Assembly: GCA_028819845.1 (NCBI GenBank)
Contig: JAPPKS010000034.1
Coordinates: 1-50,116, forward strand
Length of the DNA: 50,116 nucleotides
Direction: 5' to 3'
DNA from: Candidatus Poribacteria bacterium
GTDB lineage: Bacteria > Poribacteria > WGA-4E > PCPOR2b
Shown: positions 1 to 50,116 of the stretch, piece by piece
How the letters are laid out: every line of letters begins with the position of its first letter
How positions within the stretch are numbered: the stretch's first letter is position 1
Notes under the pieces: generated by a model
What the model saw: the letters and a program-made list of their open reading frames with translations, nothing else
Database searches by the model: none
What the model was told of the DNA's origin: nothing
Position numbers and translations under genes: made by a program

Positions 1-138
1 GAAAAACGTAATTGCATAAAGCAAGTTTCATTCCCACACTTAACCCTGAAGAACCTTACCGTCAAAACGGAAACTTCAAGCGGCGCAATTTTCGTTCAGT
101 AAGGCAGTTGAAACACTCAAAATCTAAAGGAGATTGAA

Positions 139-1059
139 ATGAAAAATCAGGAGCCTTCACAAACAGGCGATCGTTCCTATTCACCCCCAGAAGAACCTGA
201 ACGCGGCTCATCAAAATGGGGCTACGATGATGAGCGCGGCGCAGCCAACATGATGACTTCGGAGAAAGTATTGGAATCCATCAGCTTAATCAAAGAAGGA
301 AAAACCTATCAGCTTGGCCGCATTTACGAAAAAGGCATGCCATGGTCGTGGGAGTTAGAAATCCCGGTCTCACCAACATCGCCCCCGCAAGGTATAAACC
401 AATCAACCGGTTTCCATGAACGGTTGGACATTGCTAATATTCATGTGGGAACGCACATGGACGCTTTAGTCCATGTCGGAATTGGAGACTCGTTCTACAA
501 CGGATTCGATCGGCGAGAGTTGTTCACCTCCGAAGGAGTAACCAAACTCGGAATCGAACAAGTGGGTGTTTTTTTGACCCGAGGAATCCTACTCAACATT
601 CCGTCTCTCAAGGGGAAACCCGCGCTCGAAAAAGATTATGAAATAACCGATGAAGACTTGAATCACGCGTTGCAGAAACACAATCTGCAAATCCGCTCCG
701 GGGATGTGGTCTTAATTCATACCGGATGGGGCAGCCGCTGGCGGGATAACGATTCGGAACACGGTTATTTGAGTGGAGAACCCGGACTTGGCGTTTCTGC
801 CGCCCACTTCCTTGTTCAACAGCAGATAGTGCTCGTTGGTTCAGACAACTGGGGCATTGAGGTCTTACCAACCAAAGAACATGACGCCTTTTGTCCTGTG
901 CATCAGATTTTATTAACCGTGAATGGTATATACCTGCTAGAAAACTTGAACACCACTGAAATGATTCGAGATAATGTCTATGAATTCGCGTTCTTTTTCG
1001 CGCCTATACCGATAAAAGGGGCAACCGGCTCATTCGGCAATCCTGTCGCCGTCTGTTAA
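139..1059 (+). CDS. Cyclase family protein (kynurenine formamidase-like metal hydrolase)
   Basis: A 306-residue cytoplasmic protein of the cyclase/kynurenine-formamidase fold (PF04199 type). Residues 102-112 read HVGTHMDALVH, the family metal-binding signature HxGTHxD with a further His; in the family these residues bind Zn or Mn and the enzymes hydrolyse formamides, cyclic amides or related esters. Length and the motif position agree with the family. The start is set by AAAGGAG about 7 bases upstream of the ATG. The first 30 residues are polar and look unstructured. No signal peptide is visible. The substrate cannot be told from context: the next genes are a decayed and an intact copy of a large membrane protein, which could be a transporter for a related compound (inference). 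The 138 bases before the gene show no other feature. Confidence 0.88.
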   Translation: MKNQEPSQTGDRSYSPPEEPERGSSKWGYDDERGAANMMTSEKVLESISLIKEGKTYQLGRIYEKGMPWSWELEIPVSPTSPPQGINQSTGFHERLDIANIHVGTHMDALVHVGIGDSFYNGFDRRELFTSEGVTKLGIEQVGVFLTRGILLNIPSLKGKPALEKDYEITDEDLNHALQKHNLQIRSGDVVLIHTGWGSRWRDNDSEHGYLSGEPGLGVSAAHFLVQQQIVLVGSDNWGIEVLPTKEHDAFCPVHQILLTVNGIYLLENLNTTEMIRDNVYEFAFFFAPIPIKGATGSFGNPVAVC

Positions 1060-1107
1060 GCGCATCACCGTCCGAGCTATTCCGAAGAAAATTCGGAATT
1101 TCGCAGC

Positions 1108-1756
1108 ATGCGAAGAAATTTGACCGCGAACGCCGCAAATCCCTCCCATGTGACATTGCGCGCGACCCTGATTGGCGTCGTACTCATCATCGTGAACGCA
1201 CTCTGGATTTATAACATGGAAATCGTTCGCTATTCACCGGAAACCACAACTGCCGTGCTAATTCTGAACGCAGTAATATGGCTAATCGCTTTAATCATAC
1301 TCAACGTCTTCTTGCAGCGATTCCTGCCCCGACACGCATTCACCCAGGGCGAGTAGAACTGGTCTCGGTTGGGTATTCTATGGCACTCTGGAACGTTGGC
1401 TGGTCTATCCCAGCGGTGTGAATCACCCAGTCGTGGCAACCGTCGCACAGGGCTGCATTGTTGTCCTGTTTCTTGCCTTTATGCGTTCGCGTTTTCTATG
1501 GTGGGCGCTGCACCCGGTCGGATATCTTATGGGAAATGACCACACAATGAACTATTTGTGGATGCCGTTCCTCATTGGATGGCTGGTAAAATCCATTGAC
1601 CTTAAATACGGGGGCTTACGCGCTTACCGTAAAACCATCCCCGCGGCGGTTGGCATAATCCTAAGAGATTTCGTGTCAATGACAATTTGGAGTGTCATCG
1701 GCATTATTCTTGATGCGCCCACCTATTCCCACTTTTGGCACCCGATTCGGAGATGA
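1108..1756 (+). pseudogene. Decayed tandem copy of the DUF6785-type membrane protein gene
   Basis: Bases 1108-1353 match the 5' end of the intact gene at 1941 (about 20 mismatches in 246 bases, counted by eye, roughly half of them silent). A TAG stop follows at 1354. From about 1357 the sequence resumes homology with the 3' end of the intact gene (its 3482-3881), but in another reading frame, running to 1756. The central ~1.29 kb of the intact gene (about 2188-3480) is missing. Flanking DNA is also shared: about 30 bases upstream, and downstream to about 1835 (matching 3882-3960), so a whole gene with its flanks was duplicated. Only the first TM region and the C-terminal domain remain, and no single protein can be made from it. 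Confidence 0.88.
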
Positions 1757-1940
1757 TTGACAGGACAGGATAATTATTGTATCTTTATATTCCGGCCTCG
1801 AAATGAAATTCGGCTATAGTTGTTTCGGCTTTAGAAGCGGCAGCTCTAAGAAATGTAGCGGATTCATTTGTGCCCCAACTTAGATTGAAATTGTTGTGCA
1901 TCGGCAGCCGATTCATTCCAAAAATCAGGAATTTCGCATT

Positions 1941-3881
1941 ATGCGGAAAAATTTGACCGCGAACGCAGCAAAACCCTCCCATGTGACATTGCGCGCGACC
2001 CTGATTGGTGTGGTGCTCATCATCGTGAACGCTTTCTGGATTTACAACATGGAAATCGTTCGCTATTCACCGGAAACCACAACTGTCGCGCTAATTCTGA
2101 ACGCGGTAATCTGGTTAATCGCTCTAATCACACTCAACGTCTTCTTGCAGCGATTCCTGCCTCAGCACGCATTCACCCAGGGCGAGTTGATGGTGATATA
2201 CGTGATGATGGCGATTGGAGCAGTGATTTGCGGGTTAGAGTTCATAGAAACCCTCGTCCATATCATCGGGCATCCAGTAGCATATGCTACCCCTGAAAAC
2301 GACTGGGCAAACCTCTTCATTACACATCTGCCCAAATGGCTCATCCTTCACAGCGAGGGTGCCGTCAAGGACTATTATACGGGTGAATCTACATTATACA
2401 CCGCCGAACATATCCGCGCTGTAATCACTCCTGTTCTCGCTTGGGGATTCTTCGCCTTCGTTCTTGTTTCAACCCTTGCGGTAATTACCGTATTCTTCAG
2501 GAGTCAGTGGATTAACGCTGAAAGGCTTACATATCCGATTATCCAAATTCCGCTTGAGATGACACAAGATACATCACAATTCTTCAAGCGGCGCGCGATG
2601 TGGACCAGCTTCACAATTGTGCTAGGTTTCCAGATTTTCAACGGTCTCTACTTCTTCTTCCCGCAAGTGCCCCACGTTCCCATCTGGTACGTCGACTTCG
2701 GCCATCTTTTTAGGGACAAACCGTGGACTGCGATGGGCATGACGCGCGTCTCTTTTTACCCCTTTATGATTGGCTTAGTCTATTTCAGTCCGTTAGACCT
2801 TTCACTGTCAGCTTGGTTTTTCTTTCTCGTTTGGAAAGCTGAACTAGTCGTCAGGTACATAATGGGATGGGCTATTCCTGCTGGGATGGCATTCAATCAC
2901 CAAGCCAGCGGCGGCGCTTATCTCGCCATCTGTTTGCTAGCAATCTGGGCGAGCCGAAAGCGGTTGAGTCAAATTTTGAAAAAGGTCTTTGTGGGCGGGA
3001 CACAATTGGATGAAAGTTCTGAGCCAATCCCCTTTCGGCTGGCTTTCATTGGCGTGGTATTCGGCTTAGTCATCCTAATCTGGTTCTGTTATATGGGCGG
3101 CATGTCGCTCTGGGTAGCTTTTCTGTTCTTCGCGCTTTACGGCGCAGTCTCCATCTGCGTTACCAAGCTGCGCGCCGAGTTGGGGGCGCCCGTACACTAC
3201 TACCCAGAAATCGGACCAAGCAACCTCCTGTATTATTCACTTGGCACACGTAGACTCGGAGCAAAGAACCTCGGCATGATGGCACTGCTCCGATGGTTTT
3301 CCCTCGCAAACAGGAACAATCCCATGCCGCACCAAATGGAGGCTTTCAAAGTCGCCGAACGCACTGGAATCGACAACAGAAAGCTCTTGGCCGCCATCAT
3401 CTTAGCAGTCGGCGTCGCTATCACCGCTGCGCTATGGGCATCGCTTCACACGCTTTTCGATTTCGGAGCCGCTAAAGGCAGAACCTATCTTGGGTGGATT
3501 ACCTATGGCGCTCTAGAACGTTGGCTGGTCTATCCCAGCGGCGTCAATTACCCAGTCATGGCAACCGTCGCACAGGGTTTCGTTGTTGTTCTGTTTCTTG
3601 CATTTATGCGGTCTCGTTTTCTATGGTGGTCGCTGCACCCCGTCGGTTATCTCATGGCAAATGACCATACAATGAATTATCTGTGGACGCCGTTCCTTAT
3701 TGGATGGCTCGTAAAATCCATTGTCCTTAAATACGGAGGATTGCGCGCTTATCGGAAGACCATCCCCGTGGCTGTCGGTGTCATCCTGGGTGATTTCGTG
3801 TCAATGACAATTTGGAGTGTCATCGGCATTGTTTTCGACGTACCCACCTATTCCCACTTTTGGCACCCGATTCGGAGGTGA
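1941..3881 (+). CDS. DUF6785/DUF6784-type polytopic membrane protein, possible transporter
   Basis: A 646-residue integral membrane protein with many hydrophobic segments. The N-terminal block (RATLIGVVLIIVNAFWIYNM, then ...HAFTQGELMVIYVMMAIGAV) and the C-terminal block (TPFLIGWLVKSIVLKYGGLR) match what I recall of the DUF6785 and DUF6784 families, which resemble oligopeptide-transporter-like proteins; the family function is not established. I chose ATG 1941 rather than an upstream in-frame ATG at 1896 because the homology with the decayed copy starts there (MRKNLTANAA versus MRRNLTANAA) and a GGA-rich stretch (CAGGA, 1926-1930) precedes it. The gene sits between a cyclase-family hydrolase and a PhyH dioxygenase. 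A transport role for a small molecule is inference. Confidence 0.8.
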   Translation: MRKNLTANAAKPSHVTLRATLIGVVLIIVNAFWIYNMEIVRYSPETTTVALILNAVIWLIALITLNVFLQRFLPQHAFTQGELMVIYVMMAIGAVICGLEFIETLVHIIGHPVAYATPENDWANLFITHLPKWLILHSEGAVKDYYTGESTLYTAEHIRAVITPVLAWGFFAFVLVSTLAVITVFFRSQWINAERLTYPIIQIPLEMTQDTSQFFKRRAMWTSFTIVLGFQIFNGLYFFFPQVPHVPIWYVDFGHLFRDKPWTAMGMTRVSFYPFMIGLVYFSPLDLSLSAWFFFLVWKAELVVRYIMGWAIPAGMAFNHQASGGAYLAICLLAIWASRKRLSQILKKVFVGGTQLDESSEPIPFRLAFIGVVFGLVILIWFCYMGGMSLWVAFLFFALYGAVSICVTKLRAELGAPVHYYPEIGPSNLLYYSLGTRRLGAKNLGMMALLRWFSLANRNNPMPHQMEAFKVAERTGIDNRKLLAAIILAVGVAITAALWASLHTLFDFGAAKGRTYLGWITYGALERWLVYPSGVNYPVMATVAQGFVVVLFLAFMRSRFLWWSLHPVGYLMANDHTMNYLWTPFLIGWLVKSIVLKYGGLRAYRKTIPVAVGVILGDFVSMTIWSVIGIVFDVPTYSHFWHPIRR

Positions 3882-4055
3882 TTGTAATAACTAGATTACT
3901 CTCATATCTTAATATTCCGGACTCGAAATGAAATTCGGCTGAAGTTGTTTGGGTTTTAGAGGTAACCGCAATGCTTAAACAAGTTTTTTTGTCCATTTTC
4001 ATGGAATGAAGACTATGAATCTCAACTTCAAACTTTTTCCTACGAGGATATTACC

Positions 4056-4889
4056 ATGGAACTTACAAACCGGGAGCGGTACAGCATACCGCAGAGAACG
4101 TATGACTGCGAGCCGACCCTGACAGACGGGCAGATTTTACAGTTTTGCACAACGGGCTTTCTCGTGTTAAACGGGGTAGTGCCTGACGAGATAAATCGCA
4201 AGGCAATTGAGTACCTCGACGCAAACACCTATTATGAACCAACCGAAATTTTAAGGGATGACTGGTTTGTTGAGAATGTAATTCTTAATACCCAAGCGGC
4301 AGGCGCCGTTCGGTCATTGCTTGGGATGAACTTTGGCTTGCCGATTCTTATGAGCCAACATCGCGGCGAATGCCCGTCACCGTCTCAGAGATGGCATAGG
4401 GATGGCGGTTCAAAGTGCGGTCCGGAGGTGAACTATCTTCAGGTGTTCTATTATCCGCAAGATACGCCTCCTGAATTAGGACCCACCGAAGTATTGCCCG
4501 GTTCGCATGTTAACAATTGGCCGGCACGCTATATGCAACACTATGGCGGCATTCGAGATGGCGTCAAAACCGCTTCACCCGCGGGGTCAATTTTCATCAC
4601 TGTCTATTCGATTTGGCACCGCCGCGCAGCCTCAACGGGGTCGGCAGTGCGCCATATGATGAAATACAACTACTGGCGCACCGAGCCGCCGGTTCGGGAT
4701 TGGGTGCGTGAACCCGATTTTGACTTCCATTCGGCAACATACGGACCGATAGAGACTGCGCGTATGTTCTACTGGCTCTCCGGGAAAATTGATGAGTTTA
4801 GGTTTATTGGCGGACAGGCATGGCCATCGGGGAATAGGGATTGTAACTACAAACCTTACGGGTTTCCGTCTGGTCCTGCGCGCTGGTAG
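4056..4889 (+). CDS. Phytanoyl-CoA dioxygenase (PhyH) family protein
   Basis: A 277-residue member of the Fe(II)/2-oxoglutarate-dependent PhyH family. The iron facial triad is visible: H114-x-D116 in WHRDGG and a distal His188 in YSIWHRRAAST. Between them lies the usual LGPTEVLPGSH turn. Nearby arginines (R190, R199) could bind the 2-oxoglutarate carboxylate. The start ATG has GAGGA (4044-4048) at normal spacing. The protein is soluble with no signal peptide. Such enzymes hydroxylate very diverse substrates, so the substrate is unknown. A second, only distantly similar PhyH gene lies at 13734-14501. The 174-base gap upstream contains the shared 3' flank of the duplicated membrane-protein gene. 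Confidence 0.9.
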   Translation: MELTNRERYSIPQRTYDCEPTLTDGQILQFCTTGFLVLNGVVPDEINRKAIEYLDANTYYEPTEILRDDWFVENVILNTQAAGAVRSLLGMNFGLPILMSQHRGECPSPSQRWHRDGGSKCGPEVNYLQVFYYPQDTPPELGPTEVLPGSHVNNWPARYMQHYGGIRDGVKTASPAGSIFITVYSIWHRRAASTGSAVRHMMKYNYWRTEPPVRDWVREPDFDFHSATYGPIETARMFYWLSGKIDEFRFIGGQAWPSGNRDCNYKPYGFPSGPARW

Positions 4890-5093
4890 ACATTTGGTTT
4901 TTTATAACCTAGGCTGTCTAATACCCAAAGGACAGCGGCAGATACGTCTTTCATCAACATGTCGGAAATGCTAAAATAGAGCAAACACTAATTTTGGAGA
5001 GTTGGACGAAGCCGTGAAACTGATGATTTTACCACGGTTTCTTAATTTCCGAGTTCGCGGTTAACTCATGTCTTTCAAGCGGAGGTACCGATT

Positions 5094-5744
5094 TTGAAGC
5101 ATAAACCAACTGAACTGTATCTGGTCGGCGGCATCACAGGGTTGCTCGGCGGCATTTTCATGTTCATGCCGAGCTATCTGTCCATATTTCATGTGCACGC
5201 GGCGCATCTTGGAAGCCCAGATTTGAAACTCGTTGGCATCGCACACGGCTTTAGCGTTGTCAGTCTCATCTTAATCACGCCGGCGGTCTTCGCACTATTT
5301 GCGCTGCTGAAATCAACCTCGGCAACTCGCAGCTACTTAGGGCTCGGTTTCGCCCTTCTTTGGATTGGCATTGGTATTGTGGGACACCTCTCCCAAACAG
5401 CACCGCTGCGAACACTGAGCGAATTTTACGACAAACCGCCATCTCGTGAAACCGCAATGTTGATTTATCATTTTTCTGAAGAGTTCTGGGAAGCGCTTTC
5501 GCGGACAAGCACGTTCTTTGCAGTTCTCATGTCCTTATGTTACGGCTTGGCGCTGATTAAGAGTTGGAATCGCCCTTCAGGTTATCTGTTCCTGCTCGCG
5601 ATTATTGCCTTCCCCATCGGGTTCTTGATTCCCCAAATTGATGTTCAATTGCATATCATTCTACGCAGTCTAGGATTCATTTTTGCCGCCGGTGCGTTAA
5701 TCAAGATTGCAGCTTCAAAAGCGGAATCGGATGCCACTGTATGA
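5094..5744 (+). CDS. Six-TM membrane protein, DUF4386-like
   Basis: A 216-residue protein that is mostly hydrophobic, with about six predicted membrane helices (around residues 8-28, 45-68, 80-100, 135-155, 162-180 and 187-205). I see resemblance to DUF4386-type small membrane proteins but no decisive motif, so the family call is tentative. The start is a TTG at 5094: GGAGGT lies at 5081-5086, 7 bases before it, and no ATG exists before residue 22 in this frame. The C-terminus KIAASKAESDATV is cytoplasmic-like. Neighbours give no functional link. The 204 bases between 4889 and this gene carry nothing recognisable. Confidence 0.7.
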   Translation: MKHKPTELYLVGGITGLLGGIFMFMPSYLSIFHVHAAHLGSPDLKLVGIAHGFSVVSLILITPAVFALFALLKSTSATRSYLGLGFALLWIGIGIVGHLSQTAPLRTLSEFYDKPPSRETAMLIYHFSEEFWEALSRTSTFFAVLMSLCYGLALIKSWNRPSGYLFLLAIIAFPIGFLIPQIDVQLHIILRSLGFIFAAGALIKIAASKAESDATV

Positions 5745-5813
5745 TTTGGTTGCGTCTCGATTTTTATGCCAAATCTTTTCTTAGCAACAATTTTGGACTC
5801 CGAAGATACGCGG

Positions 5814-5843
5814 TATAAGGCGCTATAAGGCGCTATAATGCGG
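5814..5843 (+). repeat. Three 10-bp tandem units ahead of the ankyrin gene
   Basis: TATAAGGCGC occurs twice in tandem (5814-5823 and 5824-5833), followed by TATAATGCGG (5834-5843). The last unit contains a perfect -10-like TATAAT, but no -35 hexamer stands at a proper distance. It may be a promoter-region microrepeat for the gene starting at 5928. Confidence 0.55.
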
Positions 5844-5927
5844 AAAAATGTGGACGTTTGAGCTGTCAATACTGCGCATTTTGCAATAAGAGATCCGCAA
5901 GACGTCTTGCGTTTAAGGGGAGGATAC

Positions 5928-6455
5928 ATGAACGCAACCTTTGAAGCCGCTGTCGAGGCAATTATCGCCGGCGATTTAACGAAGTTGTCCGAGTTGCTTG
6001 CCGCCAATCCAAATCTTGCTAAAGCACGCTCCGCCAGAGTTCATCGCGCCACTTTGCTGCATTACGTATCGGCAAACGGAGTCGAGGACGAACGCCAAAG
6101 CACGCCGAAAAATGCCGCGGAGATTGCAAAGACTTTGATTGCCGCGGGCAGCGACGTTGATGCCACTTTTCTGGATGGAAAGAGCGGGACAACGCCTTTG
6201 GTGTCCCTCGTCACCAGTGTTCACCCGCACAATGCCGGCGTTGCGGCGGATTTAGTCAAGATTTTCGTTGACGCAGGCGCGAAGGTGGAAGGACTAAATG
6301 ATGATGGAGAGCCGCTGCGCCTTGCAATTGAGTTTGGCTATGCTGCGTCCGCCGAAGCGCTTATTGAAGCAGGCGCATCAATTAATCAGTTGCAAAATTA
6401 CCGTGCCGGAAGCCAGGCTGCGGAAGACGTAAAACAACGGTATATGAAAAAGTAA
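5928..6455 (+). CDS. Ankyrin-repeat protein
   Basis: A 175-residue soluble protein. It begins MNATFEAAVEAIIAGDLTKL and carries about three to four ankyrin-type units, with hallmarks such as LLAANPNLAKAR, LLHYVSANG, ALIAAGSDVDATFLDGKSGTTPL-like turns, GAKVEGLNDDGEPLRLAIEFG and ALIEAGASINQLQ. Ankyrin repeats bind other proteins; the partner is unknown. The start is ATG 5928 because a strong AAGGGGAGG (5914-5922) stands just before it; an in-frame TTG at 5907 lies upstream of that ribosome-binding site and is not needed. There is no signal peptide. The gene stands alone, with about 180 bases of intergenic DNA on each side. Confidence 0.85.
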   Translation: MNATFEAAVEAIIAGDLTKLSELLAANPNLAKARSARVHRATLLHYVSANGVEDERQSTPKNAAEIAKTLIAAGSDVDATFLDGKSGTTPLVSLVTSVHPHNAGVAADLVKIFVDAGAKVEGLNDDGEPLRLAIEFGYAASAEALIEAGASINQLQNYRAGSQAAEDVKQRYMKK

Positions 6456-6645
6456 ACGGCAGCGGCATTGTAAACGTGGACACCAACTCAAATGGTTTAC
6501 CAAATTATCGCCGAGATGTGCTGTTTATAATACATCACGGTCGTGTAGAAAGGCGTCGTCATCAACTTTCCTAGATTTTTTTTTACGTCTCGCAATTAAA
6601 GATTGGTCAAGGGCGTTGGTACAGTCAAAACATGGAGGCAGTAGA

Positions 6646-7629
6646 ATGAAAATTCTAAGGCTCTGGGGCGCACTTGCTTTTCTAGCTGTTGTATTGTTTC
6701 TTATCGCGATCGTTCTCAAAATCCGTCCTAACAAATCAAGCGAACTGCTAGAAATATCGGATTCTTCAAATACACGCCAAGTAGTTGTTAGCGGAGAATT
6801 ATTACAGCAACAAATACAACAACAGATTGAGCGAAAATCGAATTCAGACCAACAATCGGTTAAAAACACTACCATCAACGATGCGAGTGAAGGTTTAGAA
6901 GAACTCAACATGTGGCTTGAATCGCTTGGTGAGTCGGTTGATAATCCGGATGATAAACGGTATGGAGACGTGTTAAACTGGGAGACAAACTGGCCGGCAA
7001 CGGGCATATATTATGCGCGCGATTACTTGCGTTATGTATTGGATGATAGTCCCTTCAGAGACGAAATTAAATCCATGGTCTCCATGAATCCTGACGCTAC
7101 ATTTGAACAATTGAATCCAATGGATCCCAACTCGGGTGTTACGTTTCATGCGATAGATGGTACTGTAATTCCAGCGTCCCATCTTGAGAGCTATCATAGC
7201 CGATTAGCGAAAATGCTTCTTGCAAAATGGCAAAACGAAACTTCAAGTAATTCGCGCTCTGGCATTACCGGGGATTCTTGGGATGTAGTTGACCATTTTC
7301 ATGACCTTGGTAATTCGGAATCTGAACGCACTAAAAAAATCAAAGAGATGAGTGTTGAACAGGTGATTACAGCGACACCAAAGAAGCGAGTAACGCAAAA
7401 ACAGCCAGCTGGCAGGCGGGGACACAAGCCAACGGACGACAATGGAGAATCCGAGATTTCACAAGAAGGTAAAAGCGACCAACTAGCTCCTACTGAATCG
7501 GAGAACGTTTGGCATTTGGAAACTGGTGAAGGTAGTGGTGATTCTGTTCAAATGGAAAGGGAAGATGAACCAATCGGTATGGATGACAAGTTGGGACCCG
7601 AAGACGGTCCTGAGAACTCTGAGAATTAG
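6646..7629 (+). CDS. Unrecognised membrane-anchored protein with acidic tail
   Basis: A 327-residue protein I cannot assign. It has one N-terminal membrane helix (about residues 7-26) after a short basic end, so it is probably a bitopic protein or a secreted protein with an uncleaved signal anchor. Residues 50-75 are rich in Gln and polar. Residues 80-205 look like a folded domain (…LNMWLESLG…, YYARDYLRYVLDDSPFRDE). From about 215 on it is low in complexity, first basic (KKRVTQKQPAGRRGHK) and then strongly acidic (many Glu, Asp and Gly up to the end). ATG 6646 has GGAGG at 6634-6638. A TATAAT at 6526-6531 lies upstream without a good -35. Neighbouring genes give no hint. Confidence 0.7.
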   Translation: MKILRLWGALAFLAVVLFLIAIVLKIRPNKSSELLEISDSSNTRQVVVSGELLQQQIQQQIERKSNSDQQSVKNTTINDASEGLEELNMWLESLGESVDNPDDKRYGDVLNWETNWPATGIYYARDYLRYVLDDSPFRDEIKSMVSMNPDATFEQLNPMDPNSGVTFHAIDGTVIPASHLESYHSRLAKMLLAKWQNETSSNSRSGITGDSWDVVDHFHDLGNSESERTKKIKEMSVEQVITATPKKRVTQKQPAGRRGHKPTDDNGESEISQEGKSDQLAPTESENVWHLETGEGSGDSVQMEREDEPIGMDDKLGPEDGPENSEN

Positions 7630-7815
7630 AGAAAGCCACAGGAATCAGACACCTTCTGGCTTTAATATTGGTAGTTGTTCAACTCGTATGACGCTTAAGC
7701 TGTAGCTCAGTATCGGATATTTGAAGAAGAATTGGTCCGATAACCTTCACGACACGTACGCTGTTCCGGTTGCTCTTCGTGGACAGCGATACTTTTCGTT
7801 AGGAGGCAAACATCA

Positions 7816-8841
7816 ATGAAGGCGATTGTTGCGTTAATGGTTATTTCGTTCGCCGTATTGGCATGCGGCGAAGACGAGACCGGTCTCATAAATAGCCCGC
7901 CTGTCATCGATCATGTGGTTGCGCCTGAACCAGTCGAACCCGGTGCAACTGTCGAACTGCAGGTCGTTGCGCATGATGCAGACGGCGACGCGTTGAGCTA
8001 CGTGTGGGAAGCAAAAGAAGGTAAACTTGATTCTACCACAGGGCGCGTCGTGAAATGGACAGCCCCTACCGATGCGAAATCCGCAGTTGTCGTCGTCCAC
8101 GCAAGTGACGGTGTGAACGAATCGGCTGTCAAATCAAAAAAGATAGCCATAAACCTGCAAAATTCCGCACCTGTCATCAAGAAAATCGTTGTCCCTGACA
8201 AGGTTCACGCCGGTGCGCGTATACAACTTGAAGCGATAACTGATGACGTAGATGGGGATACGCTGACCTACAACTGGGAAGCGGCGGGGTTGCTTAGTTC
8301 AGAGAATATGCCGACAACGATATGGACTGCCCCATTTGATTCGAATTCAACAACCGTTACGTTAACCGTGGACGACGGTATAAACGAATCGGTGGAAAAA
8401 TCGGCAGAGGTCATTGTCAATAACTCCCTAATTGTTCCAGGGAAGAAAGCTGCAGGCATTGAATTAGGGGATGAATTTGATCGGGTGAAAACGCTGTACG
8501 GAAAACCGGACCAGGAAAAAGGTGGAATAGTTGGCGGTCTTGATTATTGGGATATTGGGTTGTCCGTTTCCGATGATGGAATCGGGCAGGTCCGGAGCAT
8601 ACATATCTACAAGCCATTTGAGGGGGATATCATAAGGCAAGTTCGCCACAAGCCGAGTTTAGCTAAAACGTTGGGCGGCAGCGGTATCGGAAGTAACCGC
8701 AAGCGTGTTGAAACCGAATTTGGGCCCGCCGAGGAAATCAAAGACGATGGCAAGAATCACTGGTATTGGAAAAGGGGAATTAACTTTCAATACGACGAGG
8801 TTTCCAAAGTCGAGAGAATCTTCATCTTTAAGCCACACTAG
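7816..8841 (+). CDS. Lipoprotein with two PKD/Ig-like domains and a repeated C-terminal module
   Basis: A 341-residue predicted lipoprotein. The signal peptide ends in VLAC, with the lipid-bearing Cys at residue 17. Two PKD/Ig-like domains follow (about 25-110 and 115-200), each with the DGD(A/T)L(S/T)Y.WEA strand and a W(T)AP strand. The C-terminal part (about 210-341) consists of two related ~65-residue units. Both have a GI/LG start, a V...(Y/F)G.P segment, a (D)YW(D/-)..G(I/L) strand and an I.I(Y/F)KP end, which makes them look like BamE-type small modules (inference). It is probably attached to a membrane facing the periplasm or surface. GGAGG lies 9 bases before the ATG. No partner gene is adjacent. 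Confidence 0.78.
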   Translation: MKAIVALMVISFAVLACGEDETGLINSPPVIDHVVAPEPVEPGATVELQVVAHDADGDALSYVWEAKEGKLDSTTGRVVKWTAPTDAKSAVVVVHASDGVNESAVKSKKIAINLQNSAPVIKKIVVPDKVHAGARIQLEAITDDVDGDTLTYNWEAAGLLSSENMPTTIWTAPFDSNSTTVTLTVDDGINESVEKSAEVIVNNSLIVPGKKAAGIELGDEFDRVKTLYGKPDQEKGGIVGGLDYWDIGLSVSDDGIGQVRSIHIYKPFEGDIIRQVRHKPSLAKTLGGSGIGSNRKRVETEFGPAEEIKDDGKNHWYWKRGINFQYDEVSKVERIFIFKPH

Positions 8842-9049
8842 GAAATCTGTACAGGTCCTGTAAGATTCATTAGACATCTTTCCTAATTAACTCAATGTGG
8901 TTGATAAAACTGAAGCGACATCGGACTCTGGAATTATTTTGGAAAATTGTCAAATGTGTTTTCTAAACACGTCTGAAAAGACTACCTTCGATTTGACGAA
9001 CGAAGTTTCGCTCTGGGGCTTTGGCTTATGACTACTCGAGTGGCGATAA

Positions 9050-9070
9050 GGGCAACCACAAGGGTTGCCC
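9050..9070. repeat. GGGCAACC hairpin element
   Basis: GGGCAACC (9050-9057) and GGTTGCCC (9063-9070) form an 8-bp stem with a 5-base loop. The sequence continues with CCTAC. This resembles a REP-like intergenic palindrome; the resemblance to widespread bacterial repeats is from memory. Confidence 0.6.
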
Positions 9071-9364
9071 CTACAGCGTATGAACCCAATATAAGGGTGG
9101 TCTCTACACACCTGCCGCCCCTCTGGGGCTAGATGTTGAAGTGTTGCAACGATATCTATATACCTTCCGCCCCTCCGGGGCTATCGGGCGGTGGAATTAT
9201 TTTGGAAAGATGTCTATTGATGCGACACAGCAACAACAAATCTTGAGGAAAAAAGCCGCATTGGACGAGTATTACACCGAAGATCAGGTCTTTGCCGAGA
9301 CTTTCGCTATCCAGTGCAAAACTCAATGACCTGACGAGCATGTTCGCGCTCTACACCCACCGTA

Positions 9365-9383
9365 GCGGGGCGTCTTGCCCCGC
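9365..9383. repeat. GCGGGGC hairpin, copy 1
   Basis: GCGGGGC (9365-9371), a GTCTT loop, and GCCCCGC (9377-9383). The same stem with the loop ATCTT recurs at 46678-46696, so this is a dispersed element. Confidence 0.65.
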
Positions 9384-9478
9384 ATCCCAGATGAAGCATC
9401 GTTCAACTCCGTAAAGCCAATGGTCTAACGAAAGTCTTGGAGATTGAGAACGTCCAATAGTCACGGAGGACACTTGGC

Positions 9479-10969
9479 ATGTACGAAACGCAACAATACT
9501 TGGCAATAGACCTCGGCGCGGAAAGCGGACGCGGTGTGTTAGGGAAGTTCGACGGCGGTTTGCTACAATTGGAAGAAATACACCGATTCCCCAACGGCGG
9601 CGTTCGTGTGATGGATAGCCTGCACTGGGATGTCCTACAGCTCTGGAGTGAAATCAAGCGCACCCTTTCTATATGTGCGGGCGAACGTGTAAATCTCATG
9701 AGCTTAGGCGTCGATACCTGGGGAGTCGATTTTGCACTGCTTGATAGAGACGATGCGTTGCTTGGGTACCCCAATCATTACCGGGACTCGCGCACAGATG
9801 GTATGCTGGACGAAGCCTTCCGCCGTATGCCGCGCGAGGAAATCTTCAAGCGCAGCGGAACACAATTCCTTCCGATTAACACGCTCTATCAATTGCTCTC
9901 GATGGCATTACGAAATTCGCCGCTGCTTGACGCGGCAGACACGTTTTTGATGATGCCGGATATCTTCAACTTTTGGTTGACAGGACGAAAAGCGTGCGAA
10001 TTCACTGATGCAACAACGACACAGTTTTACGATCCGCGTCAATACGGTTGGTCGAATGAGATTCTCGGCGCACTCGGCTTGCCAACCGAAATATTCCCCG
10101 AGATTGTGCCCCCAGGCACACATTTTGGCGCACTTCTGTCAAATGTTGCTAGCGAGGTCGGACTTCCCATAATCCCCGTAATTGCGCCCGCGTGTCACGA
10201 TACCGGTTCGGCTGTGGCTGCGGTACCTGCACGGGGAAAAGACTGGGCATATATCAGCTCCGGCACATGGTCATTGATGGGAATAGAGGTTCCAAACCCC
10301 ATTATTACCGATCAAGCGCTGGAACTCAACTTCACAAATGAGGGCGGAATTGAAAACACTTTCCGATTCCTCAAAAACATCATGGGTTTATGGCTGGTAC
10401 AGGAGTGTCGGCGAACTTGGGCGCAAGCGGGAGATGATATGTCCTACGACCAGGTTACCCAGCTCGCTGTGAGCGCAAAGCCTTTCGCCGCACTAATTGA
10501 CCCGGATGACAGCAGTTTTCTGCCCGCCGGCGATATGCCGTCGCGAATTGTTGACTATTGCAAACGGAGCGGGCAAACTATCCCATTGGACAAGGGACAA
10601 ATCATCCGCTGTGCCTTGGAAAGCCTTGCCCTCAAATACCGGTGGGTCTTGGAAAAACTCGAATCCGTTAGGGGCAAACCCATTAACGTCCTACACATCG
10701 TCGGCGGCGGGACGCAGAATACGATGCTCTGCCAATTTACTGCCGATGCCACGGCGACACCGGTTGTTGCGGGGCCAATCGAAGCAACCGCTATCGGCAA
10801 CATCATGGTACAAGCAGTCGCTAGCGGTGCAATAAATTCGATTGCTGATGCACGCGAGATTGTCCGCCGGTCGTTTGAGGCCGCTGTCTACGAACCGCAA
10901 GATTCGGCGCGTTGGGCTGAGGCTTATGGCCGGTTTCTTGCAATTACGGGGTTGCCGCCGGTCGTGTGA
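9479..10969 (+). CDS. rhaB: Rhamnulokinase (FGGY carbohydrate kinase)
   Basis: A 496-residue FGGY-family kinase, best matched to rhamnulokinase, which phosphorylates L-rhamnulose to rhamnulose-1-phosphate in the cytoplasm. The N-terminal ATPase motif AIDLGAESGRGVLG (about residues 9-22), GVDTWGVDF (about 78-86), HDTGSAVAAVPA and SSGTWSLMG in the middle, and HIVGGGTQNTMLCQFTADA (about 407-425) are all present in the order usual for RhaB, and the length fits. The catalytic Asp lies in GVDTWGVDF by family analogy. ATG 9479 has GGAGGA 9 bases upstream. No isomerase, aldolase or rhamnosidase is nearby, so the rest of rhamnose catabolism must be elsewhere. It converges with the methyltransferase gene on the other strand, only 45 bases away. 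Confidence 0.9.
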   Translation: MYETQQYLAIDLGAESGRGVLGKFDGGLLQLEEIHRFPNGGVRVMDSLHWDVLQLWSEIKRTLSICAGERVNLMSLGVDTWGVDFALLDRDDALLGYPNHYRDSRTDGMLDEAFRRMPREEIFKRSGTQFLPINTLYQLLSMALRNSPLLDAADTFLMMPDIFNFWLTGRKACEFTDATTTQFYDPRQYGWSNEILGALGLPTEIFPEIVPPGTHFGALLSNVASEVGLPIIPVIAPACHDTGSAVAAVPARGKDWAYISSGTWSLMGIEVPNPIITDQALELNFTNEGGIENTFRFLKNIMGLWLVQECRRTWAQAGDDMSYDQVTQLAVSAKPFAALIDPDDSSFLPAGDMPSRIVDYCKRSGQTIPLDKGQIIRCALESLALKYRWVLEKLESVRGKPINVLHIVGGGTQNTMLCQFTADATATPVVAGPIEATAIGNIMVQAVASGAINSIADAREIVRRSFEAAVYEPQDSARWAEAYGRFLAITGLPPVV

Positions 10970-11014
10970 CCGCTAAACTGCACTCATTGTGGCTAGAACA
11001 ACCATGTACCCTGG

Positions 11015-11776
11015 CTAACCCGCTTCTTTACATGCAGTGAAATTGATTCGATCAGAATGTCGGTTCCAGCGATTAAAAGTATACATGTCGTACGCGCTGA
11101 GCATTTTGTACCCGTTCTGATGCAGCAATTTTTTGACCGTGTTAACCCCGAAAATTTTCTGGAGATGCACCTCTTCATATCGGCGAAAAATTTCCCCTTC
11201 TCGCAGGAAAAAGGTCAATGAAGTGCGGCAGATATTATCCCGGTACGAATAGAGATTCTTCCAGATATAGGCATAGTCATCGTTGTTTTCTGCAAAGGTT
11301 TGTGCATGAAAATGCCGCACGATATTGTGTTCGGTTGTCACATCGAAAATGAACAGCCCCGATGGAGTGAGATGCCTAAACGCGGAGCGAAACACATTGG
11401 CTAATTCGTCTTCATTTATGGCATAGTTGACGCTATCGTATATGCAAACAATCGCATCAAACTCTTGTTGCAGCCTGAAGTTACACATGTCACCTTGATA
11501 AAACTGAATACTCAAGCCGCGATCCTTCGCTTTCTGACGTGCAACTGTCAGCATCCCTTCCGCACGATCCAACCCGCAAATTTCATACCCTTTCTCCGCC
11601 ATCAATACCGTCAAAGCCGCCGTTCCACAAGCTAAATCCAAAATTTTTCGCGGGCGAAATTTGTAGTGCTTGAAGAGATTCTGGATATAGTCTGCCCAAC
11701 GCACATAATCCACGTTGCTCATCATGCGATCGTAGGCGCAGGCAAACCTTTCATAGGGATCTGTCAGCTCAACCAT
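11015..11776 (-). CDS. Class I SAM-dependent methyltransferase
   Basis: A 253-residue soluble methyltransferase with a classic Rossmann core. Motif I is KILDLACGTAALTVLMAEKG (about residues 44-63), motif II contains CGLDRAEGML, QGDMCNF follows, and motif IV is FDAIVCIYDSVNY. After it comes FRHLTPSGLFIFDVTTEHN. The C-terminal β-rich half (residues 150-235) fits small-molecule methyltransferases of the type-11/25 group. The substrate is unknown. The ATG lies 3 bases downstream of the stop of the membrane protein gene at 11780-12187, so the two are co-transcribed and probably translationally coupled. Confidence 0.88.
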   Translation of the reverse strand: MVELTDPYERFACAYDRMMSNVDYVRWADYIQNLFKHYKFRPRKILDLACGTAALTVLMAEKGYEICGLDRAEGMLTVARQKAKDRGLSIQFYQGDMCNFRLQQEFDAIVCIYDSVNYAINEDELANVFRSAFRHLTPSGLFIFDVTTEHNIVRHFHAQTFAENNDDYAYIWKNLYSYRDNICRTSLTFFLREGEIFRRYEEVHLQKIFGVNTVKKLLHQNGYKMLSAYDMYTFNRWNRHSDRINFTACKEAG

Positions 11777-11779
11777 CCG

Positions 11780-12187
11780 TTAAATTTCCCCGCGCTTGAA
11801 TCCCACAGCCGCGTTCATCATGATTAGCATCGTGTTGACCTCCTCTGAAGTCCATTCGCCATCCTTGTTCGCACTCTTCGCGTAATTCGCAGCTGCGTTA
11901 ACCTTTCTCAGACTTATCTTACCTGCAATGTAGCTCATCGGCATTTTCATTAGCGCTTCTCTGAGATTTTCAAATGTGCTTGAAATTTCCGATGCCTCTA
12001 CACCTTCAGGTGCCTGCCGTATCAGTTCCTTTTCCACAAGATCTAAGGTCAAATCTAACAGCTCGGTAATCAAGTACCATTGTGAGAAAAAGAGGACTAG
12101 CATCAACACGAGAGCGGCTGCAAGCAAACCCCCGATAAACGGATTGCGAAATACCCGGCGCAGAATGCCCGTTGAACGTCCTTCCAT
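11780..12187 (-). CDS. Small single-TM protein, function unknown
   Basis: A 135-residue protein with a basic N-terminus (MEGRSTGILRRVFRNPF) and one strong membrane helix at about residues 18-40. The rest is a mostly helical, charged domain (about 45-135). It is not recognised. The topology suggests that the C-terminal domain faces the periplasm, by the positive-inside rule. AGGGA lies 8-9 bases before the ATG. It is the first gene of a two-gene operon with the methyltransferase, 3 bases apart. Confidence 0.68.
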   Translation of the reverse strand: MEGRSTGILRRVFRNPFIGGLLAAALVLMLVLFFSQWYLITELLDLTLDLVEKELIRQAPEGVEASEISSTFENLREALMKMPMSYIAGKISLRKVNAAANYAKSANKDGEWTSEEVNTMLIMMNAAVGFKRGEI

Positions 12188-12283
12188 GTCTAAAATCCCT
12201 ACATCTGATTCTAAATTGTAGCCATTACTGCGGCAATCAATCGGTCAACGCTTTTATTAGCCAACAAATGCGTTGAACGCCGT

Positions 12284-13555
12284 TTATGCAAATCTATAGA
12301 TTGAAAACGGCAACAGATTGCCCGAAGAGTCAAATTCAAGCGAACTCAACCTGCCGATGACCTCCAAATCGCTGCGCAGTTTTGCCGCTTCAAGCAACGA
12401 TTCAGAGATATCTACTTCCGTCAATTTCAGTGTGTTCTCAATGCGAATAATACTCGCTAGTTCTGGCGGAGTTAATCCAATCGTCTGTAACGCTATCTCA
12501 ATCGCTTCACGATCGTTGTCATAGTGAAATGGAATTCTCGATTTCTGGGGTCCTAATCCGGTAATTCCATTCATGTACGTCGCATGCCGGTCAATCCTAT
12601 CCACAAGGCGTGTTGTCGTGAAATCTGCCAATCCAATTCCTGTCGCATTGCCGTCGCTCGCGTCTGTTACATCTCGGACGAAGATGCGTATAATCTTGGG
12701 TTTCTCAGGTTCAACCCCTAAAGTTTGCAGCCGCCTGCCAATGATGTTTGTGTCCATACCTGTTCCGCTGATATTTTTCCCCATGTAGTCCACAATGAGG
12801 AAATCCAGCGTGTCAAAAGGAAGTCGTCCCATAAGCGCTTTGGACTCTATCAGAAGTTCGCGCTCCCCAGACAACAGTTCACCGGATCGCAGCGCGGCAA
12901 CTTTTGCTGTCTGTTCGAAAGCGTTTTCAATAATCCCAATACCAAACGCGACTTTTCCGGTGCCTAATACTAGGCTTCCCACCGATGTAATGACGTGTTC
13001 AAAACCGTGCTGGATCGATGCGCGATGATATGTGTTCGCTCCTTTCTGTTTGCCCAGTCCAATCGCCATTATTTTCATTAGGCCGCTTTCAATAGAACCG
13101 CTGAAGTCAGTATGGGCTTTAATACGATTGAGGGGAATGATATAATCGGCTTCGGAGGCATATCGATCCAAAAACACCGGTAACTTGTCTGCGGTCTGAC
13201 CGATTTCCACCACGTCCATGGTAGCCTTGATTGGGACACCCATACTTTCGTCCGTTATGCCGTAATGCGCCAACACTTCGCGCTGTCCTTCCGCGGTGGC
13301 GCCGCCGTGACTGCCCATCGCCGGCACGATAAACGGCTTGGCGCCAATTCGTTTGAGGTAATCTACCGCCGCCTTGACTATTACTCCGATGTCTGCAACG
13401 CCGCGGCTCCCCGCCGTCACGGCAACACTGCTGCCCTTACCCACAATCGCCCCGGCATCAATGCGATCCAATTCGTCGGAAATAGCTTCCGGAAGATTGT
13501 CGATAACTGGCGCCTCAAATCGTTGTTTCACTCGAATCATTCTCGGTAGTTTCAT
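12284..13555 (-). CDS. Lactate-racemase-like DUF2088 domain protein
   Basis: A 423-residue soluble protein with a LarA-type N-terminal (DUF2088) domain. Visible features are VAVTAGSRGVADI (about 43-55), the hallmark PAMGSHGGATAEGQREVL (about 78-95), NRIKAHTDFSG and GLMKIMAIGLGKQKGA. The family includes nickel-pincer-dependent racemases and epimerases of 2-hydroxyacids. In LarA, Lys184 carries the pincer cofactor and several His bind Ni; this shorter-type homologue has several His/Lys in the central region, but I cannot assign the cofactor site. The start is ATG at 13553-13555 with GGAGAGGA just upstream; a further upstream in-frame ATG is not needed. It is divergent from the PhyH gene at 13734, and the 178 bases between presumably hold both promoters. 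No larB/C/E genes are present. Confidence 0.82.
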   Translation of the reverse strand: MKLPRMIRVKQRFEAPVIDNLPEAISDELDRIDAGAIVGKGSSVAVTAGSRGVADIGVIVKAAVDYLKRIGAKPFIVPAMGSHGGATAEGQREVLAHYGITDESMGVPIKATMDVVEIGQTADKLPVFLDRYASEADYIIPLNRIKAHTDFSGSIESGLMKIMAIGLGKQKGANTYHRASIQHGFEHVITSVGSLVLGTGKVAFGIGIIENAFEQTAKVAALRSGELLSGERELLIESKALMGRLPFDTLDFLIVDYMGKNISGTGMDTNIIGRRLQTLGVEPEKPKIIRIFVRDVTDASDGNATGIGLADFTTTRLVDRIDRHATYMNGITGLGPQKSRIPFHYDNDREAIEIALQTIGLTPPELASIIRIENTLKLTEVDISESLLEAAKLRSDLEVIGRLSSLEFDSSGNLLPFSIYRFA

Positions 13556-13733
13556 GATTCCTCTCCATTCAAGAGTCAATGTTCAGGTTTAAGTATACTA
13601 TCAAAATTTGCGGCCGCTTGCAAGCATGAAAAGCCGGCGGCGCATATAGCGTTGCACTAAAACCCATTTCGTGATAAGATTATTCCAACCGTCGTTCCGT
13701 ACATTGCAGTTCACGGCTAATAGGTTCGGAAAA

Positions 13734-14501
13734 ATGCTTACGGAAAAACAAATACACCAGTTTGAAACCTTGGGATTTATTTTTCTGAAGAACTTCATCC
13801 CGCCAAATGAGATTCGGAAGTATATCAATGCGTTTGATGAGACGTTTCGGATAGCCGCGGGAGCAAGATTGGCGGGAACATACGAGGACATAAAGAAGAC
13901 AATAGCCGTGATGCGGTTCTTTGAGTATAATCCGGCGGTCTATCACCGTTTGCTCGACAGTGACGCGGTCTGTGAGGTAGTCGAGGATTTGCTTGGCAGG
14001 CACTTCATATTTAGCACATCCGAAGGCGCGTATCGGTTCGGCAACACTTGGTGGCATCATGATGATGTTTCGCCCGGGGACCATATCCACCTGAAAGTTG
14101 TGCTCTACTTAGACCCAGTCAGCGCAGACACCGGATGCCTCTCAGTATTACCGGGAAGCCATCTTTTGCCTTACCGACAGCGGATGGAACGATACGGCGG
14201 AGACATACTACCGTTAGGAAGGGATGTTCCCGGCACATATTCAGTCGCGTCCAATCCGGGCGACGCCGTAGTTTTCAATGTAAAACTTTATCATGCCGCC
14301 TTTGGCGAAGCCGTAGGGCGGCGGGCAATCTACATCAACTACCTCCAGAAACCCAGGTCGCCAGAGGAAGAAGCGCATATAAAATGGCTCTACCGCAAAG
14401 ACGGAGGTTATTACACGCCGGAACTCTTTGAAGACGCGACACCGAAACGCATGCGGATGTTGGCTTTCTTAAAAGATACATGTTACGACACGCCGCTTTG
14501 A
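13734..14501 (+). CDS. Phytanoyl-CoA dioxygenase (PhyH) family protein, second copy
   Basis: A 255-residue Fe(II)/2-oxoglutarate dioxygenase of the PhyH family. It starts MLTEKQIHQFETLGFIFLKN, the common N-terminus of this family. The iron site is HHDD at 108-111 (H108-x-D110, or H109 with D111) and a distal His near 187 (KLYHAAFG), with GDAVVFN before it and R196/R197 available for 2-oxoglutarate. The middle has CLSVLPGSH. I chose ATG 13734 because the family homology begins there; an in-frame ATG at 13671 would add 21 untypical residues. It is not a recent duplicate of the PhyH gene at 4056. It is followed after 34 bases by the peptidase lipoprotein gene, likely in the same transcript. Confidence 0.9.
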   Translation: MLTEKQIHQFETLGFIFLKNFIPPNEIRKYINAFDETFRIAAGARLAGTYEDIKKTIAVMRFFEYNPAVYHRLLDSDAVCEVVEDLLGRHFIFSTSEGAYRFGNTWWHHDDVSPGDHIHLKVVLYLDPVSADTGCLSVLPGSHLLPYRQRMERYGGDILPLGRDVPGTYSVASNPGDAVVFNVKLYHAAFGEAVGRRAIYINYLQKPRSPEEEAHIKWLYRKDGGYYTPELFEDATPKRMRMLAFLKDTCYDTPL

Positions 14502-14535
14502 TGCCCGACATTATTTTCGCCAAGGAGGACAACCG

Positions 14536-15534
14536 ATGAAATACGTTAGCCAATCTCGCAGCAGCCTCGGTTACGCTTTGATCGTGCTCCTGGCTGTGTT
14601 CTTCTGTACAGGTTGCGCCGCCTTAAACGAAGCGCAACAGCGAAGACAAGAACGTGTCAAGAATGAACGAAAAGAACGGCACGTGCTGTATGAACGACCG
14701 ACCTCCGAATTTAACGCAACCCCCGATGGACTAACGGTAAATAGCGAACATTTCACATTGACTTTTGACGAAACGCTGTTGCAACATGAGGATTATGACG
14801 AAGCTCAAGAGCGGCAGGATACAGGGCGTGGGATTTTGGTGTCCTTGGAGAGTCTCTATAATTTCGTTTACGACATTTTGAAATTTGAACCAAATTACCG
14901 AATTGAAGTGGTGCTTCACCCGCCCTCTCAAGGGCGCACGCATGCGGCGGTAACTTCCTCAGGCGCCCAGATTATGCTTGACGGAGGAGAACTGATTAAA
15001 CAGGTCACTAGCGCTCGCATACACTTTCCGCTTAACATGATGCAACAAAAAGGCACACAAGCGCACGAATTAACCCACGCCTTTACCGAAATATATAACA
15101 TTCCATCGTGGTTCGCGGAAGGACTGTCTGTGTTGGTCGAAGTGGAATATGTTAAGCAAGGATATTTTGGTAAAATAGACATCGAAAATGACATAAGAGT
15201 AAACGCTGACGGCGTAAACATGGTTCAAAACTGGAGCTCCGGAACAATAGGCGTACCTGCACTTACAAAGTGGAGATATGATTACTCTTATTCGCTCGTT
15301 TCTAAACTGAAATCTCGCTTCGGCGAAGACTTTTACGCGAAAGTTTTCCGATTGATTGAAAAGGAAAAATTCCACGAAAAAACGCTCGAACGCATGAGCA
15401 CCAGTGTTCTCGTTTATTTTTTAAGCCAAGTGGCCGGCGAAGATCTTACACCGTTCTTTGAAAAGCTTAAATTCAACGTACGCAGCCTGACCAAATCCGA
15501 AATCTTGTCCATAATCGGACCATCACCGCAATAA
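14536..15534 (+). CDS. Lipoprotein, peptidase MA-like gluzincin
   Basis: A 332-residue predicted lipoprotein with a hydrophobic signal peptide ending FCTGC (lipidated Cys at 27), followed by a charged linker. The zinc-metallopeptidase site is HELTH (177-181) with the third ligand in WFAEGLS (Glu195), the HExxH…E arrangement of gluzincins of the peptidase-MA group. The N-terminal part (65-150) has a β-rich fold with SEHFTLTFD typical of these proteins. It presumably cleaves peptides or proteins at the envelope, or acts structurally if inactive; all catalytic residues are present. AAGGAGG stands 8 bases upstream of the ATG. It is probably co-transcribed with the PhyH gene before it. Confidence 0.85.
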   Translation: MKYVSQSRSSLGYALIVLLAVFFCTGCAALNEAQQRRQERVKNERKERHVLYERPTSEFNATPDGLTVNSEHFTLTFDETLLQHEDYDEAQERQDTGRGILVSLESLYNFVYDILKFEPNYRIEVVLHPPSQGRTHAAVTSSGAQIMLDGGELIKQVTSARIHFPLNMMQQKGTQAHELTHAFTEIYNIPSWFAEGLSVLVEVEYVKQGYFGKIDIENDIRVNADGVNMVQNWSSGTIGVPALTKWRYDYSYSLVSKLKSRFGEDFYAKVFRLIEKEKFHEKTLERMSTSVLVYFLSQVAGEDLTPFFEKLKFNVRSLTKSEILSIIGPSPQ

Positions 15535-15574
15535 AGATTCTCACCTACTTCCATTCCTAAATATCGAGGCAAGG

Positions 15575-16579
15575 ATGCCGCTAAAATTCGCCTTCTTGGG
15601 AGTCTGGCACAGTCACGCCGTTATGCACGTCCGCGAGGCAGCTCAACGCCCTAACGAGTTTCAGTTAATCGGGATGTTCGAGCCTGATGAAGACGTCCTT
15701 CAAAAAAGGAAAGCGTGGTCTGAATTACTACCCGCTATCCCGGTTTTTCCCTCCCTCCAAGCCGTTTTGGATAGCGATGCCGAAGCCGTAGTTGTTGAAG
15801 GGCATGTTTACCAGAATTTAGATTATGCGGAACGTGCATTGGAAGCGGGCAAACATGTATTGTTAGAAAAACCCGCGGGCGCGGACTTGGAGCACCTAAC
15901 GCGTGTACAAAAAATCGCGGCGCGCAAGGGATTGATGCTTCAGATGGCGTATATGTGGCGCTACAACCCAGCCATCCATGAAATCATCCGGTTGGCAAAA
16001 TCTGGCGCGTTGGGAGAAATTTTCTACTATCGCGGACATATACCTAAGCCCAAGACGTGGCATCCAGAGTTGGAATCGGAATTCGGTATGTACCACGCTG
16101 CTGTCTATTTCGAGATGGCTGGCCATCTCGTAGATCTAATGGTCGCAGCGATGGGAGAACCGAAGCATATCCATCCCATGCTGGGAAAACACTACGGCGA
16201 TAATCCAATTCACGTGGACAACGCCGTCGTGGTACATGAGTTCGAGAACGGCCTTGGCACAATTGACACTGCAGCCATGCATGTAGGGATGGATCGGACG
16301 CGCCGAATCGAAGTCTACGGAACAGAAGGCACCGCCATCCACGCACAGATTGGATCAGGCAATCTCAGTCTATGTTTAGAAAATCCCTTTGAGGATTACC
16401 AGGCAGGGTGGCAGCAACTCTCTATCAAACCGCCGAAGGAGCTTCCGTCGCTTTTGCGCGAATTATCCGCCTGCATTCGAGGCGTCAAGGAACCTGACTA
16501 CACGTTATCACACGACCTGGCCGTTCAACGCGTGCTAATGGCCGGTTGCGGCATAAAAGACGGCAAAGCATTAAAATGA
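15575..16579 (+). CDS. Gfo/Idh/MocA family NAD(P)-dependent oxidoreductase
   Basis: A 334-residue cytoplasmic oxidoreductase. The N-terminal Rossmann part begins LKFAFLGVWHSHAVMH; GVWHSH replaces the more usual GxGxxG, as in many members of this family. VLLEKPAG (about 91-98) is the signature EKP motif with the active-site Lys. A C-terminal α/β domain (about 120-320) follows, with FENGLGTIDTAAMHVG and RRIEVYGTEGTA strands typical of the family. Members oxidise or epimerise sugars and inositols; the substrate is unknown. A GAGG lies just before the ATG. It converges with the epimerase gene, 10 bases apart, and both could act on sugar acids (inference from context). Confidence 0.9.
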   Translation: MPLKFAFLGVWHSHAVMHVREAAQRPNEFQLIGMFEPDEDVLQKRKAWSELLPAIPVFPSLQAVLDSDAEAVVVEGHVYQNLDYAERALEAGKHVLLEKPAGADLEHLTRVQKIAARKGLMLQMAYMWRYNPAIHEIIRLAKSGALGEIFYYRGHIPKPKTWHPELESEFGMYHAAVYFEMAGHLVDLMVAAMGEPKHIHPMLGKHYGDNPIHVDNAVVVHEFENGLGTIDTAAMHVGMDRTRRIEVYGTEGTAIHAQIGSGNLSLCLENPFEDYQAGWQQLSIKPPKELPSLLRELSACIRGVKEPDYTLSHDLAVQRVLMAGCGIKDGKALK

Positions 16580-16589
16580 TGAATTAGGG

Positions 16590-17354
16590 CTAACGATGCG
16601 TTTCTGCAGAATCCTGTGGTTCATAGCCGATGACCTCGCTAGCGTGTGAAAAATCGCGGTAACCCCATTTGTTGTTTGACACCGCATAAAAGATGTCAAA
16701 CCGCACGCTGTCAGGCGCTTCAATACACTTCTCCACCATCTGGGCAATGTCGCGGTGGCTGCACCAGACCGCAAACTCGCGCGGCTGGCGCGGACGGTTT
16801 TCAGCCGTAACCGCGCCGATGCGGACACAGATAGTAGAAATACCGCAATTGTCCGAGAAATGCCGCGCTAATGCTTCTCCCCATACCTTGCTTGCTCCAT
16901 AAAGTCCATCCGGGCGTACCGGCGACTTGTGCGTTATTTTCTCCCACGTTTCGGGAGCTTCATCGTAACGCCCCTGGGCTAAAGCGCTGTACGGATAATC
17001 CAATTCCCACCGACTTATGGTTGAGCCGCTGCTAGCGTAAACGATGCGTTTTACACCTGCTTGGCGTGACGCCTCGAAAACATTGTAAGTTCCGATGATA
17101 TTCGGTTCTAGCACTTCTTCCCATGCCGCATCCCCTTGTGCCATCGCTGCTAGATGCACCACCACATCTACCCCTTCAAAAGCTGGCCGGATTGCGTCTA
17201 AATCGGCGATATCTGCGCGCCATAATTTTATTCCCGGCACATCGCGGCGGTTGAGCGCACTCAATGCATACTTGCCTACCGAGTTTAAATGCTCGTACAC
17301 TACCCCTCCAATTAACCCGCTCATGCCGGTGATGAGCACGTTTCTGGCTGTCAT
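16590..17354 (-). CDS. NAD-dependent epimerase/dehydratase, uronate-dehydrogenase-like
   Basis: A 254-residue extended short-chain dehydrogenase. The NAD-binding glycine motif is LITGMSGLIGGVV (GxxGxxG, residues 7-19), VVVHLAAMAQG is present, and the active site holds Ser (YASSGSTIS) and YGASK (Tyr-xxx-Lys). The short length and the motif set fit NAD-dependent uronate dehydrogenase or related sugar-nucleotide-independent epimerases. A good GGAGG precedes the ATG at 17352-17354. It is divergent from the 2-hydroxyacid dehydrogenase homologue; the 236-base AT-rich gap between carries a consensus promoter for the latter. Confidence 0.88.
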   Translation of the reverse strand: MTARNVLITGMSGLIGGVVYEHLNSVGKYALSALNRRDVPGIKLWRADIADLDAIRPAFEGVDVVVHLAAMAQGDAAWEEVLEPNIIGTYNVFEASRQAGVKRIVYASSGSTISRWELDYPYSALAQGRYDEAPETWEKITHKSPVRPDGLYGASKVWGEALARHFSDNCGISTICVRIGAVTAENRPRQPREFAVWCSHRDIAQMVEKCIEAPDSVRFDIFYAVSNNKWGYRDFSHASEVIGYEPQDSAETHR

Positions 17355-17498
17355 CGCTTTCCTCCATATTGGATTGAAATGAACCTTTCCCTATTCCGTT
17401 TTTGTTCACCCGATTGGGTATTGAAGACTATCTATTATACACTACAAATTTCAAATATTACCAAACTTTCAAATCTTATCTGAATACCCAAAATTGTA

Positions 17499-17527
17499 TT
17501 GACATGGTGTCCATTATGCTCTATACT
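17499..17527 (+). promoter_or_regulatory. Near-consensus sigma-70 promoter with internal palindrome
   Basis: TTGACA (17499-17504), a 17-base spacer and TATACT (17522-17527): a perfect -35, ideal spacing and a one-mismatch -10. The spacer begins in a perfect palindrome ATGG-TGT-CCAT (17504-17514), which also contains GACA-TGG-TGTC; this could be an operator that blocks RNA polymerase. Transcription would begin near 17534, about 57 bases ahead of the 2-hydroxyacid dehydrogenase homologue. Confidence 0.75.
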
Positions 17528-17590
17528 GTCAACTGTATTCACGTAACCGCAACAATACTAACAATAGAAGAAAATCAAGAGTTTTAGTTG

Positions 17591-18541
17591 ATGCCATTTA
17601 ACGTAATCAATACACAGCATTATTTAACGAACGATGCCAGAACTTGCTTGGAGAAGAATGACTGTGAAATAATTGACGACTCCCTGAGTGATATAACGGA
17701 AGATGAATTCTGCCGGACAATACGAGGTATAGACGCGGTAATTGCTGGCAGTGAACGATATACGGATAAGGTATTTAAGGCGGCTGACAAGCTGAAGATT
17801 ATCGCACGGACAGGGGCAGGCTATGACCAAGTCGACTTAAGAGCTGCGACAAAGCATGCCGTCTGGGTTACCACAACGCCAGGGGCAGGAAGCCATGCCG
17901 TCTCCGATTTTACTATCGGCCTCATCCTATGCTTGTTAAGAAACATTCCCGCGATGGCTCAGGAGATGAAGAACGGAGAATGGAGGCAATTCGCAGGCAG
18001 GGAACTGTCAAGTATGACCGTAGGCGTTATCGGGGCTGGTGCAATAGGGCAGGAAGTCATAAAAAAAGCAAGGGGATTTGGTGCAAGCGTTCTCGCGTTT
18101 GACGTTTATCATGACCATGCTTTCGCAGAGAATTGGCAAATCCGATACGTCCCGCTGGATGAATTGATGGCTCAGTCCGACATTGTTACCCTGCACACCG
18201 CGCTCAACGAGCACACGCAAGGCCTAATAGACGAGCGAAGGTTAAAGTTGATGAAAAAGGACGCATATCTGGTAAACACTAGTAGACCGGACGTAGTGGT
18301 TAAAAGCGCATTAATTAATGCACTAAAGGAAAAGCAGATTGCGGGCGCAGCAATAGATGTTCACGATCCTGCGCCTTGTCCGCCAGGTGATTCACTCGTT
18401 CAACTGGACAACGTAATCTCCACACCTTGGACAGCATACAAAACGGAAGAGGCTATTGACCGGATGTGTGACACGGCGGCAAACGACATAGTAACAGTCT
18501 TGAGAGGTGGGGCGCCGCGTTTTCCAGTGAATGAACTGTGA
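17591..18541 (+). CDS. D-2-hydroxyacid dehydrogenase homologue lacking catalytic Glu and His
   Basis: A 316-residue protein with the full D-isomer 2-hydroxyacid dehydrogenase fold. The substrate-domain block IARTGAGYDQVDL and the NAD motif GVIGAGAIGQEV are present, followed by a Rossmann Asp (AFDVYHD). The catalytic Arg is kept (NTSR, R232). The residue 29 further on, a Glu in active members, is Ala (A261 in DVHDPAP), and the catalytic His of the TPH motif is Trp (W280 in STPWTAYKTEE). It should therefore bind NAD but not catalyse the usual reaction. The start is ATG 17591; a TTG directly before it is possible. The ribosome-binding site is weak, but the promoter is near-consensus. It is divergent from the epimerase gene. 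Confidence 0.88.
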   Translation: MPFNVINTQHYLTNDARTCLEKNDCEIIDDSLSDITEDEFCRTIRGIDAVIAGSERYTDKVFKAADKLKIIARTGAGYDQVDLRAATKHAVWVTTTPGAGSHAVSDFTIGLILCLLRNIPAMAQEMKNGEWRQFAGRELSSMTVGVIGAGAIGQEVIKKARGFGASVLAFDVYHDHAFAENWQIRYVPLDELMAQSDIVTLHTALNEHTQGLIDERRLKLMKKDAYLVNTSRPDVVVKSALINALKEKQIAGAAIDVHDPAPCPPGDSLVQLDNVISTPWTAYKTEEAIDRMCDTAANDIVTVLRGGAPRFPVNEL

Positions 18542-18626
18542 GCTTGGAAGGTTTTGGCTGCCCATTATCATTCAGGGCTTATGAGCAAATGGATGTAGTT
18601 TCGCGAGTCATAGCGGATTGTAGGGC

Positions 18627-18749
18627 GTGTTCAGACTCGACGCCCATATTACGCAGGATATCCTGACCCGCATTCGTGATGACGCATCAAATTACAACAT
18701 CTTTTTGTTCAACTACATGAGCTATATGTTTTCAAGAGGTAAAGACTGA
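18627..18749 (+). other. Possible gene remnant or 40-codon leader ORF coupled to the NHL gene
   Basis: An open frame beginning GTG 18627 (a TAG stop lies two codons before) encodes 40 residues, including DAHITQDILTRIRDDASNYN, and ends with TGA overlapping the ATG of the next gene (TGATG at 18747-18751). Codon make-up looks protein-like, and the TGATG overlap is what one sees between coupled genes. It may be the surviving 3' end of a lost gene or a short coupled ORF. I do not recognise it. Confidence 0.3.
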
Positions 18750-19612
18750 TGACATTCGGTTCAGGCGATTATACATACAAAGTTGCAGAGGGTTGGGGGA
18801 CGTTGCCAGAAGGTTGGACATGGGGCTGGATTCCGGCGGTCGCATGTGATTCACAGGATCGCGTTTATGTTTATTCGCGCAGCGAACACCCGTTAGTTAT
18901 CTTTGACCGCGAAGGAAACTTCCTGGCGTCGTGGGGTGACGACATCTTGGAGGATGCACACGGTATATACATTGATGCCGAGGACGACGTTTACTGTACC
19001 GAGCGTAACACGCATTGCGTACGTAAGTTGAATCCAAATGGAGAACTGTTGATGACGCTCGGCGTGCCCGGTCAACCCGCACCAAAGGATGGCGACCCGT
19101 TTAACCTTCCGACGGATTTGGCAATTGCTTCAACCGGCGAGCTGTTCGTTTCGGATGGCTACGGTAATTCACGAGTCCATAAGTATTCGCCTGACGGAGA
19201 CCTGTTAATGTCTTGGGGCGAATCGGGAAGCGGACCAGGGCAGTTCCAACTATCCCATTGCGTGCGGATAGACAAGCACGACCGTGTTTGGATTTGTGAC
19301 CGAGAGAACAATCGAATTCAAATCTTCGATACTGAAGGGCATTTCCTGTCAGAGTGGACAGATTTGAGGCGCCCTGACACCGTATATTTTGACCCAAATG
19401 ACGATGTCGTTTACCTTGCCGAAGCAGAAGGCCAAGTTAGTATCTACACACTTGACGGCAAACAGATTACTAACTGGGGCGGTGCGAAAAAAAGCCGGGT
19501 TCCCGGTGAATTCCTTGGCGCGCCGCACGGCATTTGGATGGATTCCCATGGCGATCTTTACGTCGGCGAGGTAGCGGTAGAGGGGCGGTTACAGAAGTTC
19601 ATCCGCCAATAG
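18749..19612 (+). CDS. NHL-repeat six-bladed beta-propeller protein
   Basis: A 287-residue protein composed of NHL-type blades. The motifs recur about every 45-50 residues: ACDSQDRVYVYSRSEHPLVI, DAEDDVYCTERNTHCVRKLN, ASTGELFVSDGYGNSRVHKY, DKHDRVWICDRENNRIQIFD, DPNDDVVYLAEAEGQVSIYT and a last blade ending in GRLQKF. No signal peptide is visible. The arrangement resembles peptidylglycine alpha-amidating-lyase-like propellers common in this kind of genome; catalytic function is not assured. AGAGGT precedes the ATG, which overlaps a short upstream frame by TGATG. About 93 bases separate it from the LpoB-like gene. Confidence 0.83.
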   Translation: MTFGSGDYTYKVAEGWGTLPEGWTWGWIPAVACDSQDRVYVYSRSEHPLVIFDREGNFLASWGDDILEDAHGIYIDAEDDVYCTERNTHCVRKLNPNGELLMTLGVPGQPAPKDGDPFNLPTDLAIASTGELFVSDGYGNSRVHKYSPDGDLLMSWGESGSGPGQFQLSHCVRIDKHDRVWICDRENNRIQIFDTEGHFLSEWTDLRRPDTVYFDPNDDVVYLAEAEGQVSIYTLDGKQITNWGGAKKSRVPGEFLGAPHGIWMDSHGDLYVGEVAVEGRLQKFIRQ

Positions 19613-19705
19613 TTTGATGTAGATGAATTGATTAATTTCAATCGTTGAAGCCGTTCTTTCGACCGTAAAATTAGAATAAACCCATCTACAATTTAGGAAG
19701 ACATC

Positions 19706-20326
19706 ATGAAAAACATAGCGAAACATCATTTGTACACGGTTAATTTCCTTGTTGTAATAATCATGTTTATTGGATGCAGTGCCCATAAAACTGTAGAACG
19801 CATTGAGACAGACACCACCGTTGATCTTTCTGGACGGTGGAACGACACGGACTCTCGTCAGGTATCCGAAGAGATGATTCTAGACTGTCTAAATCACCCG
19901 TGGATCACGAATCACATGACGCAATCCAAGGCCGTGAAGCCCATCGTCATTGTTGGAGCGATTCGTAATATGAGCATGGAACACATCGCAATTAACACAT
20001 TTGTGAACGATATCGAACGTGCCTTCATCAATTCAGGCCGAGTTACCGTCGTCGCCAGTGCAGAAGAAAGAGGGGAACTTCGCGCGGAAAAAGAAGATCA
20101 GAGTGAGTTCGCACGTGCTGAAACTATCAAGAGAATGCGGCGCGAACACGGCGCAGACTATATGATGACTGGCGAAATCAACACCATTCAAGATCGCGAA
20201 GGTGGTACCCAGGTCACCTATTACCAAGTGGATTTAATCCTCACAGACATTGAATCAAATGAGAAGGTTTGGTTGGGGCAAAAGAAAATTAAGAAACTTA
20301 TCGAACGTAAGAAGGCTGTCTTCTAG
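19706..20326 (+). CDS. LpoB-like lipoprotein (penicillin-binding protein activator family)
   Basis: A 206-residue lipoprotein with a signal peptide ending MFIGC (lipid Cys at 24). The domain after residue 45 fits the LpoB family (PF13036 type): DLSGRWNDTDSRQVSEEMI, the NMSMEHIAINTFVNDIERAF block with SGRVTVVAS, GADYMMTGEI and QVDLILTDIESNEKVWLGQK. In enterobacteria LpoB activates the synthase PBP1B from the outer membrane; in distant bacteria the role is unproven. GGAAG precedes the ATG. The next gene starts 3 bases after the stop and encodes a COG3014-like lipoprotein, a pairing I recall from other bacteria, so the two probably work together. Confidence 0.85.
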   Translation: MKNIAKHHLYTVNFLVVIIMFIGCSAHKTVERIETDTTVDLSGRWNDTDSRQVSEEMILDCLNHPWITNHMTQSKAVKPIVIVGAIRNMSMEHIAINTFVNDIERAFINSGRVTVVASAEERGELRAEKEDQSEFARAETIKRMRREHGADYMMTGEINTIQDREGGTQVTYYQVDLILTDIESNEKVWLGQKKIKKLIERKKAVF

Positions 20327-20329
20327 TGC

Positions 20330-21928
20330 ATGCCGACGCAATTTTTTCCCCACACAGTTCCTTCACGCCGACGAACCCGTATTTTGCTTCCATCGCTGCA
20401 ATCGCCGGATAATCCCCGCCAAAATAGGCCATCTCTCTTTCGTCTGTTGGCAATACACTTTTGCGGACAATTTGCCATATGGAGAGTGGGCTTTTCACTT
20501 ATTCTGCCAATCCTCATCGGATGCGGCGGTTACAGCATGCACGAAGTGCGCCTCGCAATTGAACGAGGAGAATTTGAAACCGCATTAACACATCTTGATA
20601 AAGAGGATTCGAAAAAAAGAAACCTCCCCTACCTTTTCGAACGAGGTCTCATTGCCCACTATGCAAATCGCTTTGAGGAAAGCAATCAGGAATTTGAACG
20701 CGCCGAGATTATCGCCGAAGATCTTTACACGAAAAGTATCTCCAAGGAGATTGCATCCCTTCTGACCTCAGATACTATTCGTCCGTATCCAGGTACACGT
20801 TACGAAAGGATGCTTATTCACTACTACCGCGCCCTTAACTACGCCTATCTGAATCTTCCGGACGATGCCTTGGTCGAATGTCGGCGTGCGGGCCAACTTC
20901 TCCAATACTACTCCGATGAAGACGAAACCTACAATTTTGCCGGTGCAGCATTCGTCGCTTATCTCTCGGGAATCTTCTATGAATGGGTCGAGGACTGGAA
21001 CAACGCATATATTGCCTATCAATGGGCGGAGGCAGGGTATCAGCGTTACGCAGCACAGCTTGGCGTTTCACCGCCAGACGACATCGGACATGCACTCGTT
21101 CGGCTCGCACGCCTTTTGGGATTCGTTGAAGATTTGAATCGTTACACAGAACTATATGGAGAACCGCTTCCGTCTCCGCCCGGTTTTGGTGAACTCATCT
21201 TCATCTACGAAAGTGGCTTTGTCCCGCACAAAACTACGGAAAACCTCTATTTCCCAATCTTAAAAACTGACCCAATCGTCAGCGGAAAAAAGAGGCGCGA
21301 AGAAAACGAAGACGAACTCTGGGAATTCGCGGACACAGTCTCGCGGCGTAGAAACCTCCGTTACGAGAAAGTAGAACTCGAATATCTGTTGCGAGTAGCA
21401 ATTCCGGTCTACACATCGAATCGCCCTCGATTGGTGCAGGTCAATTTAGAAGTTGAATCTTTGTCAGATCCTACTCACCGTGATAGGATTGATGCAGATA
21501 GCCAACATTCGGAAATCCCAAATCCCGAACCGCGCGCATCGTACATCCAGGCGAACAGTGTCCTAGTCGAAGATGTTGAAGGCGCCGCTCTCGCCACATT
21601 CGCGTCCGAGCAGAATACGATTCTGATCCGAACCGTCGTGCGCGCAATTTTGAAATACTTGGCTTTTCGCCGCGCGGACAAGAAAGGGGATTTACTTGGT
21701 AACCTCGTGAATTTATTCAACGTCGCTACAGAGCGGGCAGACACCCGCTCTTGGGAGACACTTCCAAATCAGATATCTCTCGTGCGAATGTCACTTCCTG
21801 CGGGATCGCATAACGTAACACTCTACTTTTTAGACGATGACGGGATACATCTGAGAACAGAAACCCTTTCAGACGTAAAAATCGAAGCAAACGGAAAGAC
21901 ATTTTTAAATTACCGGACGTTTGAGTGA
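20330..21928 (+). CDS. COG3014-like TPR-type lipoprotein, partner of LpoB
   Basis: Up to 532 residues. A lipoprotein signal (VGFSLILPILIGC) ends at residue 65 counted from ATG 20330. The N-terminal 40-50 residues before it are basic and proline-rich and do not look like a signal peptide, so the true start may be TTG 20447 or GTG 20486; I keep the ATG because it lies 3 bases after the LpoB stop. The middle holds helical TPR-like repeats (LDKEDSKKRNLPYLFERGLI, YYRALNYAYLNLPDDALVE, AYQWAEAGYQRYA). The end shows the COG3014 signature RTVVRAILKYLAF, then ERADTRSWETLPNQI and MSLPAGSH. Likely envelope-located. The last 8 bases overlap the next gene. Confidence 0.8.
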   Translation: MPTQFFPHTVPSRRRTRILLPSLQSPDNPRQNRPSLFRLLAIHFCGQFAIWRVGFSLILPILIGCGGYSMHEVRLAIERGEFETALTHLDKEDSKKRNLPYLFERGLIAHYANRFEESNQEFERAEIIAEDLYTKSISKEIASLLTSDTIRPYPGTRYERMLIHYYRALNYAYLNLPDDALVECRRAGQLLQYYSDEDETYNFAGAAFVAYLSGIFYEWVEDWNNAYIAYQWAEAGYQRYAAQLGVSPPDDIGHALVRLARLLGFVEDLNRYTELYGEPLPSPPGFGELIFIYESGFVPHKTTENLYFPILKTDPIVSGKKRREENEDELWEFADTVSRRRNLRYEKVELEYLLRVAIPVYTSNRPRLVQVNLEVESLSDPTHRDRIDADSQHSEIPNPEPRASYIQANSVLVEDVEGAALATFASEQNTILIRTVVRAILKYLAFRRADKKGDLLGNLVNLFNVATERADTRSWETLPNQISLVRMSLPAGSHNVTLYFLDDDGIHLRTETLSDVKIEANGKTFLNYRTFE

Positions 21929-24590
21929 ATTGCGCGTGACGCCAAGTTCACTAGATTATTTGGAATATAAGGAAGAACAATCTGTGCAGACTGACATGAA
22001 TTCACCCTCTGCCGATGGTGAAAATTGTTCAACGGAGACGCTTGACGTTACGGCGCTTCCAGCAGCACGCCGCTTCAAAGAAGGACAGTTCGTAATTACG
22101 GTGGAACTTCAAACGCCGAGAGAATTCGAGGACCCAAACTTCCAAAAGCAGTTCAAGCGATATCAGCGCCTAGTGCGGAAGGGATGGGTCGACGCGGTTA
22201 CCGTCGTGGATTTTCCCCGCTTTACTGGGAAAATGGATAATCTGGAAGTGCTGGGAGACACGCCGGAACCTATCTTCACGATTGCTGCCAATGCCCGAAC
22301 GCGTAAAACAGTGATAGATCGAGTTAACCGCGCAATCGGTAACGGAGCAAAGGGCGTACTAGTCGTGTCGGGCGGTCACCCAATACGAAAAATCCCCGGC
22401 GCGTCTCGGTTACTACCAATGAACTCGTTCAGGATACTCTCGCTCCTCAACGGTATGCGCAGCGCCGGCACACTACCGTCCGATGTGTCGATTTGGGCGG
22501 TGGAAAACCCTTTTGCAGGCAAATCCGTGATCGCGCGCGTGGATCGCTTACAGCAGAAACTAGACGCTGGCGCCGAAGCGATACTAACTCAGCCGCCCCT
22601 GCTCTGGGACGTTTTTTCAAAATGGCAGCATCTAGTTTTTGAACGCGGTTTAGCGCAACGGATTCCAATCGTCGTGGGACTGCCAGTAATCGCCTCTGTA
22701 AAGGCGCTTCGCTTTTGGTTCTTGCTGGTCGGCATTAGCCAACGAAATCCGGAGGCGCATGCACTCCTCGAACAATTCAAGGAAGCGGAAGCCGCCGGCA
22801 AAGAAGCTTTCCGCGCATTCCGTTCGAATTGGACTGTCGAACTCATAAAGAAAATTTGTCAACTTCCCGGCGTCGCGGGGATACATCTCATGCCAATTCA
22901 GGCTTCCCGCGACATTGAAAAGATTCTTGCGGCAGCGAAATTGGCGCCAGCGGATCGGGCTCGCGAAGACCTTGAACAACTCATTCCCCGTTTGCAAGAC
23001 CTGGGTGTTACGGTCGTTCACGAACCTGGGCTCGTTGACCTAGGGTACGTCGAGGAATTTCGCAATGCTTTGGAAGCCTTGAAAAATTCGTTAGGCGAAT
23101 TGCCGCCCAAATGGCGGCCCGCCCGTTTTAGAACTTACTGGAACCGTATTGCTTATAAGCACCATTTCCGAGCTCCCATCGCATTTCGACCCTTTGTGAA
23201 GAACGGGGCGGAGGAGAGTTCCGTCTCAAAAGATTGGGAACTGGCGGTCGATCTGCGGCAGCACGCGTCGACACAAGAATTAGCAACGTCAATTCCAAGG
23301 ATGTTGGAACAGGTCGTACGCGGAGAGACGGAGTGCGCCAACGGTGTCGTGATTGGCGATTATGTTCCCTATACTAAGAGTCACGTCTGGAAATTCAATG
23401 ACGCGTTCTGGCAGCATAAAACTCCCTTCATGGCGGCGCATAATCGGGACTATCGAGACGCCGTGCACGGGTCGCCGGATATGAATGAAGCGTTGACTCG
23501 TTACACCGCTGAGAAATTCTTGAATCAACTTCAAGCAATCGGCGATACCGGTGATGAGTACGTCTACGTCGAGATTGGTATTGCAAGCGTCGAACGCGCC
23601 CGCATCTTCATTGACATGTTGGTTGAACTCGCCCGTTCGAAAGGAATTGAGAGTCTGTTGAAACAGATGACGTACCTTATGGCTGATTTTTCAGATTCCG
23701 TGCTGTCAGAAGCACAGGCCGAATTAGGAACGGCGCGAAACGAGATACCACTCACGTATCTGCCCCTACACGCTGAAGCTCCCTTGCAGGCACTGAGTCC
23801 CTTCGCGGGCCGCATTGTGCGAATACATTCGACAAACGTCACAGATAACGTTCCGACGGATAAAGTCGCACAGATAGACGGACATCACTATCTCATTCAT
23901 GCTCGCCTCTATCTGCCGGCAGAAATATTAAAGAAATTAGCGGAAAAGTATAATCTCAATAGCCAAAGTTTGGAAGCGGATCTCCGGCAACTTTCAACGC
24001 CTGATGCGGAAGTGAAGGAGTTTCTGACTCACTATCAGTCGGATTTTAGGAATAAGCTTGGTGCGGAGGAAGGCGGCCGTCAATTCTATCATTTCTGGTT
24101 GGACCTCTGGAATGGTTTCAAGTTAGAGGAACGCTACGTTGCCATCCCTGCTTTGGCCGACCTTCGCTTCATTGAAACACCGGAAATTCCCGATCAAGGG
24201 AATGTTCTGCACGAAATTTTGGCTGAGTACCCGCATAATGTATGGATACACCTTTCCAATCGCGCGATTGAGGGTGCATTACAGATGCTTGAACTGCTTC
24301 ACCCACAAGGCGTACTGGAGATTATCGACCTACTAGTAACAGAGATTTCGGACTATCACCATGTTCCACCGCGCCAGTCCAAAAAAACTGGGCGTCCGCT
24401 TTATCGAAGCGGATTCAAGGGGCCAGCCAAGTATGAGGGGTCTGCCGTGGATTGGATAAATGCTCGTCTACTTCGGGCAATGTCAGAGAGACTTTACCCG
24501 AACGCCGTGACAACTTTTACCAGCCTAGAGCGGTTTGATCCCGCCAAAAAGCATATGTCTATTATGGAGCTATGCCCCAATTCGGGCTAG
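21921..24590 (+). CDS. Fusion of MTHFR-like and methyltransferase-like domains
   Basis: An 889-residue soluble protein. Residues about 55-340 look like a methylenetetrahydrofolate reductase (MetF) barrel: FVITVELQTPREFED with a candidate acid Glu62, DAVTVVDFPR, GAKGVLVVSGGHP, GAEAILTQPPLLWDVF and IPIVVGLPVI. Residues about 520-875 look like a Rossmann methyltransferase: YVYVEIGIASVERARIFID (motif I without the usual GxGxG), LMADFSDSVL (589-595 DFSDSVL), NVTDNVPTDKV (639-649) and LLHPQGVLEIIDL (about 792-804), ending with GPAKYEGSAVDWIN. The linker 340-520 is unassigned. The TTG start overlaps the COG3014-like gene by 8 bases; ATG 21996 is an alternative. Pathway unknown; folate-dependent methyl transfer is inference. 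Confidence 0.75.
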   Translation: MSELRVTPSSLDYLEYKEEQSVQTDMNSPSADGENCSTETLDVTALPAARRFKEGQFVITVELQTPREFEDPNFQKQFKRYQRLVRKGWVDAVTVVDFPRFTGKMDNLEVLGDTPEPIFTIAANARTRKTVIDRVNRAIGNGAKGVLVVSGGHPIRKIPGASRLLPMNSFRILSLLNGMRSAGTLPSDVSIWAVENPFAGKSVIARVDRLQQKLDAGAEAILTQPPLLWDVFSKWQHLVFERGLAQRIPIVVGLPVIASVKALRFWFLLVGISQRNPEAHALLEQFKEAEAAGKEAFRAFRSNWTVELIKKICQLPGVAGIHLMPIQASRDIEKILAAAKLAPADRAREDLEQLIPRLQDLGVTVVHEPGLVDLGYVEEFRNALEALKNSLGELPPKWRPARFRTYWNRIAYKHHFRAPIAFRPFVKNGAEESSVSKDWELAVDLRQHASTQELATSIPRMLEQVVRGETECANGVVIGDYVPYTKSHVWKFNDAFWQHKTPFMAAHNRDYRDAVHGSPDMNEALTRYTAEKFLNQLQAIGDTGDEYVYVEIGIASVERARIFIDMLVELARSKGIESLLKQMTYLMADFSDSVLSEAQAELGTARNEIPLTYLPLHAEAPLQALSPFAGRIVRIHSTNVTDNVPTDKVAQIDGHHYLIHARLYLPAEILKKLAEKYNLNSQSLEADLRQLSTPDAEVKEFLTHYQSDFRNKLGAEEGGRQFYHFWLDLWNGFKLEERYVAIPALADLRFIETPEIPDQGNVLHEILAEYPHNVWIHLSNRAIEGALQMLELLHPQGVLEIIDLLVTEISDYHHVPPRQSKKTGRPLYRSGFKGPAKYEGSAVDWINARLLRAMSERLYPNAVTTFTSLERFDPAKKHMSIMELCPNSG

Positions 24591-24729
24591 ATGTATGACC
24601 CAACGACATAGCAATCAAAGGCAGATGGCTGACATTCTTGAAGAAAGCCATTGCGCCTACCAAGATTGTTAACACCTTCCAGAATCACCGAATTAGCCTT
24701 TTCACTCAGTGGTGTGAAAAATTCTCTTG

Positions 24730-24743
24730 TAGGCATGAGCCTA
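24730..24743. promoter_or_regulatory. Inverted repeat TAGGC-N4-GCCTA, candidate activator site
   Basis: TAGGC (24730-24734) and GCCTA (24739-24743) form a perfect inverted repeat. It lies about 90 bases upstream of the predicted sigma-54 start, the usual distance range for enhancer-type sites. A related palindrome ATTAGGCCTAAT stands at 24779-24790. Protein binding is inference. Confidence 0.4.
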
Positions 24744-24778
24744 GATTATCTCAATCTGTCTGAATTTGGTTGAATGAA

Positions 24779-24790
24779 ATTAGGCCTAAT
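24779..24790. promoter_or_regulatory. 12-base perfect palindrome ATTAGGCCTAAT
   Basis: A perfect 12-base palindrome 10 bases upstream of the -24 element. It shares the TAGG/CCTA half-sites with the inverted repeat at 24730-24743, so both may bind the same dimeric regulator (inference). Confidence 0.4.
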
Positions 24791-24800
24791 CCGCTCGGAC

Positions 24801-24816
24801 TGGCATATAAATTGCG
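24801..24816 (+). promoter_or_regulatory. Sigma-54 (-24/-12) promoter candidate of the kinase operon
   Basis: TGGCA (24801-24805) and TTGC (24812-24815) stand with exactly the spacing of the sigma-54 consensus (GG to GC 12 bases), preceded by C as preferred. The match is TGGCAT-A-TAAA-TTGCG against TGGCAC-R-N4-TTGCW. Transcription would start near 24827. The operon it precedes ends with a sigma-54 activator gene, so autoregulation is likely. Confidence 0.6.
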
Positions 24817-25026
24817 TATATTGAGTATTGAACTTGGCTGCAGATGTTCGGATGATAGCTTTCCGTTTCCATCCGCAAGCCGGGCGGTCATGGTTATGCG
24901 GCTTGATTTATACATTAACGTAGAAGCACAAAATCACTTCCATTTCGCCGCCTTCATGGGCCAAACTCGACAGCCCCGCAGCTAGATAGACCAATTCCTT
25001 GAACTAAACCGTTACAGGAGAATTAA

Positions 25027-28000
25027 ATGGCAAGCGCAAAAGTCCTGATTGTTGAACACATCCCCTTCGTTGCTCAAGACTTAGCGGGACGACTCAAAAA
25101 AGCTGGATATTCGGTATGTGCCTCGGTTGCCTCCGATGCACAAGCCGAAGGAAAGGTGGAAGAAATCTCTCCCGACATAGCCATAATCAACGTGGAACTA
25201 CAAAAACCTGACATTCAGCTCATAAAGAAGATAAATAGTCGGTTTAAAATCCCAGTCGTATGGCTAATTGGGGAATTGACCGAAGAATTGATTGAGCAGT
25301 TATCCGACGCATTTCAGTTTGAGTGCGTCTTCCAGCCCCATGATACAAACCAGTTGCGTTTGAGCATCGAAAAAAGCTTGCGTCGTCATCGGAAACTTCA
25401 ACAACTTGCCGAGAAAGAGACGGAGCTAAAATCGACAATTCAGCGGTTGGAAGAACGCGTCGGATTCATGAAGGTAATTTTTGATAATATCAGCGACGGA
25501 GTTATCGCGTCGAATGTAAATGGGGATTACTTCATGTTTAATCCGACCGCTGAAGAGTTGAACGGCCCTGGCATGCCAAGCATTCCCTTTGCCGAGAGAA
25601 GTGAAACTTACGGTCTCTTCCACGCTGATGGTGAAACTCTCTTTAAGGAGGAGGAATTGCCGCTAGTACGTGCCATTCGCGGTGAGATGACGGACAATAT
25701 CGAGATGTACGTGCGCAATGAAAAGCGACCGGAAGGGGTTCGTATCAATGTCAGCGGGCGGCCCCTTTACGACATTAACGGAGAATTGAAAGGAGGCGTG
25801 GTAGTTACGCACGATGTCACACAACTCAAGGACATCGAAAACGAATTGAGGGAAACAATCAGCAAACTCGAAAATCAGACCAAAATCATGGAAACCATCG
25901 TTAGCACAATAGCGGACGGCGTGATAGCAATGGATTTTGACGGCAATAATTTGCTCTATAATGCTCCGACGGAGCAAGTCACAGGTTCTTTTCCTGTACT
26001 CGCCGAGTTAAATGAATGGTCAGAGATATATCAGGTGTATCATCTTGATGGGGAAACTATGTATACCGCGGATGAATTGCCGCTGGTGCGTGCGTTACGC
26101 GGCGAGTCGACAGACAACGCCCTGATGCAAGTGCGGCGTGAAAACAAGACCTATGTTCTTAACGTCAACGGTAGGCCCCTTTTTGACGAACGGGGAAATT
26201 TAAGCGGCGGCGTCGCAGTTTTCAGCGACATAACACAACTCAAAGCAACTGAAGCTAGATTGGAATTTACCATTCAGGAACTCAAACAGCAGACTCGACT
26301 CATGGAAACTGCCTTTGATAGTATCAGCGATGGTGTAGTGGTGATGGATTCCTCTGCCAGAATCTTACTTGCCAATCCCAGTTTGCAGCGAATGAGCGGC
26401 GTGAAAGTGGAAGACGCACCGCCCGAAGAGTGGGCTCAAAAGTACGGATTGTTTCATATAGACGAAGAGACCGAAGTTCCCACGCATGAAAACCTTCTCG
26501 TCCGTGCACTTAACGGCGAAGAATCTGAGGAGATGGAGTTCTTTCTGCAGAATGATAAAAAGCGGGGCAAAACTTACCTCCGCGCAAAGGCTTACCCGCT
26601 TCATGGTAATGACAGCACCGAAGTTACGGGCGCCATCGCAGTCATACGCGACATTACATCGGACAAAATGGCGATGACTGAATTACAACAAATGATGCAG
26701 AAGTATCAGGAGCAGGCGCAACTCATGGACACAGTATTCAACAGCCTCAGCGAAGGAATCATTGTAACCGACAAGATGGGTAAATTCCTATTTGTTAATC
26801 CGATGGCAGAGCAAATCACGGGTTTGGGCGCTATTGCGGCAACACCCGAAAAGTGGAGTGAACTGTACGGCGTTTTCTATCCGGATACGGTGACACCGTA
26901 TCCATCAAATGAACTGCCCCTCGTTCTCGCAATGCAAGGGAAAGACTCAACCGATGTAGATCTTTTCTTGCGGAACTCGGAGCGGCCCGATGGAGCTCAT
27001 ATACGAGTCACTGGCCGCCCGCTGTTTGATGAAAACGGTGCCTTGCGTGGAGGCGTAAGTGTGTTGCGAAATATCACCAAGTTGAAGTCGGTAGAAAATC
27101 GCCTAGCGAAAACAGTTGAGGAACTGCAAAGTCAAACCCTCTTGTTGAATACTATTTTCAACAGTATTGGTGATGGCCTCATCGTGGCTAATGATAAAGG
27201 GCAATACGTAATGTTTAACCGTACTGTTGAAGGAATGGTCGGGCGCAAATTGGAAAATCTTACCCAAGCGCCCGAGAAATACGGATTGTTCCTTCCCGAT
27301 AACAAAACCATCTTTCCTTTTGACGAGCTTCCGATCGCCCGCGCACTGCGGGGAGAGGAAGTAACTGAGGTTGAAATGGTTGTGCGAAACCAGATGTTGC
27401 CAGATGGGGTGCATGTCAGTATCAGCGCAAATCCATTGCTTAACGAGTCGGGGGAAATTGAAGGCGGGGTTGCGATTGCCCGCGATATCACAAGAATCAA
27501 GAGAACAGAACAGCAACTCAAAGACTCAATTAATCAACTTGAACACCAACGCCAACTCATGCAGTCCATATTTGATAGTATCAGCGATGGTGTCGTCGTC
27601 GCCGATGAAAATGGCCATTTCACCATATTCAACCCAAGCGCGGAACGAATAGTCGGGCAAGGCGCAACCGATACGGAACCCGATGAATGGTCGGACCAAT
27701 ACGGACTTTTCTTTCCCGACAGAGAAACACCGTTTCCACCTGAAGAACTCCCGCTCGTTAAAGCAATACGCGGTGAGGGAACTGACAGCATTGAGATGTT
27801 CGTGCGCAACCCTAAATTGCCGGACGGGTTATATATCAGTGTCAGCGGCAGGCCTCTGCGCGACCGAAACGGAAATCGAAAAGGAGGCGTGGTCGTCTTC
27901 CGCGATGTTTCGGATAAAATCTTCGCCGAGGAAGCGTTGGCGCAAGCCTTTTCGCAAGGTCGTCTGGAAATTGTGGATACTATTCTCCACAATATCGGTA

Positions 28001-28785
28001 ACGCCATCAACAGTGTCGTGACAGGTATTGGTACGCTAAATAGCCGTTTAACCGAGAATCGGTTGATACACCGATTCAACGCCCTTGCGGACGCTATTAG
28101 GGCGAATCAGGATGATTGGATTGATTACATCAAACATAATCCACAAGGACAGAAGGTGTTGCCCTTTGTGTTAGCGCTCGCCGAAGATTTTACAAAACAG
28201 AATGAAGACCTGATAAATACGGTTGAACGGGTTAACAACAGGGCAACACACATTGTCGATATTGTGCGTACGCAAAAATCGTTTAGCGACACTAGCGCCG
28301 TCCGAAAGGATGTTGACTTAAAGAAAATCATCAATGATGGAGTTAAGTTACTACAAGACTCATTAGACAAAAGAGGGATTCAGCTCGATATAGACTGCCA
28401 GAAGGCGCCTCAAGAAATTCGAATTCAAGAAAGCCAATTTCATCAGATGATAGTCAATCTAATCAAGAATTCTGTTGAAGCAATTGATGAACTTGGAAAT
28501 TCCGGCGGCATCGCACAGCCGCCTCGCATTGAAGTAAAAGCCTACTTAAAGGAAAACCATCTCTGCATTGACGTGACTGATAACGGCGTCGGCATTGAAA
28601 ATACCAAATTTAAAACGATATTTGCGGCAGGTTACACGACTAAGGCGTCAGGAAGCGGATTAGGGCTTCACTCGACCGCGAACTTTGTTGTTGGCTCCGG
28701 CGGGAAAATCTACCCGTTGAGTGAGGGAATCGGTAAGGGCACAACAATGCGGGTTATGCTTCGGCTCGATTCTATCATCCCGTAG
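25027..28785 (+). CDS. Histidine kinase with degenerate receiver and six tandem PAS domains
   Basis: A 1252-residue soluble sensor kinase. Residues 5-118 form a receiver fold whose key residues are changed: the acidic-pocket position is E10-H11, the phospho-Asp position is Asn55, the Thr position is Ile81 and the Lys position is Gln103. Six homologous PAS units follow (about 147-270, 286-406, 424-546, 565-686, 704-825, 842-963), each starting like LM(E/D)T.F(D/N)SISDGV and ending GGV.V.RDIT. The kinase core has the H-box ILHNIGNAINS (His988), an N-box in MIVNLIKNSVEAIDE, DNGVGI (1185-1190) and GSGLGLHS (1209-1216). There are no membrane helices. It is the first gene of an operon with a sister kinase and a sigma-54 regulator. 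AGGAG precedes the ATG. Confidence 0.93.
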   Translation: MASAKVLIVEHIPFVAQDLAGRLKKAGYSVCASVASDAQAEGKVEEISPDIAIINVELQKPDIQLIKKINSRFKIPVVWLIGELTEELIEQLSDAFQFECVFQPHDTNQLRLSIEKSLRRHRKLQQLAEKETELKSTIQRLEERVGFMKVIFDNISDGVIASNVNGDYFMFNPTAEELNGPGMPSIPFAERSETYGLFHADGETLFKEEELPLVRAIRGEMTDNIEMYVRNEKRPEGVRINVSGRPLYDINGELKGGVVVTHDVTQLKDIENELRETISKLENQTKIMETIVSTIADGVIAMDFDGNNLLYNAPTEQVTGSFPVLAELNEWSEIYQVYHLDGETMYTADELPLVRALRGESTDNALMQVRRENKTYVLNVNGRPLFDERGNLSGGVAVFSDITQLKATEARLEFTIQELKQQTRLMETAFDSISDGVVVMDSSARILLANPSLQRMSGVKVEDAPPEEWAQKYGLFHIDEETEVPTHENLLVRALNGEESEEMEFFLQNDKKRGKTYLRAKAYPLHGNDSTEVTGAIAVIRDITSDKMAMTELQQMMQKYQEQAQLMDTVFNSLSEGIIVTDKMGKFLFVNPMAEQITGLGAIAATPEKWSELYGVFYPDTVTPYPSNELPLVLAMQGKDSTDVDLFLRNSERPDGAHIRVTGRPLFDENGALRGGVSVLRNITKLKSVENRLAKTVEELQSQTLLLNTIFNSIGDGLIVANDKGQYVMFNRTVEGMVGRKLENLTQAPEKYGLFLPDNKTIFPFDELPIARALRGEEVTEVEMVVRNQMLPDGVHVSISANPLLNESGEIEGGVAIARDITRIKRTEQQLKDSINQLEHQRQLMQSIFDSISDGVVVADENGHFTIFNPSAERIVGQGATDTEPDEWSDQYGLFFPDRETPFPPEELPLVKAIRGEGTDSIEMFVRNPKLPDGLYISVSGRPLRDRNGNRKGGVVVFRDVSDKIFAEEALAQAFSQGRLEIVDTILHNIGNAINSVVTGIGTLNSRLTENRLIHRFNALADAIRANQDDWIDYIKHNPQGQKVLPFVLALAEDFTKQNEDLINTVERVNNRATHIVDIVRTQKSFSDTSAVRKDVDLKKIINDGVKLLQDSLDKRGIQLDIDCQKAPQEIRIQESQFHQMIVNLIKNSVEAIDELGNSGGIAQPPRIEVKAYLKENHLCIDVTDNGVGIENTKFKTIFAAGYTTKASGSGLGLHSTANFVVGSGGKIYPLSEGIGKGTTMRVMLRLDSIIP

Positions 28786-28941
28786 TTGCGACAATTTTAG
28801 CGGCATTGTGGAGCGATCCACATAATTGGCGTGCAATGATGGGCGTAAATTGCCTGGGTGAACCCGAAAGCGAATGGTTCACTTGCGGCTTGGATTCAAG
28901 GTAGATCTATTGCATCTACCGACAATTAAGGAGAAACCACT

Positions 28942-31401
28942 GTGCCCGAGCAAACGAAGATTCTTATTGTCGGGGATAATCCCCGCATCGCCGACGATAT
29001 CGCGGAACGGCTTACTGGTGTAGGATATGATATCTGCGCCGCAATTCCAGCCGACTCACAAGTTGTTGAAACTGCGATGGATATTGCGCCCGATTTAGCC
29101 TTAATTGATGTGGGACCTCAAGAAAGCATGAATGGCATTGATATTGCCAAGAACGTAAATGAGCGCTTGGACATTCCAATCATTTTTCTTACCGGCTACG
29201 TTAACGCGGCGTTGCTTCGGCGCGTCAAGGAAACCAGAGCATTTGGGCATGTTTTCAAACCTTATGACACCAACCAATTGATTCTCAGCATTGAGAACCA
29301 TCTATTCTGGTATGAGGAAGATAAGAGATTGGTTGAAAAAGAACGCCGGCGCGCGACCATTTTGAACAGTATCGGCGAAGGTGTGATCGCCACCGACAAA
29401 AAAGGGTTAGTTAGCTATATGAATTCAGTCGCCGAGCGTTTGACAGGGTGGAGCCAAGAGAAAGCGAAGGGCAGGCCGCTGGCGCAAGTATTCAAAACCA
29501 AAGCTGACTTAGCTTCCCCCGCGGAAGGCAGCGTAGACAACTACACAAACTTCGTTACGACACTCATGCATGCAGACGGCAAGGAAACTCACGTCGACTT
29601 TACGGTAGCGCCTATTGTTGACGCGTATGAAAATAACTACGGCGCCGTGATGGTTTTCCACGACATTTCAAAACTCAAAACTGCCGAGCGCAATCTGGAA
29701 CTGACAATTGATGAACTTCAAAAACAAACCCAACTGATGGAAACCGTATTTGATAGTATGAGTGACGGCGTTGTCGCTACCGACGAAGCGGGCAATTTCC
29801 TGCTTGTTAATCCGAGCGCCGAAAGGATTGTCGGCATGGGAGAAACCGACACCCAACCCAGCGAATGGTCGGAAACGTACGGCACCTTTTATCCGGACAG
29901 ATCGACGCCTTACCCAGCACACGAACTTCCGCTTGTACACGCGATGCAAGGCAAGGAGACCGATAGCATCGATCTATTTCAAAGAAACGCGATGAAGCCG
30001 GATGGAGTTTTTATCAACGTCAGTGGAAGACCGTTGCTTGAAAAGGAAGGCGGCGTGCGCGGCGGCGTTATCATCTTCCGAGATGTCACGAAACTCAAGG
30101 AGACAGAGATTAAGTTAGAACAGACAATCGACAGGCTAACCAGCCAGGCGCAGTTCATGGAGTCCATCTTTGAAAGCATCAGTGACGGCGTTATAGTCGG
30201 CAATGAAAACTCTGAGATAAAAATCTTTAATCCTGGCGCCGATCGAATTCTTAGGCGCAATTTTTGGGATCAGCCGCCCGAGATGTGGACGCTTGATGCG
30301 TTGATTGCCGGGCATGATTTCTATTTTCCCGACCGAGTCACGCCGTATCCACTAGATCAACTACCGCTTAGACTTGCCATCCAAGGCGAGGAAATCGACG
30401 AAGTCAATATGTTTGTTTCCAACAGTGAGATTTTTCCGGAGGGTGTCTTTATTAGCGCAAGCGGGAGGCCTATCCGCAATCAATGGGGTATTGAAAACGG
30501 CGGTGTCGTCGTTTTTCGCGATGTCACCCAACGAATGCTTGAAGAGGAAGCCTTGGCACAAGCATTTGCCCAAGGGCGGTTGGAGATTGTTGATACTATC
30601 CTCCACAATATAGGGAATGCAATAAACAGCGTTATGGTAGGCATAGGTACCCTGTATGATGAGCTAGTTGAAGATAAGCTAATCCAACGCTTTACTGCCT
30701 TGGCGAATGCTATTAAGATGCATGAAACGGACTGGATTGACTACATCAAAAACGATCCGCAGGGACAAAAGGTGCTACCGTTTGTGCTTGGGCTCGCCGA
30801 AGATTTCTCCAATCAGAATGAGAAGTTGATTCGCACTGTGGAGCGCGTCAATGGCAGGTCAACGCACATCGCCGAAATTATCCGGACGCAGAAATCGTAT
30901 AGCAATGTAAGTGTAGTTCGCAAGGATGTCATTCTTCAGAAGGCGCTGGCGGATGCTGCCAAACTGCTCCAAGATTCAATTGACCAAAGAGGAATTCAGA
31001 TTAAGATTGACTGTTCAAATGCGCCCATGGAGGTACGAATCCAGGAGAACCAATTCCATCAAATGATAGTCAACTTAATCAAGAATTCCATTGAAGCCAT
31101 TGACGAACTCACGCAAACCGGTGGACAGAATGAAACCCCTAGCATAGAGATTAACGGGTATGTTAAGGACGACTTTCTTTTCATTGACGTAACGGACAAC
31201 GGAATCGGGCTAGAACCGGAAAACTACAAGAAAGTCTTCGCCGCCGGTTACACCACCAAAAATTCCGGAAGCGGACTGGGTTTGCATTCAACAGCGAATT
31301 TCGTCATTGGCTGCGGCGGCCAAATCCACGCGTTGAGTGAAGGGATTGGCAAAGGCACAACCATGCGTATCATGCTCCGGTTGGTCTCTGTTACACCATA
31401 G
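28942..31401 (+). CDS. Sister histidine kinase with intact receiver and three PAS domains
   Basis: An 819-residue soluble kinase, closely similar to the previous gene product in its kinase core and receiver. The N-terminal receiver keeps the working residues: Asp12, phospho-acceptor Asp56 (LALIDVG), Thr84 (FLTGY) and Lys106 (FKPYD). One ordinary PAS (about 138-246) is followed by two PAS units of the same type as in the sister gene (about 265-386 and 405-530). The kinase core has the H-box ILHNIGNAINS (His555), an MIVNLIKNSIEAIDE N-box, DNGIGL and GSGLGLHS. The start is GTG 28942 with AAGGAG at 28928-28933. The 156 bases upstream hold no strong promoter, so read-through from the first kinase is likely. 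Confidence 0.93.
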   Translation: MPEQTKILIVGDNPRIADDIAERLTGVGYDICAAIPADSQVVETAMDIAPDLALIDVGPQESMNGIDIAKNVNERLDIPIIFLTGYVNAALLRRVKETRAFGHVFKPYDTNQLILSIENHLFWYEEDKRLVEKERRRATILNSIGEGVIATDKKGLVSYMNSVAERLTGWSQEKAKGRPLAQVFKTKADLASPAEGSVDNYTNFVTTLMHADGKETHVDFTVAPIVDAYENNYGAVMVFHDISKLKTAERNLELTIDELQKQTQLMETVFDSMSDGVVATDEAGNFLLVNPSAERIVGMGETDTQPSEWSETYGTFYPDRSTPYPAHELPLVHAMQGKETDSIDLFQRNAMKPDGVFINVSGRPLLEKEGGVRGGVIIFRDVTKLKETEIKLEQTIDRLTSQAQFMESIFESISDGVIVGNENSEIKIFNPGADRILRRNFWDQPPEMWTLDALIAGHDFYFPDRVTPYPLDQLPLRLAIQGEEIDEVNMFVSNSEIFPEGVFISASGRPIRNQWGIENGGVVVFRDVTQRMLEEEALAQAFAQGRLEIVDTILHNIGNAINSVMVGIGTLYDELVEDKLIQRFTALANAIKMHETDWIDYIKNDPQGQKVLPFVLGLAEDFSNQNEKLIRTVERVNGRSTHIAEIIRTQKSYSNVSVVRKDVILQKALADAAKLLQDSIDQRGIQIKIDCSNAPMEVRIQENQFHQMIVNLIKNSIEAIDELTQTGGQNETPSIEINGYVKDDFLFIDVTDNGIGLEPENYKKVFAAGYTTKNSGSGLGLHSTANFVIGCGGQIHALSEGIGKGTTMRIMLRLVSVTP

Positions 31402-31518
31402 AAAAAAGTTTCGAATCACGTTACGCGGCGACGGCCGTTGAAGGCATTTAGCACTACCGATAATCACGCTTCAATCAAGCTCTCATTCCAAAACAGACGC
31501 TTATACCGGAGGAAAAAA

Positions 31519-33438
31519 GTGAATCCGAGAAATCAAAACCCAGAATGGAATAACCGCGTCCTTATTGTTGACGATCAAGAAAACATCCACGACGACTTTG
31601 ATGATATGTTGTTCTCCGGTCCTTCTTCAGAAACCTCGACTGATGATCTTGCGGAAGCCTTTCTTGAGGAATCCGATGACACGTTTTTACCGGAGCTCAA
31701 ACTCTTCCACGCTTCTAGCGGCGAACAAGCTTACACCATGGTAAAGTCCGCGAAAGACTCGAGCGAGCCCGTAGCTGTTGCCTACGTTGATATCAGGATG
31801 CCGCCGGGAATAGATGGCATTGAAACTATCCGCCGAATCAGAAAAATTGATAAAAACATTGAGATAGTGATTATGACCGCCTATACGGACAAGCCGCTGC
31901 CTGAAATCGTGCGGGATATGGAATTGCTTCACAAGCTGCTTTATATTAGAAAACCGTTCGCGCGGGAGGAAGTGCAGCAAATCACTATGTCTCTGGTTCA
32001 GAAGTGGAACATCGAGCAGGAATTGAAAAAAAATCGACGGCAACTTGCAACTAACCATCGAAGGCTTGAAACCGTGATTGATGCCTCAGGAGATGCTATT
32101 GGAATGTTTGACGACAATGGAAATCTACTTTTTGCCAATCATGGGTATCGCCAGTTGTTTGACTTGACGAAGGGTCAACTTGACGAGATTTCGCCTGCTG
32201 ACCTTGAGGCGCGCATTGCAGCGCGGCTGCAAGCGTTCGAAGCCCCCGATGAAGATCGAATCATTCAGCTAGAAAATGTGGAAAGCATTATGGAAGAAAT
32301 TGATGGCAAGGACAACTCAACGCAAAGACTCTTTTATCGCACGGCAATGCCTATCAAGAACACCGGGAGCGATGGAGGCGGTACGGTGGTCAGTTACCGC
32401 GACATTTCCAAAGAGGCGGAAATCCAGCGGATGAAAGCGGAGGTTGTGCGTTTGAGGACAGCACTTGAGACCACTTACTCCTACGATGAAATCGAAGGCA
32501 AAAGCAAAGCAATGCGGGAATTATACTCGCTTATTCAGCGCGCTACCGAAGGCAATATCACTGTCCTTATTCAAGGCGAGAGTGGTACGGGAAAGGAACT
32601 CGTGGCGAGGTCCATTCACTATAACAGCCAGCGTAAAGCCGGGCCGTTTGTTACCATCAACTGCACGGCTATTCCTGAATCGCTGATCGAAAGCGAGTTG
32701 TTCGGTCATGAGCGTGGGGCTTTTACGGGGGCGTCTGCTAGAAGAATTGGGAAATTTGAGCAAGCCGACAAAGGCACCATCTTTCTTGATGAAATCGGCG
32801 AGATGCAACTTAGCCTTCAAGCAAAGTTGTTGCGCGTTTTGCAAGAGCGGCACTTTCAACGCGTCGGCGGCGCAACGAATATTGTGACCGACATCCGAGT
32901 ATTGACGGCGACCAACCGCGATTTAGAAGCAGCCGTAAATGCGGGTGGATTCCGGGAGGATTTATATTTCCGCATTGCCGCTTTTCCCATCCGCATCCCG
33001 CCGTTAAGAGAGCGTCTTGAGGATATTCCAGCCTTGGCAAATCACTTTCTAAAAAAATACGTCGAGGACAGTGGTAAATCTATTCGCGCAATCTCTCCGG
33101 AAGCGCTGCAACTCTTGGTACAGTATGATTTTCCCGGCAACGTGCGCGAACTAGAGAATGTCATAGAGCGCGCCGTTTTGTTTGAGACAACGGAATTCCT
33201 GCAACCCGACAGCCTATCTTTACAGATTCCGAGCGTTCGATCGGCTGAAGCTATCGATTTATTGGCGTCTGGTTCAAATGTTATTGTTCCGCTTGATGCC
33301 GTAGAACGACGAGCCATCATCAACGCGCTCAAAGTTATGGGAAACAATGTTACCAAAGCCGCTGAAGCGCTGGGCATAGATCGCTCCACGTTTCACCGGA
33401 AATTAAACAAATATAGCCAACACGACGCGGATGCATAG
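31519..33438 (+). CDS. Sigma-54-dependent response regulator (REC-PAS-AAA+-HTH)
   Basis: A 639-residue transcription activator. The receiver (13-160) is of the VDDQENIHDDF type, with Asp18/19, phospho-Asp91 (YVDIRMPPG), Thr120 and Lys145. Then a PAS domain (about 180-300) and an AAA+ sigma-54-interaction domain (about 322-550) with Walker A GESGTGKE (353-360), GAFTGA (400-405, the loop contacting sigma-54) and Walker B TIFLDEIGE (about 420-428). The C-terminal Fis-type HTH is NNVTKAAEALGIDRSTFHRK. The start is GTG 31519, set by GGAGG at 31508-31512; a TTG at 31438 would add 27 unlikely residues. It is the third gene of the operon, after the two kinases that probably phosphorylate it. rpoN is not in the window. 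Confidence 0.94.
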   Translation: MNPRNQNPEWNNRVLIVDDQENIHDDFDDMLFSGPSSETSTDDLAEAFLEESDDTFLPELKLFHASSGEQAYTMVKSAKDSSEPVAVAYVDIRMPPGIDGIETIRRIRKIDKNIEIVIMTAYTDKPLPEIVRDMELLHKLLYIRKPFAREEVQQITMSLVQKWNIEQELKKNRRQLATNHRRLETVIDASGDAIGMFDDNGNLLFANHGYRQLFDLTKGQLDEISPADLEARIAARLQAFEAPDEDRIIQLENVESIMEEIDGKDNSTQRLFYRTAMPIKNTGSDGGGTVVSYRDISKEAEIQRMKAEVVRLRTALETTYSYDEIEGKSKAMRELYSLIQRATEGNITVLIQGESGTGKELVARSIHYNSQRKAGPFVTINCTAIPESLIESELFGHERGAFTGASARRIGKFEQADKGTIFLDEIGEMQLSLQAKLLRVLQERHFQRVGGATNIVTDIRVLTATNRDLEAAVNAGGFREDLYFRIAAFPIRIPPLRERLEDIPALANHFLKKYVEDSGKSIRAISPEALQLLVQYDFPGNVRELENVIERAVLFETTEFLQPDSLSLQIPSVRSAEAIDLLASGSNVIVPLDAVERRAIINALKVMGNNVTKAAEALGIDRSTFHRKLNKYSQHDADA

Positions 33439-33589
33439 GACTAGATCCTAGAAAAATGCAGGAATGACGATTTTCCGCAGCAATCTCGCGTCACCCTCTT
33501 GCTAGGCGTGCACTTCCCTCCCAGTCTTGAAAGGCGAGACTGACAACTATCAACTCATCGAATTTTATCCTTCACGGCTGCCATAGCCA

Positions 33590-33690
33590 TTGCAACCATA
33601 AATCATTCATTGACTTATTGGCGGTGGGAGAGGCTTCCTTGCCTCTATCATCAATTCGTCTGTCACCCCCTGCGTAAATATTAACCCAAT
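33590..33690. repeat. Dispersed repeat with GTGGGAGAGGCTTCC core, copy 1
   Basis: This stretch (AAATCATTCATTG, then GGTGGGAGAGGCTTCC, later AACCCAATTGACTTGAATC) aligns with parts of both 270-bp units at 49550-50089. It is a diverged copy, about 16 kb away. Confidence 0.6.
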
Positions 33691-33743
33691 TGACTTGAAT
33701 CTGCTTCCGATAGGCAGCCTTTTTCACCCAATTGCGATGGTCC

Positions 33744-34027
33744 TATCTCCCTGTTATTTTTGATGTTGCAAAATGCCTCGCTGTTGCATGTTGCAACGAA
33801 AACTCCATAAACCCTTATCACCGCTGGTTTTCCTGCCTCCTATCCCGTCAAAATTGTTGCATTTTGCAACAATCCGAACAGACGCCCCAAACCGTTCGAC
33901 TCACGTTTCTAATCTCATACCCGCAAAAATTTCTGCCTATTCCATCGGATTGATCAAATCAAAATAGTACCCGTTAAGTATCCTAAACACAAGAATACGA
34001 CAGATATTCGCCCGAAATAGCGCTTCG
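33744..34027. repeat. Palindromic intergenic module, copy 1
   Basis: It holds two perfect inverted repeats: GTTGCA-TGT-TGCAAC (33783-33797) and ATTGTTGCA-TTT-TGCAACAAT (33853-33873). Both follow the pattern TTGCA-N3-TGCAA, 70 bases apart. The downstream part (GGATTGATCAAATCAA, 33947 on) is also shared with copy 2. The offset between equivalent palindromes of the copies is 287 bases. Confidence 0.75.
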
Positions 34028-34031
34028 ATGC

Positions 34032-34405
34032 GTCTCCCAGTTATTATTGATGTTGCGAAATGCCTCGCTGTTGCATGTTGCAACGAAACCTCCATAAACC
34101 CATATTACCGCTGGTTTTCTTGCCTCCTAACCCGTCAAAAATGTTGCATTTTGCAACAATCCGAACAAACTCTGTCAACCGCTCACCCCACATTTCTCAT
34201 CTCATGCCCGAAAAAATTTACACATCTGATTGAATAGAATCGTCTGCCGTGAAGCCGAGATTTTCCATGAAAACTCGGTCTTTATCGTTTGTCCTTCAAG
34301 GCCGGCAGTATACCGGATTCATCAAATCAAGACAATACTCCTGTAGCAGTCCACACTCAAGAGTACGACTAATATCCCGCCGCGATAGCATTCCCATACT
34401 TCGCC
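34032..34405. repeat. Palindromic intergenic module, copy 2
   Basis: It repeats copy 1 with GTTGCA-TGT-TGCAAC (34070-34084) and TGTTGCA-TTT-TGCAACA (34142-34158). The GGATTCATCAAATCAA part begins at about 34314, after an extra segment of roughly 85 bases not in copy 1. Base changes between the copies spare the TTGCA palindromes' cores. Confidence 0.75.
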
Positions 34406-34519
34406 AGTCTTACCCTCCCCTCATCTGCCGTGGAACTTCCTCTTGACCGCTGAAAATCGGACACCAGCCGTTTCCCTCGAAACCCACGGATGCCAAGTGT
34501 GCGGCGAGTTCAGACGCAT

Positions 34520-34535
34520 TGGCACAGATTGTGCA
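34520..34535 (+). promoter_or_regulatory. Sigma-54 (-24/-12) promoter candidate of the surface-protein gene
   Basis: TTGGCAC (34519-34525) and GTGCA (34531-34535) keep the 12-base GG-to-GC spacing of sigma-54 promoters. The -24 element is perfect; the -12 element has GTGCA for TTGCA. The expected start is near 34546, about 100 bases before the surface-protein ATG. An inverted repeat GTTTC-N4-GAAAC lies about 70 bases upstream of that start. Confidence 0.55.
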
Positions 34536-34648
34536 AAGTCCCTATGTTACGGATTCATAATTTACTTCGACTGACGTTTATGCGTGATTCGATTGGAATC
34601 TCACATTGACGAACAACTCCACAACGATTAAGGGAAGGATAGTCAAAT

Positions 34649-37600
34649 ATGAACGTAGTTGTACCAAGTGACGGGGCTAACATGCGCCAAATACAATCTT
34701 TGCTAAAGCTGTATTGCTTTTTCTGCCTGATGGTTTTCATCGCCGCGCCGTTAACGGATGCGATGGCTAATCGAGGGCCTTCAGTGCGCCCTGTTGAGGC
34801 AATGACCATAAAAAAAAGTGACGGCGCAGTCACGAAGGACCCATACAGCATTTTCAGCGATCCGGACGGAGATAACCTCTCTTTTTCATTTCAATCCAGC
34901 AAAACATCTGTTGCAACGGTTTCGTGGACTTACAAAACAGTGAATTTTTTCGGGACGCCGATACAGGTACCCGATAAAATCGCCATCACGCCAGTGGCGG
35001 TGGGGAAGACGAAGATAACCATTACAGCGACGGATCCCTCGGGCAGGTGGGCGAAGGTTTCCTTTTCGGTGACGGTGGCCAATAGCCCACCGGTGGCATC
35101 AGAGATTTCCGATGTGACGCTTACCGTAGCGGGCGGCGCACAGTCCGTTAATCTATCAAGCTACTTCAGCGACCCCGACGGCGACGAACTCACGTTCTCA
35201 GCACATCCCGCTGATACTAACGTGACTGCGAGCGTGTCCGGTTCTACCTTAACGCTCACTCCGGTGGCTAAAGGCTCTACCCTAGTAGGCGTGTGGGGCA
35301 GAGACGCGGAATTTGCCGACTTCGACTCATTCACGGTTACGGTGAACAATAGCCGGCCGCAGGGATCGCTTTCCAATGTTACGCTTACCGCAGGGGGCGG
35401 CGCAAAGACCATTGATTTGTCAAGCAGCTTCAGCGACCCCGATGGGGATAGCCTTACCTTTTCAGGGGGTTCCTCAAACACAAAGGTTGTTACTGCGAGC
35501 GTGTCCGGTTCCACTCTAACCCTTACTCCGGTGGCTGTGGGCTCCGCTACCATAAGCGTAACGGCTGACGATGGGGAAGTAGGCTGGGTACCGCCGCACT
35601 TCACGGCTACGGTGGTCAACAACGCGCCCAGAGGATATGTACCGGATGTAACGCTCTCCAAGTGGAGCAGCAAACGAACCGTCAATTTGGCGCACCGTTT
35701 CACCGACTCCGATGGGGATACGCTCAGCTTCACGGCGTCCTCCTCGGATACGGACCATGTAACTGTCAGCGTTTCAGGTTCAACGCTTACGATTTCCAAG
35801 GCAGGTTCGAAAGGCACTTCTACCATAACGGTGACGGCGAATGACGGGACAACAAGTACGACGGTGACCTTCACGGCTAAGGTGCTCAACAGCGTGCCCG
35901 AAGGATGGATTTCCGACATGACGCTCACCGAGGGGGACAGCGCTAAAACCGTTGATTTGGCAAGCGTCTTCAGCGACCCGGATGGGGATACGATTACCTT
36001 TTCAACACACTCCTCAAATTCAGATTCTGTTACCGCCAGCGTTTCAGGTTCAACCCTCACCCTCACTCCGGTGGCTGAAGGCACTTCCGCCGTAACCGTG
36101 ACGGGTAACGATGGGGAAGGCACCGGGAGCATGACATTTAACGTTACGGTGAGGACGCCGTCCAACAACCCGCCTACGGGTTCGCTTTCCAATGTAACTC
36201 TTACGGTAGGCGGCGACGCACTCACCGTTGATTTATCAAGCAGTTTCAGCGACCCAGACGGGGATACGCTCACCTTTTCAGCATCCTCCTCTGAATCGGG
36301 GGTCGCGTCTGTCGGCGTGTCCGGTTCTACACTAACGATTACGCCCGTGGCTGAAGGCACTTCGAACATATCGGTGACGGCTGACGATGGAACAACGAGC
36401 ACAACCGAGTCATTCACTGCCACCGTAGGACTCGAAGATGCCCCTCGCAATGAGCGTCCGTCCAATCCCAATCCGGAACCATCCCGCAACTCTAACCGTG
36501 TACCCCAAGCTGTGGGATCTATTGACCCAATTCTGTTGCCTGTGGGAGACACCCAGCAAGTTTCAGCCGGTTTTAGGGACCCGGACGGAGACGCACTGAG
36601 CTATTCCGCCGCGGGCGGCAACAGCGCCGTTTCAGTCAGCTTGTCAGGGAACACGGTGACAATCACGGCGGTCGCAGAAGGGAGTGCGGTCATCACCGTG
36701 ACGGCGACAGATTCACACGGCGCAACCGCCACTCAGACCATCAGCGTGACAGTAGTAGAGTTTCATGCCGCAGTCCCCAACACACCGGGCAGCGCCGTAA
36801 CTTTGCTCAAAGTGTCGGGCGACAATCAAACCGCTCGAATTAACGACACGCTTCCGGACCCACTCGTGGTTGAAGTGCGGGATGCGCAATACCGTGTGGT
36901 AGAAGGGGTTGCGGTTCAGTTCGACTTCGACCAAACCAGGGCGACGCTCGATTCAACTTCCATCACCGACGCCGCTGGACAAGCCTCTGCCAGGCTCACG
37001 TTTGGTGACAGTCCCGGTGAGATTGCCGTGGAAGTGTCAGCCGCCGGCGTAGATGAGACGGTTGTGTTTACTGCTACAGCAACGCCGTTATTTCCCGAAC
37101 CCACATACATTGACACAATTGAAGCTACATCGAATCCGGGCGATACCGGGACGCAGCGGGTATACGGCGTCGCTTTCAGTCCGAGCGGGGAAATCCTTGC
37201 CAGTGCGCACAAAGATAAAACCGTCCGGTTGTGGGAGGTTGAAACACGGGAACTCATACGGACGCTTGAAGGTCATCGGTTTTCGGTGCGCTCGGTTGCA
37301 TTCAGTCCGGACGGCAACACATTGGCGAGCGGCGGCATGGATGCCAGAGTGTTGTTGTGGGACCTTGATACGGGGCGAATCAAACGAATTATCAGACCGG
37401 GCGGTACAGTTTGGGGCATAGACTTCAGTCCGGACGGGAACACCCTGGCAACTGGGACAGAGTATGGGCATATTTCCATTTGGGACATTTCCAACTTGAG
37501 TAGAGTTGAGCGCAAGCATCGCATACGTGCGCACTCGGTTCGCGCCTGGAGCGTCGCCTTCCATCCGAGCGGGGACATGCTCGCCAGCAGCGGCGGCGAT

Positions 37601-38362
37601 GCGATTGTCCGGCTGTGGAATCCTGAAACCGGTGAAATCACAAAGGAATTCTCCGGACATGAGGAACAGGTATTGAGCGTCGCGTTCGATGATGGCAACA
37701 CGCTTGCCAGTGCCGGCGCGGATGGCAGCGTCCGGTTGTGGAATCTCGAGACAGAATCAAGCCGCGTTCTTGCCGGGCATACCGGCTGGGTATTCGGCGC
37801 GGCATTCCACCCGAATGGTGAAATACTTGCCAGTACGGGTAAGGATAATAGCGTCAGGCTTTGGGACTCGGCAGCGGGCACGCCGCTCCACGTGCTAGAA
37901 CGCCATACCGAGTGGGGTCGGAGTATAGCTGTCAGCCGGGGCGGGATACTTGCAAGCGGCGGTTACGACAATGTGATTCACCTGTGGGATTTGGGTGTGG
38001 CATTGGACGATTTAGAGGATATGGAAGACACGGACGAAGTCATCGAACGTGGAGACACGGCGCCGCAGCAGTCGGCTGAACTGCTGCCGAATTTCCCGAA
38101 TCCGTTTAATCCTGAGACGTGGATACCGTACCATCTGTCGAACCACGCCGATGTGCAAATTTCGATATACGATTCCAAGGGTGAGCTGGTGCGCTGGTTG
38201 GATTTAGGGCATCAAGCAGCGGGCAATTATACGGATAGGACGAAAGCCGCGTATTGGGATGGCAGAAACGAATTCGGTGAGCACGTAGCCAGCGGTCTGT
38301 ATTTCTACCGCCTGACCGCCGGCGATTATTCCGCTACGCGGAAGATGTTAATTCTGAAATAG
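34649..38362 (+). CDS. Large secreted/surface protein: seven Ig-like repeats, seven WD40 blades, FlgD-like tail
   Basis: A 1237-residue exported protein. The signal peptide is within residues 12-42 (…FCLMVFIAAPLTDAMA); ATG 34682 is an alternative start, but AAGGGAAGG suits 34649. Seven ~88-residue cadherin/Ig-like repeats (about 47-705) carry FSDPDGD(x)LTFS and VSGSTLTLTPVA; repeat 4 is the most diverged. An invasin/BIG1-like domain (about 714-810) with ARLTFGDSPG follows. Seven WD40 units (about 824-1115), such as SVAFSPDGNTLASGG and VRLWNLET, make a complete propeller. The tail (1144-1237) has LLPNFPNPFNPETWIPYHLS and the YWDGRNEFGEHVASGLYFYR of FlgD-like sorting domains. It probably binds partners outside the cell. 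It is preceded by a sigma-54-type promoter and followed by a hairpin. Confidence 0.9.
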   Translation: MNVVVPSDGANMRQIQSLLKLYCFFCLMVFIAAPLTDAMANRGPSVRPVEAMTIKKSDGAVTKDPYSIFSDPDGDNLSFSFQSSKTSVATVSWTYKTVNFFGTPIQVPDKIAITPVAVGKTKITITATDPSGRWAKVSFSVTVANSPPVASEISDVTLTVAGGAQSVNLSSYFSDPDGDELTFSAHPADTNVTASVSGSTLTLTPVAKGSTLVGVWGRDAEFADFDSFTVTVNNSRPQGSLSNVTLTAGGGAKTIDLSSSFSDPDGDSLTFSGGSSNTKVVTASVSGSTLTLTPVAVGSATISVTADDGEVGWVPPHFTATVVNNAPRGYVPDVTLSKWSSKRTVNLAHRFTDSDGDTLSFTASSSDTDHVTVSVSGSTLTISKAGSKGTSTITVTANDGTTSTTVTFTAKVLNSVPEGWISDMTLTEGDSAKTVDLASVFSDPDGDTITFSTHSSNSDSVTASVSGSTLTLTPVAEGTSAVTVTGNDGEGTGSMTFNVTVRTPSNNPPTGSLSNVTLTVGGDALTVDLSSSFSDPDGDTLTFSASSSESGVASVGVSGSTLTITPVAEGTSNISVTADDGTTSTTESFTATVGLEDAPRNERPSNPNPEPSRNSNRVPQAVGSIDPILLPVGDTQQVSAGFRDPDGDALSYSAAGGNSAVSVSLSGNTVTITAVAEGSAVITVTATDSHGATATQTISVTVVEFHAAVPNTPGSAVTLLKVSGDNQTARINDTLPDPLVVEVRDAQYRVVEGVAVQFDFDQTRATLDSTSITDAAGQASARLTFGDSPGEIAVEVSAAGVDETVVFTATATPLFPEPTYIDTIEATSNPGDTGTQRVYGVAFSPSGEILASAHKDKTVRLWEVETRELIRTLEGHRFSVRSVAFSPDGNTLASGGMDARVLLWDLDTGRIKRIIRPGGTVWGIDFSPDGNTLATGTEYGHISIWDISNLSRVERKHRIRAHSVRAWSVAFHPSGDMLASSGGDAIVRLWNPETGEITKEFSGHEEQVLSVAFDDGNTLASAGADGSVRLWNLETESSRVLAGHTGWVFGAAFHPNGEILASTGKDNSVRLWDSAAGTPLHVLERHTEWGRSIAVSRGGILASGGYDNVIHLWDLGVALDDLEDMEDTDEVIERGDTAPQQSAELLPNFPNPFNPETWIPYHLSNHADVQISIYDSKGELVRWLDLGHQAAGNYTDRTKAAYWDGRNEFGEHVASGLYFYRLTAGDYSATRKMLILK

Positions 38363-38955
38363 TATCAAATTCCCAGTTGATGGTTTGAATTCTAATCCCT
38401 ATTGTGTCCCAACCATGAACGTGCACGGTCTGTTTGGGGCAATGACAGTTGCCCCAAACACCTGTATTCTCCTACCCCCTCCTCCGTGTCCCGCTTCCCG
38501 CCAGAAATAGTTTTCGGTCTATCAGAAATCCCTCTGTGCGCGACTTTTTACTGCTCTATTCAAGCCTAAATGACAAAACCGTTGCAGTTAAAAAGATACA
38601 TTTGCCTAATTTGTTTGCGTAAAATGCTTCTAAACCTCATTTTCAATCGGTCGATTCCTCCATTTTTTCCTATGACCCTAAATGGCTATGGTGCCGAGAC
38701 GCGCAACAACGTCGAAGTTTTTGTAGATACGGCTAAGGTTACGCACCGCGTCCAATCGACACTGATTCGTGAAAATTTTATTCCGGCGATTTAATTGAAA
38801 AATCGTTGTTCAGTCTTGGTTGCAAAGGCGAATTAGCCCTATAAAAATACTAGACACCCGGGCGTCAACATGTTAAAATAGGTTAAACTGTTTGTCATGT
38901 GGTTTTCTCGGAATCCATTTTACGAAATTGCGCAATATATAGGCATTGAATTGAG
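38363..38955. other. Intergenic region between surface protein and murD
   Basis: Besides the hairpin at 38432-38459, this stretch holds a 40-codon frame from ATG 38672 to 38794 (VEVFVDTAKVTHRVQSTLIR inside) with protein-like codons but no ribosome-binding site. It could be a gene remnant. I see no clear murD promoter. Confidence 0.5.
38432..38459 (+). terminator. Strong hairpin after the surface-protein gene
   Basis: GTTTGGGGCAA (38432-38442), a TGACAG loop and TTGCCCCAAAC (38449-38459) make a perfect 11-bp stem, 70 bases after the stop. No run of T follows, so it may be a processing or mRNA-stability hairpin rather than a classical rho-independent terminator. Confidence 0.55.
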
Positions 38956-40356
38956 ATGACATTTTCGGGCAAGCAGATTGCCGTTTTTGGGTTGCAGCGA
39001 AGCGGCGCCGCCGTTGCCAAACTGCTGGACGACCTTGGCGCAAAGGTCCGCGTCACCGACCAAAAATCCTTCCAGGAACTCCGGTCCACCGTCGCGGCAC
39101 TGAAGAATCGGCATATAGAATTCATTCTCGGCCGCCACGATACGCGCAGTATCGAACAGGTCGACATGGTTGTTGTTTCGCCGGGGGTGCCGCTGCATAT
39201 CCCGATTCTAAAGAAAGCACGCTCAATCGGTATTCCAATTGTTGGGGAACTAGAAGTTGCCGCGAGCGTATGCCCTGCGCCAATCGTCGCTGTCACCGGA
39301 ACAAAAGGCAAGACAACGACAACGGTGTTAACTGCCTCGATTTTACAAGATGGGAACTTCCGAAACGTGTGCGTTGCCGGCAACATTGGCATACCGCTGT
39401 CGAGCAAGGTCCAAAGCCTATCATCTGAAGATCTCGTGGTTGTGGAAACCAGCAGTTTTCAGCTTCAAACTACAACCACATTTCGCCCGATGGTGAGCGT
39501 GATTTTGAATTTGTCTCGGGATCATTTGGATCAACACGCATCCATGGAAGCCTATCGAAACGCCAAGTTGAGGATTTGCGCGAATCAAACCTCAGAAGAT
39601 TGGATTGTTCTCAATGCGGAAGCCCCCACTCTTGCTGCATGTGCGTCTGAAACGCAGGCAAAACCTGTCTACTTCACCACAGAGTCCGCACCTGCCGGTT
39701 TGGGAACTTTTGTGCGAAACGATGAAGTCTTTGCGCATTGGGACGGTGAGTCAAAGCGTGTTCTCACCAAGCGCGACGTTCCGCTGGCCGGGAACCACAA
39801 TCTCCGAAATGTTCTCGCTGCAGTAGCTGTTGGAAAAATTTTAAGTATCACATCAGATCAAATTCAATCGGCAATTCGTCAATTTTCGGCTGCTGAATAT
39901 CCTGTTCTCGAACATGCATTCGAGATGGTCAATACTATCAATGGCGTCCAATTCATTAACGATTCCAAAGCAACAAATGTCGCTGCGGTCGCGGCGGCGC
40001 TTGAATCGCTATCCAATCCGATTCTATTGATTATGGGCGGATACGATAAGGGCAATGATTATGCCCCGTTAATCCAGCCTATGCAGGCTAAAGTCAAAGG
40101 GTTGATTTTACTCGGATCGCACACCCAAATAATCCGAAACGCGTTTTCTTCACAGGTCGTTATGTGGAATGCCGCAACCATGGACGAAGCTGTTAAATCT
40201 GCGCACGCGCACGCCGCGCCGGGCGACGTTGTACTTCTGTCGCCTGCAAATGCTAGTTTTGACATGTACGCAGATTATAAAGAACGGGGACAAGCGTTTC
40301 GGGAGGCTGTGAATCGACTTGAAAAGGCAGTCAGTAAAACTCCTTTCAAATCATGA
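38956..40356 (+). CDS. murD: UDP-N-acetylmuramoyl-L-alanine:D-glutamate ligase
   Basis: A 466-residue cytoplasmic Mur ligase that adds D-Glu to UDP-MurNAc-L-Ala with ATP. The N-terminal UDP-binding fold is FGLQRSGAAVAKLLDDLGA. The ATP P-loop is TGTKGKTTTT (about 115-124). In the C-terminal domain FINDSKATNVAAV and MGGYDKGNDY are MurD-specific. It opens a division/wall cluster with ftsW (38-base overlap), murG, murC, an ftsQ-like gene and ftsA. The start ATG has only a weak GAG upstream. mraY, murE and murF, its usual upstream neighbours, are absent here. Confidence 0.95.
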   Translation: MTFSGKQIAVFGLQRSGAAVAKLLDDLGAKVRVTDQKSFQELRSTVAALKNRHIEFILGRHDTRSIEQVDMVVVSPGVPLHIPILKKARSIGIPIVGELEVAASVCPAPIVAVTGTKGKTTTTVLTASILQDGNFRNVCVAGNIGIPLSSKVQSLSSEDLVVVETSSFQLQTTTTFRPMVSVILNLSRDHLDQHASMEAYRNAKLRICANQTSEDWIVLNAEAPTLAACASETQAKPVYFTTESAPAGLGTFVRNDEVFAHWDGESKRVLTKRDVPLAGNHNLRNVLAAVAVGKILSITSDQIQSAIRQFSAAEYPVLEHAFEMVNTINGVQFINDSKATNVAAVAAALESLSNPILLIMGGYDKGNDYAPLIQPMQAKVKGLILLGSHTQIIRNAFSSQVVMWNAATMDEAVKSAHAHAAPGDVVLLSPANASFDMYADYKERGQAFREAVNRLEKAVSKTPFKS

Positions 40357-41554
40357 TGAAATTTATCCCCATAAAGGAGGTATTGATCACTTCCTGCTTT
40401 TCGTCACTTTTTGCTTGGTCGCAATTGGCTTCGTAATGGTCTACAGTTCGAGCAACAGACCTGCTTATGAAGTATACAACCCAGACAGCCTTCGCTATTT
40501 GAGAACGCAGCTAATTGCCGGTGTACTAGGAGTGATTGGTTTATTCATCGCTTCCTACATACCATTCAGGTATTATGAAAAGTACAATAAACACATTCTT
40601 ATTATCTCCATCATCGGGTTGCTGCTCGTTTTTTCGCCGCTTGGACATAATGTAAATTCGGAGTCAGGTAAGTCTTTTCATCGTTGGGTACGAATCAGCA
40701 AGTTCCAATTTCAGCCTGTTGAACTCGTCAAGTTAGCGATGGTCATCTATGTTGCACATTTTCTTAGTCGCAAACATGACAAAATCCGCAGTCTTACGCA
40801 CGGCGTACTTCCTAGTATCTTCATTCTCTCGATTGTATTTCTGCTTCTATATAAACAACCTGATTTTGGATCCGCAGTGCTGTTAGGTTTAGTGATTGTT
40901 ACACTCCTGTTCGTAGGAGGAGCTCGTCTATCGCAGATTATCTTACTTACGGGAACCGCTTGTTTTTTTGTTTACGCCTCGATTCAAGACGATTCGTATA
41001 AAATGGGGCGAATTCATGACTATTTGCAATACCTGACTTCGCCTGATGACACAAATTATCAGCTTTCTCAGTCGTTAGGCGCATTAGCGCATGGCAACTT
41101 ACTGGGAGGTGGAATCGGCAAGAGTATTTACTTGCGGCATCTTCCAGAACCACACACAGACTTTATTTTCACTATTATTGGCGAAGAACTCGGCTTCATT
41201 GGCGGCGTCAGTGTCATCGCGCTATTTATGTTGTTTATGTGGCGCGGCATCCATATCGCGCTTCATGTTACAGATAGATTCGCTAGTTTACTTGCGTTTG
41301 GCATTACCATTCTCATTGGTGTACAGACCATTGTCAATATTGGAGTGGTGACCGGAATGATGCCCACAAAAGGACTCACTTTGCCCTTTATTAGCTACGG
41401 GGGTTCGTCGCTTATGGTCAGTTTAATTAGTATTGGAATTTTGCTGAACATCTCACGCGGTGTAGAGAGTGGCGAAGTAGGAAAGCAGGAAAACGCGGAG
41501 AAACAGTGGACGGGCGAAGGAGAAGAAGTGAAGTGGAACAAATGGCGGAATTAG
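40319..41554 (+). CDS. ftsW: FtsW/RodA/SpoVE family lipid-II polymerase, division type
   Basis: Up to 411 residues with about ten membrane helices. SEDS-family hallmarks are VMVYSSSNRPAY, YIPFRYYEKYNKH, GKSFHRWVRI, FQFQPVELVKLA, LGGGIGKSIYLRHLPEPHTD, FTIIGEELGFIGG and YGGSSLMVSL. SEDS proteins polymerise glycan strands with a class B penicillin-binding protein. Position between murD and murG points to FtsW rather than RodA. The start is uncertain: TTG 40319 overlaps murD by 38 bases with GGGAGG 12 bases before it; no ATG precedes the first helix, and AAAGGAGGT at 40374-40382 lies very near the helix. The C-terminal 45 residues are hydrophilic and charged, an extension that varies in the family. 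Confidence 0.93.
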   Translation: MKRQSVKLLSNHDEIYPHKGGIDHFLLFVTFCLVAIGFVMVYSSSNRPAYEVYNPDSLRYLRTQLIAGVLGVIGLFIASYIPFRYYEKYNKHILIISIIGLLLVFSPLGHNVNSESGKSFHRWVRISKFQFQPVELVKLAMVIYVAHFLSRKHDKIRSLTHGVLPSIFILSIVFLLLYKQPDFGSAVLLGLVIVTLLFVGGARLSQIILLTGTACFFVYASIQDDSYKMGRIHDYLQYLTSPDDTNYQLSQSLGALAHGNLLGGGIGKSIYLRHLPEPHTDFIFTIIGEELGFIGGVSVIALFMLFMWRGIHIALHVTDRFASLLAFGITILIGVQTIVNIGVVTGMMPTKGLTLPFISYGGSSLMVSLISIGILLNISRGVESGEVGKQENAEKQWTGEGEEVKWNKWRN

Positions 41555-41741
41555 GGTTTAGGAATGAGAAAATTCGAAAAGAGAAGGATAGGATGAGTTG
41601 TCGGACAGGCATATAGTGTCCTGACAACTGCTTGGCTTCGCTTCGAAACCTCATGTTTTGGAAATCTGGTGTTAAGTTTCAGAAATCGCCCAATTTTTCA
41701 GAACAAATTTCAATATTATTTTCCACGCATGAGGAAATCTG

Positions 41742-42851
41742 ATGCCATTAATCACCATTTCCGGTGGCGGGACGGGCGGCCACATTTATCCCGCAATTGG
41801 CATTGCAAATGAACTAATCGCTCTCGATCCAACTAATGAGATTGTGTTCATTGGCGGATCGAATCGCCTAGAATCGAAAATCGTTCCGCAGCACGGATTT
41901 CGTTTCATCTCAATTCCCGTTGCGGGGTTGCCGCGGAAATTGACGTGGAGGTGGTTGCCAATTATTGGGGAGGTTTGTGCGGGCTTTGTTTACTCCCTAC
42001 GCCTTCTCAAAGGGTTGAAACCCAGCGTCGTGGTGGGAACGGGCGGCTATGTTAGCGGCCCTGTACTCTTTTCCGCTTCACTGCTCGGTATCCCAACCAT
42101 CGTCCAAGAACAAAATGCGTATCCAGGTCTCACAAATCGAATCTTGGGGCGTTGGGCGAAATGTGTCTATCTCGCATTTGAATCGGCTGTATCCTATTTT
42201 CCTGTCAGAGTTGCCAAGGTAACTGGTAATCCCATACGCCGCTCAATTGGTGGCATTAAACGTAGTATTGCAACATATGAAAGATTTGGACTCAATGCGA
42301 ATCTGAAGACTGTGTTGGTGATGGGAGGAAGTCAAGGCGCACATAAAATTAACAAAATCGTAATAGACGCGTTGGTTAATCTATCAGCGCACAATCAGCA
42401 GTTACAAATCATTCACCAGACAGGAGAAAAAGATTACCAAGAAGTCACGGATGCCTACAAGAGTTCACCATTGCGGCATTTGATTCAACCGTATATTGAT
42501 TCGATCGAGTCGGTTTATAGCGTTGTAGATTTGATGATTTGCCGGGCTGGTGGAATGACAATTTCTGAAGTCACAGCGTGCGGAATTCCGGCGATTTTCA
42601 TTCCCCTGCCAACTGCTGCCGCCAATCACCAGAGATTGAACGCTCAAGCCGTTGCAGACCGGGGTGCAGGGGTCGTGCTGAATGAGGAATTAACGACCGG
42701 CGCCGATGTCGCTGAATGCATTATCCAAATCATTACCGATTCAGCAAAACTTCAACGGATGGCAACCGCTGCCCGTCAAATGGGAAATCCGAAGGCAGGT
42801 GAAGAAATCGCAACAGCAATCAATTCTCTCTTAATACCCAATAAGGTTTGA
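41742..42851 (+). CDS. murG: UDP-GlcNAc:undecaprenyl-PP-MurNAc-pentapeptide GlcNAc transferase
   Basis: A 369-residue peripheral membrane glycosyltransferase that makes lipid II. Present are the N-terminal GGGTGGHIYPAIGIA (residues 9-23), the hydrophobic membrane-contact patch, VVGTGGYVSGPVL, QEQNAYPGLTNR, the nucleotide-binding VMGGSQGAHKIN and CRAGGMTISEVTACGIPAIF. Length is normal. GAGGAAATCTG stands before the ATG. The 187 bases between ftsW and murG hold no gene or clear terminator. murC follows after 7 bases. Confidence 0.96.
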   Translation: MPLITISGGGTGGHIYPAIGIANELIALDPTNEIVFIGGSNRLESKIVPQHGFRFISIPVAGLPRKLTWRWLPIIGEVCAGFVYSLRLLKGLKPSVVVGTGGYVSGPVLFSASLLGIPTIVQEQNAYPGLTNRILGRWAKCVYLAFESAVSYFPVRVAKVTGNPIRRSIGGIKRSIATYERFGLNANLKTVLVMGGSQGAHKINKIVIDALVNLSAHNQQLQIIHQTGEKDYQEVTDAYKSSPLRHLIQPYIDSIESVYSVVDLMICRAGGMTISEVTACGIPAIFIPLPTAAANHQRLNAQAVADRGAGVVLNEELTTGADVAECIIQIITDSAKLQRMATAARQMGNPKAGEEIATAINSLLIPNKV

Positions 42852-42858
42852 GACCTCT

Positions 42859-44223
42859 ATGTTTGGAGCAACACGCCATATTCACATTATTGGCATCGGC
42901 GGCGCTGGACTCAGCGGGATTGCAGAAATCTTGTTAAGCCTTGACTTTTGGATTTCCGGATCGGATTTGTACCAAACGGAAACTACGCAGCATCTTGTTA
43001 CACTAGGTGCAAAAGTATATTATGGGCATGCCGCCGAACAAATATCGGGCGCCGACGTTGTTGTCGTTTCACCGGCCGTACCGCAAGAGAACCCGGAGGT
43101 AGTGGCTGCAAAAAACCGAAATATCCCCGTTATTCGCGGTGCAGAAATGCTCGCGGAGATAATGCGGATGAAGGCAAGTGTTGCCATTAGCGGGACTCAC
43201 GGCAAAACCACGACAACTGCAATGACAGCCGCCGTGTTAGAGAAACTCGACCCAACCGTCATCGTCGGCGGCAAACTGGTCAGTCTGGGAAGCCACGCAC
43301 GGATTGGGCGCGGCGAAATTATGGTGGTTGAAGCAGATGAAGCGTATGGTTCCATTGAAAAATTCTTTCCGACAATCGCAGTTGTAACATCGGTTGATGC
43401 AGATCATCTCGATTATTACAGCAGTGTGGAAGAAATCGGCGAGACGTTCCTGAATTTTGTCAATAAGGTACCGTTTTACGGAACCGGAGTGTTGTGTTTA
43501 GACCAAGAGAATATCCAGCGCCTCGTCCCCCGACTTGAGAAACGCTACGTGACTTATGGTATTGAGACTCGGGCAGATATAACGGCAGAACAAATCCGGA
43601 TCAACGGGCCAACTTCTCAATATCAAGTACGAGCCTGGGGAGACATTTTAGGTAAAGTCCACTTAAAAATGCCAGGCCGGCACAACATTTCCAATGCCCT
43701 AGCCGCTTTCGCCGTTGGATTGGAGTTGGACGTGCCATTCGATCAGCTCCGAGATGCCTTGGAATCATTTCAGGGCGTGCATCGCCGTTTTGAAGTCATT
43801 GGTGAAGCCAATGGTGTCATAGTGGTTGACGATTACGCCCACAATCCGGCTAAGCTTAAAGCTACGTTTCGTGCTGCACGCGAGAGTTACAATCGCCGCA
43901 TTATCGCTGTCTTTCAACCACATCGTTACCAACGCGTTAAGCATCTTGCTGAAGAGTTCTCGAAATCGTTTTTTGAAACAGATGTGCTAGTTGTCACTTC
44001 AATCTATGGGGCCGAGGAAGCCCCAGTTGAAGGGGTCACAGCGGAAAACCTGACGCAGGCTATTCAGGCGCACGGACATCGCCGCGCAATGTATATTCCG
44101 GATAAATCGGAAGTTGCAAGCGTTTTAATGAAAATTGTCCGGCCCAATGATATAGTAATCACGGTTGGCGCCGGGGACATCTGGCGTGTTGGCCGTGAAC
44201 TAATGAGTCAAATGGTCGATTAG
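42859..44223 (+). CDS. murC: UDP-N-acetylmuramate:L-alanine ligase
   Basis: A 454-residue cytoplasmic Mur ligase that starts the peptide stem by adding L-Ala. The N-terminal IGIGGAGLSGIAEILL (about residues 9-24), the P-loop SGTHGKTTTTAM (about 111-122), EADEAYGS, HRRFEVIGEANG, VDDYAHNPAKLKA and FQPHRYQRVK are MurC signatures. The gene follows murG by 7 bases and is likely coupled. In many bacteria murB and ddl come next; here a 179-base gap with a CGGTAA-TTT-TTACCG hairpin leads to the ftsQ-like gene. Confidence 0.95.
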   Translation: MFGATRHIHIIGIGGAGLSGIAEILLSLDFWISGSDLYQTETTQHLVTLGAKVYYGHAAEQISGADVVVVSPAVPQENPEVVAAKNRNIPVIRGAEMLAEIMRMKASVAISGTHGKTTTTAMTAAVLEKLDPTVIVGGKLVSLGSHARIGRGEIMVVEADEAYGSIEKFFPTIAVVTSVDADHLDYYSSVEEIGETFLNFVNKVPFYGTGVLCLDQENIQRLVPRLEKRYVTYGIETRADITAEQIRINGPTSQYQVRAWGDILGKVHLKMPGRHNISNALAAFAVGLELDVPFDQLRDALESFQGVHRRFEVIGEANGVIVVDDYAHNPAKLKATFRAARESYNRRIIAVFQPHRYQRVKHLAEEFSKSFFETDVLVVTSIYGAEEAPVEGVTAENLTQAIQAHGHRRAMYIPDKSEVASVLMKIVRPNDIVITVGAGDIWRVGRELMSQMVD

Positions 44224-44309
44224 ATTCAACGGCCGATTTTAGTTCAATCAATTACGCAGACAGCGAATGTGGTTGTTTTTGCAGCGCTGTTATGTTTAGA
44301 TGTACTACA

Positions 44310-44324
44310 CGGTAATTTTTACCG
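44310..44324. repeat. Small hairpin in the murC-ftsQ gap
   Basis: CGGTAA (44310-44315), TTT and TTACCG (44319-44324) form a perfect 6-bp stem. It stands alone in the 179-base gap; it could attenuate read-through or be a regulatory site. Confidence 0.35.
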
Positions 44325-44402
44325 GTTAATTAAGGATATCAACACATCATTATCTTTCTGGTCTGGGATTTACCATATTTCAACCCGAAATCGTACATTT
44401 TC

Positions 44403-45194
44403 ATGCGCAAAAAATCCTCATTGAAAAGATTACAAATAAAAACGCGCCGCCCCACCGATGTTTCACCGCGCGCATCAGGGAAACATTCGGCGCAGCGGAA
44501 GGTGTGGCTGCGCCCGGAACATGGAATTTCGCGCTTTCAGGTTAAACGCAGGTTTGCCATCGGATTAACGTTTGTTACTGTATTGGCATTCATATATTTT
44601 ATCACCTCCGAACGCGATTTTTTCGACGTGAGAGCCAAAAACGTCTCTGTGCTTGGCGATCATTCAAATGCCTCAAATGGCAGTGAGGGAAAACCAAACC
44701 GGAATGATGGGGAGAACACCAAAGAAAAGCCGTGGGCGCTGTTAAAATATAATATGAATCATGAAGTTCGTTTTCTTCAGGTCGATGTGGATGGATACGT
44801 AATGAGATTTATCGATTCTCCAAAGGCTGCAAATTCATCAGTTACTATAGTTGCTCATACTCAAGGACAATTGCCTGAACCCGATACTTATATATATTCA
44901 GAACATGTACAATTGGCATTACGCGTGCTGCGGACCGTGCTGAATTTAACCCCTGAGATTGCTGCGAGAATCCGCACAATTGACGCTAATAATCCTGAAA
45001 AAATCACCCTCCAACTTGATGGCGGCTTGCCTGTGGTCTGGCTTTTATCGGACCTCGTAGAAACAGGACTCAATAATATAGATTTATTCCTGAAAAACCG
45101 AACAGAAGTGGTTAAGCAAAAGAACCGAAATCGTAGAAAAGCCTATTTGGATGCAAGGTTTGCGGATGCAATTTATTTGGGGCGAATTACCTGA
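44403..45194 (+). CDS. ftsQ: FtsQ-like division protein without a recognisable POTRA domain
   Basis: A 263-residue bitopic protein. The N-terminus is cytoplasmic and strongly basic (1-50), with one membrane helix at about 51-67. Then come NVSVLGD (80-86), a polar, low-complexity linker (87-110, with NASNGSEGKPNRNDGENT) and a β-domain. FtsQ-like features of the latter are VDVDGYVMRF (127-136, the family's VDxxG) and the C-terminal AYLDARFADAIYLG (247-260). The ~70-residue POTRA domain normally between helix and β-domain is missing or reduced. Identification rests on position between murC and ftsA, topology and these two motifs. No strong ribosome-binding site is visible. FtsQ would recruit the FtsB/L complex. 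Confidence 0.72.
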   Translation: MRKKSSLKRLQIKTRRPTDVSPRASGKHSAQRKVWLRPEHGISRFQVKRRFAIGLTFVTVLAFIYFITSERDFFDVRAKNVSVLGDHSNASNGSEGKPNRNDGENTKEKPWALLKYNMNHEVRFLQVDVDGYVMRFIDSPKAANSSVTIVAHTQGQLPEPDTYIYSEHVQLALRVLRTVLNLTPEIAARIRTIDANNPEKITLQLDGGLPVVWLLSDLVETGLNNIDLFLKNRTEVVKQKNRNRRKAYLDARFADAIYLGRIT

Positions 45195-45235
45195 GTAAGC
45201 GCTAAACAGATAGTTTCAAGAAGGAGGTGAATTGC

Positions 45236-46462
45236 ATGGATAGAGAAGATATCGTTGTTGGACTGGACATCGGGACAAGCAAAATTGCCGCAATTATTGG
45301 GAATACTTGGCAGGGTGATCCGGAAAAAATCGAGATTATTGGTGTTGGAACAGCGCCTTCCAAAGGATTGCGGAAAGGAGTTGTCGTCGATATCGATCTC
45401 ACCAGCACCGCAATTCGAGAAGCAATCGCAAATGCTGAGTTAATGGCAGGCGTCGAGATTGGATCCGTATATGCAGGCATTGCGGGAGGTCATATCACCG
45501 GACAAACACAGAATGGCGTTGTCGCAGTAGCAGGCGAAGGCCGCGAAATCACCCAGTCCGATGTAGATCGAGCCATTAGCGCTGCGCAAGCTATTTCAAT
45601 CCCGGTTGAACGAGAGGTGCTTCACGTTATTCCGCAAGGATTTGTCGTTGATAATCAAGATGGAATTAAAGAGCCGGTGGGCATGTCCGGTGTTCGTCTC
45701 GAAGCATACGTTCACATTATTACCGGCGCGGTCGCTTCAGCACAAAACCTTGTCAGAAGTGTTTATAACACAGGAATCTCCGTTGAAAATATCGTTCTCG
45801 AACCAATCGCTTCCGCTGGCGCAGTTTTATCAAGTGAGGAAAAGAATCTTGGCGTCGTTCTTGCTGACATGGGAGGTGGAACTACAGATACCGTTGTGTA
45901 TAAAGATGGTGCGCCGCATCATACCGCAGTCCTTTCGCTTGGCGGAGATCATGTAACCAGCGATATCGCCCAACTATTGAAGATGACCCATCAGGATGCG
46001 GAGAAACTCAAGGTCACTCGAGGCTGCGCATGTGTTGATATAATTGAGGCGGATGATACTATTCCAATCTCAACCGTCGGCGGAACACGAAGAACTCGCT
46101 TCGTCACTAAACGGGACTTAACCGAGATTATTCAATGTCGTATGGGAGAAATGCTCGATTTAATCGGTCAAGAAATTGCCAAAAGCCATCTCCACATTCC
46201 TTCCGGTGTCGTGCTTACTGGAGGTTCCTCGCTCCTTGATGGGCTGCTCGAACTTGCTGAACAGACTTTCCCGTATCCGGTGAGAATAGGCTATCCACGT
46301 CCACTAAAAGGATTAACGGACAGGATTCACAATCCGATTTATGCAACTGGCGTCGGCCTAGTAATCTATGGCGCGTCGCAACGCCAAATAGAACCCAAAC
46401 GTACATTTATCAAGGGAAACCTGTTTGAACAAATCCTTAGGCGTATGAAAGAATGGTTTTAG
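45236..46462 (+). CDS. ftsA: Cell division protein FtsA
   Basis: A 408-residue actin-like ATPase that anchors FtsZ to the membrane. Phosphate loop 1 is VGLDIGTSKIAAIIG (about 7-21), the 1C domain contains QSDVDRAISAA and PQGFVVDNQDGIKEPVGMSG, and phosphate 2 is ADMGGGTTDT. IPSGVVLTGGSSLLDG holds the adenosine motif. The last residues NLFEQILRRMKEWF form the expected amphipathic membrane helix. The start is ATG 45236 because AAGGAGG (45221-45227) lies just before it; an in-frame GTG at 45227 lies inside that site. ftsZ does not follow, contrary to the usual order. Confidence 0.96.
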   Translation: MDREDIVVGLDIGTSKIAAIIGNTWQGDPEKIEIIGVGTAPSKGLRKGVVVDIDLTSTAIREAIANAELMAGVEIGSVYAGIAGGHITGQTQNGVVAVAGEGREITQSDVDRAISAAQAISIPVEREVLHVIPQGFVVDNQDGIKEPVGMSGVRLEAYVHIITGAVASAQNLVRSVYNTGISVENIVLEPIASAGAVLSSEEKNLGVVLADMGGGTTDTVVYKDGAPHHTAVLSLGGDHVTSDIAQLLKMTHQDAEKLKVTRGCACVDIIEADDTIPISTVGGTRRTRFVTKRDLTEIIQCRMGEMLDLIGQEIAKSHLHIPSGVVLTGGSSLLDGLLELAEQTFPYPVRIGYPRPLKGLTDRIHNPIYATGVGLVIYGASQRQIEPKRTFIKGNLFEQILRRMKEWF

Positions 46463-47153
46463 AAGCAATATAGAAATCGAGCTTTTGATACAGATAATAC
46501 GACTTGCTCAGCTAAATAAAAAAACAAAGCAAATCCCGCCTCCTATCACTCCCTTCCATGTCACTTTCCACGAATTGGTTCAGTACGCCGCCACGCCCGG
46601 TAGGCGGGGATCAAGCGACTGAATAGAGAGCGCGACAGCGATCTGCCTTGACCCGCGTGTACCACCATGTCCTGTAGGCGGGGCATCTTGCCCCGCTCAA
46701 TGCTAAGAAGCAATACAATCCCGATAAACCTTCCTTATTTGCCAACTACCTATGCCCCCATAACGGAAACGCCGCCCAGCAGATTTTCAAACGTGTTCAT
46801 TGTTCACAATCGGTGGCTGGCGCATCTGAATTCGTTTTGGTGGACGGATCACGTACACACGCCGAATTTTCAAAACTCCCGTTAGAAGAACAACACCCTG
46901 TATCCGCTAATGGAAATCAAGAACGTACTGTTCCACCGGTTTGCAGTCTGAATCGTTGTCAACGCCGCACATTTCTGCGGTCTGCTTATATATTGCACTG
47001 TCTTCCATTATGTGTTATCCTTGCAATGTTTGCGGATGTGAAAAAATCGACGACGGATTTACGTGTAATTCGGTATCCTTGTTGCATATGCCGCAACGTC
47101 CCCCGCACCCCCGTTTCCCGTTTGATTTACCACAGATAAACAGGAGAACCTGA
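46463..47153. other. Intergenic region where ftsZ would be expected
   Basis: These 691 bases hold no convincing gene. A GCGGGGC hairpin (46678-46696) and a diverged CGGTAGGCGGGG stretch (about 46598-46611) are the only repeat-like elements. Open frames here (46667-46885, 46813-47139) overlap one another in different frames and lack ribosome-binding sites. Confidence 0.65.
46678..46696. repeat. GCGGGGC hairpin, copy 2
   Basis: GCGGGGC (46678-46684), an ATCTT loop and GCCCCGC (46690-46696). The stem is identical to that at 9365-9383, and both have TAG just before or within the left side. Confidence 0.65.
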
Positions 47154-49547
47154 ATGACGGACTGGAAATTAAGGGTTTTTGGTGTTCTGACAATCCTCGT
47201 AATCATCTTGTTTTTGCATATTAAACTGTTTCAGTTTTCCGAGATTGTGCATCAAGGCGCATTGAAAACTCTCGTTTGCCTAGGTCGAGTCACAACCGTG
47301 GATACGAGTGATGAAGCCGACCAGATTTTGACCTTTCAGGTTATTTCAGGCGAATTTAGGGGGCAAACCGTACAAATCGACAATATTTGGACAGGACGAG
47401 CGTTCGGCGATCGGGTACTTCGGAAAGGGAATGTCCTTTTCCTTGAAATTCCCCTCCGATACCAAAATCAAACCGCAATCGAAGATGCAAGGATGCTCGA
47501 ATATTTCCGTGCCCCATTTTTGCTCTATCTTGCAGGTTTATTGGGATGCTTAATGATTTTGGTGGCTGGAATGAAGGGCTTACGGGCAATCCTAACGCTT
47601 TTCGTTACAGCGTTCGTCGTTCTCTACGTCTTGGTTCCCCTGACTATTAAAGGCTTTAATCCTATCGTTGTTACCTTGCTCGTATCAGCTTTTCTTACGC
47701 TCACGACTTTTGTCTTGATTACCGGGTTTAGCTTCAAGGTCATTTCGGGCGTATTGGGAACGCTCGGCGGTTTGGTCGCCGTTGGAATTCTTTCCGTCAT
47801 CAGCATGAACACCATGATTCTGACAGGATTAGCGCAAGAGTTCGGATTTCTCGAACTTGGACTGGCACTCTGGCGAACGCCGGCTTCTCACAATTGGAAT
47901 TTCGAAGGTATACTCGTATCGGGGATGATTTTAGGTGCTGTTGGCGCAATGATGGATGTGGGCATGTCCATCTCTTCCTCCGTTTATGAGGTTAAGCAGG
48001 TCAACCCAAATGTCACCGTACGCCAAGCAATCCGCGTTGGACTTAATGTCGGTCGAGACATTATGGGGACTATGGCTGATACGCTCATCTTTGCCTACCT
48101 CGGCGCACACATGATTACAATGCTGCTCCCACGGATTGAATTCCCCGAAGTTGGAATGCTCTATCCGTTCGTCCGCCTGATGAATGAGGAAGCAACGGCG
48201 GTCGCTGTCATACGAGCCATCGTCGGAACAATTGGCCTGGTCCTGACGGTTCCCATCGCCGCGGCAATCGCTGGCATATTGACTCGATATACCAAGGTCA
48301 AGCCGTTAGATATTCACGAGGACCTCCCCTCAGCAGAAGAAATCGAACAACGCTACCGCGGCGATTCAGGCGGTAAAGCGCGTCTAGCCGTACCCATTGC
48401 ATTGATAGTTGTGTTGGTCGGTATGCAATTCTTTCACAATCGCGTTAACAATGCTTCAGCGACAATTATCGAACAGCGCAATGAGAACGGTGAGCTTACA
48501 TTCCGTTCCGAGTACGCAAAAGGGAAAGTCATCCGCCTCCTTGAATCCAACCCGATGAACGAGATTACGGAGCATCAAATCCTTGAAGTTGAAATGCTTT
48601 CGGGACTCTACAAAGGGGAACGCATCGTTTTGCGAAACATCCTCAACCACAGTATGCCGTTGTTGAGCATCCCCGCCAATCCGGGGGACACTATTCTCTG
48701 CCGCGTAGGCGGCTCCCCCGATCAATTCAGCCTCGTCAACATTATACAGGAGTATGGTCGGGATCGATTCCTGCTGTGGATGCTTGGATTAATGCTTGTT
48801 GCCATAATCGTGGTCGGGCGAAATGAAGGCGTACGTACTGTCTGCGCTATGGCAATTTCGGGGCTAATTCTCTACTTCTTCATGCTCCCCCTGATTTCAC
48901 AGGGGAAAAACGCTGTGGTAATTGTCACGCTGACCTCCGGTTTAGTCGCGTTTGTGTCCTTGGTGTTTGTGATTGGACCGAGTCGAAAAACATTCTCAGC
49001 CGTGTTTGGAACAATGGGAGGTATTCTCGTCGCAGGGCTTATCGTGATGTATTCGCAGAACTATCTCCACTTCTCCGGCTTAGAGAACGCGGTCTCTGCG
49101 GACATCATCGAAGCCATTCGTAAACCGCCATTTGATTTTCGCCAAGTACTCATGGCGGGGATGTTGATGGGTGTGCTTGGCGTAGCGGTGGATGGCGCTA
49201 TTGAGGTTTCCTCATCGATGGAAGAGATTCGCCGCGCAAATCCGAATATGCCGACATGGCGATTGATTACATCTGGAATGAACGTCGGTACCGATATTCT
49301 CGGCACAATGGTGAACACATTGGTATTCGCTTATCTCGGTGTGGAGTTGCTGTTTGTATTGGCTGCAACAGCGCCAAACTTAGATCTATTCCGATCCCCT
49401 GTTGTCGAACTCTTGAGCATCGGCACTGCCTCCGCTGAGGTCGTGCGGTTGCTAGCCGGCACACTTGGACTCGTGCTAACGATTCCCATTACGGCGTTGA
49501 TTTCTGCATTCTGGCATCCGAAGAGTGAAGCAAGACGCATCGCATAG
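47154..49547 (+). CDS. Double-length YibE/F-like membrane protein
   Basis: A 797-residue polytopic protein built of two homologous halves (about 1-400 and 415-797). Each half has a membrane helix, an external β-domain (FQVISGEFRGQTVQIDN and VEMLSGLYKGERIVLRN) and a set of about seven to eight helices. The most alike segments are GMILGAVGAMMDVGMSISSS with GRDIMGTMADTLIFAYLG, and GMLMGVLGVAVDGAIEVSSS with GTDILGTMVNTLVFAYLG. Both halves match the YibE/F family, whose members are usually about half this long; the function is not well defined. AGGAG precedes the ATG. It stands alone, 691 bases after ftsA. A duplication-fusion is directly visible. Confidence 0.85.
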   Translation: MTDWKLRVFGVLTILVIILFLHIKLFQFSEIVHQGALKTLVCLGRVTTVDTSDEADQILTFQVISGEFRGQTVQIDNIWTGRAFGDRVLRKGNVLFLEIPLRYQNQTAIEDARMLEYFRAPFLLYLAGLLGCLMILVAGMKGLRAILTLFVTAFVVLYVLVPLTIKGFNPIVVTLLVSAFLTLTTFVLITGFSFKVISGVLGTLGGLVAVGILSVISMNTMILTGLAQEFGFLELGLALWRTPASHNWNFEGILVSGMILGAVGAMMDVGMSISSSVYEVKQVNPNVTVRQAIRVGLNVGRDIMGTMADTLIFAYLGAHMITMLLPRIEFPEVGMLYPFVRLMNEEATAVAVIRAIVGTIGLVLTVPIAAAIAGILTRYTKVKPLDIHEDLPSAEEIEQRYRGDSGGKARLAVPIALIVVLVGMQFFHNRVNNASATIIEQRNENGELTFRSEYAKGKVIRLLESNPMNEITEHQILEVEMLSGLYKGERIVLRNILNHSMPLLSIPANPGDTILCRVGGSPDQFSLVNIIQEYGRDRFLLWMLGLMLVAIIVVGRNEGVRTVCAMAISGLILYFFMLPLISQGKNAVVIVTLTSGLVAFVSLVFVIGPSRKTFSAVFGTMGGILVAGLIVMYSQNYLHFSGLENAVSADIIEAIRKPPFDFRQVLMAGMLMGVLGVAVDGAIEVSSSMEEIRRANPNMPTWRLITSGMNVGTDILGTMVNTLVFAYLGVELLFVLAATAPNLDLFRSPVVELLSIGTASAEVVRLLAGTLGLVLTIPITALISAFWHPKSEARRIA

Positions 49548-49549
49548 TG

Positions 49550-50116
49550 CTTGTAGGTTGTTTAGAGCGGATACTTCCAAAACGGTTCAGGCTGCAATTT
49601 ACGTACCGAATTCCTAATAATACTATTGTAAATACACGCGGAGCGAAACCCAACGCTTTTGTAGCCTCACGCAACCCTATCGACCTCGATTATCAGAAAT
49701 CATCCATAGACTCACCGGTCTGTGGGAGAGGCTTCCCAGCCTCGATTTTCATTCACGCCTTGTGTATAAATGTACCCAAATGACTCAAATAATTCATAAC
49801 CCATCATTCAATCACAGTTCTTGTAGGTTGGGTAGAGCGGATAATCCCAAAACGGTTCAGGCTGCAATCGACGTTCAGAATTTCTAATGATGCTATGGTA
49901 AATACACACGGCGCGAAACCCAACGCTTTTGTAACCTCACGCAACCCCATCAAGCTCGATTATCAGAAATCATTCATTGGCTCATTGCGCTGTGGGAGAG
50001 GCTTCCCAGCCTCGATTTTCATTCACGCCTTGTGTATATATGTACCCAATTGACTCAAATCATTCATAACCCATCATTCAATCACAGTTCTTGTAGGTTG
50101 GGTAGAGCGGATAATC
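49550..50116. repeat. 270-bp tandem repeat running off the window
   Basis: Units begin with CTTGTAGGTTG at 49550, 49820 and 50090, giving an exact 270-base period, with two complete units and 27 bases of a third before the window ends. Each unit contains GTTGGGTAGAGCGGATA (TTGTTTAG in unit 1), then GCGAAACCCAACGC, whose ACCCAAC pairs with GTTGGGT, and TGTGGGAGAGGCTTCCCAGC. Units 1 and 2 are highly alike with scattered changes. No gene is seen in it. Confidence 0.85.

Follow-up and report, generated by a model that had tools for sequence, protein, structure and literature searches.

Closest described systems

MidA/NDUFAF7 proteins (PF02636, Methyltransf_28; COG1565) are protein arginine methyltransferases, and their activities include methylation of the complex I subunit NDUFS2. 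Among MTHFRs, a glutamate (Glu28 in Escherichia coli) has a catalytic role, and Asp120 is invariant and catalytically essential (PMC9900621). In eukaryotic MTHFRs, the barrel is followed by a linker and a SAM-binding regulatory domain with a separate fold that has no known relatives outside eukaryotes, and prokaryotes are described as lacking SAM regulation of MTHFR (PMC5995969). A different fusion, the bifunctional homocysteine methyltransferase/MTHFR (PRK08645), carries its methyl-transfer domain, a zinc homocysteine methyltransferase barrel, at the N-terminus. The core methionine synthases MesA to MesD comprise the MetE catalytic core without a folate domain and are linked to a partner gene whose chemistry is undescribed. 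There is precedent for partner proteins as the methyl source of such core synthases: MesD requires its partner MesX, the predicted methyl supplier (Price et al, 2021; PMC7857596).

An MTHFR barrel fused to a MidA-like half

Here, we analysed a window of 50,116 nucleotides from a Candidatus Poribacteria bacterium (contig JAPPKS010000034.1), in which one gene fuses an MTHFR with a member of an undescribed MidA-like (COG1565-fold) family, hereafter the C family (Table 1). The original prediction had placed this gene at 21921-24590 and described it as a one-chain fusion of a MetF-like barrel with a methyltransferase-like half whose motif I reads EIGIAS. These coordinates are correct, the plus-strand frame is open throughout, and both folds are present in a two-part protein, with the second half starting at about residue 343 and EIGIAS at residues 551-556 (from position 23571). 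Translation probably begins at ATG 21996 (residue 26) or further downstream, since residues 1-45 mostly have pLDDT values below 50 and a relative with 54% identity begins near residue 44. Codon use and GC content resemble those of neighbouring genes, so that composition gives no sign of a foreign-looking gene but neither shows nor excludes its horizontal capture.

Table 1. Features of the fused gene and its product (positions in the window)
Feature	Residues	Position	Strand	Basis
Whole gene; called start TTG	889 aa	21921..24590	+	
MTHFR-like TIM barrel	50-340	22068..22940	+	PF02219, Foldseek, tree with operonic MTHFRs (98/99)
Catalytic Glu of MTHFR (E. coli Glu28), kept	Glu62	22104..22106	+	Alignment
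Gly at catalytic Asp position (E. coli Asp120, T. thermophilus Asp109)	Gly152	22374..22376	+	Alignment
Folate-anchoring Gln (E. coli Gln183), kept	Gln224	22590..22592	+	Alignment
Linker and alpha/beta part before Rossmann core, with RDYRDAVHGSP	341-546	22941..23558	+	AlphaFold2 models, C-family alignment
Class I methyltransferase-like core (MidA/COG1565 fold)	547-803	23559..24329	+	Foldseek (5ztz, 1zkd, 4g67, 4f3n)
Motif I, EIGIASV	551-557	23571..23591	+	C-family alignments
Acidic end of strand 2, invariant in C family	Asp589	23685..23687	+	C-family alignments
NVTDNVP; N, D, N, P invariant in C family	639-645	23835..23855	+	C-family alignments
AKYEGSAVDWIN; K, Y, G, S, V, W, N invariant in C family	836-847	24426..24461	+	C-family alignments

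The MTHFR half matches PF02219 (E = 1e-11; 45.2 bits against a curated cut-off of 24), and in the full-length AlphaFold2 model (pLDDT 85.4, pTM 0.80) it adopts a TIM-barrel fold like that of solved MTHFRs, with MTHFR in all 50 Foldseek matches listed (E 1.5e-12 to 1e-9). A xylose-isomerase-barrel match (PF01261) fell under the cut-off and was discarded. The PRK08645 match reaches 42 bits against a cut-off of 453, and the fusion partner here is a C-terminal Rossmann domain instead of an N-terminal barrel. By alignment, which also served to assess the flavin site, the equivalents of Glu28 and Gln183 are common to all five fused proteins that we found, and the histidine of the MTHFR triad is unchanged in these proteins across three phyla. 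Barrel, glutamate and glutamine are thus kept as in MetVF-type MTHFRs (PF02219 with PF12225), whereas the position of Asp120 carries glycine in all five fused proteins and aspartate in all eight separate MTHFRs aligned. In addition, a search for MetV (PF12225) in the five fusion-bearing genomes came back empty, and was positive in genome G005 and in a mycobacterial genome.

The methyltransferase call for the C half is upheld by its AlphaFold2 model (pLDDT 84, pTM 0.84) and by Foldseek, in which MidA/NDUFAF7/COG1565 structures take the first six places among the PDB matches (E 1.4e-7 to 8e-6). Similar to MidA/NDUFAF7, the C half has a class I methyltransferase fold in which motif I and an NEFFDALP-like segment (NVTDNVP in the window protein) align. 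However, a Pfam scan found no PF02636 match in the window protein itself, its glycine-rich SAM loop, which in MidA is of the ELGPGRG type, is broken, a long insert follows the DNxP motif, and C-family members are either joined to an MTHFR in one chain or encoded by a gene that neighbours those of MTHFR and a core MetE. PF02636 is matched by 23 of 31 C-family members (E 0.01 or better). Profile-profile comparison of the C family with MidA gave E 3.5e-4 and a probability of 37; using hhalign, a single C half had no match to six MidA proteins, and the C-family profile alone gave one. Analyzing motif I, we noted the classical ELGVGNG in separate-gene relatives, whereas all five fused proteins lack two glycines of this SAM-binding loop. 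About 20 polar or aromatic C-domain residues are constant among the fused proteins from three phyla. The order of barrel, linker and possibly SAM-binding domain resembles that of eukaryotic MTHFR, but the C half is MidA-like with methyltransferases as fold matches, and the window protein has no Pfam match to the eukaryotic-type regulatory domain.

Distribution and shared ancestry

The same fusion is found in three Latescibacterota genomes (47-54% identity to the window protein) and in Omnitrophota, where it lies inside a protein of 2,863 residues; as intact copies thus occur in records from two further phyla, neither chance nor an assembly artefact can account for it. Its spread is patchy, with 1 carrier among 85 genomes of one phylum and 3 among 64 of another, and none of the other 84 genomes in the window's phylum has the C half. 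No full-length relative came up when genome and viral contigs, plasmids and phages were searched with the single protein. Wider search patterns came from alignments that included invented variants of the window protein, used only for choosing search words; each resulting match was then verified in a tblastn comparison with the real sequence of the window, while the reported alignments, trees and models contain no invented rows.

The MTHFR halves of fused and operonic proteins form one clade against 19 other MTHFRs (support 98/99), in which the stem leading to the fused clade is long, at 3.2 changes per site. We read the fused form as a diverged branch of a module that is otherwise seen as separate genes. 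The openly accessible journal literature that we searched holds no account of the fusion or of the operon; within that scope, an MTHFR with a C-terminal domain of SAM-binding fold, here bacterial, is otherwise described only in eukaryotes, with a different fold. We know of no biochemistry for any member.

Separate genes next to a core methionine synthase

In actinobacteria and Chloroflexi, we collected 78 loci in which the C half is a gene of its own; as most are actinobacterial, the loci are not independent. Core MetE directly follows the C gene, without exception on the same strand, in 76 of 78 loci, and an upstream MTHFR gene of matching orientation is present in 52 of 75. The C start is located inside the 3' end of MTHFR in 34 loci, with an identical overlap. 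MetK is present in 53 of 70 loci and MetV in 45 of 71, the operonic MTHFR relatives sitting behind the gene of this MetV-like zinc protein; AhcY and adenosine-kinase-like genes also surround the C gene. The core MetE proteins match Meth_synt_2, whereas Meth_synt_1 gives just a trace below the threshold; they are without the folate-binding half. Their zinc and homocysteine ligands are intact: H641, C643, E665, C726 and D599 are kept in 76 of 76 proteins, and S433 and E484 in 75 of 76.

The genome of the window has the fused protein as its single MTHFR and contains no full-length MetE or MetH. It encodes one core MetE with the same ligands as the operonic ones, unlinked to the fusion gene. We rejected this co-occurrence as proof of a partnership, as relatives without the fusion carry the closest matches of this core MetE. 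Also encoded are a separate homocysteine methyltransferase and a pterin-binding methyltransferase adjoining a corrinoid protein. The Omnitrophota genome with the fusion has a protein of MetH size and no match to PF01717 (core synthase). In the two Latescibacterota loci with flanking genes, the neighbours of the fused genes are unrelated to methionine.

A possible methyl relay and its alternatives

We favour the interpretation, at a probability of roughly 0.38, that the window protein belongs to an undescribed methyl-transfer module tying MTHFR to a core methionine synthase, in a version that is fused and has diverged. In its favour are the tight linkage of the C gene to core MetE, MTHFR, MetK and MetV, the fixed overlap with MTHFR, the kept ligands of core MetE, the common clade of fused and operonic MTHFRs, the single MTHFR and core MetE of a window genome without full-length MetE or MetH, and the precedent of MesD with MesX. 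The C family would be the methyl-transfer partner of core MetE, and we infer each catalytic step of the exchange: the MTHFR part would make or hold methyl-tetrahydrofolate, and the C domain, standing in for the folate-binding half of MetE, would transfer the methyl to homocysteine that the core synthase binds through zinc. The fused form would more likely bind and relay a folate-bound methyl group than reduce methylene-THF or use SAM in the customary manner. Its generation of methyl-THF appears less likely than binding or relay because the aspartate and two SAM-loop glycines are lost and no MetV was detected. The link between MTHFR and the core synthase is strong for the separate genes and weak for the fused protein, given the Omnitrophota genome without a core synthase and the unlinked one of the window genome. 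The textbook SAM loop of the separate C proteins argues against a relay, as it suggests SAM rather than methyl-folate. The unrelated neighbours in Latescibacterota and the other methyltransferases of the window genome likewise speak against it.

The classical motif I and acidic strand-2 residue of the separate C proteins, together with best fold matches in a protein arginine methyltransferase family, would suit an ordinary SAM-dependent methyltransferase of a protein or small molecule. The neighbouring MTHFR, core MetE, MetK, AhcY and adenosine-kinase-like genes would then regenerate SAM close by, and the fusion would channel methyl supply. We consider this unlikely: a SAM user fused to MTHFR would bypass the intervening MetE and MetK steps, the SAM loop is damaged in the fused clade, and among the genes that recur in the clusters, which belong to the methionine/SAM cycle and to C1 metabolism, we recognised none for a substrate. 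The C half could also be a SAM sensor that binds SAM or SAH and controls the barrel, as the unrelated eukaryotic domain does. The eukaryote-like order of parts, the pairing of MTHFR and C in clusters with MetK, and the intact loop of the separate proteins are consistent with such control. Yet the C gene is bound more tightly to core MetE than to MTHFR, the C family has many invariant polar residues, which suggests an active site rather than a sensor, and the loss of two loop glycines and of the MTHFR aspartate would be odd for a feedback-regulated reductase, making a sensor improbable.

The paired losses, seen in five of five fused proteins, would fit a fused clade that has taken on another role, for instance in binding or scaffolding without catalysis, and to which the operon context of distant separate-gene relatives would not apply. 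The long stem branch, patchy distribution, unrelated neighbourhoods, undetected MetV and missing core MetE match in Omnitrophota all point in this direction. We nevertheless regard another function as rather doubtful, because the catalytic glutamate, folate-anchoring glutamine, triad histidine and constant C-domain residues have stayed unchanged across three phyla, and a mere scaffold needs none of them.

Returning to the methyl relay, we tentatively suggest that core methionine synthase systems include a fifth type, in which a MidA-fold protein, paired with or fused to MTHFR, may relay methyl-folate to a MetE core without folate domain, the fused barrel acting as a methyl-folate holder and not as a reductase. 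The operonic partner gene directly before the core synthase is a testable candidate for another methyl route, and the genes beside this stripped-down synthase in actinobacteria hint at an undescribed methyl transfer for methionine synthesis. In contrast to MesD with MesX, the partner is MidA-like instead of DUF1852, for which the Pfam scan of C-family members found no match, only methyltransferase models; moreover, an MTHFR gene belongs to the module, whereas MesD needs no metF. The solved structure nearest to core MetE is 3rpd, described as MesD (PMC7857596).

A MidA-like half joined to an MTHFR-like barrel

AlphaFold2 modelled the full chain of the fusion (75 aligned sequences) with a pLDDT of 85 and a pTM of 0.80, and the C-terminal half with values of 84 and 0.84. 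The MTHFR-like (MetF-like) barrel of the original prediction is borne out by a PF02219 match (residues 116–338, 45.2 bits) and by the model, which matches solved MTHFRs with target-normalised TM-scores of about 0.75–0.84 for short bacterial ones. The C-terminal half had been called methyltransferase-like from motif resemblance alone. Its top fold matches (5ztz, 5zu0, two chains of 1zkd, 4g67 and 4f3n) are all MidA/COG1565 structures, the target TM-scores of 0.45–0.57 reflecting a shared core only. A family search with this half alone returned nothing beyond chance-level matches. The profile of its family (the C family) aligned with that of MidA (E 3.5e-4, probability 37), the aligned parts being motif I and the DNLP segment, and PF02636 is matched by 23 of 31 family members. 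Fold and family evidence thus take the methyltransferase call beyond motif resemblance.

Coordinates of the fusion gene, its neighbours and loci from other contigs (L-numbers)
Feature	Location	Strand	Description
Fusion gene	window 21921–24590	+	889-aa reading frame
Upstream genes	window 19706–21928		LpoB-like lipoprotein, then TPR-containing protein; the latter runs 8 bases into the fusion gene, past its called TTG start
Downstream genes	window 25027–33438		Two long proteins, by eye PAS-sensor histidine kinases, with closely similar repeated internal units; sigma-54-type response regulator follows
L047, Omnitrophota	1346–9937		Frame apparently of membrane part (EamA-like by eye), MTHFR–MidA-like module and C-terminal HMG-CoA-lyase-like barrel
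L049, Mycobacterium deserti	3166–14681		Homocysteine methyltransferase-MTHFR, MetV, MTHFR, C family, core MetE, MetK, AhcY, PurU-like, PfkB-like kinase, FolD in a row
L018	4525–7017		MTHFR/MetV-like frame
L019	4223–6730		MTHFR/MetV-like frame
L020	4162–6627		MTHFR/MetV-like frame
L021	5130–7784		MTHFR/MetV-like frame
L152, window's own genome, contig C2	3752–11201		Corrinoid-dependent methyltransferase cluster

Distribution and ancestry of the fusion

The gene has a native-looking composition and is the sole MTHFR match in its genome (96.6% complete). Plain searches with the window protein (genome and viral contigs, plasmids, phages) found no full-length relatives. Since the C-terminal half looked MidA-like by eye (RDYRDAVHGSP resembling GDFxTAPE, VEIGIAS resembling VELGPGRG, SAVDW resembling TAHVDF), two of these segments were widened and scanned against genome_contigs; by tblastn, 95 of 150 candidate stretches code for relatives, and 80 were retained. 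The scan words favour sequences holding the two segments, and the C family is therefore wider than this sample.

The same fusion was found four more times, in Latescibacteria and Omnitrophica. Two retained stretches carry it complete, namely L046 (Latescibacteria; 44% identity across residues 42–884) and L047 (Omnitrophica; 35%, within a 2863-aa frame), and 64 genomes of the Latescibacteria phylum yielded two more (54% and 48%). Within the window's own phylum, it occurs in 1 of 85 genomes. The fusion is thus rare and patchy across three phyla, and was likely passed between them by transfer. In the remaining 78 stretches, most of them from actinobacteria and some from Chloroflexi, a separate gene of about 490 aa encodes the C half.

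The MTHFR halves of all five fused proteins fall into a single clade (support 100/100), which groups with the operonic MTHFRs against 19 others (98/99); judged from this tree, both halves therefore descend from the same gene pair as the separate operonic genes.

Residues kept and lost in the fusions

In the alignment, all five fusions carry glycine at the position of the invariant catalytic aspartate of MTHFR, and retain the catalytic glutamate, the folate-anchoring glutamine and the triad histidine (roles from PMC9900621). The odd motif I noted in the window protein proved common to all five, reading E[IG]G[IV][AS]S[VI] against ELGVGNG in the separate C proteins. Given these paired losses, both reduction of methylene-THF and a standard use of SAM are unlikely for the fused protein. 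Matches to MetV are absent from all five genomes. Unchanged in three aligned fusions (window numbering) are Y412, R423, E440, D444, N493, W497, E551, G553, D565, D589, N639, D642, N643, P645, W726, E737, N780, H794, D803, K837, Y838, G840, S841, W845 and N847.

Separate C genes and a proposed role

Neighbours of the separate C genes were assigned by Pfam; as these loci share ancestry, their counts are not independent trials. Core MetE directly follows the C gene on the same strand in 76 of 78 loci, with MetK next in 53 of 70. Upstream lie MTHFR (same strand, 52 of 75; in 34 loci the C start has a single fixed overlap with its end) and MetV (PF12225; 45 of 71), while AhcY, PurU, PfkB kinase and FolD are present in part of the loci. 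The C gene is tied more tightly to the core synthase than to MTHFR. The Mycobacterium deserti cluster amounts to an almost complete methionine/C1 cycle within a single stretch of genes. All zinc ligands of core MetE are present in 76 of 76 proteins, and its homocysteine-binding residues in 75 or more of the 76. Core MetE does not reach the cut-off of any NCBIfam methionine synthase model that it matched, and has the MesD structure, 3rpd, as its closest solved structure.

Because methionine/SAM cycle genes recur around the separate C family, and because its nearest neighbour is a synthase unable to bind folate on its own, a part in methionine synthesis is the best reading of this family. Four core methionine synthase families have been described together with one partner, MesX, a predicted methyl supplier (Price et al., PMC7857596). 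By analogy, the C family may be a partner that supplies methyl groups to core MetE, here with MTHFR as the source; all catalytic steps of this role are a proposal. Plain SAM-dependent methylation and SAM sensing, the latter a feature of eukaryotic MTHFR, are possible alternatives, for the fused protein too.

For the fused protein, the case for methyl supply is weaker, since no methionine genes were found adjoining the fusions, the window genome's core MetE lies away from the fusion and groups with homologues of fusion-free relatives, and the Omnitrophota fusion genome (of unstated completeness) has no PF01717 match and has a MetH-size frame.

Other MTHFR and corrinoid systems

The corrinoid cluster of the window's own genome comprises UroD-like, corrinoid, ASKHA-like reactivator, pterin methyltransferase and homocysteine methyltransferase genes. 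In a relative (L153), the two methyltransferase genes adjoin an MTHFR–MetV fusion, which the window's genome lacks. Four frames of about 820–880 aa from relatives of the window's phylum (L018–L021) combine an MTHFR barrel with a Cys-rich MetV-like part and a further barrel that by eye resembles a pterin-binding methyltransferase; three others (L026, L028 and L030; about 530 aa) consist of the MTHFR and MetV-like parts only.
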